From assembly GCF_010091925.1 (NCBI RefSeq), contig NZ_WVID01000042.1:1-44239 (forward strand): a DNA stretch of 44,239 nucleotides. The letters are read 5' to 3'. Under the pieces are notes generated by a model. It did not search any database, was not told the DNA's origin, and saw nothing but the letters and a program-made list of their open reading frames with translations. A program made the translations under genes and the position numbers. Positions 1 through 44,239 of the stretch are shown here, piece by piece (positions within the stretch are counted from its first letter, which is position 1; the number at the start of each line of letters is the position of its first letter). The DNA comes from Nostoc sp. B(2019). Lineage in GTDB: Bacteria; Cyanobacteriota; Cyanobacteriia; Cyanobacteriales; Nostocaceae.

Positions 1-14
1 CTTGGCTGTGTCAT
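1..14 (-). CDS. Possible start of a gene running off the left edge
   Basis: On the minus strand an ATG at 14-12 is followed by codons for T-Q-P and then the window ends. A strong purine-rich Shine-Dalgarno-like stretch (AGGAGGGGAGG, about 16-26) lies just before it. Only four codons are visible, so nothing can be said about the product. It follows the truncated RecD2 gene in the same direction. Confidence 0.3.
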
Positions 15-49
15 CCTCCCCTCCTGGCTTTCAGCCCTTCTTTCTAATT

Positions 50-634
50 TTACTCTTCCCGGTGTGACAAAAGAAAGTTATACTGCTTGTAAATCTTTAC
101 CGCGTATGTGGTAGAAACGCCATGACTTTGAAGAAATACCATTACCTCTTTAATGGCTTTCTGTGTCTGCCAGGCGTTTTTAATTAAGGTGATCCGCTTT
201 TTAGCAATGCCCTGAACTTCAACTAGGCGCTCGATTTGGTTTTCAATAATCTCCAGAGTTTCCAAACCAAAGTGAGCAACAATCCGTCTTGCTGTTACCG
301 GGCCAACACCTTTGATCAAACCGCTGCCCAGATATTTCTCAATTCCGGTGAGTGTGGCGGGTTTAGTTTCTCGATAATTAACAACTTGAAACTGTGGGCC
401 AAATTGGGGATGATCACGCCAAAAACCAGTTAATTGTAGAGTTTGCCCTGGCTGAATATTGGCGAAACTGCCAACGATTGTTGTTAGCTCTGTTGCACGG
501 GAACGCACCAGACGCGCCACAGTGTAACCGGATTCAACAGAGTAGAAAGTCAGGCGTTCTACTACACCCGTAATTGTTTCGTGTGGGACAGAGGTATTTA
601 ATTGTTGATGAGAAAGATTTGAGAGGGTGGACAT
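50..634 (-). pseudogene. recD2: Truncated RecD2-type helicase, N-terminal part only
   Basis: RecD2/YrrC is a 5'-3' DNA helicase of about 740 residues. Only its N-terminal region is present: an OB-like domain (ITGVVERLTFYSVESGYTV, then VGSFANIQPGQTLQLTG) and the helix-hairpin-helix segment (GSGLIKGVGPVTARRIVAHFG). Similarity stops after KIYKQY; ten unrelated residues and a stop follow, so the Walker A/B helicase core is missing. The ATG at 634 matches the family start (MSTLSN); an in-frame ATG at 673 adds 13 unlikely residues. Loss of the motor domains implies a dead gene cut by deletion or rearrangement near position 77. Confidence 0.8.
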
Positions 635-710
635 TACTTTTTGAGAACGCCGCACATATAAGAGCGGCTTCATTATAGTACAAAAATACCAGCTACTACA
701 CCAGCATTAG

Positions 711-962
711 TTACCCCGCGATGTCTTTGCCACTCTTATAAGTCATAGCTCTGGGTTTTCTCTTCTTGAGAGGGACTGCTGATTTCTTAGGAGCTTGTGG
801 AGAGCGGCATTGTTCACAGTAGAGTGGTCGCGGGCCAAAAGTCTCGCGTTGTGTAGGTTGTTCACATTGCTGACAAACGAAGTTAAATATGCGAGTGTGA
901 ATTTCTCGCTGGTGCGCTCTGACGGTGTACTCTTTGACTTGAATAATCTTGCTGCTTGGCAT
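711..962 (-). CDS. Small zinc-ribbon protein
   Basis: This 83-residue basic protein has two CxxC pairs about 17 residues apart (CQQC and CEQC, within residues 30-52), as in a single treble-clef or zinc-ribbon fold, and a lysine/arginine-rich C-terminal tail. Similar small zinc-finger proteins occur in cyanobacteria without assigned function. It lies between the RecD2 relic and the HNH gene, all on the minus strand. Nucleic-acid binding is plausible from the fold and charge but is inference. Confidence 0.65.
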
Positions 963-1085
963 CGTATACCTGGATGTTTTTCTCTCTATAAATAAATATA
1001 GTCTTTAACTTCTTAACTACCTTGATATGGCGTTAGCAGTCAAGTACAGACAGAACTATTCTGGCAGATTGGCGTTGAATATTGT

Positions 1086-1388
1086 TTATCTCGACTCTGG
1101 AAACAGAGACAACTGCCCTGGTGAGATATTACCCCGTCCGAAGCGATGGTAATCAAGATGGCAGCTACTACAGAGGCAGGCTAAGTTTTCTAATCGATTA
1201 TCAGACGGGTCGAAGTTGTAATGATGTACCTGTAGGTTATATACCTGACGTTGGGATTTAGACCAGCCTTGGGGCTTTTCACCTGGGCGCAGGCAGATGC
1301 GCGAACACTTAGTACAGCGCCAGTTAGAGGCATTCTTTATAGCAGTGGCAATTTCTTTCCAATCTTTGGAGTAGCGGGTTCGACTCAT
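1086..1388 (-). CDS. HNH endonuclease
   Basis: This protein of about 100 residues is essentially one HNH domain. A first zinc pair (CTKC) is followed by LQVHHYNFDPSDNRLENLACLC and SSCHLDYHR, which give the HH...N...H catalytic set and the second zinc pair (CLCSSC). I chose the ATG at 1388 (MSRTRYSKDW), which fits the domain start. An ATG at 1424 adds a hydrophobic 12-residue leader and overlaps the sigma-factor relic. Such short HNH proteins may be free-standing nicking or restriction nucleases or parts of mobile elements; there is no partner gene to decide. Confidence 0.8.
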   Translation of the reverse strand: MSRTRYSKDWKEIATAIKNASNWRCTKCSRICLRPGEKPQGWSKSQRQVYNLQVHHYNFDPSDNRLENLACLCSSCHLDYHRFGRGNISPGQLSLFPESR

Positions 1389-1423
1389 ACAAATATTTGA
1401 AAGCAGCAACACAACAAATCGCA

Positions 1424-1624
1424 CTAATTAATAAGATACTCTTTAACGTTGTCTTGATGACGGCGAAGGATTTTCATTGCTTGATGTTCAATTTTAACAA
1501 CTCTTTCTCGACTCAGTTTTAGACGTTTTGCAATTTGGTTTAAGCTCATTGGGCGATCGCCCTCCAGGGCAAACGCATCTAAAGTACTCTTGATCACAAC
1601 CCAGGTTGAGAAGCAACGAAAAAA
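1424..1624 (-). pseudogene. Relic of a group 2 sigma factor, region 4
   Basis: The frame ending at the TAG at 1424-1426 encodes 67 codons. It contains LDAFALEGDRPMSLNQIAKR, then LKLSRERVVKIEHQAMKILRR, then a YLIN end. This is the C-terminal region 4 (including the 4.2 helix-turn-helix that reads the -35 box) of cyanobacterial SigB/SigC-like sigma factors. A TGA at 1625-1627 closes the frame upstream and regions 1-3 are missing. A GTG at 1597 could start a short peptide, but a gene remnant is more likely. The family call is firm; loss of function is inferred from the missing domains. Confidence 0.7.
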
Positions 1625-1763
1625 TCAGCATTTCTCGTTTGGTTTAGTTTCTAAGACTCAAAGCGCTACGCTAAATTTGTGTCAATAAGCGGGAATTAAT
1701 GCGACTATTTTCGAGTCTATTGAGAATAAAATCTTCTTGTTGACATGATGCGTTTGCCCTGAT

Positions 1764-2879
1764 TCATAATAAGCCAACTTTCTTGAGGCGTGAGAGTAAC
1801 CCAGTCCGGTTACTGTAATCTTTTTGCATTTGCTTAATATCAGCTTTGAACTCCTCTAACTTTCCTTGATACTCAGCCAAGTCCCGCAAGTCAATTAGAT
1901 GTGCAACTGCTTGATCATAAGTTTTGGCTCGCTTGAATTCAAGTAACTCATATACCTCTAACCAAACTTGTTTTGAATTTTTCGCTAGAACTGACAATTT
2001 CTGAATTTTTTCCTGTTGTGCTGCTATTTTTTCTTGCTCATTGCGGCATTTTGTATGTTCTTCAGCACTTTCTAATAATTGTGAGAATGAGCGTCTGTCA
2101 GTTTCATCACTAACCTGATTGGTTGGAGTTGTAAACAGTTGCCGCAGACGGTTCACTAACTGAACCCCAACATTAATTTCATCTCTAGCTATTTTTATAA
2201 GAAAATCATGTTTTTCCTTTAATGGTAAAGCTGCAATCCATTCTTCTAGAGGTTCAGACACGAATGGTTCTACAATACTTTCTATGGCTGCTACTGCTAC
2301 CAAATCCTGATCAATATCAAAGAACTCTATAAAAGCCTCAAGTGGGACAGATAGCTTTTTCAAATTAGCTGGTATAGGCGGTTCAACTAATTCTTCTACT
2401 TCCTCTTCTTCAATTGCTATTCCAGCAGCTTTTAACCAAACTAAGTACAAAGCTCGAAAATCACCTCGTAAAATATCATCTCGTAATTGTACTAATTTTG
2501 ATAGCCACCCCTCTGCTTCTATCCAATCTCGATATTCTTCATCGTTAATATTGATATCAAGAATTAGATAAGTTTTGCTACTTGATACAGTAATTCTATC
2601 AGGCAGACAGTAAGGCTCAAAAACTGATGGGTGAACTAAAGACTTTGGTAGGCGAAACATCAACTGTCGTGTTCCCCAATTAGCCATGTACAGCATGATA
2701 TCGAAACACTTCTCTAACAGTTCTTCTGGTTGACCTCGAAAGTCACCATAACTGTAAGTAAAAATTGCATTTGTTGCTGTCAGTTGTACTCGGCTAGATA
2801 GACTATTAACATAGGTTTGTTCTGATACTGTTAACGGTCGGTCTAATGCCTGAAATTCGTAATACTGATATTCGCTCAT
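1764..2879 (-). CDS. Conserved cyanobacterial hypothetical protein
   Basis: This 371-residue soluble protein begins MSEYQYYEFQALDRPLT, a start I associate with a cyanobacterial family often found next to SWIM zinc-finger genes. The first 120 residues form a mixed, aromatic-rich region (YGDFRGQP, YMANWGTRQLMFRLP). The middle has an acidic linker (EEEEVEELVEPP, near 155-167) and the last 100 residues are predicted coiled coil (heptads around EEHTKCRNEQEKIAAQQEKIQ). No SWIM gene is present here. The gene is divergent from the reductase at 3038. Function unknown. Confidence 0.75.
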   Translation of the reverse strand: MSEYQYYEFQALDRPLTVSEQTYVNSLSSRVQLTATNAIFTYSYGDFRGQPEELLEKCFDIMLYMANWGTRQLMFRLPKSLVHPSVFEPYCLPDRITVSSSKTYLILDININDEEYRDWIEAEGWLSKLVQLRDDILRGDFRALYLVWLKAAGIAIEEEEVEELVEPPIPANLKKLSVPLEAFIEFFDIDQDLVAVAAIESIVEPFVSEPLEEWIAALPLKEKHDFLIKIARDEINVGVQLVNRLRQLFTTPTNQVSDETDRRSFSQLLESAEEHTKCRNEQEKIAAQQEKIQKLSVLAKNSKQVWLEVYELLEFKRAKTYDQAVAHLIDLRDLAEYQGKLEEFKADIKQMQKDYSNRTGLLSRLKKVGLL

Positions 2880-3037
2880 CGTGCTTCTTATCTTTGATTC
2901 TGGCTTGACAGGCTCTAAATGTTGTCAAGTCATGTTCATCAACTGAAGATTACACCAAAGTGGCTTAGTAGGGAGATATTCTACTGTGCAAAAACCCTGG
3001 CTCAATTCCACCATCTGATTTTACAGGAGAGTCAAGT

Positions 3038-4387
3038 ATGGAAACAGCAGATGTGATTATTATTGGCAGTGGTCAGGGAGGTGTGCCTCTTGCTGCTGAC
3101 TTTGCTAAACAAGGGCTAATGGTTGTTTTATTTGAAAGAGATTTACTAGGTGGTAGTTGTATTAATTATGGCTGTACTCCTTCTAAAGCGTTTTTAGCAG
3201 CTGCTCATGCTGCGGGTCGTGTTCGTCAGGCTAAGGATTTAGGGATACATGCTCAAGTTGAAGTTGATTTCCCTGCTGTAATGGAGCGGGTACGTTCAAT
3301 TCGCGCTCGCTGGCATCAAGGAGTTCAAAAACGCTTAGATGAAGCAGGAGTGAGAGTGGTGTATGCAGAAGCATACTTTACTGGAGAGCGAACTGTTACA
3401 GGCAATAATGTCACCGTTCAAGCACCGTTAGTCGTGATTAATACGGGTACAACGGCAGCTACACCTAAGATTCCTGGTTTGGCAGGTACACCTTACTTAA
3501 CAAACCGCAATTTCTTTGACTTACAAAAGTTGCCGCCACGCCTGCTTGTCATTGGTGGTGGTTACATTAGTTTGGAACTCGGACAGGGATTAGCGCGTTT
3601 AGGTAGTGAAACACAGATAATTGTGCGAGGAGAGCGCGTTCTAGATCATGAAGAACCTGATGTGAGTGAAACTTTAGCCGAAGCTCTCAAGCGAGATGGT
3701 ATTCAAATTCACTTTCATGCCAACACACAGAAAGTTATTTACAACGATAATCTATTTACCCTGGAATTAGATAATGGTCAACAACTCCAGGGGGAGGCAC
3801 TATTGATTGCAACTGGACGCCATCCAAATACTAGTGCTTTAAATGTGGCGGCTACAGGTGTTGAGTTAAATGAACAAGGTTATATTAAAGTTGACGAGCA
3901 ATTTCGGACAACTTGCAAAAATGTTTATGCGATCGCAGATGTTGCTCAACAGCCTGCTTTCACTCATGTATCTTGGGAAGATTATCGCCGTCTCAAAGCT
4001 ATTTTGCATGGTGAAAACCGGACTCGCAACGACCGTGTGTTAGCTTATGCCATATATACTGAACCACAAGTTGGACGGGCTGGCATGACAATTGCAGACG
4101 CTCACAAAAAGGGTATTAATGCTCGCTGCGTCACCCTGCCAATGTCCGATATTGCTCGTGCGATTGAGTGGGGTCATGATTTAGGCTTTTACCGAATGGT
4201 GATAGATACAGAAACTGACCTGATTTTAGGAGCGACATTGGTTGGTTATGAAGCGGCTGAAATAGTTCATGTGTTTGTGTCGCTCATGGAAGCAGGAGCT
4301 ACTTGGCAATTATTAGAAAAATCTGTTCATATCCATCCTACTTATGGGGAAGCATTGCCTAGTCTTGCACGCGGCTTTGTTGAATAA
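3038..4387 (+). CDS. FAD-dependent pyridine nucleotide-disulfide oxidoreductase (mercuric reductase-like)
   Basis: This 449-residue class I flavin disulfide reductase has the FAD-binding GSGQGG at 10-15 and the redox pair in GGSCINYGCTPSK (Cys41 and Cys46). The NAD(P)-binding site is LLVIGGGYISLELGQGLARLG near 168-188, and the C-terminal dimer interface holds the catalytic His-Glu (HIHPTYGEA, His433/Glu438). The fold matches MerA and dihydrolipoamide dehydrogenase. It lacks MerA's N-terminal heavy-metal domain and C-terminal vicinal cysteines, and no mer genes are nearby, so mercury reduction is doubtful. An AGGAG site precedes the ATG. Family certain, substrate unknown. Confidence 0.9.
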   Translation: METADVIIIGSGQGGVPLAADFAKQGLMVVLFERDLLGGSCINYGCTPSKAFLAAAHAAGRVRQAKDLGIHAQVEVDFPAVMERVRSIRARWHQGVQKRLDEAGVRVVYAEAYFTGERTVTGNNVTVQAPLVVINTGTTAATPKIPGLAGTPYLTNRNFFDLQKLPPRLLVIGGGYISLELGQGLARLGSETQIIVRGERVLDHEEPDVSETLAEALKRDGIQIHFHANTQKVIYNDNLFTLELDNGQQLQGEALLIATGRHPNTSALNVAATGVELNEQGYIKVDEQFRTTCKNVYAIADVAQQPAFTHVSWEDYRRLKAILHGENRTRNDRVLAYAIYTEPQVGRAGMTIADAHKKGINARCVTLPMSDIARAIEWGHDLGFYRMVIDTETDLILGATLVGYEAAEIVHVFVSLMEAGATWQLLEKSVHIHPTYGEALPSLARGFVE

Positions 4388-4722
4388 TTGGTGTTGCTCA
4401 AACAAAACATGAGTTATACAATTGCCTTGGGCGTAATGTTCTTGCAGATTATTCACCGAATCATGCTGCAATTCATTGTTTGAATTCTATGTGTTTTCGT
4501 TTGATTTCTAGCCAGTTGTATAGCGGTGACTGAACTATCTTGAGTACTGTAGCAATTATGTAGAGCTATGCTATGGCACTCTTTCTACGACTGGCATAGA
4601 GCGGAACAAGTTATGCAGGGGCTTGAACTGTATCCCGCGCTGTTGATATCTCCATTGAAACTGCAACAGCACGATATCAGTTGCCAATTTGCCGGAATCT
4701 CTAACAAGCCTTGTATTTCTCC
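4388..4722. other. Gene-poor spacer
   Basis: This 335-bp stretch lies between two convergent genes. A 63-codon plus-strand frame (4568-4759) has no convincing ribosome site or family features. The minus strand around 4575-4720 carries two short coding-like stretches in different frames, which could be a decayed gene. No terminator hairpin or repeat stands out. Confidence 0.4.
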
Positions 4723-5427
4723 TTATTCTTTTGTCTGTGATGCTGTCACCCTTTGGTGATTGGCAAGGCTTAGAGTTTGATTATTAGTTTCTTTGGGCAG
4801 TTGAGGTTTTGGGTGATTCTCGACGCTAACATAATTATTGTACTTGCGTCTTGGGAATTCCATAATCAACCGCGCCTCATCCATTACCAGCTTAAAACCA
4901 ACAAGTTTCACATCTAGTTCCCAAAAATCACCTACCTCTTGTTGCGGCAGTAATCCTTCCACCTCGATGATGAATGGTTGCCATTGCATCGCTGACTCTA
5001 ATCCTAGTGGCACTTGAAAGTTCCGTCGAATTTGCACAGATAACTGACCGTTTTCTTGACTGATAACTACACCCCGGATTGAAAAATAGCCATCGGCAGC
5101 TAATAACCATGTTTGTTGCAAATCTAATGTTGGTTCTTTCTGCCTGCCTTTGATGTAAAAACTGAGCTTTTTTGACTCTTTTTCTATTCTCGGCCACACT
5201 ACCCAAATACTAGTACTCGCTACTAAATTTGGATTTCCTTGCAGCAATTTTTCTAACTTAGCCCCTAGTGTTACTGGATAAATGCTGCCATCTTTGGATA
5301 CTAAAATGCCTTGGCTAAATGCTTCAGCGCTCGGTAAATACTTACCCTTAACTATGCCTATACAACGGTACATCGTTAGGAAATGTGGTGGAGAAAATAA
5401 ACTGCTCATGCTTGGCTCAATTGTCAT
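4723..5427 (-). CDS. Hypothetical protein, beta-rich
   Basis: This 234-residue protein is not one I recognise. Residues 19-200 are rich in beta-type alternation (MYRCIGIVKGKYLPS, TSIWVVWPRI, FSIRGVVISQENGQLSVQIRR, FIIEVEGLLPQQ, WELDVKLVGFKLV), suggesting an OB- or barrel-like fold. The last 35 residues are low-complexity and polar. No clear Shine-Dalgarno separates the possible ATGs at 5427, 5409 and 5373. MYRCIG at 5373 is where the ordered domain begins. The gene at 5571 lies upstream in the same direction, about 140 bp away. Confidence 0.65.
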   Translation of the reverse strand: MTIEPSMSSLFSPPHFLTMYRCIGIVKGKYLPSAEAFSQGILVSKDGSIYPVTLGAKLEKLLQGNPNLVASTSIWVVWPRIEKESKKLSFYIKGRQKEPTLDLQQTWLLAADGYFSIRGVVISQENGQLSVQIRRNFQVPLGLESAMQWQPFIIEVEGLLPQQEVGDFWELDVKLVGFKLVMDEARLIMEFPRRKYNNYVSVENHPKPQLPKETNNQTLSLANHQRVTASQTKE

Positions 5428-5570
5428 TCATGCTCTATGGTTACGGGAGTGTTTCCCTAAATCAGTAGTTTAGGAACCTTATTGTACAACTATTTTATAT
5501 AGAGCTAGATTTGAGCCACTTCTGTTTCAGTACCAGTAATTCTCAACCACCAGTCGTCAGCAGAAAAATT

Positions 5571-6077
5571 TTAAGAAGCTACACCTAATTCTTCATCTGC
5601 TGGCTGTTGTTGCTCCTTGACAACATTCAATTCCTCAATAAAAGCGTCAATTGCCTTAGCTGCCGACTGCTTACCTGTTTTCAATTGGGAAAGGATATTT
5701 TCGCGTATTGCTGAATAATCTGGTAGAACTTGCTGCTCAACAGGAACAGCCTCTTGTGTAGGTAGGGCAACTCCACCCGAACGCTTATCTATTAAACCCT
5801 TTATTTGAGCGATCGCTTGAGCTAATTCCTGCCTAATCACCTGTTTTATCTGTTCCCCATCAGGTGTAGAGGCAGCTAAAGCATTTAGTTCCTGTTTAAC
5901 TATTTCCTTAATCTCATCACCATCAGATAATGCCAGCCCAGCCTTTGACTGACCCAGGATTCCCTTGAGCAATCTTGTCGCTGTTTGATTTAATGACTCA
6001 TTTTCCGAAATCTGCATTGCCGATAAAGCTTTGACTTCAGCATCAGTTAGCTGAATCGAAATTGTTACCTTAGCCAT
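5571..6077 (-). CDS. Hypothetical protein with RHH-like N-terminus
   Basis: This 168-residue protein starts AKVTISIQLTDAEVKALSAM and continues with a helix and NQTATRLLKGIL, resembling a ribbon-helix-helix DNA-binding arrangement as in plasmid partition or antitoxin regulators. The middle has two similar stretches (GDEIKEIVKQELNAL and GEQIKQVIRQELAQA), an internal helical repeat likely to form a coiled coil. Together with the downstream gene at 4723 it may form a small plasmid-type operon. The DNA-binding role is inference from the N-terminal pattern only. Confidence 0.65.
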   Translation of the reverse strand: MAKVTISIQLTDAEVKALSAMQISENESLNQTATRLLKGILGQSKAGLALSDGDEIKEIVKQELNALAASTPDGEQIKQVIRQELAQAIAQIKGLIDKRSGGVALPTQEAVPVEQQVLPDYSAIRENILSQLKTGKQSAAKAIDAFIEELNVVKEQQQPADEELGVAS

Positions 6078-6252
6078 ACTTTTGACACCTGTAAATATTA
6101 ATCTTTACATCGCTATTTTTGGGTTACACCGTTTACATACAGTACTTTGATTGCTGATCACAAATGCTGTATAAACAACTTATCAACAACCCAATTCTTA
6201 AACTTTGCCCTGTGAGCAACTTTTACCCTCGATTCTTTAATTTAGTTTCAAA

Positions 6253-6450
6253 TCAATCAACTTGCATTACTTCAAATTTTAACGCACCCTTAGCTGATAT
6301 CCTTTTGTAGTTCCGTCGAGATTTACGTTTGAAGCTAATTTTATAACTTGTTCTACCATTCACACCCAATACCATTGTGAGCGCGGTCAAAGCTATGAGG
6401 ACTAGATAGAATAAGTTAAACCTTCTTTGAGTGATGTCTGAGCAATTCAA
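6253..6450 (-). CDS. Possible small membrane peptide
   Basis: A 65-codon frame has one hydrophobic segment (FYLVLIALTALTMVLGV, about residues 14-30) followed by a very basic tail (KISFKRKSRRNYKRISAKG). That arrangement fits a single-pass small membrane protein, but there is no convincing ribosome site and no family I recognise. The rest of the 6078-6581 interval holds no other gene that I can support. Confidence 0.25.
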   Translation of the reverse strand: MNCSDITQRRFNLFYLVLIALTALTMVLGVNGRTSYKISFKRKSRRNYKRISAKGALKFEVMQVD

Positions 6451-6581
6451 ATCAGGTGAATTTGGAGAGATACAAAAGTCAGGGTAAGAAGGCTCACAAT
6501 TATTCTGTTACTGCGATTGAGTCGGCTTGGTTAGATGATACGGTGTAAAGTGCAATTGCTTACTTGTTGACTCACGAAATA

Positions 6582-7217
6582 ATGGATTACTCAGTTGCAA
6601 TTCAAACTCTCAAACAGTCAGATCCGCTCTTGTCAGAGGTAATAGAAATTGTAGGAGATTGCAAGCTCTATCAAGTACAACAAAGTGGAGACTTGCTGTT
6701 TTCTCTATCTCGCTCAATCCTTTACCAGCAGATATCGGGCAAAGCTGCTGCTTCGATCCACAGTAGATTTTTGCAACTTTATGCTCAAACTCCTTTGCCT
6801 ACAGCAATAGATATCCTCAACACTCCAGATGAAGTTTTGCGAGGAGCAGGGATTTCACGTCCGAAAATTTTGTATTTGAAAGACCTTGCTCAAAAGGTTA
6901 TAGATGGATTACCTACGCTAGATGAATTGCAGGCAATGGACGATGAATCTATCATCGAAACTTTAACACCAATAAAAGGCATTGGGCGTTGGACGGTGCA
7001 GATGCTGCTGATGTTTCGTTTACATCGGCTTGATGTTCTACCTGTCGATGACTTGGGTATTCGTGCAGGGATTCGCCGAGTTTATAGTCTACCAGAGCTT
7101 CCTAATAAAAAAACTGTAGAGCATTTAGGCCAGATGTGGAAACCCTACTGCTCCATCGCCTGTTGGTATCTATGGCAGAGTTTAGAGATCAGGATAACTA
7201 AGCAATCGCAGCAATAA
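6582..7217 (+). CDS. AlkA-family DNA-3-methyladenine glycosylase
   Basis: This enzyme removes alkylated purines (3-methyladenine and related lesions) to start base-excision repair. The roughly 211-residue protein has the HhH-GPD core. The hairpin is IKGIGRWTVQMLLMF and the catalytic aspartate lies just after it in VLPVDDLGIRAG. The upstream SRSILYQQISGKAA matches the AlkA helical region. The ATG at 6582 (MDYSVAIQ) is preferred over an in-frame TTG at 6564. The short length is that of the single-domain AlkA-like class rather than E. coli AlkA. A plasmid AlkB homologue lies at 35363. Confidence 0.9.
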   Translation: MDYSVAIQTLKQSDPLLSEVIEIVGDCKLYQVQQSGDLLFSLSRSILYQQISGKAAASIHSRFLQLYAQTPLPTAIDILNTPDEVLRGAGISRPKILYLKDLAQKVIDGLPTLDELQAMDDESIIETLTPIKGIGRWTVQMLLMFRLHRLDVLPVDDLGIRAGIRRVYSLPELPNKKTVEHLGQMWKPYCSIACWYLWQSLEIRITKQSQQ

Positions 7218-7290
7218 TCCACTGTTCTACAGATTTCCTCGCTCAACACTCCTACTAAGCATAAAATTAAATTGTCAAGGGTTGAGAATT

Positions 7291-7911
7291 ATGGGGTTGT
7301 ATTCGCGAGTTATTTTTCCACGTCTTCTCGACTGGAGTTTATCAGTTCCGAACTTAGCTAAATATCGTCAGGAATTGTTAGCTGATGTAACAGGAGAAGT
7401 TCTGGAAATTGGTTTTGGAACTGGATTAAATTTGGCTTACTATCCTTATAGCATTCACAAAATTACTACAGTTGACGTGAATCCTGGAATGAATGCTTTG
7501 GCAAACAAGCGGATTAGTGACTCTGGTATCATAGTTGAACAACTCCTGCTATCAAGTGAAAATCTCCCGATGCCAGACAATACATTTGATAGTGTGGTCA
7601 GCACTTGGACTTTGTGCAGTATTGCAAATGTACAGCAAGCACTCCAAGAAGTTTATCGAGTACTAAAACCGGGTGGCAGGTTCTTTTTCGTAGAACATGG
7701 GTTGAGTGATAAAACTAGCGTACAGGTTTGGCAGCATCGCCTCACACCAATTCAAAAAGTAGTAGCCGATGGATGTCACCTGAATCGAGATATTCAAAAA
7801 TTGGTAGAACAGCATTTTGACCATGTAGAGCTAAAACAGTTCACACCTGAAAATTTTTCAGATTTGATGGCTCATCTATACCTTGGATGTGCAACTAAGA
7901 AAGCATTATAA
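7291..7911 (+). CDS. Class I SAM-dependent methyltransferase
   Basis: About 206 residues with the Rossmann methyltransferase motifs: motif I VLEIGFGTGLN, an acidic end of strand 2 (TTVDVN), motif II-like FDSVVSTWTLCSI and motif III LKPGGRFFFVEHG. The overall pattern resembles the METTL7/UbiE-like small-molecule group, but the substrate cannot be read from sequence. The ATG at 7291 (MGLYSRVIFPRLLDW) is preferred; a TTG lies three codons upstream. It follows the AlkA gene by 73 bp on the same strand and may be co-transcribed. Confidence 0.85.
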   Translation: MGLYSRVIFPRLLDWSLSVPNLAKYRQELLADVTGEVLEIGFGTGLNLAYYPYSIHKITTVDVNPGMNALANKRISDSGIIVEQLLLSSENLPMPDNTFDSVVSTWTLCSIANVQQALQEVYRVLKPGGRFFFVEHGLSDKTSVQVWQHRLTPIQKVVADGCHLNRDIQKLVEQHFDHVELKQFTPENFSDLMAHLYLGCATKKAL

Positions 7912-8409
7912 ATTTTTGGCGGTAAGGCAATATCTAATAATTAGTTATGAAAGCCATTAATGCAATCCTATAATTTCCTTCAGGGGATTCTTTCATCTCC
8001 GTATTCATACTCCAGGACACTCAGCAGCTTTGATTGAAAGAAATTTCAGTTCTCAATTTAAAAAGCCCTGAGAAAAATCCAGGGCTTCATTTACAGGGAG
8101 TTTATTAAATGTCAACTTAAAATATTTGTCAGCGCTTTTCTATAAAAATCACTATCCCTCAATCACTGGCTAAAAAATACCGGGAAACTACCCAATTTTT
8201 ACCCATCTTTTTTTGGATATCTCTTTTATTTTTTTAGATTTGTTTCGCCATGATTGCTGCGGTAATTAAAAGCTAGCTATCAGCGATCACGCTTTTTTTA
8301 CATCCGCAATTCTGCACTCCCGCTCCCCCAGCCGTTGCCCCATGCTGCCTTTATAACAGCGCTCGCGATAGCGGGAGCAGTGATTGGTGCTGGTAGTAAA
8401 GCAATTCAT
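7912..8409. other. Intergenic region between convergent genes
   Basis: This 498-bp stretch has no supported gene. It contains the terminator at 8063-8087 and a loose long-range inverted repeat (CTCCCGCT at 8317-8324 and AGCGGGAG at 8370-8377) just downstream of the HU gene. Confidence 0.5.
8063..8087 (-). terminator. Rho-independent-type terminator
   Basis: Arms AAGCCCTG (8063-8070) and CAGGGCTT (8080-8087) form a perfect 8-bp stem with a 9-nt loop. On the minus strand the stem runs into a T-tract, so it would stop transcription coming from the HU gene, about 320 bp upstream. Confidence 0.55.
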
Positions 8410-8685
8410 CTATGGTGCTACTTTTTCTTTGAACAGCTTCCCAGGAGAAAACGCAGGAACTTTGGTAGCTGAGATAGTCATTGGCTCATTCGTTTTGGGA
8501 TTACGCCCTTCGCGCTCGGAGCGATCACGTCGCTCAAATGACCCAAAGCCAACGAGCGTTACCTTATCCCCATTCGCTACAGCCTCGGTAACGACTGACA
8601 AAAAAGCACTGATCACCTCATCAGCTTGCTTTTTTGTGACGTTGGCCTTCGCTGCTACAGCATCTACTAGTTCACCTTTGTTCAT
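8410..8685 (-). CDS. hup: HU-family DNA-binding protein
   Basis: This 91-residue histone-like nucleoid protein bends and compacts DNA as a dimer. It matches HU end to end: helical N-terminus MNKGELVDAVAAKANVTKKQ, the signature VTLVGFGSFERRDRSEREGRNPKT, and the beta-arm/proline region followed by a lysine-rich end. The length is normal for the family. It is monocistronic with about 300 bp of upstream DNA. A plasmid-borne HU is common in Nostocales; whether this is the main cellular HU cannot be told from the window. Confidence 0.95.
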   Translation of the reverse strand: MNKGELVDAVAAKANVTKKQADEVISAFLSVVTEAVANGDKVTLVGFGSFERRDRSEREGRNPKTNEPMTISATKVPAFSPGKLFKEKVAP

Positions 8686-8986
8686 AAATCACCCCGAAGC
8701 ATTATAAATAAAGGAAATCTAGCATTACTAACTCCGATCTGAAAAGAGAAAAACGAATAAATATCAAGCAAAACATGAAAATTAACAATGCAGGACTATT
8801 GCTGCATCCTTGCTCATCTTCAAACTTCCTTACTCAGCTCCCTACTATCGCATCTGCTAAGGTCATGAATGCTACCTATACTGTGGCAGTACTTGGGATT
8901 GCTCTGCGGTTACTTTCGAGCGAATAGTTTTACTGTTCCTGGGGGGAGTTTGATCATTTTTTGTAGGAAATGAATATTACTTGCAT
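8686..8986. other. Upstream region of the HU gene
   Basis: About 300 bp of AT-rich DNA between the HU start and the 3' end of the gene at 8987. It must hold the HU promoter on the minus strand, but I cannot place convincing -35/-10 boxes. No ORF or repeat stands out. Confidence 0.4.
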
Positions 8987-9739
8987 TTACCAAAACTCAT
9001 TTTCATAGGGAGCGCTCCCTATCATAAAATCAAAATTACCTTCACCTCTGCTTTTCTTTAATGTTTCCATGATTTTTTGTGGATTATCGTGGGGGCCATT
9101 GACATAGAATGGTTTGCCATCACGACCACATTCAATACGTATTCTCCGGTCCCATTCTCCAATGTGCGAACGCGATTTTTCAAAGTCTTTGTGTGGTTGA
9201 AACCCTAAGCTTTCTGCGTATTCGCAAGCACTAAATATCATCCCTTGGGCAACTTCAAGGGGAACCTCTTGCGGTTTTCCGGGAAATGGCTCAAACAGTG
9301 CTTCTGTAAATTCTTTAAATTTTATTCTGTCTACTGTACGTGGTGGTATGGTATCTTTAATGCCTAAGCACCATATATCCAAAAGGTAGCTACAGACCGT
9401 GATTTGATTGTATCGAGCAACTCTTGCAATAACTACCAATCTTAAACCGCGATCAATATCGTCATTGTTTTTTACAGGTAGGATTTTTGTCAGCAGATTT
9501 TTGATGCTGTTTTCTGGTGGGATTTTCGGTAACAATTGGATAAGACTATCGCTAGCTAAACACTGATATACGGGGTCTAATTCTCCTTTTGTCAATCTAT
9601 CTAATGTGGTTTGCTGTGCTTGATTTTGAATCGCTGCATTGACTTCTGACACTTTGATACCCAGTTTTCGAGCTATTTGTTTGGGTGTTAAATTCAATGC
9701 CCGTAAATTTATGATTTCTTCTTGTTGTGTTTCTGTCAT
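8987..9739 (-). CDS. HTH-containing conserved hypothetical protein
   Basis: This 250-residue protein opens with a helix-turn-helix resembling resolvase/sigma-70-like HTHs (IINLRALNLTPKQIARKLGIKVSEVNAAI, residues 9-37). The C-terminal half (residues about 165-245) has a pattern I have seen in proteins of unknown function that often sit with SEC-C or TPR domains. Its parts are AQGMIFSACEYAESLGFQPH, then GRDGKPFYVNGPHDN, then GNFDFMIG. No catalytic motif is evident. It is monocistronic on the minus strand. DNA binding is plausible from the HTH; the rest is unknown. Confidence 0.7.
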   Translation of the reverse strand: MTETQQEEIINLRALNLTPKQIARKLGIKVSEVNAAIQNQAQQTTLDRLTKGELDPVYQCLASDSLIQLLPKIPPENSIKNLLTKILPVKNNDDIDRGLRLVVIARVARYNQITVCSYLLDIWCLGIKDTIPPRTVDRIKFKEFTEALFEPFPGKPQEVPLEVAQGMIFSACEYAESLGFQPHKDFEKSRSHIGEWDRRIRIECGRDGKPFYVNGPHDNPQKIMETLKKSRGEGNFDFMIGSAPYENEFW

Positions 9740-10012
9740 AAATTACTACTTTCTACAAACAAGTAAGAGTGGAAATATCAAACCAAAGATTGCTTTTATT
9801 TGCTATTCTACAGCCGCTTGAAGTCAAAATTGGATCACTTACACTATTTTTGCAACATGACTTCAAATGCGCTAGCAAATTTAAATGGAGCGTTACAAAT
9901 AGTGATTGCACCTGACTGGTTTTATCTTTGGCTTCGTTAATCAACAATCTATCACTGATGGTAAATTTCTCACAGTGCTGTCTACTTGTCCCACCTCATC
10001 AATATCCAGGCT

Positions 10013-10423
10013 ATGAACATCGACCAATTCCAGGAACTGAAGCGAAAACTGACCTCAGAAGCAGACTTGTCCAATATCTGGTTGTTTTACATGGATCATT
10101 TTGCGGATCATGCAGAATTTACTGATCTGGGAGAGCCTGCTTATAATGAATACCTGGATGGTGTCATCCAAAAAACTTGTGAGCAAATGTTTGGTAGGGC
10201 AGTAAAGATTACTGACTTTCTCCTGATCTACATTGCAGAGTATGGTTTATTTCATGGCCTTTTCCAAGTTGAACGGCGTATCGGGGGCGTGATTTATTTC
10301 GATGATCTTAAAATTGGGTTAATTGCAGTGTCAGAAGATTATCCTCCTACTGATGCGGTTAAATATTCACGTTTTTCTGAGGTACTTCAATTATCAACAC
10401 CTAATCATAACGATCTCAATTGA
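10013..10423 (+). CDS. Conserved hypothetical protein
   Basis: About 136 residues starting MNIDQFQELKRKLTSEADLSNIWLFYMDHF. The composition is that of a folded alpha/beta protein with no signal peptide or membrane segment (features include FLLIYIAEYGLFHGLFQVERR and GGVIYFDDLKIGLIAVS). I chose the ATG at 10013 because the ordered sequence begins there; another in-frame start lies at 9986. Proteins of this look occur in Nostoc genomes with no known role. Neighbours give no clue. Confidence 0.6.
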   Translation: MNIDQFQELKRKLTSEADLSNIWLFYMDHFADHAEFTDLGEPAYNEYLDGVIQKTCEQMFGRAVKITDFLLIYIAEYGLFHGLFQVERRIGGVIYFDDLKIGLIAVSEDYPPTDAVKYSRFSEVLQLSTPNHNDLN

Positions 10424-10549
10424 AACATGGGCAATGTATATGGGGCTTCCAATAAATGTTATTGCCAGAATAAATTATTTGTCCAGAAACGATAAGGGAT
10501 TGCTCGTATTTTTTACAAAACCTAAAATACCGCGATTATAGTTAAAATT

Positions 10550-10912
10550 TTAGATAGATTCAGACAGCAACCCTGACATATCTAATACTTGTTCTGACCA
10601 AATACTAGCTTGCTCGGACATACTTTTACGTTCGCTCTCATTAGACCAAAAACTATCGAACTTTAATTTCCACTGTGCTAGTTGAACTTGAATTTTAACT
10701 ATTTCTTCAGCATACTCAGGTTCAATATCTGCTGCTGTCCATTCGATAAAACATATAGTTTCATCTGCAACACTTTCGACCGCTTCCGGGTAAGCAGTGT
10801 CACAAAATGTTCTCAGCCTAGCTAAATTAGAAGCTATATGCCCTAGGCGATGTGATGTATTTTCGCCTTGAAACCGTGCTTGTTTTTCATCTAACTTCTG
10901 GTTCATGTCCAC
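10550..10912 (-). CDS. Hypothetical partner of the DUF5674 protein
   Basis: This 120-residue acidic, mostly helical protein overlaps the 3' end of the DUF5674 gene by about 25 bp, so the two are probably translated together. Candidate starts are TTG 10915, GTG 10912 and ATG 10906; the GTG sits 7 nt from an AGGAG and is favoured. It has no recognisable motif. The tight overlap of two small genes recalls a toxin-antitoxin layout, but nothing in either sequence proves that. Confidence 0.65.
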   Translation of the reverse strand: MDMNQKLDEKQARFQGENTSHRLGHIASNLARLRTFCDTAYPEAVESVADETICFIEWTAADIEPEYAEEIVKIQVQLAQWKLKFDSFWSNESERKSMSEQASIWSEQVLDMSGLLSESI

Positions 10913-11237
10913 CAATTAACTCCTGAGCAATTTGTTTAACCCGTTCTCTAATTACTGGGTCTTGAATTAGCATTGAGCGATTATTCTGACTGGGACGAAT
11001 GTTAATAATCGATTCATAAGCAATTGATTGGTTAAATGGAACCCAATCCGCACCCCAAATATCTCGCTGTCTACTACCATCTTCGAGCAATGCTGCTTCA
11101 CAGAAAGCGTGTTTCTCTCCTCCTCCTGCTAAAATCTTTCTTTCTATATCTACTGCAACTTTAATATAAAGTCCCAAAGTTTGCAGCATTTGCTCAATCT
11201 GTCCTAGCGTCGCTCTTTCTTTGATAATCAGTACCAA
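10887..11237 (-). CDS. DUF5674-family protein
   Basis: This protein of about 116 residues matches the DUF5674 pattern: IIKERATLGQIEQMLQ, the conserved block VDIERKILAGGGEKHAFCEA, then LLEDGSRQRDIWGADWVP, then INIRPSQNNRSMLIQDP. The family has no established function. The TTG at 11237 lies 7 nt after AGGGG and gives the usual short N-terminus (MVLIIKE); the ATG at 11273 would add 12 non-conserved residues. It overlaps the next gene (10550-10912). Confidence 0.8.
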   Translation of the reverse strand: MVLIIKERATLGQIEQMLQTLGLYIKVAVDIERKILAGGGEKHAFCEAALLEDGSRQRDIWGADWVPFNQSIAYESIINIRPSQNNRSMLIQDPVIRERVKQIAQELIGGHEPEVR

Positions 11238-11280
11238 AATTACACCCCTACCACAATGGATTACCCAAAGCATTGTTGCA

Positions 11281-11412
11281 TTAGTCTTTAATCTTAGTCT
11301 CCAGCAAACTCAACACTTTTTCTTCCAACCCCGTCAAATAAGCCCGCTTCAGCTTCCCCCATGACTCCACAAACCTCTGCACCGATTCCTCCAGCCCACT
11401 AGAATAAACCTT
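11281..11412 (-). pseudogene. C-terminal relic of a paralogue of the 28609-29637 gene
   Basis: The last 43 codons of a short minus-strand frame (SSGLEESVQRFVESWGKLKR, then AYLTGLEEKVLSLLE) align with the C-terminus of the plasmid protein at 28609 (SNSLEETVKNLLQSLGKLNR, then AYLTAVEEKLLTLLE). The preceding 31 codons, up to an ATG at 11505, look unrelated. The rest of the parent gene is missing, so this is a duplicated and decayed 3' end. Confidence 0.7.
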
Positions 11413-11646
11413 AAAGGGTGACAAGAAGCTACAGAGATTGTTGAATAAGGGATAGAGTGTGCAAGCCGCGCTGAAAAAAGAGATGTTTATGAGACTTGAG
11501 GCCATTCAGCTAAATCAGCCCATAATTCCATTAATTACTTTAGAGTTCAACAAGAGTGCAAAGTTTTATCATTTGCTATTTTGTCGCGCTCGGATCATAG
11601 TAAAGGTGTTGATTAAGTTCGATTAACATTCAAAGTCAGGAGTACC

Positions 11647-11892
11647 ATGTCACAAGAAAAGTTTTTTGACGAATCTCTAGAAGCGCTATATAAAGCCGCG
11701 AAGGCATCTGCCAATTTTGTCGAGGCGGCATTAAACTCAAAAGATAGTGATTTTGACTCAGCTTATAAAGAGCGTTTAAAAGTGGCGCTTTCTGTATTGA
11801 AAATTACATGGTCTAATGAAGACGAAGATGAAGATGACGAAGACGACGAATACGAAGATGACGAATTACCACACACACTAAGTAACAATTAG
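11647..11892 (+). CDS. Small acidic-tailed hypothetical protein
   Basis: An 81-residue protein with a helical N-terminal 55 residues (FFDESLEALYKAAKASANFV, then KERLKVALSVLKITWS) and a run of almost only Asp and Glu (residues 58-73). An AGGAG lies 5 nt before the ATG, so translation is likely. The acidic tail could mimic DNA or bind a basic partner, which is speculation. No family recognised. Confidence 0.6.
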   Translation: MSQEKFFDESLEALYKAAKASANFVEAALNSKDSDFDSAYKERLKVALSVLKITWSNEDEDEDDEDDEYEDDELPHTLSNN

Positions 11893-12081
11893 AGGACTTA
11901 TACCAATTTTGTATAAAGATGCATATAGTATCCCCTTGTACTTCCCTTATCAAACTACCCATCACAATCTTTTTTAACAGAGAGATTGGCAAAGAAAGAA
12001 GCGAAACAATGTGTTTTTAAACCACTGTGTAGCATCAGTTTAAAATCCCTGTTGATTTATCGCGGGGAATACTCAATCTAG

Positions 12082-12765
12082 TCACCGTTCACAACCCACA
12101 CCATCCCTATCTCTATCAAACCCATGCGGATCTGGTGGAATCACTTTAAATCTGCGGTGGGGAATATCAGAACAAATCAAATCTGCTGAGTTAGCTGGAA
12201 TGCAAATATCTGGGTAAGCCTTGTCGCATTCTTGCACTGGCGATCGCTTCGTCGTAGGCTGAGTATTTTTCTTACCTCGCCTGAAATCCCAAGGCATCAC
12301 AGGCTGCGATTGATTCCAAAAGCCTAACTTGTCACGTTTGGCATTCGCCTCAGCCTGAAGAAATTGTTCTTTCGTGTTTGTACATCCTTGTAAATACTGC
12401 CGATAAACCACAGCCTGTCCGTCTTGCACCATAGCAAGGTTCACCGAGCGGTTATTTACAAAAATCTCAGCTACAAGCCTTTTATACTTATCACGTTCAA
12501 TTTGTCGAACTTGTACAGACTGACCTATCGGTAACAATTGCTGGAGAAGAGTTTTGGACTGCTGCCCCCAAGGATTTTGCTTGAGTTCGGCTGCATCCAC
12601 ACAAGCCAAGCGGATGGTAATTGGTTGTCCCTGCTGATTGCGGACACGCAATGTATCCCCGTCACCCACGCTAACCACTGTCATTCTCGGTAAGCTGCCT
12701 TGGGCTACAGTTGGTATTCCAGAGATCAGCACTAGGGAAGCTGCTATGATGGCTGCTTTGTTCAT
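12082..12765 (-). CDS. Secreted thermonuclease with Excalibur domain
   Basis: This 227-residue staphylococcal-nuclease-family protein degrades DNA and RNA. A signal peptide (MNKAAIIAASLVLISGIPTVAQG) directs it to the periplasm or outside. The SNase fold follows: GDGDTLRV near 34-41, IRLACVDAAE near 51-60 with the catalytic Arg/Asp/Glu set, and DKYKRLVAEIFV near 92-103. The last residues (FDRDRDGVGCER) form an Excalibur calcium-binding motif, with two preceding cysteine pairs. It ends the minus-strand nuclease island. A nutritional or extracellular-DNA role is as likely as defence. Confidence 0.92.
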   Translation of the reverse strand: MNKAAIIAASLVLISGIPTVAQGSLPRMTVVSVGDGDTLRVRNQQGQPITIRLACVDAAELKQNPWGQQSKTLLQQLLPIGQSVQVRQIERDKYKRLVAEIFVNNRSVNLAMVQDGQAVVYRQYLQGCTNTKEQFLQAEANAKRDKLGFWNQSQPVMPWDFRRGKKNTQPTTKRSPVQECDKAYPDICIPANSADLICSDIPHRRFKVIPPDPHGFDRDRDGVGCER

Positions 12766-12958
12766 TGGTTTGTGTAGGGCTTGCTGCTTTTTGTATCAAA
12801 TGTAACTTATATTTTTCTTTCGGGCTGTGATTTGGATCAGGTTTAAACGTTACGGGTTTTTAATCAAGCGTTCAGTCTTTGCTCAAAATCTCAATTTGCA
12901 CTTAATGTTTCCTCAACAGTCAAAGAACGAATCAACTCCCGAATTACGAAATCACATT

Positions 12959-13696
12959 CTAACTACTATAATTTTGGCGTTTAACGAGTTTTGGCTTAGG
13001 AATTGGTTTAGGTATTGGGGTAGTATTTTCAGGAATTTTATAATTAGCAACAGCTTCAGCGATCACCTGCACTTGCGTTTCTGTTAAACATTCAGGACAG
13101 TTCACCATCGTTTGCAGCAGTGCGGGTACACCTTGGAACACTTGTACAGAACAATTGTTAACTCCTAGCCATTTAGCTATAGGAAACACCACTGGAGCAT
13201 AAACGAAACTTTCAGGAAGATTTGGAACTACAGAAGTTATCCATCGGCTAAACATTTTTTGATGGTAAGCACTCTGAGAAGTAGGACTATCAGACATTGC
13301 CACCCAATTACTGCCTTCTCGACGTTTCCATTTGTCGTTGTATGCACTAAATGAACCTTTCCACGTTTTGATTTCCAATAAAAAAACACCTTTTAACCCG
13401 ATAATCAAGTGGTCTATTTCTGTTAAACCGCCTGAGTTATTAGTGGTAATTAAGGCATTGTTAAACATTACCCAAGTGTCTGGGAAGCATTGCAAGATTG
13501 CCGATATGCCCCACTCTCCCATACTGCCTTTAAATTGGTTTTTGGATTGCTTAAATTCATAAATGAATGAAGCTAACCCACCTAATGTACTGTTACCTAA
13601 AGCTTGGTGAATTTCTTGGTGTTTAGCAGATTTTTTAGCATTTATCTTTTCTCGGAATACTGCTTTTAACGTTGATGACTGTTGTAAAGTTTTCAT
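12959..13696 (-). CDS. NERD-domain nuclease-related protein
   Basis: This 245-residue protein has a NERD domain at about 55-165: KGSMGEWGISAIL, then LTEIDHLIIGLKGVFLLEIK and TWKGSF. These supply the PD-(D/E)xK-like acidic and lysine residues (Glu61, Asp95, Glu108, Lys110). NERD domains occur in DNA-processing and stress proteins. The C-terminus is proline/lysine-rich (IPKPIPKPKLVKRQ). It lies 124 bp beyond the DUF262 gene on the same strand, which suggests but does not prove a link. Confidence 0.82.
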   Translation of the reverse strand: MKTLQQSSTLKAVFREKINAKKSAKHQEIHQALGNSTLGGLASFIYEFKQSKNQFKGSMGEWGISAILQCFPDTWVMFNNALITTNNSGGLTEIDHLIIGLKGVFLLEIKTWKGSFSAYNDKWKRREGSNWVAMSDSPTSQSAYHQKMFSRWITSVVPNLPESFVYAPVVFPIAKWLGVNNCSVQVFQGVPALLQTMVNCPECLTETQVQVIAEAVANYKIPENTTPIPKPIPKPKLVKRQNYSS

Positions 13697-13820
13697 AGTA
13701 GATTGATAATTTTACAGCTTCTCTTAATTAATGAATTCGTTGGATGATTTTATGATTTGTAACATTCGATTGAAAAATTAGAATTAGGTTGATCACTAAA
13801 GAGTTTTATTGCCATGAGGT

Positions 13821-16139
13821 TTAAACCCAATCTAAGTCTTCTAGAGCTTGAACAACCTGTGGGCGTAACTGCCATTGCCATTCTCGTTGAGTATGATTTT
13901 CGCTATCTCTGATAGTTTTCCAATATCCAGAAGCTAACATCCATAACCAGAATGGTTTACCGTTATTTTCATGTTCAGGCGGTAAGTAGTTTAAATGATT
14001 TGCAATCAATTCTCCGATTCTGGCGTATTGCAAATTTGCACCATTATAGTTTTCATATCTAGCCGCCTGCGCTAATCCTGTTGCAGTGATAGTTTGTGTG
14101 GGTGCATGGTAGTGAGCTTTGAGCATCAACCTATGGCAATCAGTTATTTGATTACTAATAGCTAGAAAAGCTTGCTTGTAATCATTTACTTGCGGAAACT
14201 CAATAGCTAGAACTTCCTCAATGACATAGTTTTTGAACTTGTCTATACCAGTAAAATAGCGATAACCAAGACGATTAGCAGTTTCTTTAATTTCTTTATC
14301 CGCATCAATTAGTAAAGCAATTGGTTGGCTTTTACCTTCTTGTAAGCCGTTGGGCCAGGCTAAATCTAGTACGGCATTGACTGTTCCTGTGGAATCAATT
14401 AGTTCATACATCAATTGACCCTTTGGCAACCCTTGTTCTTTCACCCAGGCATTACACTCTTCTAAAACTCTTTCGTCAGCTAGTGAGAAAACAGCCGTAG
14501 AGCTTTCAATAACATTTTGCACTGAAATGGAATCTGTCGCTTTTGGTTCTGGAATATCGCCAGTGAGTAAGCTATTCAAAAACTTATTGGCTGCTTGAGC
14601 TAAAAGTTCACGACGTGCGGCTAAGAAATCGTGATAGTTTTCAATTTGCCACAAACTACGCTCCATCGGTATCCAATGCGTTGCTATCGCTCCAGGTTGC
14701 GTTTGCTCGAATGCCTCAAAATACTCCGAAGGATGACGGTTTGAGACTTTGAGGTTGGTTTGTTGGGTGAGAAAGGTAAGATTAGCGATCGCATTAACTT
14801 CGGATTTTGGGTATCCAGCTTTGGAAAGTAACGATTTCGGAAAAATATGATGGACTTGCAAATAGCAATGTTTACCGAGAAGATGTTTGGATAGTTCGAT
14901 GCCACTATCCCAATCTTGTGCTTGATGCACGCGAGTGAGCATATAAACTAATGGGTAAAATCTTGCTCCCATACCCCAACCTTGAAAGTCAATAGCTTTG
15001 ATTTCCAAGTCTCCGCGATTTTGTCGTAAGTTGGCGATGAGTTGGTCTAGCGGATTATCTTCAGATTCCAATACGTGTAAATCTTGGGTTAGAACGCTCT
15101 CAGTTGAACCTGCGTAACGTCCCCACAGTAAAGTATGCACGTACCAGTACAATAACTTGTCGCGTTCTTTGTGATCTCTAAGATGTCCGCCACGACCAAC
15201 AAGGTAACGCACCATGACAGGAAAGGCGTAAATACCACCGAGTACCCGATTGTGGTCGAGTCCTAAACGCCCAGAAATCAGGTTGAGCAGGGTATCAATA
15301 GCTTTTTCTGCCTTACATAGCCCATTTTGGAAGGTTGCAGTATCAACATCTTTAAGCGCAGAGAACATTGCTTCTCCACTGATCACTGCATTAATGCACC
15401 GAAGTAACCACTCTAAACGAAAGTCAAAACCTGCTTTATTCCATTTTGCCAGACGTGCTTTGAGTTCACTGCGGGCATCCGGCCATTGAGCGCAAATTTT
15501 TGCTAGTGCTAAATCACCTTTAGATAGTTTGGTTCCTCCGCTATTGACAGTGTTAAATATTTCAACAACAACATCAACTGTTTTATCTTCTCCTGCAACT
15601 TCTTCAATATGTAAATTGATATTTTTGATACCTTCTAGTTTATTTAAAGCATTAATGTAAGTAGTCAAATTCAGACTAAGCTCTGGAATTTTTAGCAATC
15701 GCTGAATGAAAATTCCTACACCTTGCTGCATCAATTCAGTTACATTAACCCACAAGGGGTTGTCCTTCATTTTGACAGGAGCGTAAAATTCAAATATTTC
15801 ATCTTCCAAGTTGAAATACAAACCAGTGAAAGCTTGCACATTGCCATCAAAAAACTGAGGTGGTTTACCCCGCACAATTCCATAGAAGGAGGTGATGCGC
15901 TGTTGCCCATCTAGCAGCAGTTTAACTGTACCTGCGGAAAGCTTACCATCGCCACGCTTATACTCAACTGCTTGTTCAGTTTTGGTTTCCCATACTAATA
16001 AGCTACCAATAGGATGCTTACGATACAGCGAATTCATCAACCCTCGAACTTGGTCACGATTCCACACATAACCCCGTTGGAACTCTGGTAAAGCAATACT
16101 GCCCATGTCGATTTGGTCGAGGATAGTTGTAATATTCAT
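13821..16139 (-). CDS. GmrSD-like DUF262/HNH restriction protein with extra C-terminal domains
   Basis: GmrSD proteins are NTP-dependent type IV nucleases that cut modified (for example glucosylated) phage DNA. The DUF262 (GmrS) motifs are LPEFQRGYVW (about 17-26) and LLLDGQQRITS (75-85). The DUF1524-like HNH (GmrD) is VHHIFPKSLL (429-438) with NLTFLTQQTNLKVSNRHPSE. Two further regions follow: LDLAWPNGLQEGKSQPIALL, and a C-terminal block (TGLAQAARYENYNGANLQYA ... LRPQVVQALEDLDWV) that I associate with HNH-type restriction proteins. The ATG at 16139 fits the domain start. At about 772 residues it is long for the family. It is transcribed with the exonuclease genes just upstream. Confidence 0.88.
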   Translation of the reverse strand: MNITTILDQIDMGSIALPEFQRGYVWNRDQVRGLMNSLYRKHPIGSLLVWETKTEQAVEYKRGDGKLSAGTVKLLLDGQQRITSFYGIVRGKPPQFFDGNVQAFTGLYFNLEDEIFEFYAPVKMKDNPLWVNVTELMQQGVGIFIQRLLKIPELSLNLTTYINALNKLEGIKNINLHIEEVAGEDKTVDVVVEIFNTVNSGGTKLSKGDLALAKICAQWPDARSELKARLAKWNKAGFDFRLEWLLRCINAVISGEAMFSALKDVDTATFQNGLCKAEKAIDTLLNLISGRLGLDHNRVLGGIYAFPVMVRYLVGRGGHLRDHKERDKLLYWYVHTLLWGRYAGSTESVLTQDLHVLESEDNPLDQLIANLRQNRGDLEIKAIDFQGWGMGARFYPLVYMLTRVHQAQDWDSGIELSKHLLGKHCYLQVHHIFPKSLLSKAGYPKSEVNAIANLTFLTQQTNLKVSNRHPSEYFEAFEQTQPGAIATHWIPMERSLWQIENYHDFLAARRELLAQAANKFLNSLLTGDIPEPKATDSISVQNVIESSTAVFSLADERVLEECNAWVKEQGLPKGQLMYELIDSTGTVNAVLDLAWPNGLQEGKSQPIALLIDADKEIKETANRLGYRYFTGIDKFKNYVIEEVLAIEFPQVNDYKQAFLAISNQITDCHRLMLKAHYHAPTQTITATGLAQAARYENYNGANLQYARIGELIANHLNYLPPEHENNGKPFWLWMLASGYWKTIRDSENHTQREWQWQLRPQVVQALEDLDWV

Positions 16140-16170
16140 AAATTGTTTTGTATAGAAAAACTTACAATGT

Positions 16171-16932
16171 TCATGCTGCTTGTGCAAAAGATTTTGCAAA
16201 ACCAAACATACTAAATAGCCAGTGATGCCACTCTTGATAAGTGATAAATACCTTTAAAGCTGACTCCAAATCAACATCTAAATCTCTATTTTGAATGTCG
16301 ATAATTGTTTGATAAGTCAAATCTAAGTAAATCCTGTCTTGTTTGCTAAACAAAATAAAACTACCATTAGAAGAATTATTCAGTTGAGCTACTCGTTCTT
16401 TACCTACCTTCCCTCTAACTTGTGTTATGCGCTCATCACGAAATAAACCAAAGCGGTCATGAGGATGCAAACTTACTAGCTCATTGAAATTGGCAATTCG
16501 GCTGGTAAAAGATGTGGTGCTTGGATCGAGTTGGAGAAACCCCATCACATAATTTTTATTACCAGTCTCAACCACAATATGTTCTGGCAAAACTCGCTTT
16601 CCCAAACGATATTGAGTTAGTCTCATTGGCTTTATATGGTTAAAAGCTTCAGCAATAGTTTTTAGTTTACCCATGTCATCATAATCAGAAATGATAGGAA
16701 GATTACTATACTGCTGCTCAAGTTCAGCCTTCTTTCGAGTTAAATACTCAATAATATTATCTGAAGTATGTAGTTGAAGCTTGGGAGGCTCAGGGAGAAA
16801 TTGCTGATATAACTTTGCTAAATCTACCAACCTTGGTTCCTGTATTGCTTGAACCAAATAAAGAAATCCTTCGGCTAATTTTTGCTTGACGATAAAGCTG
16901 GTAAGTAAACTGGGCATCATATCGAGCAGCAT
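16171..16932 (-). CDS. C-terminal portion of a frameshifted exonuclease gene
   Basis: This frame continues the protein started at 17329 after a +1 shift. Joined at the A5 run (16879-16883 on the plus strand), the reading becomes DAQFTYQLYRQAK followed by LAEGFLYLVQAIQEPRLVDL. The rest is about 220 residues with a helical stretch (YLTRKKAELEQQYSN) and a beta-rich middle (KRVLPEHIVVETGNKNYVMG) that I do not recognise. A separate start at ATG 16932 is possible, but a 143-bp overlap with the upstream frame would be unusual. Loss or gain of one base, or a sequencing error, explains the layout best. It ends 31 bp before the DUF262 gene starts. Confidence 0.6.
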   Translation of the reverse strand: MLLDMMPSLLTSFIVKQKLAEGFLYLVQAIQEPRLVDLAKLYQQFLPEPPKLQLHTSDNIIEYLTRKKAELEQQYSNLPIISDYDDMGKLKTIAEAFNHIKPMRLTQYRLGKRVLPEHIVVETGNKNYVMGFLQLDPSTTSFTSRIANFNELVSLHPHDRFGLFRDERITQVRGKVGKERVAQLNNSSNGSFILFSKQDRIYLDLTYQTIIDIQNRDLDVDLESALKVFITYQEWHHWLFSMFGFAKSFAQAA

Positions 16933-17329
16933 GAGCCATATCTCGAATAAAGTAGCGGTTATTTACCTGCAAATTAAAATGCTTACTCAGGTGTTCTAGG
17001 GAATGGCTTTCTAGCTGTGACCAAACACTTTTTGCTTTTTCCCAAGTACACTCGAATTCTAGTTTGGGGCAAAAAAGACCAACTCGGCGAAAACTGGACT
17101 GAAGTATCTCAATATCATGCAAGGCATAGTGGCAGACTATTTTCTTGCCTTGGACAAGCGCCACAAACTCTGTAAGCAGAGTTTTGAGACTTTTAAGGTT
17201 AGGCAGATTCTTGTTGTGATTGGGATAATCACTGGAAAACCCTTCATAGATCAACCGTCCCTGACTATCCACAATCGCCAATTCACTTAATTCTGGTTTC
17301 CCCTCAGTATCTAAAACTACAAAGTCCAT
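16790..17329 (-). CDS. DEDDh 3'-5' exonuclease domain, frameshifted at its end
   Basis: The first 150 residues form a DnaQ-like exonuclease: VVLDTEG (Asp and Glu of motif I), VCHYALHDIEIL (motif II Asp) and HAARYDAQFTY (the His...Asp of motif III, DEDDh class). Such enzymes remove nucleotides from 3' ends of DNA or RNA. After RQAK the frame gives a basic, non-domain tail (ISRRISLFGSSNTGTKVGRF) and stops at 16790, while the natural continuation lies one frame over. All four catalytic positions are before the break, so the nuclease domain could still fold. Together the two parts would encode about 385 residues. Confidence 0.75.
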   Translation of the reverse strand: MDFVVLDTEGKPELSELAIVDSQGRLIYEGFSSDYPNHNKNLPNLKSLKTLLTEFVALVQGKKIVCHYALHDIEILQSSFRRVGLFCPKLEFECTWEKAKSVWSQLESHSLEHLSKHFNLQVNNRYFIRDMAHAARYDAQFTYQLYRQAKISRRISLFGSSNTGTKVGRFSKVISAISP

Positions 17330-17456
17330 ATAACCCTGACTGCGAGTAAGCTATAGTAAAATTAACACAGGTATTTTAAAATAGGTATAATTTGTATCAC
17401 CCAAATAAGTAAGATAAGAAAATATCAGTAGATAATCTGACAAGTATCAATGTCTT

Positions 17457-17669
17457 TCAATGGTTGCAGTCAGTATTGATGCGATGAAAATTTTCCACAG
17501 TGATCGCATATATCCCCGCCTTATCTCCAGATTTCCAAATCAGTACCCCATCACTAGGAACCATATCTTTGGCATAGCGTGTTGCCAGCCACGGCATCTG
17601 CTCAAAGTCGCGGATGCCGTCTATGATGCGGTAGTACTTGGGGCTGCCTTGGAATAAGGAATAGGTCAT
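17457..17669 (-). pseudogene. EVE-domain fragment
   Basis: About 70 codons encode the first part of an EVE (PUA-like) domain: GSPKYYRIIDGIRDFEQM, then WLATRYAKDMVPSDGVLIWK, then SGDKAGIYAI. EVE domains read modified bases and often accompany modification-dependent restriction. The fold normally continues for another 70-80 residues, but here the frame drifts (TVENFHRINTDCNH) and stops. I chose the ATG at 17669 (MTYSLFQG). A longer upstream frame overlaps the RNase III gene and looks non-coding. Probably a truncated relic. Confidence 0.65.
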
Positions 17670-17715
17670 TGTTGTTTGGTAGATTTCCTTGCTTGGTTTG
17701 TGTGGGGCGATCGCT

Positions 17716-18363
17716 TTAATCATCATCATCACCAGGGGCCCATCCATAGTCAGGAAAATCTCCCAAGCCAATCATGTCTAGGTAATCTCTGGTACTAAGA
17801 CTCATATCCTCAAAATTCTCCTCATCGTCTTCTTCATCATTGAGAATTTCGTCTAAAGCATCTGCTAGAAAGCGCTTAATTAGCCAAGAGCTAACTTGAG
17901 AAAAATCACGCTTAAATCCTAAATAAACTGCACCAAGTACAGCCTCAAACATTTCTGCAAAAAGTCTCTCTTGCTCATTTAAAGGTTTTCCTTTTAGACT
18001 TTTTCCCAAGAGGCAGAACTCTGGTAAATTTAACTTAATAGCAAATTCTAACAATTGGGCTTTATCTACAAGTGATTGTTTACCCTGAGTAAGTTCGCCT
18101 TGTGTAGATTCAGGAAATCTTTCATATAAGTAGTCAGTAACAATAGCACCAAAAATTGCATCTCCTAAATGAGCTAGCCGTTTGTAAGCTTTCTCTTGTA
18201 AATCTTTTGTCTGCCTATCTACATTTGATTCATAGATAAATGATGGGTGTCTTAAAGCAATTACTAGCGCTTCTGTTGCCTGAAATTCACTTATACCAAT
18301 TCCTTTCAAAAAAGCTTGAATTTGCTGTTGCCGTTGCTGTTCTGGGTTATACAATTGTGTCAT
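17716..18363 (-). CDS. RNase III-domain protein without dsRBD
   Basis: This 215-residue protein has an RNase III fold (about residues 20-170): KRLAHLGDAIFGAIVTDYLY, then GELTQGKQSLVDKAQLLEFA, then LFAEMFEAVLGAVYLG. RNase III cuts double-stranded RNA. Compared with the usual ERLEFLGDAV signature, the first two Glu are Lys and Ala, and the ADAFEA Asp is Glu, while GDA and FEA remain, so activity may be altered. There is no dsRNA-binding domain; a strongly acidic tail (DEEDDEENFEDMS ... PGDDDD) follows instead. It lies 72 bp after the SNF2 helicase gene, same strand, and is probably part of that operon. It is unlikely to be the housekeeping enzyme. Confidence 0.8.
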   Translation of the reverse strand: MTQLYNPEQQRQQQIQAFLKGIGISEFQATEALVIALRHPSFIYESNVDRQTKDLQEKAYKRLAHLGDAIFGAIVTDYLYERFPESTQGELTQGKQSLVDKAQLLEFAIKLNLPEFCLLGKSLKGKPLNEQERLFAEMFEAVLGAVYLGFKRDFSQVSSWLIKRFLADALDEILNDEEDDEENFEDMSLSTRDYLDMIGLGDFPDYGWAPGDDDD

Positions 18364-18435
18364 AATTTAATAATTAATATGATGATTTTTAGTTAATAAG
18401 TAGTAAAAACAAGAGAGTATGTCTACTGGAATCGC

Positions 18436-21400
18436 TTATGCCCTTAATAAAAGAGCAGCTAAAGAAACTTGTATACTGGTAGGTTTAATTCCTTCAAATG
18501 CAATTAGATTGAGTTTGTCTGTATCTTGCACTAACTGAATCACAAAGTTTTCGTCATCCAAAATTGCTTTATTCCCATCGGTATACTCTTTTAAAAGTTT
18601 TTGTACAGGCTTCATCTCCTTCCAAGTGTTTAATTTTTTTAACGTACTCTTAACATCTGCTCGATCTAAACCTGCTGGAAAGTGATCAAGCATACTCACC
18701 CGACGTTGAATTTTAGTAATGCGCTCAGAGGTAACGCTAATGTTTTCTAGGGTTTCTGGCTGTTTTAATTCAGCAACCTGCTGCTGTTTTAAGCCCACCA
18801 GTTTGCTATATAAAGATTGAGCGCATGATAGTAAATATTTTGAGGAGAAAACATTTCCGGCTATTGGAGTTTTAAAGGCAGTAGCGATCGCCATACCATA
18901 ACCATCGTTTTCCCCAGTTTGGTCATTCCAGAACAAAGTCTGCTGTTTCTCTAAAATTGGTTCTCCATTTGGGCCAAAATATTGCACTGTCAACGCCACT
19001 AATCCAGTAGCTTCATCTTTTTCACCAGTGCGACGACCTACAGCAATTGAATTGGCTTGGTAATCTTCACCCAATTGTTTTAGTAATTTGCTTAGTTCTT
19101 CACCATGCAGAATCTCATTTTGGGTATAAAGGTCGCGGCTAGTTTCCTGTTTTTTATAGGCATCTTCTTGTAAATTACCCTGCTCTATCTTTCTAGCTTT
19201 GACTAAGCTCTGAACAAAGTCGATGTATCCTGGCAGAATTTCATCATCAAATAGGGTATCACCATAAATAGAAGCCCCCAATGTATTGACACTAGAAATG
19301 GTAGGGATGTTGGGGTTAGGTTCAATACTAGCGATGTGTCCATCATTTTGAGCTAAATCTCCCACTAATTTTTTATGCAAATTTGACAGGCGAGAAGCTT
19401 GCCGTAACAGTTGGCTTTCACTGTTGGCATAATAAACATAAATGTTCTTAGCTTTATGTTGCTTGGGGCGGTCAATTCTGCCAATGCGCTGCTCCAAAAT
19501 CATAGGATTCCAAGGCAGGTCAATATTAATCAAATAATCAGCATCTTGTAGATTTTGACCCACTGATAAAGTTTCTGAACCAATTAGTACAGCGATTTCT
19601 TCCTCTGGCTTTGGGCGTTCTGTAGGATTTTTACAAGTAGCGTTTGGGGCAAACAGTCTAAATATTTCTTGGCGATTTAAAGTAACTGGGCTACGTTTTG
19701 GTTGCAGTACGTGGCCAGGACTTACTTTTTGGGGTTTGTCTGAATTATTTGTGTAATACAGCTTTGTAGAACCAATCAGCATCCCAATACCTTTAGATGC
19801 GATCGCACTGTCACGAGCCATGTAACGGTAGTAATCAATTACGGTGTCACTGAAAGTTGAAATTAACAGCACCTTATGACCTTGACTTACCAGTTCTGCT
19901 ACTTTTTGAGTAACTTGCTTGCGTTTGTGGTCAACCAGAAATTCATCTATTAACAGGTTTTGAATCTGTTCTAGCTGATGCAAATCACCTTCACAATCAG
20001 CCAACATTCGCTCATAAACTTTTTGGGCATTGTTAGGATTATCTCGTAAGTTATCTGTGGCAATATCAATAGACCGCCTTAACTGTTGACGCTTTTGCTG
20101 TTGTTCTGCCTCGTTTTCGTCCTCGTCTTCTTCCCCATCTTCATAATCCTCATCCCAGCCTTCAGGGTTGTAATCATCTAAGAAACTTTCTGGTTTATCC
20201 TTCTTGTCGGATTCAAAATTGTAGTGAATTAGCAAAAATTCTTTCAGTCCATCAGCATCAGGAGAAACTGATTCTAGGCGTTGTTGCATCTGCCGAATGC
20301 GATCGCCAAAGTTTTTGATGGTTCGATTCAGGGCATACATACTCGATTCAGCCCGTTGTAGAAAGAATCGGCGTTGGTTTCCTAATAGACTTCGCTGTTC
20401 GACGCTACCTGTTAAATAACGAATTGGATCAGCAAAGGGAATAAAAAGACTGGTTTCAAATTGAGTGAAAATCTGCTCAAGTGCTTGTTCTGTACTAATT
20501 TCAAAATGCACAGGTAGCCATTCTGCTATCCGTTTGGCATACAAATTTAAATCTGGGGTGGCTTCTCGCAGCATTTGGCGGGTGCGCTGAAGAAACAGTT
20601 CGCGGTAGGTACGGCGAAATAGTTCAGTATTATCTGTAAAATTTTCTACCCCAATTTCTCGATTTTGAAACCATTGAGCGACTTCTGCGGGGAACTTTAA
20701 ATCATTGAATCCTTGAGGACGACTGATAAAGGGCGAGAGAATGTTATAAATATCTTCCCGGCGATTGTTCCAAGGTGTAGCCGTCAACAGTAGAAAGTAA
20801 CGTTGCCGAGCAGACTTGCGATCGCTTTCTTGAATTGATGCACAGGTTTTATGAATGCGGTTTTTATAATTGCGAATGCCTTCGTGGGCTTCATCGATGA
20901 TAACTAAGTCAGGGCCACCGTAGCGATTGAAGTCTGCAAGAAAATTACTACCTTTGCGGCTCATCAGGTTTTTATTGTAAAGCTCGTAATCGTTAGATTT
21001 AAAGCCCAATTCTGCCATTTCTCGCTCCCAGTTGGGGTAGAGTTTCTTAGCAGCGATAATCGCAATCTTAGCTTGACCGTTCTGCTGGCGATACAACCAC
21101 GAGACAGTAGCCGCTAGCCGAGTTTTCCCCAATCCTACAGCATCAGCGCAGACAGCAACACCAAAATCTTGCATGACTCTTAAGCAGTGTTGCGCTCCAG
21201 ATTTTTGATGCTCAAACAAGATACCTTGATTTAACAGTTCATCGAGCAAATCACTACGTTCAACCCGGAACTGACGGGGGCGCTGTTGTGCCAACCAGTA
21301 AAGAAAATCATTTGGTGTGCCGTGATTTCCTGCCAAAATTATTTCTACAGCTTGTTTAAACCCTTCAATTTCACTGAAATCTGGAATTTCTAGGGATTGG

Positions 21401-22704
21401 CTGACGGCTGGAGGATTTTCGGGTGAGTTGTGATAAACACCGTCGCCTGTTGTAACTTTAAAATCGCTTAACTTTGTAGGCGGATGTTCTGGGTCTACCT
21501 CAACTTGACCAATAATCCGTTCCGAATCTTGGCTGTCAATGGTAATTTTAACTAATTCATCATTTACAACCTCAATGCTTTCTATTTTGTCTAAATTTTG
21601 ACCTGTGATTTCAACTTGGGTGGTTTCTCCAGGGGCAAATTCATCAGGATTGATAGATTCAATAACTGGTTCTTTTAACTTGGCACGGCGATCGCGTTCG
21701 GCTAGTACCTGCTGTAAAAACTCTTGGGTTAAGTCAAAGGTAATGTCATCTCGCTGCCACTCAACATCAAACTGACCAATACTTTCAAATATGGCTTCTG
21801 CATCTAAACGAGAATCCCAAGAGTAGAGAAAGGTTACACTCTCAGCATTTTTAGAATGTGCTGCACGGGTGAAATTATCTGAGCCTTCATGCAGAATGTG
21901 GTTTTCTAACTGGTCGCTCAAGATGCCAGTTTTTTTGTGATAGATACCCCGTCCTGACTCCATTTTGACAAGTTTAATTTGCAAAAAATTCAGACGAACT
22001 AACTCAGCCAAAATTTCTGTATCACTAAAGGCACTATCTTCTAAACCTTTAAGAAATTCAGTCAGCGTAGAATGAGCAAATTGGGCGCGGTAGTTAGAGT
22101 CTTGTAATTTCTCCAGTTCTTGGACATCAGCCTGCTTGGTAAATCCTTGCCAGTCCATCAATAGGCGAATTTGACCTTCAGTTTGCACAATTGAAGCAAG
22201 AGGTTCTTCATATAGTTTCAGCACACCACTATCAAAGTAAGCTGTAGAACGGCGATAAATTTGGGTGCGTTCTAGGGCAGAGCCGATGAAGACATTGTAT
22301 TTATCTAGCTGATCAGGCAAATTGAATCTACGAAGACGACCTTTGATTTCTAAAAAGCTGCCTGCAAGTAAAGCTTTTTCTTTGCTTACACTTTCTTTAT
22401 GAAGGAATTTTTCAATAACATTTAAATTACTAATTCGCAGCAGAGAGGTACTAGGTACATTTCCATCTTTGAGGGGTGTATATTCAAAAACCTTAGCGCT
22501 TTTTGGGTCAATTCGTAGTATTCTGTAAGTCGCTTGTTTACCACCAATACCTAAAAACTTCACAACTGTTTTTAACAGCCTGTCAGCATCGCGGTGCTTG
22601 AAGACGAGCCAGTATTGATTGTCAACACCTTTGATAGGATTACCTTGGAGTAGGTAGTAGGGGCGTTGTTTGCGAATTAGGTCTTGGATAAAGTTTTCAA
22701 GCAT
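18436..22704 (-). CDS. PLD - TIG-like - SNF2 helicase (restriction motor/nuclease)
   Basis: A 1422-residue multidomain protein. Residues about 135-300 form a PLD-type nuclease region, with HKK at 256-258 (HxK) and GSDNFTRAAHSKNAE (274-288). Residues 346-422 read as an IPT/TIG-like beta domain (PVIESINPDEFAPGETTQVEITGQNL). An SF2/SNF2 motor follows: DAVGLGKT (Walker A, 521-528), IIDEAH (602-607), LTATPWN (640-646) and the C-terminal SETLSVGQNLQDADYLINI with EQRIGRIDRP (1043-1080). A very acidic insert (DEDYEDGEEDEDENEAEQQ) sits near 851-869. It starts 10 bp after the methylase stop, so the two are surely co-expressed. It resembles the motor of DISARM- or ISP-type restriction, with PLD as the likely nuclease. 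Confidence 0.88.
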   Translation of the reverse strand: MLENFIQDLIRKQRPYYLLQGNPIKGVDNQYWLVFKHRDADRLLKTVVKFLGIGGKQATYRILRIDPKSAKVFEYTPLKDGNVPSTSLLRISNLNVIEKFLHKESVSKEKALLAGSFLEIKGRLRRFNLPDQLDKYNVFIGSALERTQIYRRSTAYFDSGVLKLYEEPLASIVQTEGQIRLLMDWQGFTKQADVQELEKLQDSNYRAQFAHSTLTEFLKGLEDSAFSDTEILAELVRLNFLQIKLVKMESGRGIYHKKTGILSDQLENHILHEGSDNFTRAAHSKNAESVTFLYSWDSRLDAEAIFESIGQFDVEWQRDDITFDLTQEFLQQVLAERDRRAKLKEPVIESINPDEFAPGETTQVEITGQNLDKIESIEVVNDELVKITIDSQDSERIIGQVEVDPEHPPTKLSDFKVTTGDGVYHNSPENPPAVSQSLEIPDFSEIEGFKQAVEIILAGNHGTPNDFLYWLAQQRPRQFRVERSDLLDELLNQGILFEHQKSGAQHCLRVMQDFGVAVCADAVGLGKTRLAATVSWLYRQQNGQAKIAIIAAKKLYPNWEREMAELGFKSNDYELYNKNLMSRKGSNFLADFNRYGGPDLVIIDEAHEGIRNYKNRIHKTCASIQESDRKSARQRYFLLLTATPWNNRREDIYNILSPFISRPQGFNDLKFPAEVAQWFQNREIGVENFTDNTELFRRTYRELFLQRTRQMLREATPDLNLYAKRIAEWLPVHFEISTEQALEQIFTQFETSLFIPFADPIRYLTGSVEQRSLLGNQRRFFLQRAESSMYALNRTIKNFGDRIRQMQQRLESVSPDADGLKEFLLIHYNFESDKKDKPESFLDDYNPEGWDEDYEDGEEDEDENEAEQQQKRQQLRRSIDIATDNLRDNPNNAQKVYERMLADCEGDLHQLEQIQNLLIDEFLVDHKRKQVTQKVAELVSQGHKVLLISTFSDTVIDYYRYMARDSAIASKGIGMLIGSTKLYYTNNSDKPQKVSPGHVLQPKRSPVTLNRQEIFRLFAPNATCKNPTERPKPEEEIAVLIGSETLSVGQNLQDADYLINIDLPWNPMILEQRIGRIDRPKQHKAKNIYVYYANSESQLLRQASRLSNLHKKLVGDLAQNDGHIASIEPNPNIPTISSVNTLGASIYGDTLFDDEILPGYIDFVQSLVKARKIEQGNLQEDAYKKQETSRDLYTQNEILHGEELSKLLKQLGEDYQANSIAVGRRTGEKDEATGLVALTVQYFGPNGEPILEKQQTLFWNDQTGENDGYGMAIATAFKTPIAGNVFSSKYLLSCAQSLYSKLVGLKQQQVAELKQPETLENISVTSERITKIQRRVSMLDHFPAGLDRADVKSTLKKLNTWKEMKPVQKLLKEYTDGNKAILDDENFVIQLVQDTDKLNLIAFEGIKPTSIQVSLAALLLRA

Positions 22705-22714
22705 GGTTAATAAC

Positions 22715-25700
22715 TCACTGAATAGGCCAAGCTGGAATTACTGCGTCAATCTTTGCCATTAGCTCAATGGTTTCTTTGAGGGCTACAACAATACGCTGAT
22801 AATGTTGGATATCGTCAGGGGTGAGAGTGCGTCCTTTACGGTTTTTGAGCCATTTTTGGCAGACTTGATAACCACCTACATAAAAGTTCCACACCCGTTC
22901 TGGTATGCCAGTAAATTTATCTCCTTTTTTGTTAATGATGACAGTACCATTAATATATTTTGGATGTCCTACATCGACTATTTGATTACCACCATTTTCT
23001 TGAAACTGTGTGTTTAGGTTGTTTAATTTGAGTGATTTCATTAAGTGTAGTGCTACCAGCTCTTCTCCATATTGTGCAAGTTGACAAAATAGATCATTAT
23101 TACTGGTGAGGGGAACACGGGGAAAGTCGATTTTGAGAAATTCGGCATAACGCGTGCGGTAGGTGGGTGAGTGGAAGATGGCGTAGATGTAATAGAAGAT
23201 GGTCTCTGGGGTAGGGGTGTAGCCGAGTTTTGAGGTGATGTTTTTGAGGAATTTAGGAGACAGATTTGTTTGGTGCTGCTCTTTTAAAACAGTTTGTTGT
23301 GGATTATTAAGATCGGGATAAAGATAAAGTGGAAAACAAGCGTTGTTTCCTCTGCGGTACAGATTGTAATCCTCCATCATATTTCCGCAGAATATTAAAT
23401 TCCATTCATCGTCTCCCACTGCTTGACCCTGACGACCGACGAAAATCGCCAAGTTGGGATAAAGCATATGTTTTATTAGTTCATAACGAGGCATACTGAT
23501 AAAGCCTCGTGTTTTCCCTGTGTAATAGGTATATCTAAAGTCAAAAGGTCGATATAAAATCTGTTTTACATATTTTTCTGATATAGGAAAACGCTTGATA
23601 TCCTGTTGAGCGAGTAAAACTTTCCAGTCTCGTGTATCATTCCCTAAATCAAATTCTTTTCTTGCGACCTCTGGCGGTAATGATACAAATCGAGTAACTA
23701 CATCTAGCAATCGTTCTGAAGAGAAGTTTATAGTTAGGTCATCACGAGAAGTTGCAATTCCAACACTATTTAAATTCATAATACTTGCTAATTCCCAAAA
23801 TTGTTGATACTCATTAAGCAAGTTATAATTTTGAGGAACTAAAAGGTAAAATGGCTTTTGTGGACTTAATTGTGCCCATTGAGTAGATTTAACATCATTT
23901 ATACTGAGCTTGGTATACTTCTCTTCCCGGCAACCATACAGATGGCAATGAGATATTAATTGATTAGTTCCTTTAATGCCAAATGTAATATTAACACCTT
24001 GCTGAATGTCAAATACATTGTCATCAGGTAAACCGTCAGGTTGTTTTTCTCTTTTCTTATTATTACCGTGTAAATCATAGACATAAAGTGTATCAAAACT
24101 TTTAATTAATTGTTGACGCATACCTCTAAATGTAAGGTTATCTAAAAAACCATGATTATTAATAAAAGCTAAAATTCCTTGGCCAGTTTTATCTATTTTC
24201 CATTGAGCGAAGCGAATAAACTTTACATAATCATCTTGTAAACCTTTGGGATTGCGTTCGCCTAATGGTTGACCATCAACTTGATAATAATCACGAACTA
24301 AAGAAGTTATCCATTCACCCGTATTTTCTGATTCATAAGAATATGGAGGATTACCAATTACTAACATCACGGGTTGGTCACGCTTAATTGCAACAGCACG
24401 TTCTGATTCTTCTGAAATATACTCTCCTAGTAAAACTTCTGATTTCCGTTCTGGCGCATCTAAAGTATTTGCTAGTATAACTTCTAACCGTTTACCACTG
24501 TCAAATTTATAACCAGTCTCTTCTAAAAATAAACTTATTTTTAAGTGAGCGATCGCATAGGGAGCCATTAATAACTCAAAACCATAAATTCGAGTTATTA
24601 GATGCTTTTCTACATACTGTGACCAGGATATGTCACCCATTTTAGATTTAAATAACTCTCTATATTCAACATTATGAAAACGTTCATGAATTAAGCGAAA
24701 TATATACAGTAAAAAACTTGCAGTTCCACAAGCTGGGTCAAGAATTTCTACCTCTGGGTCAGCCAACCCCAACGGCTTATTAAACTTCTCCTTCACCAAA
24801 ATATCTACAGACCGCACCATATAAGAAACCACAGGCTCCGGTGTATAATAAACACCTCGGCGCTCACGCATTTTAGGCTTGTAGGCTGTTAAAAAATCTT
24901 CATAAAACCGAATAACAATATCTTCCCGGTTCATCTTCAACTGGAAGTCCGAGAGAATCGCATCCATCTTGGCGGCGCGGAGAATGCCAAAAATATCTGC
25001 GATCGCACCTATCAACTCATCCCCCAATTCTTCAGGCTCACGCTCTGACACATCTTTAAACAGCTTGCGGAGAAATGGGTTAGTTTCTGGTAATTGTTGC
25101 CAAGCAGATTCACGGTCAAAATGCGTTTCCTTCTCGCGTCCCTCGCGCTTATCCTTCACGTAGCTGAATACCTTTGCTGTAAACAGTGCATAAGCAATGG
25201 TTTGGGCGTAGATATCGGCAAAACTGTAATCTTTCTCATTATCTGAAGTCAGTTGTAATGTGGGCAGTAACTCCCGTTGAAAACTCTTCAATAGGTTGTG
25301 TAAATACCCATCAGCTTTTTCTTTTTTATAGACCGAAGGAATTGCCTGCTCAATCCGGCGGGCTGCTTCAGCCAACAACTGCGCCAGTTCCTTCGCCGTT
25401 TTAATCGGTTCATAGAAAACCCACTCCACTAAGGGAACCGAACTTAGCCCCTTAGCAGCAATCGGCAGTTCGCCTTGTTTTAAGCGGTTTAACCGTGCTA
25501 TTAGTTGCGGTTCATTCCAATCAAAAGTCTGGATTTGCCGTTGGCGCAGTCCACCTTCACTTGGCAGCACTAACGGCACTCGACCTGTAGCTTCTTTAGT
25601 AGGTAGAAGTAAATACATTACAGGTTGCTGTTCAGCAACTCGGTTTGTGTAATGCCCGTAAATTTCTTGTTGCTGTTCTTTAGAGGTCAAAAATCTTTTA

Positions 25701-25927
25701 ATTTCCTGGTCTGTAATTCCTGATAGTTCCTCATAGAAGCCAACAGCAATTGGGCAAGTTTCCTCAGCTTCTAACTCATCGACACCAGGACGCAAGTACC
25801 AAAAACGAGAACCTTGAGGATCATGCTCTTTCACCGGATATCCTAACAGCTGCCGCAGTGCCTCTACACGATAATTTAAATCTGTACCAGTCATTACAGC
25901 CTGTAACTGCTCTTTGGTGAAAGTCAT
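22715..25927 (-). CDS. N6-adenine DNA methyltransferase with type ISP-like target-recognition tail
   Basis: A 1070-residue gamma-type adenine methylase. A helical N-terminal region (1-350) precedes the MTase core: GVYYTPEPVVSYMV (358-371), motif I EILDPACGTASFLLYIF (394-410) and motif IV VIGNPPYS (523-530). The C-terminal half reads like the specificity domain of type ISP enzymes (LlaGI/LlaBIII kind), ending WNFYVGGYQVCQKWLKNRKG, then DDIQHYQRIVVALKETIELM. In classical ISP proteins nuclease, helicase, MTase and TRD are one chain; here the motor is a separate gene 10 bp downstream. A good AAGGA site precedes the ATG. Expected role: mark host DNA and set target specificity for the partner helicase. 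Confidence 0.92.
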   Translation of the reverse strand: MTFTKEQLQAVMTGTDLNYRVEALRQLLGYPVKEHDPQGSRFWYLRPGVDELEAEETCPIAVGFYEELSGITDQEIKRFLTSKEQQQEIYGHYTNRVAEQQPVMYLLLPTKEATGRVPLVLPSEGGLRQRQIQTFDWNEPQLIARLNRLKQGELPIAAKGLSSVPLVEWVFYEPIKTAKELAQLLAEAARRIEQAIPSVYKKEKADGYLHNLLKSFQRELLPTLQLTSDNEKDYSFADIYAQTIAYALFTAKVFSYVKDKREGREKETHFDRESAWQQLPETNPFLRKLFKDVSEREPEELGDELIGAIADIFGILRAAKMDAILSDFQLKMNREDIVIRFYEDFLTAYKPKMRERRGVYYTPEPVVSYMVRSVDILVKEKFNKPLGLADPEVEILDPACGTASFLLYIFRLIHERFHNVEYRELFKSKMGDISWSQYVEKHLITRIYGFELLMAPYAIAHLKISLFLEETGYKFDSGKRLEVILANTLDAPERKSEVLLGEYISEESERAVAIKRDQPVMLVIGNPPYSYESENTGEWITSLVRDYYQVDGQPLGERNPKGLQDDYVKFIRFAQWKIDKTGQGILAFINNHGFLDNLTFRGMRQQLIKSFDTLYVYDLHGNNKKREKQPDGLPDDNVFDIQQGVNITFGIKGTNQLISHCHLYGCREEKYTKLSINDVKSTQWAQLSPQKPFYLLVPQNYNLLNEYQQFWELASIMNLNSVGIATSRDDLTINFSSERLLDVVTRFVSLPPEVARKEFDLGNDTRDWKVLLAQQDIKRFPISEKYVKQILYRPFDFRYTYYTGKTRGFISMPRYELIKHMLYPNLAIFVGRQGQAVGDDEWNLIFCGNMMEDYNLYRRGNNACFPLYLYPDLNNPQQTVLKEQHQTNLSPKFLKNITSKLGYTPTPETIFYYIYAIFHSPTYRTRYAEFLKIDFPRVPLTSNNDLFCQLAQYGEELVALHLMKSLKLNNLNTQFQENGGNQIVDVGHPKYINGTVIINKKGDKFTGIPERVWNFYVGGYQVCQKWLKNRKGRTLTPDDIQHYQRIVVALKETIELMAKIDAVIPAWPIQ

Positions 25928-26056
25928 TTGTTTTCCTTACTAAGTTCAAAACAGCACGGTAAAACTGCGATCACTCTTTAAAAAAGTGCAATCGCTATAT
26001 CAAATTCGACCAAGTACTGCTCTCAAGAAGTGAGGTAGTCTACTTTTTCCTCAGAA

Positions 26057-26305
26057 CTAATTTGACTGATACTTTGCTAACAGTTTCTGCCCTTGATCAC
26101 CCATCTCTTGTAGAAGTTTTTCAATCCTCTGCATAGCCATTGGCGATAAATTAGAACGTTTATTTTCCCAACGATTAACTGTGGAATAAGTAACACCCAA
26201 ATGTGTTGCGAACTGTTCTTGGGTTAAACCCGTTACAGTGCGAAGTTCATGGATGAGCTGTCCCAGTTTTGGTTGTTCGATTACCAAAGGCTTTTTGATA
26301 GTCAT
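26057..26305 (-). CDS. XRE-family regulator of the restriction module
   Basis: This 82-residue protein is mostly one Cro/cI-type HTH: LGQLIHELRTVTGLTQEQFA, then THLGVTYSTVNRWENKRSNL. Small XRE proteins commonly control restriction-modification operons. It lies 129 bp upstream of the methylase gene on the same strand. A perfect 8-bp inverted repeat (26328-26351) sits 22 bp before its ATG and is a likely autoregulatory operator. The same kind of site precedes the dGTPase gene, so this protein may control both. The regulator call is sure; the regulon is inference. Confidence 0.88.
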   Translation of the reverse strand: MTIKKPLVIEQPKLGQLIHELRTVTGLTQEQFATHLGVTYSTVNRWENKRSNLSPMAMQRIEKLLQEMGDQGQKLLAKYQSN

Positions 26306-26326
26306 TAGCTCAAACCCACTACTTGA

Positions 26327-26400
26327 GTAGCAAATAATGTGTAATTTGCTATATCGTAGTTAGCCTCATACTGGATTGTAACCCGCTAATATACTGTTAT
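26327..26400 (-). promoter_or_regulatory. Promoter/operator block of the XRE gene
   Basis: TAGCAAAT (26328-26335) and ATTTGCTA (26344-26351) form a perfect inverted repeat with an 8-nt spacer, 22 bp upstream of the XRE ATG. A stretch at 26372-26400 matches 24 of 29 positions of 28499-28527, upstream of the dGTPase gene, at nearly the same distance from a related palindrome. The repeat overlaps the place where a -10 box would lie, so binding there would repress. Confidence 0.6.
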
Positions 26401-26473
26401 TTATTTACTGTAGCTTTAATATCTTTATGTAATAAACGCAACTTGTACTTAAGTATCCTTGGTGAGAACTGGT

Positions 26474-26941
26474 TTAATATGCAATTGCCCCCAAAGTGCC
26501 ACTGACGGCCCGTAAATAATCAGATGGAGATAGCAGAAGCAGCATTCCTCGTATTCCACCAGAAACAGTGATCTGCTCAAATAGGATTGCTGTTTCATCA
26601 AGGTAAACAGGATAGTCTTTTTTGCTAGCTAAAGCTGTCACACCGCCACGGATGTATCCTGTTAGTGGCTGGACTTCCTTGAGAGCAACTGTCTCAACCT
26701 TGCGGTTTCCTGAAATCCGCGCCAAGGCTTTTAAATCTAAGTGAGCATTTCCAGGTATAACAGCAAAGCAGATACCTGTTGTGTCACCTCTGACTACTAA
26801 AGTTTTAAAAACTTGCTCTGGGGGAAGACCAACTTTGTGTGCTGTACTCTCAGCAGCCAAATCATCCGGATCTACTTCATAGCTCAGGATTTGGTAGGGA
26901 ATACCTAGTTTATCAAGTAGTCGAGCAGCATTAGTTTTCAT
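26474..26941 (-). CDS. ybaK: YbaK/EbsC-family Cys-tRNA(Pro) deacylase
   Basis: This 155-residue protein matches YbaK, which clears Cys mischarged onto tRNA(Pro). Visible family features are NAARLLDKLGIPYQILSYEV, the substrate-pocket region VGLPPEQVFKTLVVRGD, the AVIPGNAHLDLKALARISG block and GYIRGGVTALASKKDYPVYL with the conserved glycine-rich loop. The length is normal. I chose the ATG at 26941; a TTG lies one codon upstream. It sits between the dGTPase and the restriction module but has a housekeeping-like role, so it may be a bystander. Confidence 0.9.
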   Translation of the reverse strand: MKTNAARLLDKLGIPYQILSYEVDPDDLAAESTAHKVGLPPEQVFKTLVVRGDTTGICFAVIPGNAHLDLKALARISGNRKVETVALKEVQPLTGYIRGGVTALASKKDYPVYLDETAILFEQITVSGGIRGMLLLLSPSDYLRAVSGTLGAIAY

Positions 26942-27113
26942 CAACCTTTCGTTATTTTAAGCTTTAATATCTTAGTTTCTCAAGCTTGTAAAAATATATC
27001 CTTGCTTTATAGAAATTCTCTATTCAATAGCAACAGGATAATAAAACTTATTTTTAATTACTTGCAAACCTAAATTTTCTACCTAGATAAAATAGGTAGC
27101 TCCTACAATGAAA

Positions 27114-28445
27114 TCATCCCAAGGAAATTCCGCTAAATTTTTGAAATAGTTTAGTAGCATAGGAGTCAGTCATACCAGATATATAGTCTGTAATTTTCAG
27201 AATTTTTTCGTAGCTATCATCCTCCAAATTTAGATGATATTCTTTCGGAAGCATTTGATAGACTAATTTGAACTTATTGTTATTATTGAAGATTGTGTTA
27301 GCAAACTCAGTAAATAACTTGGCTAAAACTTCGTATCCAGCAACTTGGATACTAACTACATCCTGATGCTGAAAAACAGTATCACTAGTTTGTTTTCCAA
27401 TTTTTTTTAGATGCTCTGCATAATCACTTAAAGATAATAAACCTTCTTCAAATTCTCCCGAAAGAATTTTTACTTCATGATCTAAAAAAATTTTAGTTGC
27501 TTCTCTTATAAGTTTATCAATAGCTTTAGCACGCAATCGTTTAACTTTTTCATCGTTACTATCATCATCTTTTTGAATATCAATATCTGCAATCTTATTA
27601 AGCAAGTCTTTAGCTTGCTCAAATGATATATAACCCATACGATGTCCATCTTCTACATCAACAATTGAGTAACAAATGTCATCTGCTGCTTCAACCAAAA
27701 AAGCAAGTGGATGTCTACACCACCATGCTGCATTATCATGACGGCGAATTAACCCAACTGTATTTGCTACTTCAGTAAATAAATCTTTTTCTGCCTGAAA
27801 AAAGCCATGTTTTTTAGGAATTCTACTTGTGGAATTTTTTAAGATAGATTCTGGTATTGAAGATTCTCTAGGATACTTTGTAAAAGCAGCTAAAGTTGGG
27901 CAAGTGAGTTGCATCCCCCCTCTTTGAGGAAGCATTTCAAGCTTAGTTAAAATCCTAAAGCCCTGTGCATTACCTTCAAATAAATCAAAGTCAGCTTTTT
28001 GAAACTTGGTAAGTAGTTCCTCTTTTATTTGATTAACAGAACTATACCAAGATTGAAATGCTGTACGAATAGCATCTTCTCCAGAATGACCAAAGGGAGG
28101 ATTACCAATATCATGAGCTAGACAAGCAGCAGACACAATCTCACCGAAGTCTGAAGGACTGTAACCATATTTATCAAGCTTGTGTCTTTTTATAATTTCA
28201 GCGCCTACAATCCTACCAAGAGAGCGGCCAACACAAGAAACTTCAAGACTATGAATTAGACGAGTACGAATATAGTCATTTGTGGGTAAGGAAAAAACCT
28301 GTGTTTTATCTTTGAGGCGGCGGAAAGGGGAAGAAAAGACCAAGCGATCATAGTCTCTTAAAAACGGGGTACGACCATGTTGAATATCTTCTTGTTCTGT
28401 CCTACCAAGCCTTTGAGGTGTCAGGAGCTTTTTCCAATCCATCAT
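27114..28445 (-). CDS. dgt: dGTP triphosphohydrolase (HD domain)
   Basis: dGTPases split dGTP into deoxyguanosine and triphosphate; some protect bacteria by starving phage of dNTPs. The 443-residue protein starts WKKLLTPQRLGRTEQEDIQH and has the FSSPFRRLKDKTQVF signature. The HD metal ligands are His65 (RTRLIHSLEVS), His111-Asp112 in AACLAHDIGNPPFGHSGEDA, and the later AADDICYSIVDVEDG aspartate. The length and order match Dgt. The promoter region (28456-28527) is a paralogue of that of the XRE gene of the restriction module, suggesting shared control. Confidence 0.92.
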   Translation of the reverse strand: MMDWKKLLTPQRLGRTEQEDIQHGRTPFLRDYDRLVFSSPFRRLKDKTQVFSLPTNDYIRTRLIHSLEVSCVGRSLGRIVGAEIIKRHKLDKYGYSPSDFGEIVSAACLAHDIGNPPFGHSGEDAIRTAFQSWYSSVNQIKEELLTKFQKADFDLFEGNAQGFRILTKLEMLPQRGGMQLTCPTLAAFTKYPRESSIPESILKNSTSRIPKKHGFFQAEKDLFTEVANTVGLIRRHDNAAWWCRHPLAFLVEAADDICYSIVDVEDGHRMGYISFEQAKDLLNKIADIDIQKDDDSNDEKVKRLRAKAIDKLIREATKIFLDHEVKILSGEFEEGLLSLSDYAEHLKKIGKQTSDTVFQHQDVVSIQVAGYEVLAKLFTEFANTIFNNNNKFKLVYQMLPKEYHLNLEDDSYEKILKITDYISGMTDSYATKLFQKFSGISLG

Positions 28446-28455
28446 AGTGATTTCC

Positions 28456-28527
28456 GTAGCAATAATATATATTTTGCTACATTGTACTCAACCAAAGCTA
28501 GATTGTAACCTGGTAATAAACTGTTTT
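28456..28527 (-). promoter_or_regulatory. Promoter/operator block of the dGTPase gene, paralogous to the XRE block
   Basis: GTAGCAA (28456-28462) and TTGCTAC (28474-28480) are perfect 7-bp arms with an 11-nt AT-rich spacer, 10 bp before the ATG. In gene direction the centre reads ATATATATTATTG, a likely extended -10. Positions 28499-28527 share 24 of 29 bases with 26372-26400. Together with the similar spacing (43 versus 45 bp from palindrome start) this implies common ancestry and probably a common regulator. Confidence 0.6.
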
Positions 28528-28608
28528 TTGCTTCCAAAATAAGATTTCTACGTAATTTTTGCACTTCCTACTTATCGGATGTAAAATCGCCACAATTGTT
28601 TCAAAGCC

Positions 28609-29637
28609 TTAACCAATCCCATACTCCGACTCCAGAAGCGTCAACAATTTCTCTTCCACAGCAGTAAGATAAGCCCGATTCAGCTTTCCCAATGACTGCA
28701 ACAGATTTTTAACTGTCTCCTCCAGTGAGTTGGAATATACTCGACTAATGCGATCGCAAATCACCTGCATCTGCTGACACTCCTGGGGCAGGTAGTTGAA
28801 TGATTTTAGGTGCTTCACCCCAATGGTGTACTCGCCATCCCAGGCTCTCACGCTGCAACTAAAGTCATTCACTGCGCTGACAATTGCCCAACACCCACCC
28901 TTACCCCTGAGTTCTGGGTTGTCTTTGACAAGGATTTGGCAGACTTCACTAAGTTGGTAGGTGTTCGGTACTTTGGTTCTCTCCATTATTTTTTGCACAA
29001 CATCAGTGACGATCCTGGCACTGGGAACTTTACCACCAGCCTCGTGTACTGCCCGTTGCCAAACTTTAACCTGCTGCTGGGGTTCTAGCTTTGCCAGAGG
29101 GCGCACTTGTCCTTCGTTAGTCGGCAGGATTCGTGAGAGGTGAGGTCGAGTTTCATCCACTTCCCCATTTTGGGAACAATTTGTTCCCGTTTTATCCACT
29201 TCCTCGTTTTGGGAACAATTTGTTCCCGTTTCATCCACTTCCTCATTTTGGGAACAATTTGTTCCCGTCACTATGTTGTCAAATACTACAGAACCAGCTA
29301 TTAGATAATTGACTCGGCGATGGGTGTATCCAAATCTATCACGACAATACTCCTCAAATGTGCGATGAGTGGATCTGTATAACCTGCGATCGCGCAACTG
29401 AGCCAATGCCTTGCCTGCCTCAAAAAATGCACGTTCAACCTTGCGTTCTAAATGCAAGCGATCGCTTTGCTCTTGCTCGGTTAATTCTGGAACTTCAACA
29501 GCAGTAACGTCAATTGTTGCTAAGGCTGGGTTTTCTTGAGGGGAGATATCCTCTTCTGCAAGGTCATTTGGTAATGTGCTGTCATCAGATGCAGCAGGGG
29601 TGGCTTTTTTCCGTCTTCTAGAAGGTGGTTGGTTCAT
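28609..29637 (-). CDS. Plasmid DNA-binding-like protein with in-frame palindromic repeats
   Basis: A 342-residue protein of a type seen on Nostocales plasmids. Residues about 60-125 (LHLERKVERAFFEAGKALAQ, then FEEYCRDRFGYTHRRVNYLI) look like the helical DNA-binding region of plasmid segregation or control proteins. Residues 127-165 are three 13-residue repeats (TGTNCSQNEEVDE-like). The later part has LAKLEPQQQVKVWQRAVHEA and GGKVPSARIVTDVVQK, which resemble ParB-associated regions, and a helical C-terminus duplicated as a relic at 11281. A perfect AAAGGAGGT precedes the ATG. A partition or copy-control role is inference. Confidence 0.75.
   Translation of the reverse strand: MNQPPSRRRKKATPAASDDSTLPNDLAEEDISPQENPALATIDVTAVEVPELTEQEQSDRLHLERKVERAFFEAGKALAQLRDRRLYRSTHRTFEEYCRDRFGYTHRRVNYLIAGSVVFDNIVTGTNCSQNEEVDETGTNCSQNEEVDKTGTNCSQNGEVDETRPHLSRILPTNEGQVRPLAKLEPQQQVKVWQRAVHEAGGKVPSARIVTDVVQKIMERTKVPNTYQLSEVCQILVKDNPELRGKGGCWAIVSAVNDFSCSVRAWDGEYTIGVKHLKSFNYLPQECQQMQVICDRISRVYSNSLEETVKNLLQSLGKLNRAYLTAVEEKLLTLLESEYGIG
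29172..29266 (-). repeat. Three tandem 39-bp repeats, each with a perfect 17-nt palindrome
   Basis: GGGAACAATTTGTTCCC occurs at 29172-29188, 29211-29227 and 29250-29266, exactly 39 bp apart, inside the coding region of the gene at 28609. Each unit adds 13 residues, so the reading frame is kept. The palindrome arms are 8 bp with a single central base. Confidence 0.9.
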
Positions 29638-29783
29638 ACTTCCACCTCCTTTAATCCGATGCTATTTGCTTTGATTTGATTGCAACGTAAATGTTGGATG
29701 TAACTGGCAACTGTGTAGACTTAGCCTGCCGCAGGCATTGCTTATTGAGAGACGGTGAAGGCAGAGCCAGAAGATGAACGCAT

Positions 29784-30014
29784 TCATAATTCAGCATCTT
29801 CTTCAGGCTCTACAGCTTCATAAAGGTCTTTTGGCTCACAATTTAGTAACTCACAAAGTTTTGCAACTCGAACGAACATTTTGACTCCATCACGGCTTTT
29901 TTCCCAGTTGCGAACCGTCGAGACATCAAGCCCCAGCGCCTCCGCTATCTGCCTTTGAGTCAAATTCTTTTCCTCTCTGAGTTTTGCAATCCTAGACACG
30001 TAAATTTCTCCCAT
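29784..30014 (-). CDS. XRE-family transcriptional regulator
   Basis: A 76-residue Cro/cI-type HTH protein (RIAKLREEKNLTQRQIAEAL, then GLDVSTVRNWEKSRDGVKMF) with a short acidic tail (EAVEPEEDAEL). It is divergent from the long plus-strand operon at 30166, and the gap between them holds a textbook promoter with an inverted repeat in its spacer, so it most likely represses that operon and perhaps itself. It belongs to the plasmid-backbone part and is distinct from the XRE protein at 26057. Confidence 0.88.
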   Translation of the reverse strand: MGEIYVSRIAKLREEKNLTQRQIAEALGLDVSTVRNWEKSRDGVKMFVRVAKLCELLNCEPKDLYEAVEPEEDAEL

Positions 30015-30063
30015 GCACTAATTCATAGCATTATCTTACCACGACTTTCTTCATGTGAACTTA

Positions 30064-30092
30064 TTGACAGCGTGAACTTTTTCACGCATAAT
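30064..30092 (+). promoter_or_regulatory. Sigma-70-type promoter with operator in the spacer
   Basis: TTGACA (30064-30069), a 17-bp spacer and CATAAT (30087-30092) form a strong promoter facing the 30166 operon. The spacer contains GCGTGAA (30070-30076) and TTCACGC (30081-30087), a perfect 7-bp inverted repeat. A further GTGAACTT half-site lies at 30055-30062, 17 bp before the copy at 30072-30079. The neighbouring XRE protein is the obvious candidate to bind it. Confidence 0.75.
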
Positions 30093-30098
30093 AAATAT

Positions 30099-30139
30099 AG
30101 AAAAAGCGCCCCCGACTGCGAATCTAGAGCGCTTTTTCT
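30099..30139 (+). terminator. Leader hairpin, possible attenuator
   Basis: AGAAAAAGCGC (30099-30109) and GCGCTTTTTCT (30129-30139) form a perfect 11-bp stem with a 19-nt loop, between the promoter at 30064 and the ATG at 30166. The T-rich 3' arm makes it terminator-like in the direction of the operon, although the GC core is only 4 bp. Confidence 0.5.
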
Positions 30140-30165
30140 GTCCCTAATAATAAGGAATCTTAATT

Positions 30166-31005
30166 ATGACCCATCCCATCTACACACAGCAAGCCCTCTC
30201 CCGCTACACCCTCCCCCGCCTCAAAAGAATCACTGCTGACCTTGGTGCAACACCCACCGGGGACAAAAGAGCCGCTGACACCTGGATCAACGCAATTATC
30301 ACCCACCAATCCGCCCAACTTCAAAAGGTGGACGAACAAACCGCAGCCCAAGCCGAACTCGAACACCACATCACCACCCAAGCCCAGGCGATTGCACCCG
30401 AAGAACTCAGAACAGTCGAAATATCCTTCTACGATCACGAGATTTACTGCGGCACACAACTGATTGCCACCATCACCTACAATAATGACCTAACCCAGCC
30501 TTGGGTAGTCTTGGTGGAGGACGTTGAGAAATTTCGTGCTAATACTTGGGCGAAATGTTACCGCTACATTAGTTGGCATTACCAAGACGGTACACTTAAC
30601 GCTCCCTTACCTTTTGGAGAAGCTGAATTAGTCACAGAACATAAGGAACTCCCACCCCAAAAGCCAGAATTACCCGCCACTATTAGCAATGAGATAATGG
30701 CGCAGATTTTCAATGAATGCGAAAAGTTTGGGTTTGAAATCCTGGACGATGGCATCTACCGCAATGACGAGAAACTGGGCGAAGTGGGATGCAGCAACGG
30801 TAAGTGGTGGTTTATTCGTGCAGAAAACGAAACCCAACAGCGCATCTTCTGTGATTCTGCATTGGATGCGGTGTGGTGGTTGTCGATGGTTGACGTATCA
30901 CTGGCCAGTGAATCAGCTGACGAATACTTGCAATACCGCCCACTGGAGCAGATGACTGGTGATGAATTGCAACGGCTGCTGGAGCCTGAAGCAGTAGCAG
31001 CGTAA
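30166..31005 (+). CDS. Hypothetical cyanobacterial plasmid protein
   Basis: This 279-residue protein is the first gene of the plus-strand operon. The N-terminus (LSRYTLPRLKRITADLGATP, then KRAADTWINAIITHQ) has a helix-extended loop-helix look like a SAP DNA-binding motif. The middle (VEISFYDHEIYCGTQLIATI, then YNNDLTQPWVVLVEDVEKF) is beta-rich. A good AAGGA precedes the ATG. Such proteins recur on Nostoc plasmids; the function is unknown, and DNA binding rests only on the SAP-like start. Confidence 0.75.
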   Translation: MTHPIYTQQALSRYTLPRLKRITADLGATPTGDKRAADTWINAIITHQSAQLQKVDEQTAAQAELEHHITTQAQAIAPEELRTVEISFYDHEIYCGTQLIATITYNNDLTQPWVVLVEDVEKFRANTWAKCYRYISWHYQDGTLNAPLPFGEAELVTEHKELPPQKPELPATISNEIMAQIFNECEKFGFEILDDGIYRNDEKLGEVGCSNGKWWFIRAENETQQRIFCDSALDAVWWLSMVDVSLASESADEYLQYRPLEQMTGDELQRLLEPEAVAA

Positions 31006-31074
31006 ATCAGAACACAGGAGCCAGAAGCCAGGTGGTCACTGAGCCTAGCCGAAGTGAGTCAGAATAATTCCCTT

Positions 31075-31102
31075 CTGAATCCTGACTCCTGAATCCTGAC
31101 TT
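31075..31102 (+). repeat. Short tandem repeat, 14-bp unit
   Basis: CTGAATCCTGACTC (31075-31088) is followed directly by CTGAATCCTGACTT (31089-31102) in the gap between two operon genes. This is the style of the short tandemly repeated repetitive (STRR) sequences of heterocystous cyanobacteria. Confidence 0.7.
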
Positions 31103-31137
31103 CTTCTCCCATCATCTCTTCATTCACCCATTCATCT

Positions 31138-31473
31138 ATGCAACCCACAATCAGCATTTTCCACGGTTGGGACTATCCTCGGTTTACCTTTGGGCAACTG
31201 ACAACAAAAGGCATCATCATTGGCTTAACTTACTACCAAAAAGGTACTCATCTTGCTGAAGAATTTGGCGAAGGATGGCGTTACACCGTTTCACTCAATA
31301 AACACAGTGAAGAAGTACACCATTATTTGGAAGATGAGCTTACCCTGTTATCTCCCGAAGATTTGCAAGCACAAATTAAAGCAGAGATTGACTGTCATCA
31401 AAATCAAATAAAATCCCTCATTCAACAGCTATCAATAGTATCTGGAGGTCGCAACAATGCCCAAGTCTGTTAA
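31138..31473 (+). CDS. Small hypothetical protein
   Basis: A 111-residue soluble protein with a beta-type N-terminal half (TISIFHGWDYPRFTFGQLTT, then GIIIGLTYYQKGTHLAEEFG) and a helical end (LQAQIKAEIDCHQNQIKSLI). No recognised family. Its end overlaps the next gene by 17 bp, which supports co-translation. It belongs to the run of small plus-strand plasmid genes. Confidence 0.6.
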   Translation: MQPTISIFHGWDYPRFTFGQLTTKGIIIGLTYYQKGTHLAEEFGEGWRYTVSLNKHSEEVHHYLEDELTLLSPEDLQAQIKAEIDCHQNQIKSLIQQLSIVSGGRNNAQVC

Positions 31474-31654
31474 TAACTATGTAGAGCGTACCTCTTACAG
31501 ACTGATGCATTCGCTCCTTCGCTGTGGTGGTTATGCTCCTCTGCACCGTGTTCAGTTTTCATCGACTATTATCCAATATCTGCTGGATCAAAAGCTAGTG
31601 CAGGTACAAAATACGGGTCACGGTTTTTTATTGTCGCTCGTTGAAGATAATTGA
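31457..31654 (+). CDS. Small hypothetical protein
   Basis: A 65-residue protein, rather basic, with a helix-rich pattern (YRLMHSLLRCGGYAPLHRVQ, then IIQYLLDQKLVQVQNTGHGF) that could be a winged-helix-like small fold. It has GGAGGTCGCAAC upstream inside the end of the preceding gene and overlaps it. No family recognised. Confidence 0.55.
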   Translation: MPKSVNNYVERTSYRLMHSLLRCGGYAPLHRVQFSSTIIQYLLDQKLVQVQNTGHGFLLSLVEDN

Positions 31655-31672
31655 ATTTAGGAGTAATAAATT

Positions 31673-31870
31673 ATGTCCCTTCCCAATCTGTACACATTAG
31701 TTGATGCTGCAAAGTTTATCCTTAACGAGATTGCAGTACATCCCGATTTTATAACACTTGAGTATTACCCTGATTTAACAATTGGTGATGCCCAAACTGC
31801 ACTTTCTTATCTGAAGCAAGAGCTAGAGGATAATCAACAGCCTTCGATTGTGCCAAAAACTTCGGTTTAA
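31673..31870 (+). CDS. Small hypothetical protein
   Basis: A 65-residue acidic helical protein (LYTLVDAAKFILNEIAVHPD, then IGDAQTALSYLKQELEDNQQ) preceded by AGGAGTAATAAATT and the ATG, a good ribosome site. It is 18 bp from the preceding gene and followed by a hairpin at 31881, so it probably ends the first transcription block. Function unknown. Confidence 0.6.
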   Translation: MSLPNLYTLVDAAKFILNEIAVHPDFITLEYYPDLTIGDAQTALSYLKQELEDNQQPSIVPKTSV

Positions 31871-31880
31871 AAAAGAGCGT

Positions 31881-31909
31881 TCGCCTGAAGAGTGCTTTTA
31901 TTCAGGCGA
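31881..31909 (+). terminator. Hairpin after the first gene block
   Basis: TCGCCTGAA (31881-31889) and TTCAGGCGA (31901-31909) form a perfect 9-bp stem with an 11-nt loop, 10 bp after the stop of the gene at 31673. No strong T-tract follows, so it may be a weak terminator or an RNA-stabilising stem. Confidence 0.45.
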
Positions 31910-31926
31910 TTGCCTATTGCTTAAAT

Positions 31927-32030
31927 CAGTAAACAGTGAACAGTAAACAGTTATAAAAGCACATGATGAGGGATTAAACCCAAGTATAAATACATCATTC
32001 TTCACTGATAACTGATAACTGGTAACTGTT
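31927..32030. repeat. Cluster of AACAGT/ACTGTT short repeats in inverted orientation
   Basis: A left block built of CAGTAAACAGTGAACAG-type units (31927-31952) faces a right block of CTGATAACTG-type units (32004-32030), so the two can pair loosely. This kind of degenerate repeat is widespread between genes in Nostocales and is probably non-coding filler or a MITE-like remnant. Confidence 0.5.
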
Positions 32031-32091
32031 AAAGCTACATTTCGCTAGAGAAGTTTCATTATTGCACACTGCATACATTTTAGAGGTCAAC

Positions 32092-32922
32092 ATGGTTACT
32101 GAAATCAAATTAGGTTTATGCCAGCCACCAGAACCCATTTACTTGTATGTTAAAAACGCTGAGTTAGGTGGAGAATCTTATCTCTGGTATCACTACGATA
32201 TTGGCAAAGATAAAACTATCCCTGTTACCCAAAGAGCATTAACTGGGTATTTGTCAGAACTGCGATTGACAACAAAGGAATTTAAGGGAAAAGACAACGT
32301 TAAGTTAGATATTGTTGTCAGAGCCGACGAGATTTATGTGGTGCGGGCTGGGATAGAAACCAACTTTGCTAAAAGCTTTCTTCTGGCTGCATCGTTAGTC
32401 CAAGACTTTGAGAAACCACTAATTATTGCTGCTACTGGTGGTGAAGAGAATACTGTTTTCTGTAATCTTTACGATGCAGTGACTAAAACCAAAATCAAAA
32501 GAGAATGGAATAAAGATGCTGATTGGGCAAGCATCATTCATGATATTCAGTCTCTTTTAGGTGGCACATCCTCAACTATTCCACCAACGCCGAAACTTAG
32601 TGTAGTCCCCCAACCAATCCACCCACAAGATTTGCGAGTAAAAAACATTCGCACTCTAATCGATTATCCGTTGGATTTAGTCAAAGAGTGGTTGCGATTT
32701 CAAGACGTTGAGCTTCCTAGTTTATTACCCGAAGAAAAGATTGATGAACTCATCAAAACCATGTGTTTAGCTTGGGCATCGGATAAGTGTGAGCATCCCA
32801 ACTATGCCCAATCTTCGTATCAAAAGCAAGTTGTTGATGCTGTTGCTAATAGTGCTGATGAGTTAACAGCAGTCAAGACATGGATGCAACAGTTGCAAAC
32901 ATCAAAAGCTGGGGCAATGTAA
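32092..32922 (+). CDS. Hypothetical plasmid protein
   Basis: A 276-residue protein that I do not recognise. The first 150 residues are beta-rich (KLGLCQPPEPIYLYVKNAEL, DNVKLDIVVRADEIYVVRAG). A Pro/Thr linker follows (GTSSTIPPTPKLSVVPQP), then a helical C-terminal domain (TMCLAWASDKCEHPNYAQSS). That two-domain build could suit a nucleic-acid-binding protein, but no motif shows it. The ATG at 32092 has AGAGG before it; an earlier in-frame start at 32062 is weaker. Confidence 0.7.
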   Translation: MVTEIKLGLCQPPEPIYLYVKNAELGGESYLWYHYDIGKDKTIPVTQRALTGYLSELRLTTKEFKGKDNVKLDIVVRADEIYVVRAGIETNFAKSFLLAASLVQDFEKPLIIAATGGEENTVFCNLYDAVTKTKIKREWNKDADWASIIHDIQSLLGGTSSTIPPTPKLSVVPQPIHPQDLRVKNIRTLIDYPLDLVKEWLRFQDVELPSLLPEEKIDELIKTMCLAWASDKCEHPNYAQSSYQKQVVDAVANSADELTAVKTWMQQLQTSKAGAM

Positions 32923-33003
32923 CGCGTTTCTGAATATAGAAGTCAGTATAGCTATCACTTCTGGTTTCTATAACACTCTATTAATTGTGTATGAAATACC
33001 AAA

Positions 33004-33240
33004 ATGAAAGTCATCGTTACAGTTGTTGAAAAGATTACCAGTGAAGCACACATTGATATCCCTGATGGGCTTGATGAATCTGCTATCAGACAACACATCA
33101 CAGACCTTTACAACAGTGGCGAAATGCTGACTGATTTGAATATTTTTCAAGCTGATTTTGAATCAATTAGCGCCCGAATTGTCCGAAATGAATCTGACAC
33201 GAATTTTATATCTGCATCAACAAAGGAGGTAATCAAATGA
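33004..33240 (+). CDS. Small hypothetical protein, translationally coupled
   Basis: A 78-residue acidic protein of alternating beta and helix (MKVIVTVVEKITSEAHIDIP, then AIRQHITDLYNSGEM). Its stop overlaps the next start as ATGA (33237-33240), and AAAGGAGGT lies within its end, so translation of the next gene depends on it. No family recognised. Confidence 0.65.
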   Translation: MKVIVTVVEKITSEAHIDIPDGLDESAIRQHITDLYNSGEMLTDLNIFQADFESISARIVRNESDTNFISASTKEVIK

Positions 33241-33635
33241 CAAGAAAATGGACACCAGAAGAACTTGCAATTATTGAAGAGAAAGCTGAAGTTTATACCA
33301 CTAAACAAATCGCTTCTATTCTCAAAAGACGAGGATATCACCGGTCAACTAATGCCATAGCTTTGAAATTAAACAGTTTAGGTTACTCAGTTCGCCCTAC
33401 TCTCGATAACTACTCTTGCAAAGAAATAGCTAAAGTTCTTTGTTTGAGTTTGTCAACCGTTTGTTTTTGGGTAAGACGAGGTTGGCTTAAAGCAACAAAG
33501 CGTTCTGCTAAACATTATCAAGTTAGAACTTGGCATCTCAAACAATTTCTCTCTAATCCACCACAACATCTCAAAAAACGCATTGCCTCTCTTGATAAAG
33601 AAGCCATTAACTACTTGTTGGGGGGACGAGCATGA
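33237..33635 (+). CDS. SANT/Myb-like plus HTH DNA-binding protein
   Basis: A 132-residue basic protein with two DNA-binding-like parts. Residues 1-50 (TRKWTPEELAIIEEKAEVYT, then TKQIASILKRRGYHRSTNAI) look like a SANT/GcrA-type helical domain. Residues 58-105 (YSCKEIAKVLCLSLSTVCFW, then VRRGWLKATKRS) form a MerR- or excisionase-like HTH. It overlaps both neighbours by four bases (ATGA). A regulatory role on the plasmid is likely; the target is unknown. Confidence 0.72.
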   Translation: MTRKWTPEELAIIEEKAEVYTTKQIASILKRRGYHRSTNAIALKLNSLGYSVRPTLDNYSCKEIAKVLCLSLSTVCFWVRRGWLKATKRSAKHYQVRTWHLKQFLSNPPQHLKKRIASLDKEAINYLLGGRA

Positions 33636-34090
33636 TTGACTTTCATCACACACTTTATCTGTGCTGGTATCTTTCTCCTCCCTGGTGTCAAGAAATCCCA
33701 CTTGTTGAAGTCAATTTACTAGAGAAAGTCTATATCTGCACCACGAGAACATTCGGTTATTGCTGCGGTATTCGCTGGGAACAAGACCGATGGATTTATG
33801 CGGTTATTTGCAACGAGGATATTATCTACACCACAGAACATCAAATCATTGGCACTGGTGAAATGCAACTCGCTACCCAAGAATTACCTGCCTTTGTACT
33901 GGGCGATCGCGTCATGCTCCGTTCTCATAACGAAGGGACAAAGCAGCGTATAGTTCTGGGGATTCAACTGCTCAACAGGTCTTGGTTTTATTTCGTTGAA
34001 TCAATACCCCCTGTACTTGAAGAAGTTACCACTCTGAATGACCGACTGGCCTTTGTACCCCAGAAAGATTTAGTGCGAGTGTTTTTTTAG
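33632..34090 (+). CDS. DUF1392-like protein
   Basis: A 152-residue protein with the length and look of DUF1392, a family of about 150 residues described mainly from Anabaena/Nostoc. It is aromatic- and cysteine-rich at the start (LYLCWYLSPPWCQEIPLVEV, then CTTRTFGYCCGIRW), with beta strands (WIYAVICNEDIIYTTEHQII) and LGDRVMLR further on. The function of the family is unknown. Its start overlaps the preceding stop (ATGA). The family assignment is from memory of the pattern, not from a search. Confidence 0.65.
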   Translation: MIDFHHTLYLCWYLSPPWCQEIPLVEVNLLEKVYICTTRTFGYCCGIRWEQDRWIYAVICNEDIIYTTEHQIIGTGEMQLATQELPAFVLGDRVMLRSHNEGTKQRIVLGIQLLNRSWFYFVESIPPVLEEVTTLNDRLAFVPQKDLVRVFF

Positions 34091-34134
34091 CGCCTTCATA
34101 AATCTCTGAAGTTTTCAAATCATAGGACTACTAT

Positions 34135-34413
34135 ATGAGTTTCTCATTCAATCAAAATGTCTTAATCACCAAAGATCATTCCACTACCCCAGCTTTGCCT
34201 CCTGTCGAGGAGCGACTGCAAACTTTGGTGGAGGCAATGAAGACTTTAGCTGAACTTACAGGCGGTAGGCTCAACCGTGAACTTGAACAGCATTTTCTCG
34301 ATTGTGCCGCTAATCTCTTAGCTGAACATAATCGGCAACACCCAAGCCAATTTGTCAGTAAAAAGCCACGGTTAATGGTCAAAAAGTCAAAGCGACCGCA
34401 CACAAGAGAGTAG
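34135..34413 (+). CDS. Small hypothetical protein
   Basis: A 92-residue protein: a polar N-terminus, a helical centre (EERLQTLVEAMKTLAELTGG, then LEQHFLDCAANLLAEHNRQH) and a very basic tail (KKPRLMVKKSKRPHTRE). Small size, a central helix pair and a basic tail suit a nucleic-acid-associated protein, but there is no motif. It lies 45 bp after the DUF1392-like gene on the same strand. Confidence 0.6.
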   Translation: MSFSFNQNVLITKDHSTTPALPPVEERLQTLVEAMKTLAELTGGRLNRELEQHFLDCAANLLAEHNRQHPSQFVSKKPRLMVKKSKRPHTRE

Positions 34414-34544
34414 ATCTAATCGCCTGAGTTTTTGGATTGAAAGGTCATATCTAAAAGCGCATTTATCGAATACTACTTCTACTCTTTCTCTTCACTTTTT
34501 GCAATTACGCCTGGTTTTTATCTCCAATCACACAAGTAAAAATT

Positions 34545-35303
34545 ATGTCTCAAATCGAAATTGCCCAAATTATCCAACAGATTAGAGAAGAAATTCAGGT
34601 AGATGCTAATGGTCATGCTAAGGCCAGTGTTCGGGCTACAGCAAGACTGGCTGGAGTAGATCACACTGCAATCATCAATCATCTTCAAAGTGGTGGACTA
34701 AAACCGACTAAATTAGCTCAAACCATTGTTATGCAAGGTTTTGATGCTGGTGAACTAATTCTTTGGAGAACCAACGGCATCCCGGACATCGCGATCGCAA
34801 TCATCTTAGAATACTACGCCTACGATGCAGGACGATACTGCACAAAACAAGCCCGATTAGTTTGCCGCTCATTCAACACTATCGGTATTCGCGCCTGGAT
34901 TCAAGACAAATTGGGCTGGGCTAAACCCGCCGCTCAACAAGAAACTGTGATGACACAGATACAGTTGCTCGCAGCTATTGCTCAAAATATGGCATTGCAA
35001 GAACAGCGTTTACAAGAGCAACAGCAGCAGCAAACCGAAATCTTGGTGAGAATTGCTGCGGTTGAAGTTGAACAAGACAGGTTTAACACCCCGTGTGGTC
35101 ACAAGTACAGCATCATCGGTTTTGCGAATCTCCAAGGTTTGGAGATATCCCGTAAAGAAGCCAGTGGCAAGGGAAGAAAGGCCAGTGCATTGTGTCGTCA
35201 GCAGGGGATAGAAATAGAACGTATTCGTGATCCACGGTTTGGACGAGTCGGGTTGTACCCAGAAAGTATTTTGGTTGAGGTTTTCAAAGCCGAGCAAAGC
35301 TAA
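34545..35303 (+). CDS. Antirepressor-like plasmid protein
   Basis: A 252-residue protein. The N-terminal half has an HTH-like part (ASVRATARLAGVDHTAIINH) and a helical region with a conserved FNTIGIRAWIQDKLGW. A glutamine-rich coiled coil follows (ALQEQRLQEQQQQQTEILVR, about 150-170). The C-terminus (GFANLQGLEISRKEASGKGR, then DPRFGRVGLYPESILVEVF) resembles the C-terminal domain of phage-type antirepressors that read lysogeny or stress state. It may modulate the XRE-controlled operon; that link is speculation. Confidence 0.65.
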   Translation: MSQIEIAQIIQQIREEIQVDANGHAKASVRATARLAGVDHTAIINHLQSGGLKPTKLAQTIVMQGFDAGELILWRTNGIPDIAIAIILEYYAYDAGRYCTKQARLVCRSFNTIGIRAWIQDKLGWAKPAAQQETVMTQIQLLAAIAQNMALQEQRLQEQQQQQTEILVRIAAVEVEQDRFNTPCGHKYSIIGFANLQGLEISRKEASGKGRKASALCRQQGIEIERIRDPRFGRVGLYPESILVEVFKAEQS

Positions 35304-35362
35304 CAACAAATATCTTATACAGGCTTTTTTGCCGTTCCGTTCCTTCCTTGGAGTTAATCACC

Positions 35363-35959
35363 ATGCAACAACTCGATTTATTTCCCCAATCAGCCCCAGT
35401 ATTACCCGTCACCTACTATCCCGATTTCTTGGGAGTTGAACAAGCAAACTCGCTTTACCAACACTGTTTGAAACTGGAGTGGCAGCAGAATTATATCAGG
35501 ATGGTCGGTAAAACAATGCCTGTCCCGCGCCTCGAATGTATTTACGGCGACAAGGGCTGCAACTATCTTTACTCTAAAAGTGTGTTTTTACGACCACTCC
35601 CTTGGACAGAAGAACTGTCTAAGTTACGGGACTCCATCACTGCTCTTACAGGATATAAGTTCCGCATCGTCATCGGCAATCAGTACCGTAGCGGTATCGA
35701 TTCTATCGGTTGGCACGCTGACAATGAAGCATCAATGGGACTTGAGCCTGCAATCGCTTCCCTTAGCTTAGGGTCATGTCGCAAATTCCAAATCAAACCA
35801 ATCGGCGGCAGAGCAACGGACTTCTGGCTAGAACACGGAAGTCTACTTGTGATGCATCCAGGCTGTCAGTCCACACATCTGCATCAGGTTCCCAAGACGA
35901 ACAAAGTGGTTGGCACTCGGATTAATCTTACCTTTCGGCCACACATCGGGAGTAAATAA
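35363..35959 (+). CDS. AlkB-like 2-oxoglutarate/Fe(II) dioxygenase
   Basis: AlkB enzymes remove alkyl groups from damaged bases by oxidation. The 198-residue protein has the family order NQYRSGIDSIGWHADNE (His118, Asp120), IASLSLGSCRKF, GSLLVMHPGCQSTHLHQVPK (His174) and TRINLTFR (Arg186, Arg192). All iron and 2-oxoglutarate ligands are present. The ATG at 35363 lies 10 nt after GGAG; a TTG at 35348 is less likely. It matches the short AlkB-homologue class found in many bacteria and some plasmids. Direct reversal of alkylation is expected. Confidence 0.9.
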   Translation: MQQLDLFPQSAPVLPVTYYPDFLGVEQANSLYQHCLKLEWQQNYIRMVGKTMPVPRLECIYGDKGCNYLYSKSVFLRPLPWTEELSKLRDSITALTGYKFRIVIGNQYRSGIDSIGWHADNEASMGLEPAIASLSLGSCRKFQIKPIGGRATDFWLEHGSLLVMHPGCQSTHLHQVPKTNKVVGTRINLTFRPHIGSK

Positions 35960-36070
35960 TTGTGATTGTCCAAATCATGTATAATGCTCTGGCTTAGTTC
36001 ACCTGTACTACTGACGAGAAGTGAGAAATCAGGATTGTGATCAGTTTTTAAGTCGCTACGAACAAAACAT

Positions 36071-36091
36071 TACCAAACCATCGATTTGGTA
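36071..36091 (+). promoter_or_regulatory. Small hairpin upstream of the 36154 gene
   Basis: TACCAAA (36071-36077) and TTTGGTA (36085-36091) are perfect 7-bp arms around a 7-nt loop, about 60 bp before the next ATG. It could be an operator or leader stem; nothing else supports a role. Confidence 0.3.
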
Positions 36092-36153
36092 GGAGCCTCA
36101 AAAAAAGTCTATTCATTCACCAGTCAATTGACGCCTGAAAAAAGGAGCCAAAT

Positions 36154-36684
36154 ATGGGAAGAGCAAAACATCCTCGTCAGTTAAGTCGTCAGTTAAACCC
36201 TAACTACGGTCAAGCAAAGATGCCCGATAGTTTGATATCAATTCAGAATGATTTTTTGAACAAAAAAACTGATTTAGTCATTACTTCAACTGGGTTTTTG
36301 TACCCAGAGACTTACACAGGGAAAAATCAGTTTGTTATTGTTCCACGTTCTACTGATGATAACTATGAACGAAGACTATTCGCCCTCAATCAACAACAAA
36401 TTATTGACTCACTTACTCCTTTGATACGTAAACATGGTAGGGGGTGGATTTATCAAATTTACAATCATGAACAACACTGCCCTGAATGGATTTACGTTTT
36501 AGCAACTAAAAAACAATTTCAGATTCTACAAACTTCCATCTTTACTGGTGAAATTGGCTTTCTTGTTACTAGCATTATCAGTTGTGCTTTACAGCAGTGG
36601 AGTTTTTCAAATGACAAAATTTTGATTCCAGTAATTGCTACCTCTGAGCAGCGCGACTGTCCATATTGGCTATTTTGTATTTAG
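36154..36684 (+). CDS. Hypothetical protein
   Basis: A 176-residue protein beginning with a basic stretch (MGRAKHPRQLSRQLNPNYGQ), then a beta-rich body (DLVITSTGFLYPETYTGKNQ, WIYQIYNHEQHCPEWIYVLA, GEIGFLVTSIISCALQQW). AAAAGGAGCC precedes the ATG. I recognise no family. It is the last gene before the replication gene, 143 bp away, on the same strand. Confidence 0.65.
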   Translation: MGRAKHPRQLSRQLNPNYGQAKMPDSLISIQNDFLNKKTDLVITSTGFLYPETYTGKNQFVIVPRSTDDNYERRLFALNQQQIIDSLTPLIRKHGRGWIYQIYNHEQHCPEWIYVLATKKQFQILQTSIFTGEIGFLVTSIISCALQQWSFSNDKILIPVIATSEQRDCPYWLFCI

Positions 36685-36772
36685 CTCTTGTTGAGGAATG
36701 AAGAAAGCCTCTATTGGTTTTTCTTATTTGATAACAACCTCTTAGCCTTTCACCAATCCGAAGACTTTCAAT

Positions 36773-36825
36773 AGCGGCATCTCCCAAATGCCGCTCCATT
36801 TCCCTGCGTCAAAATATTGGAGGAG
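36773..36825 (+). promoter_or_regulatory. Leader hairpin and ribosome site of the replication gene
   Basis: AGCGGCAT (36773-36780) and ATGCCGCT (36788-36795) make a perfect 8-bp GC-rich stem whose 7-nt loop is CTCCCAA. The ribosome site TTGGAGGAG (36817-36825) follows 21 nt later and can pair partly with that loop, so the hairpin may tune translation of Rep. The pairing idea is inference. Confidence 0.4.
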
Positions 36826-36827
36826 AC

Positions 36828-39800
36828 ATGAGTGCAATCACACTACTAAATGATGATTTTCAAGCCAAGCATCAACAAGAATGGTTAAATAGTTGTGTTG
36901 ACGAAGAATTGATAGCCCTGAATGTGCGTTCGCTCTCCGGGAATGTACCACACGAATATCTGCTCTACAGTCCCAAAATCTCCCGCCGCAACGATGGACG
37001 CCTCAGAGACAGGGACTTGAATAAATACCAGCACATAGAACTAGGCGGCTGGTGGTGCAGTGGCGTTGACCCCCTCAACAATTATGTTCTAATGCTCTGG
37101 GGCTGCTTCAAACCTGACTTCCCCAGACGCGACCGCCAGAAAATCCACAAGTTCATCAAATACGAACACCCATATAGAGAAGAAACACGCGCCTTCTTCC
37201 TCTTAGTACCGAATCGAATTTGGGTGAAAGTTTCAAATCGCAGTGGTATTCCTATCACCGAAGAAGATTTACAGCATCCCGGTGGTTTCTGGCACTGGGT
37301 TTGGCGGCATAATGTACCAGTGACAATCGTCGAAGGGGTCAAAAAAGCTGCTTGCTTACTGACTGCTGGTTATGCAGCGATCGCCATTCCTGGAGTCAAT
37401 AGTGGATACCGTACACCTACTGATGAATACGGCAACGTTATTGGTAAGCCATCACTGATTCCAGATTTGAAGCATTTTGCAACACAGGAGAGAATTGTTA
37501 ACATTTGCTTTGACCAGGACAACTTGCCCCAAACTGCACAACGGGTGAGAACCGCTATCAGTCGCATGGGACGGCTGCTGGTAAACGAGGGGTGTTCCCT
37601 ACGAGTGATTGATTTACCTGAAGGCCTTGAGAAAGGAGTTGATGATTTTATCCTTGCCAAGGGCCAGCCAGCATTTGACGCGCTCTACAACACAGCCGTT
37701 GCACTGGAGTTATGGGAGATTAAGCTGTTTACCCTACTAACTTACCCACCAGCGATCGCACTCAACCAAAGATTCCTCGGTCAGCTACTTGTTCCAGAGG
37801 GTGAAAAACTGATTATCCTCAAAGCTCCCAAAGGCACTGGTAAAACCGAATGGCTAGCAACGGAGGTGGCGAAAGCCCATGACCAAGAGAGACGGGTACT
37901 AATAATCACCCATCGTATTCAACTGGGTGAGGCACTTTGTAACCGCTTCGGTGTTAACTATGTTACCGAAGTCCGCACGAATGAAACAGGCACATTGTTG
38001 GGATATGGGGTGTGTGTGGATTCACTGCATCAGGAAAGTCAGGCGCGATTCAACCCTAACGACTGGTCAAACGATGTCATTATTGTCGATGAATGTGACC
38101 AAGTATTCTGGCATCTGCTCAACTCTGGCACTGAGGTTGCTAAACGCCGGGTGTCTGTTCTGAAAAATCTTAAACAACTGGTACAGAATGTTTTGGGTAG
38201 TGAACACGGCAAGATTTATCTATCTTCTGCCGATGTGTCAGATAATGATGTTAAGTATGTTTTATCACTAGCGGGGGAATGTCGGGTTAATCCATTCGTG
38301 ATCGTCAACAACTATCGTCATAATGCTGGCAACTGTTACAACTACCAAAGCAGTAACCCGAAGAATTTGATTGCGGCATTGGATAAAGCGATCGCTACTG
38401 AAGGACATCATTTATTATGCTGTTCTGCCCAAAAAGTTAAGTCCAAGTGGGGGACACAAGCTTTAGAAGAACGGTTTCGGCGGAAATTCCCGCACCTCCG
38501 AATATTGCGGATTGATAGTGAATCTGTGGCAGATCCCTCACATCCAGCTATGGGGTGTATCGCTCACTTGAATGAAATTCTCACCCAGTATGATTTGGTT
38601 ATCGCTTCCCCAAGTCTAGAAACTGGTGTATCAATTGATATTAGAGGTCATTTCGATGCTGTTTGGGGAATATTCCAGGGAGTGCAACCGGTTAACTCTG
38701 TGCGTCAAATGTTGGCAAGACTACGTGAGAAAGTTGACCGTCATATCTGGGTGAGAAAGCATGGTATGGGGACTGTTGGTAATGGTTCCACATCGATGGG
38801 CGTACTTTTGGGCAGTCAACATACAGCAACACGGGCGAATATTGCGCTGTTGTCGGCAGCGGACAATGCGGATTTGAGTTACATTGACCAGAATTTTCAA
38901 CCAGAATCGTTACAGACTTGGGGGAAACGCGGATGTGTGATTAACGTTGAGATGCGACGGTATGAAGAATCTGTGCTTGCTGGGTTAATAGCAGATGGAT
39001 ACACAATTATTGATGCAGATGACATCGATGAGGATGAGAGTGGGCAAGTCGTTGAGGAGGTGAAGGCTGCTTCTAAGGATTTATATACTGCCGAGTGTCA
39101 GGCGATCGCATCTTCAGATGAACTTTCCCAAACCGAATTGAAGAAGTTGCAAGATAAACGGGCGAAAACCAAAACCGAACGACATCAGCAGCGCAAGGCC
39201 GAATTATCTCGTCGCTATGAAATTGATGTTACTCCTAATTTGGTGGAGAAGGATGACGATGGCTGGTATTCTCAACTGCGTATGCACTATTATCTGACAC
39301 TGGGGCGGGAGTTTTTGACAAACCGTGATGCTAAACGAGCAAAGGCACAATTAGAAGCAGGGGAGAATTCGGTTTGGAAGCCCGACTTTAACAAAGGGCA
39401 GATGATGAGCGCGGTGATGTTGCTGGAAAATCTCAATCTGTTGCAGTTTCTCACACCTGGGGTTCAATTGCGTTCTTCTGATGATCAGATGCAGGAATTG
39501 AAAGCACTGGCACTGAAACATCGGCACGTTCTCAAGAACTATTTGGCGGTAACTATCTGTGAGAAACACACACCGATTGCGATCGCTCAAAAATTACTCG
39601 ATAAGATTGATTTGAAGTTGTCCTACGTGGGTCGATTAGGTGCGAGGGAAAACCGCCAGTGCGTTTATCAATTTGTTCCACCTGCCGACGAGCGTGATTT
39701 GATTTTCCACCAATGGTTAAATCGAGATCAAGTGTCAAACTGTGAGTCGGTGTCAGTCACCAATAATATAGATGTAACTACATTAATCATTGACACGACA

Positions 39801-40046
39801 TCACAGGATATTCCCCAAACGGAAGATACTGTTGTCCAAGGATGGAAAGGGCTGAAGCTAAAAATCAGGCAAGGACTGGACAGCGTTGGCAAGTTCTACC
39901 AACAGCTAGTCTCTCAAGTTGGCGAGGCTGTTGGGATTGTTGACGGTGAGCCTTACTGGAATACCTGCATGGGCCAGTGGCAGGTTTGGGTTAACTTTGA
40001 AGGTGGATGCAAGTCTGTGGTGTGCGATTGGCTGATGGGGGTGTAG
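36828..40046 (+). CDS. Plasmid replication protein, CyRepA1-like (DUF3854 + helicase)
   Basis: A 1072-residue replication initiator of the type found on cyanobacterial plasmids. Residues about 150-290 form a DUF3854/Toprim-like region (VTIVEGVKKAACLLTAGYAA, CFDQDN at 228-232, GVDDFILAKG), as in primases. A P-loop motor follows: LKAPKGTGKTEW (331-342), VIIVDECDQVF (417-427) and a late helicase-like segment (VIASPSLETGVSIDIRGHF, then SVRQMLARLREKVDRHIWV). The C-terminus ends MGQWQVWVNFEGGCKSVVCD. It has a strong GGAGGAG site. The presence of all motifs suggests a working copy beside two relics. Confidence 0.88.
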   Translation: MSAITLLNDDFQAKHQQEWLNSCVDEELIALNVRSLSGNVPHEYLLYSPKISRRNDGRLRDRDLNKYQHIELGGWWCSGVDPLNNYVLMLWGCFKPDFPRRDRQKIHKFIKYEHPYREETRAFFLLVPNRIWVKVSNRSGIPITEEDLQHPGGFWHWVWRHNVPVTIVEGVKKAACLLTAGYAAIAIPGVNSGYRTPTDEYGNVIGKPSLIPDLKHFATQERIVNICFDQDNLPQTAQRVRTAISRMGRLLVNEGCSLRVIDLPEGLEKGVDDFILAKGQPAFDALYNTAVALELWEIKLFTLLTYPPAIALNQRFLGQLLVPEGEKLIILKAPKGTGKTEWLATEVAKAHDQERRVLIITHRIQLGEALCNRFGVNYVTEVRTNETGTLLGYGVCVDSLHQESQARFNPNDWSNDVIIVDECDQVFWHLLNSGTEVAKRRVSVLKNLKQLVQNVLGSEHGKIYLSSADVSDNDVKYVLSLAGECRVNPFVIVNNYRHNAGNCYNYQSSNPKNLIAALDKAIATEGHHLLCCSAQKVKSKWGTQALEERFRRKFPHLRILRIDSESVADPSHPAMGCIAHLNEILTQYDLVIASPSLETGVSIDIRGHFDAVWGIFQGVQPVNSVRQMLARLREKVDRHIWVRKHGMGTVGNGSTSMGVLLGSQHTATRANIALLSAADNADLSYIDQNFQPESLQTWGKRGCVINVEMRRYEESVLAGLIADGYTIIDADDIDEDESGQVVEEVKAASKDLYTAECQAIASSDELSQTELKKLQDKRAKTKTERHQQRKAELSRRYEIDVTPNLVEKDDDGWYSQLRMHYYLTLGREFLTNRDAKRAKAQLEAGENSVWKPDFNKGQMMSAVMLLENLNLLQFLTPGVQLRSSDDQMQELKALALKHRHVLKNYLAVTICEKHTPIAIAQKLLDKIDLKLSYVGRLGARENRQCVYQFVPPADERDLIFHQWLNRDQVSNCESVSVTNNIDVTTLIIDTTSQDIPQTEDTVVQGWKGLKLKIRQGLDSVGKFYQQLVSQVGEAVGIVDGEPYWNTCMGQWQVWVNFEGGCKSVVCDWLMGV

Positions 40047-40055
40047 GTTGCGTTA

Positions 40056-40952
40056 TTATCCGGCTTGCTGGTTTAACCAAACTTCTAAATCTGCCACAAC
40101 GGAAAAATCTAATAACGCTTCTCCTAACTCTTCCAATTGCTCAATAGATAATTCTCGAACTTGTTCAATCAACGATGCATCAATCTCACCAAAACGACGA
40201 TTTAGTTGACGTATAATTAAATCCTGTTGTCCTTCTTCTTTTCCTTCTTGTTTGGCTCTTTCACGGTCTTCCTGATAAAGTGGTTCTAATCGCATAATTA
40301 ACTCTCTGTCATCTAATTCTAAATTTTGATTGATTCTTAAATTTTCGCGTAGGTTGTAAACTAATTCTAGCGTCGCTTGCTTGTATGGGTGATTCAATGG
40401 TAACGCTGATAATTCCACAATCGCCTGTGACTGTGTGCTTCCTCTACCCAGTATTCTTAACCACAAGGTTTCCGATGTTTGCGGTAGTTGGTGAATAGCA
40501 ACAATTGCTGTCCGTAGAGCATCACCTAAAAAGTATATTCCTGGTAGCCACCCCAATTTCTGATTAACATTAAAGCTCGATAGTATTGCTGGGGATGCAG
40601 TTGGAGTAAGAACCCATAGTTTCGGAATATTTGAATCCTGAAGTTTGGTTTTATTAGCTTTAGCATCTCGCCGCAATCCAGCTTTTACTTCTAATAACTT
40701 TTGAATACAATCACAGATTTCATCACCAGAAGCTGCATTGCGAAATGGTTCTAATATTGCCGGAAATTCTGCAAATCTGCCTAGTAGCCCTAACAATTCT
40801 AGATTAGAGGTTTGCTGTGCTGATGGAGTAAATAATACATCAATTTCTTTAATTTCTCCTGATACTTTTTCGGATGATTTTACTTCTCCATAAGGTTTTA
40901 ACAATTCTTCGAGATAATCCTTGGCAAATTCATCATGTACAAATCGAGTCAT
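40056..40952 (-). CDS. DUF4351 protein, PD-(D/E)xK-type nuclease/transposase-like family
   Basis: A 298-residue protein typical of cyanobacteria. The C-terminus (QQDLIIRQLNRRFGEIDASL, then LSIEQLEELGEALLDFSV) is a DUF4351 domain. The start (YLEELLKPYGEVKSSEKVSG, then EIKEIDVLFTP) has the acidic/beta pattern of the Rpn/YhgA-like PD-(D/E)xK nucleases, and a short KQEGKEEGQQ helix is also family-like. It lies on the opposite strand between the intact replication gene (stop 10 bp away) and the truncated one. No terminal repeats were found, so insertion is suspected but not shown. Confidence 0.82.
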   Translation of the reverse strand: MTRFVHDEFAKDYLEELLKPYGEVKSSEKVSGEIKEIDVLFTPSAQQTSNLELLGLLGRFAEFPAILEPFRNAASGDEICDCIQKLLEVKAGLRRDAKANKTKLQDSNIPKLWVLTPTASPAILSSFNVNQKLGWLPGIYFLGDALRTAIVAIHQLPQTSETLWLRILGRGSTQSQAIVELSALPLNHPYKQATLELVYNLRENLRINQNLELDDRELIMRLEPLYQEDRERAKQEGKEEGQQDLIIRQLNRRFGEIDASLIEQVRELSIEQLEELGEALLDFSVVADLEVWLNQQAG

Positions 40953-40982
40953 TCAATTTGGTTGTTTGGGGATTGATTTGAA

Positions 40983-42506
40983 GTGATTCATAATATTTTA
41001 TCTGTATTTACAGCCATAATAATTACATCTCCAATTAAAGCCGTCTACGGTGTACTTCACGCTGTATCACAATCAGCTACAGAATGTTCTCAACAGCTGT
41101 GGCGGTATCGTCCCGATGTGACGATGCATGTTTGGGTGGCCCCACGTCCTCCTTTTGGTTATGCCGAAACCAATGCGCGGCGGATCAAACAAAGGATTCT
41201 CCAGAACAATGAGATGACGGCGTTTTTGATTCGCATTAACCGCGAGACGGGTAAGCGCGGGGCTGAGAAAGATTGGGCTTTGGACACCAGTTGTCAAATC
41301 GAAGCGCAGCGCAACTGGTCTATCAATAATCTACGGGCTGATCTGCGATCGCTCTTGGAGGAGATGGGAAATACGATTATTCCAATGGATGACGCAGCTG
41401 ATGAGGGATATGCTCGGTGGATGAAGGCAGCGGGTATTGCCATTGATGAGGAGCATTACCGGAAAGTTGCCGATGCCAAAGATATCGACAGAAGGACTTA
41501 CACCAGCAGGCAACACCAGGATTATTTGAAGCCGGAGGAAGTTTTGGAGTGTGAAAAATTTCGCATTCAGGACACCTACGGGATCAGCGTAACGCCGGAA
41601 CTGGTGGAGAAGGACGACGGCGGAAAGTTGATCAAGAAGATAGTGGCACTGGAAGCAATCTTGGCCAAGCCGGGAGAGGCGATCACTGATGACCAAGGAC
41701 GAGAATTTATTACACCACCTACTGTTGTTGTTGATAGAGATAAGTCAGAACGTGATCACCTTGCCATCTGCACCGACTGGAGTAACCATTCTACCGCATG
41801 GCTTATGCGTCATCGGCTGGGATTGAGGACAGTGCTGATTGATCTGATGGATGGGATTGAAGTTACCGGGACTGAAGCGACGATTGAAGCTTTAGCGGAT
41901 TTCTCCAAACGCAATGCACCACACGTTAAAGGTATTCTCAACCTGACCATTCCGCTATCGGAGTCCCCCTCATGGATTTTGGGGCAGTATCTCACGCAAC
42001 TGGGGCTGTCTACGGAATCGCGGCGGCCATTGGAAGATGGAAAACGCGTTAGATATTACAGTCTTAATACTAATGATGTTGCGTTTGCTCGAAAGGTGCT
42101 GGAGTATCGGCAACGGCAGCGTGAAGAGAAGGAACGGAGGCGACAGGAGGAACAGGAAATAAATGCGAATTATGCAGCTAGAATGCAAGCCCAGTATGGA
42201 ATTGATGCGGTTAGATATTCGTCTAATCTTTCGTCCACACCCCCCAATAATGGAGATGGAAGTAATAAATGGGGGGGTGTGGACACAAACGAAAGCCTCA
42301 GTAATGAGTGGTGTCAGCGAGTTAAATATTATGCTCAGTTAGTTGCCCAGAAGATTGATCAGAGAGTCGGCATGGTACAAGAACTACTCGGTACACTGAC
42401 GAGTGATGAAAGGTGGGGGGTGATGGTTGAGTTTGAGGAGGTTTGCCCCGATGGGTTTGCTCAACTGGTAGCAGCTGCGCCCCAGTGGGTGGTGTGGATG
42501 GGGTGA
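40983..42506 (+). pseudogene. C-terminal half of a second CyRepA1-like gene
   Basis: These 507 codons resemble only the C-terminal half of a CyRepA1-type protein. AVYGVLHAVSQSATECSQQL, then WRYRPDVTMHVWVAPRPP, corresponds to the last helicase motif region, and ITPELVEKDDGG-type text matches VTPNLVEKDDDGW of the intact copy. Toprim and Walker motifs are missing, and about 14 residues (the ETGVSID stretch) are lost just before AVYGVL. The end (LVAAAPQWVVWMG) looks natural. It is more diverged from the 36828 gene than a recent duplicate would be, so it may come from another plasmid. The ATG at 40983 may still be used, but the product would lack the motor core. Confidence 0.75.
42233..42284. repeat. 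Perfect 13-bp inverted repeat inside the Rep relic
   Basis: GTCCACACCCCCC (42233-42245) and GGGGGGTGTGGAC (42272-42284) are exact reverse complements with a 26-nt loop. The frame reads through it as SSTPPNN ... KWGGVDT. Confidence 0.85.
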
Positions 42507-42588
42507 TTTAGACCTATTTCTTTATATTTAGTAAATGCTTTCGTCTCGTCTAACATGGAACTAGATGCAGAGATAGGGGACTAGGCAA

Positions 42589-43230
42589 ATGGTGCAAACG
42601 ATCGCAGCAGACAAACTAACTCTCTACGATCTGGAACATCAGTTCCGATTGCAACAAACTGAAGACCCGTCCTTTTTCTCAGAGTGGCAGGCAGACTTTC
42701 CTGCACTGACACAAGCAGAACAGCAACGGCTGTTAAGAGTTCAGGCAATTGTGGCGAACCTGGAGCGGCGATCGGTATTAGAAAATACCGTCAAATTAGC
42801 AGTGGTGGCTCCTTTACTCGACTTATCAGGACTGTTCTTACCTCCGTTCTATGTCAGCACCGAAGACTCCATAGAAATTGAAGCCGCTAATGAAACTATG
42901 GTTGTGCGAGGTCGGATAGATATCCTGGTATTACAAGGTCAGCTTTGGGTGCTGGTGATTGAGTCCAAACGAGCCGAGTTTTCACCCAAAGTGGGCATTC
43001 CCCAAGTGTTGTCTTATATGTTGGCTGCCCCTAATGGCAATTTTCCTCGGTATGGCTTAGTCACCAATGGAACAGATTTTGTATTCTTAAAGCTAATGGT
43101 TCAGGAGGTTCCCTGCTATGCCCGATCGCGGCAATTTATTCTGGGGCAAGATAATGATCTGGAGCGCGTATTACAAATCCTCAAGCATCTGGCGGCAATA
43201 ATCGGGCAAACCGAGTCAGGCGATCCCTGA
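42589..43230 (+). CDS. Type I restriction HsdR N-terminal-like nuclease
   Basis: A 213-residue stand-alone protein resembling the N-terminal nuclease domain of HsdR. RGRIDILVLQGQLWVLVIES, then KRAEFSPKVGIPQVLSYMLA, supplies the PD-(D/E)xK residues (Asp111, Glu125, Lys127), followed by YGLVTNGTDFVFLKL. No HsdM, HsdS or helicase part is near. Such solitary proteins are frequent in cyanobacteria and their role is unclear. AGGGG precedes the ATG. It lies between the second and third replication gene relics. Confidence 0.85.
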   Translation: MVQTIAADKLTLYDLEHQFRLQQTEDPSFFSEWQADFPALTQAEQQRLLRVQAIVANLERRSVLENTVKLAVVAPLLDLSGLFLPPFYVSTEDSIEIEAANETMVVRGRIDILVLQGQLWVLVIESKRAEFSPKVGIPQVLSYMLAAPNGNFPRYGLVTNGTDFVFLKLMVQEVPCYARSRQFILGQDNDLERVLQILKHLAAIIGQTESGDP

Positions 43231-43263
43231 CAAATCTGATATCCAATCCCAAGCATTAAATGA

Positions 43264-43469
43264 GGCTGTTGGGGGCTGGAAGGGGCTGAAGCTGAGATTG
43301 CAGCAGGGGTTGGAGAGCGCGGGTCGATTCTACACTGAGCTAGTCTCCAAAGTTGGCGAGGCTGTTGGGATTGCTGACGGTGAGCCTTATTAGAATGCCT
43401 GCATGGGCCAGTGGCAGGTTTGGGTTAACTTTGAAGGTGGATGTAAGTTTGTGATATGCGATTGGGTCG
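43264..43469 (+). pseudogene. 3'-end relic of a third replication gene
   Basis: This stretch closely matches the last 200 bp of the intact replication gene (39838-40046). It translates as GWKGLKLRLQQGLESAGRFY, VGEAVGIADGEPY, stop, NACMGQWQVWVNFEGGCKFV. The TAG at 43391-43393 replaces the Trp codon of the intact copy (PYWNTCMGQW). The second half is almost identical at DNA level, the first half more diverged. With an in-frame stop and no upstream part it cannot be functional. Confidence 0.85.
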
Positions 43470-43773
43470 AGTGCCTTGGGCGATGCTGGGATTAACGCAC
43501 TTACGCTAAGTTAGTTGGTGGGAAAAAATACAATCATGTTAAGAAAAATAAACAAGGCTAAAACCCTCTTCCCCTCTTGCATTCTGCCTCATCTTAACTA
43601 CAAATATTCACGCCGTTCTACTTATTGCTGTTTATGCCGCTTAATTGCATAAAGTCGAGCTAAGACACACCCGCTCTATGTAGCTTTCCGTACTCCTTGG
43701 CAGAACCCGTAGGTAGGGTAGTAACTGCCGTGCAAAGAAACGGTATAAAAATATAGGAAAATTTATCAACCAC
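43470..43773. other. Gene-free spacer
   Basis: About 300 bp of AT-rich DNA between the replication relic and the oxidoreductase. I see no coding frame, tRNA, hairpin or repeat in it that I can support. Confidence 0.45.
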
Positions 43774-44239
43774 TTAAACAGGTTCTTCCGAAACTTTAAC
43801 AGCTAGTTTTCCTATTTTATTACCGTTAAATAGTTTAAGAATAGCCGATGGCGCATTTTCTAAACCTTCAACAATCTCTAATGCATATTTAATTTTTCCT
43901 TCGTTAACCCATTGCCCAATATCCTTGATTGCTTCGCCAAATCTTGAAGAATAATCCAGAATAATAAACCCTTGTACTCGTGCTCGCTGCATGAGAATTT
44001 GGCTATAGTTGTAAGGCCCAGGTACAGGCTCAGTGGCATTATAAGTTGAAATCAAACCACACAGAGGAATACGTGTGTGCAAATTAATTTTGGTTAGCAC
44101 AGCATCCAAAATTGCACCGCCGACATTATCAAAATAGACATCAATGCCATTAGGACATGATTTAGCTAATGCTGTTTCCAAATCTGCTGTTTTATAGTTG
44201 ATAGCGTCATCAAAGCCGAGTTCTTCTACAAGCCAACGG
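43774..44239 (-). CDS. Medium-chain NADP-dependent oxidoreductase, partial at the right edge
   Basis: The C-terminal 155 codons of a zinc-independent MDR enzyme (leukotriene B4 12-hydroxydehydrogenase / curcumin reductase-like), which reduces activated double bonds with NADPH. The frame enters from the right edge with WLVEELGFDDAINYKTADLE, the strand after the nucleotide-binding motif. It continues GIDVYFDNVGGAILDAVLTK, then YSQILMQRARVQGFIILDY, and ends NGNKIGKLAVKVSEEP. The GxGxxG motif lies outside the window. The apparent in-frame start at 44181 is a TTG inside the domain and is not the real start. Confidence 0.88.
   Translation of the reverse strand, partial: RWLVEELGFDDAINYKTADLETALAKSCPNGIDVYFDNVGGAILDAVLTKINLHTRIPLCGLISTYNATEPVPGPYNYSQILMQRARVQGFIILDYSSRFGEAIKDIGQWVNEGKIKYALEIVEGLENAPSAILKLFNGNKIGKLAVKVSEEPV

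Follow-up and report, generated by a model that had tools for sequence, protein, structure and literature searches.

What does it mean that a small regulator gene and a dNTP triphosphohydrolase gene, with a third gene between them, are preceded by nearly the same DNA? The window, by which we mean the whole stretch analysed, is one contig of 44,239 bases from a 7.43-Mb genome, and the named relatives of its dgt gene are Nostoc. An 82-aa XRE/HTH_3 regulator gene (26057–26305; Pfam HTH_3 9.3e-11, PF01381 at 42 bits against a curated cut-off of 23), which has Nostocaceae homologs with the same upstream element, lies on the minus strand with a type ISP restriction-modification gene behind it (22715–25927, minus strand; Type_ISP_C 4.6e-90, N6_Mtase 9.4e-14, PADLOC REase_MTase_IIG 7.1e-216). 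On the same strand are dgt, encoding a 443-aa dNTP triphosphohydrolase (27114–28445; TIGR01353 7.1e-116, NF002205 1.1e-133, PADLOC dGTPase 7.5e-77, PDB 3bg2 1.6e-99), and, between the XRE and dgt modules, a ybaK/Cys-tRNA(Pro) deacylase gene (26474–26944; TIGR00011 5.4e-53). An earlier note on this DNA saw here a promoter and operator shared beyond chance, through which the restriction module's regulator would also control dgt.

Read on the minus strand, the two upstreams have the same order: a block with the −35 box, a spacer, the −10 box and, immediately after it, a palindrome. Before the XRE gene these are the block at 26372–26400, containing TTACAA (26376–26381), a spacer of 17, the −10 box TACGAT (26353–26358) and the presumed XRE operator (A)TAGCAA-N12-TTGCTAC (26327–26352), whose arms score 13/14. 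Before dgt they are the block at 28499–28527 with TTACAA (28503–28508), a spacer of 16, the −10 box TACAAT (28481–28486) and GTAGCAA-N11-TTGCTAC (28456–28480), with arms of 14/14 and 10 bp left to the start codon. Both palindromes are where the earlier note had put them, and a recount of the blocks again gives 24 identical positions out of 29. That they are of the same kind is true of their arms, whereas their centres differ in length, with 12 bp in the XRE copy against 11 bp in that of dgt.

The sharing exceeds what chance would give, since the best 29-mer match between the two 150-bp upstreams has 25 identical positions and no pair exceeded 22 among 3000 pairs of dinucleotide-shuffled upstreams. 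Both blocks belong to the longest direct-repeat pair in 25900–28800, and a block pattern made from both copies, with up to three mismatches allowed, is found at exactly these two places in the 7.43-Mb genome, while the loose palindrome TAGCAA-N9..15-TTGCTA is by itself unspecific (16 places). A sequence-only model (R1) was made from 12 XRE upstreams, leaving out dgt, three near-duplicate XRE rows and seven rows without the block; it recovers the dgt site, including its block and −10 box, at 45.8 bits in the window (E 1.9e-13) and 45.9 bits in the genome (E 3.0e-11). In the own genome the XRE site itself scores 73.3 bits, followed by dgt, a GSDH-type gene on contig C11 (36.4) and an XRE paralog of 67% identity on contig C44 (28.1). 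Block and palindrome together are specific in this genome, because after these four sites the scores fall to 13.3 bits and less. Compared in this way, the two predicted promoter-operators are confirmed as homologous.

What the palindrome may do is best seen in the XRE family at large. It scores at least 11/14 in 31 of 80 distinct XRE upstreams, the window's included, a count in which only identical stretches were removed, so that close kin remain, and in which scoring against the window's own arms favours its near kin. Centre lengths among these 31 are 12 bp (28 upstreams) and 14 bp (three), never 11 bp, and eight of the 28 N12 palindromes precede genes whose XRE proteins share 95% or more identity with that of the window, its own among them. 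The other 49 upstreams, which include those of most distant homologs and of some homologs at 58–73% identity, score 8–10, and the palindrome is therefore not universal in the family. The block is visible by eye in 14 of 21 XRE upstreams (XRE identity 59–98%, and 47% in a single partial match); another five have the boxes and the N12 palindrome with the block absent. TANNAT stands directly before the palindrome throughout the 12 aligned XRE upstreams.

The operons headed by this family are varied, including ISP restriction-modification, ResIII/REase_III, UvrD/GajB-like, HerA-like and NERD operons, as well as a tubulin-like gene without a PADLOC match and, behind a shortened XRE frame, a gene for an NRPS-type protein. 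The family thus shows two of the traits of a self-regulating head of defence operons, namely a conserved palindrome over its own promoter and defence-type operons of unlike kinds behind it. The best reading of the palindrome is as the operator of the XRE family in a position typical of repressor sites, since by abutting the −10 box it should overlie the expected transcription start. Autorepression of the XRE gene, extending to the restriction gene behind it, seems likely.

The window's dgt is well within the dGTP triphosphohydrolases (TIGR01353 387.9 bits, curated cut-off 152.35) and below the cut-off of the antiphage_dGTPase model NF041026 (202.6 bits against 400). The PADLOC dGTPase model supports its placement in a defence-type family, and the family is patchy, with members in 46 of 243 genomes of the order at E ≤ 1e-20. 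The perfect 14/14 palindrome is present in all three genomes whose close dgt copy retains its 5′ region: that of the window, N. flagelliforme FACHB-838 (locus L103, the same site as L187 in G421) and Nostoc NMS2 (locus L104, the same site as L074 in G366). This conservation has little power, because the three upstreams are nearly identical and the genes 96–97% alike. In 26 of 31 dgt upstream rows, at 44–79% identity, the palindrome is absent and the sequences are different.

Could the dgt upstream be a local copy of that of the XRE gene? Window 27111–28677 (minus strand), the dgt cassette including its own promoter-operator, is 97% identical in FACHB-838, in a locus with no ybaK match in the ~600 bp available behind dgt, and window 26901–28677 is 96% identical in NMS2, where ybaK is present and no XRE gene adjoins. 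XRE and ybaK without dgt, on the other hand, occur together in four genomes (G402, G384, G415 and G412). These arrangements rule out local duplication: dgt and its promoter-operator move as a cassette, and so were not copied from the neighbouring XRE gene. Judged from these alignments, dgt is a gene that arrived with its own promoter-operator, and its adjacency to the XRE gene in the window is secondary. As for ybaK, it is found in other genomes alone, with XRE adjoining or with dgt adjoining, and this variety of flanks (XRE, dgt or neither) resembles an insertion hot spot; relatives of it are carried by several Nostoc plasmids. Among 72,556 plasmid records, 25 match window 26300–28700, none across more than 80% of it, and the matches listed are to relatives, of ybaK, XRE and dgt among others. 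In viral contigs, a search for the dgt promoter as an exact string gave no match.

The genomes with the cassette differ in the repressor that might go with it. NMS2 has, some 30 kb from dgt, a 62% XRE relative whose N12 palindrome scores 11/14. In FACHB-838, where the dgt operator is present, XRE relatives are of 43–49% only, with palindrome scores of 8–9; none of its XRE genes was found to have a palindrome that could be recognised, and the single R1 site in G421 is that of dgt. The dgt gene is broken in both, by a stop at codon 222 in FACHB-838 and by a frameshift near codon 22 in NMS2, where an internal start (429-aa frame) may still allow the protein to be produced, and a further copy, in G409, keeps residues 243–443 only. 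Among the four closest dgt copies found, the window's is then the sole whole one, and it has an XRE gene adjoining; this would agree with a gene that does harm once its repressor is missing, in a comparison of n=4 that is too small for a conclusion and in draft assemblies that may contain errors.

The explanation to which we give about an even chance (roughly 0.5) is the following. The XRE protein would be a small repressor, probably a dimer, that binds GTAGCAA-N12-TTGCTAC starting right after its own −10 box and thereby keeps its operon repressed, in this case the ISP restriction-modification gene. The same promoter-operator would be a module of the XRE family, heading different Nostocaceae operons, and dgt would carry a homologous copy of it within a mobile cassette of ~1.6 kb. 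If its palindrome is still an operator, bound by the window's XRE protein or by another member of the family, dgt expression would remain low until the repressor is released. This explanation has an observed basis in that the two regions are homologous, the palindrome recurs ahead of XRE genes and the dgt cassette is mobile together with its promoter. Control of dgt by the window's own XRE protein is plausible because the arms and the position of the palindrome are kept, and doubtful because its centre is 11 bp and some genomes with it have no matching XRE gene. A change of 1 bp in the centre rotates the half-sites by ~35 degrees. Of the claims we started from, then, a homologous promoter-operator stands, while operator sharing in the strict sense is weakened by a centre length absent among the 31 good XRE palindromes, and control by the restriction regulator is weakened both by that centre and by the same dgt operator occurring without an adjoining XRE gene in FACHB-838 and NMS2. 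One regulon of the XRE and dgt genes is possible.

The main competitor to a working dgt operator is a mere capture of the promoter, in which a past fusion placed dgt behind the promoter of an XRE-headed operon, now used as a plain promoter, the palindrome being a leftover unread by any present repressor. We hold this to be a serious possibility, though one below even odds. XRE promoters do persist as scars. R1 matches at E ≤ 0.1, weak ones included, occur in 136 of 217 genomes of the family, and the places examined (30 loci and 40 more places, a subset of all matches) include 37 distinct sites, dgt apart, that lack an XRE frame and stand before genes of unrelated kinds. These encode, among others, a 237-aa protein, ShlB/FhaC, a GSDH protein and an AAA_15/OLD-like ATPase, as well as a putative kinase, a putative MscS, a putative phosphoribosyltransferase and a putative glycosyltransferase, named from their sequences. 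Remnants of the XRE gene (E ≤ 1e-3) were found at 16 of 44 promoter loci without an XRE frame, a set that includes duplicates of one site and dgt loci, against none of 44 reversed controls. The 237-aa gene is labelled behind the XRE promoter in ten genomes, in six of which a remnant lies in between. The XRE promoter recurs before unrelated Nostocaceae genes, often as the scar of a lost XRE gene. The 11-bp centre, instead of 12, and the dgt site without a matching XRE gene in FACHB-838 likewise agree with simple capture.

Against simple capture is the state of the palindrome itself. All 37 non-dgt sites have lost the full palindrome and score at most 11/14 (six at 11, seven at 10, the rest at 7–9), whereas dgt keeps 14/14; shuffles of these sites reached 11 or 12 in 23 of 1850 cases and never more, so that the sites are somewhat above shuffles, as expected of remnants. 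Since the promoter outlasts the operator after loss of the XRE gene, an intact palindrome before dgt is noteworthy. The search for remnants in the 44 loci found none at the dgt loci, which also speaks against capture, although only 10 bp separate the dgt palindrome from the start codon. The worry of the earlier note, that the palindrome might be a repeat scattered beside genes of no relation, holds for the promoter block and not for the intact palindrome. Two of these places deserve mention in their own right. At six Nostoc loci, what is left of the 5′ end of an XRE gene separates the promoter from the 237-aa gene, which looks like a rewired host gene; at one further locus (L203) an AAA_15/OLD-like gene, similar to AriA/GajA, has an XRE-type promoter, no XRE gene and a palindrome decayed to 8/14, and is possibly another free defence gene with such a promoter.

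A special sigma factor or an activator reading the conserved block could alone link the XRE gene and dgt, the palindromes being secondary. In its favour, conservation extends over ~50 bp, with AACAGTATATTA lying upstream of the −35 box, and is seen in front of eight or more unlike kinds of genes. This is nevertheless improbable in our view: model R2, built from just the block and run on the own genome and on 237 genomes drawn from the order, gives three credible sites in the former and matches in 11 of the latter (E ≤ 0.01), a low number for a sigma regulon, and many of the sites are accounted for by XRE remnants. Nor was likeness seen to GGGaAtacT, the J-box of SigJ as given in the part of its description available to us (PMC6495340). 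A general promoter class was rejected on the same two grounds, the few R2 sites and the lack of likeness to the J-box. The palindromes could also be RNA hairpins, acting as attenuators or stability elements in the 5′ leaders, to which the perfect 7-bp arms near the dgt start codon lend some appeal. With the palindrome abutting the −10 box, however, transcription would be expected to start inside the left arm, and a transcript beginning there would be unable to fold into the complete stem, making this reading very improbable.

Returning to a repressor that acts on its own operon and on dgt, several known systems invite comparison. Control (C) proteins of type II restriction-modification systems have the XRE fold and are defined by a clear match to a C-protein model and a pair of C-boxes. 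The window's XRE protein falls outside this class: its match to the PADLOC Control_protein model is weak (5.4e-5), a single palindrome abuts its −10 box with no second C-box seen, and its family also heads operons other than restriction-modification. What it has in common with C proteins, which are mentioned in PMC12255303, is being a small XRE-type protein beside a restriction-modification gene and, probably, acting on its own promoter. The nearest described case found is RptR, repressor of the type I restriction-modification/DarTG2 island of EPEC, in the gammaproteobacteria, which according to the same partial text is likewise a small repressor, encoded by the first gene of a defence operon, with palindromic sites at its promoter (over the −10 box) and also upstream of modules other than restriction-modification (PMC12255303). 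It differs in binding 6-bp TAGCTA palindromes rather than a split palindrome of 26 bp, and the accessible part of its description does not call it XRE (PMC12255303).

CapH, a regulator heading defence operons, is a weak sequence match (capH 1.5e-4). Bacterial anti-phage dGTPases were reportedly described by Tal and colleagues in 2022, and the window's dgt resembles them in belonging to the dgt family and in its patchy distribution, but, known here from its sequence alone, it satisfies NF002205 (PRK01096) and stays under the NF041026 cut-off. BrxR/CapW and CapK/CapS also put one type of regulator before different defence operons, with other folds (WYL and STAS), as far as their sources could be seen; in those parts no separate dGTPase target appears for them or for CapH (PMC9122601, PMC13373217).

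Taken to its widest extent, the explanation becomes a dispersed Nostocaceae defence regulon, where an XRE family both heads exchangeable defence operons and governs a free-moving dGTPase cassette with a plug-in promoter-operator, restriction and nucleotide depletion being released together and the dGTPase decaying without its repressor; this we consider tentative and rather unlikely as a whole. No description of a link between XRE and dgt was found in the literature searched. Only in a few cases is it known how defence genes are kept low until infection, and here a sequence-defined operator would mark a cyanobacterial XRE family heading restriction, helicase and other operons and be present on a free dGTPase gene as well. 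If the link is true, one regulator joins two defence strategies and its operator can be used to find more members. The promoter scars before ordinary genes, for their part, show how genes next to defence modules can be rewired as such modules turn over.

The surroundings of the locus contain other features. The stretch 12082–25927, on the minus strand, is a series of defence-like genes encoding the ISP restriction-modification protein, a 1422-aa helicase with PbeA, DpdE and DrmD matches, and RNase III-like, GmrSD-like, NERD and SNase proteins. Beyond dgt, at 29784–30014, is another small XRE-type gene, of 76 aa. Between it and dgt, a 342-aa reading frame (28609–29637) contains 3.1 tandem copies of a 39-bp unit at 29150–29268, each unit with the near-palindrome GGGAACAATTTGTTCCC.
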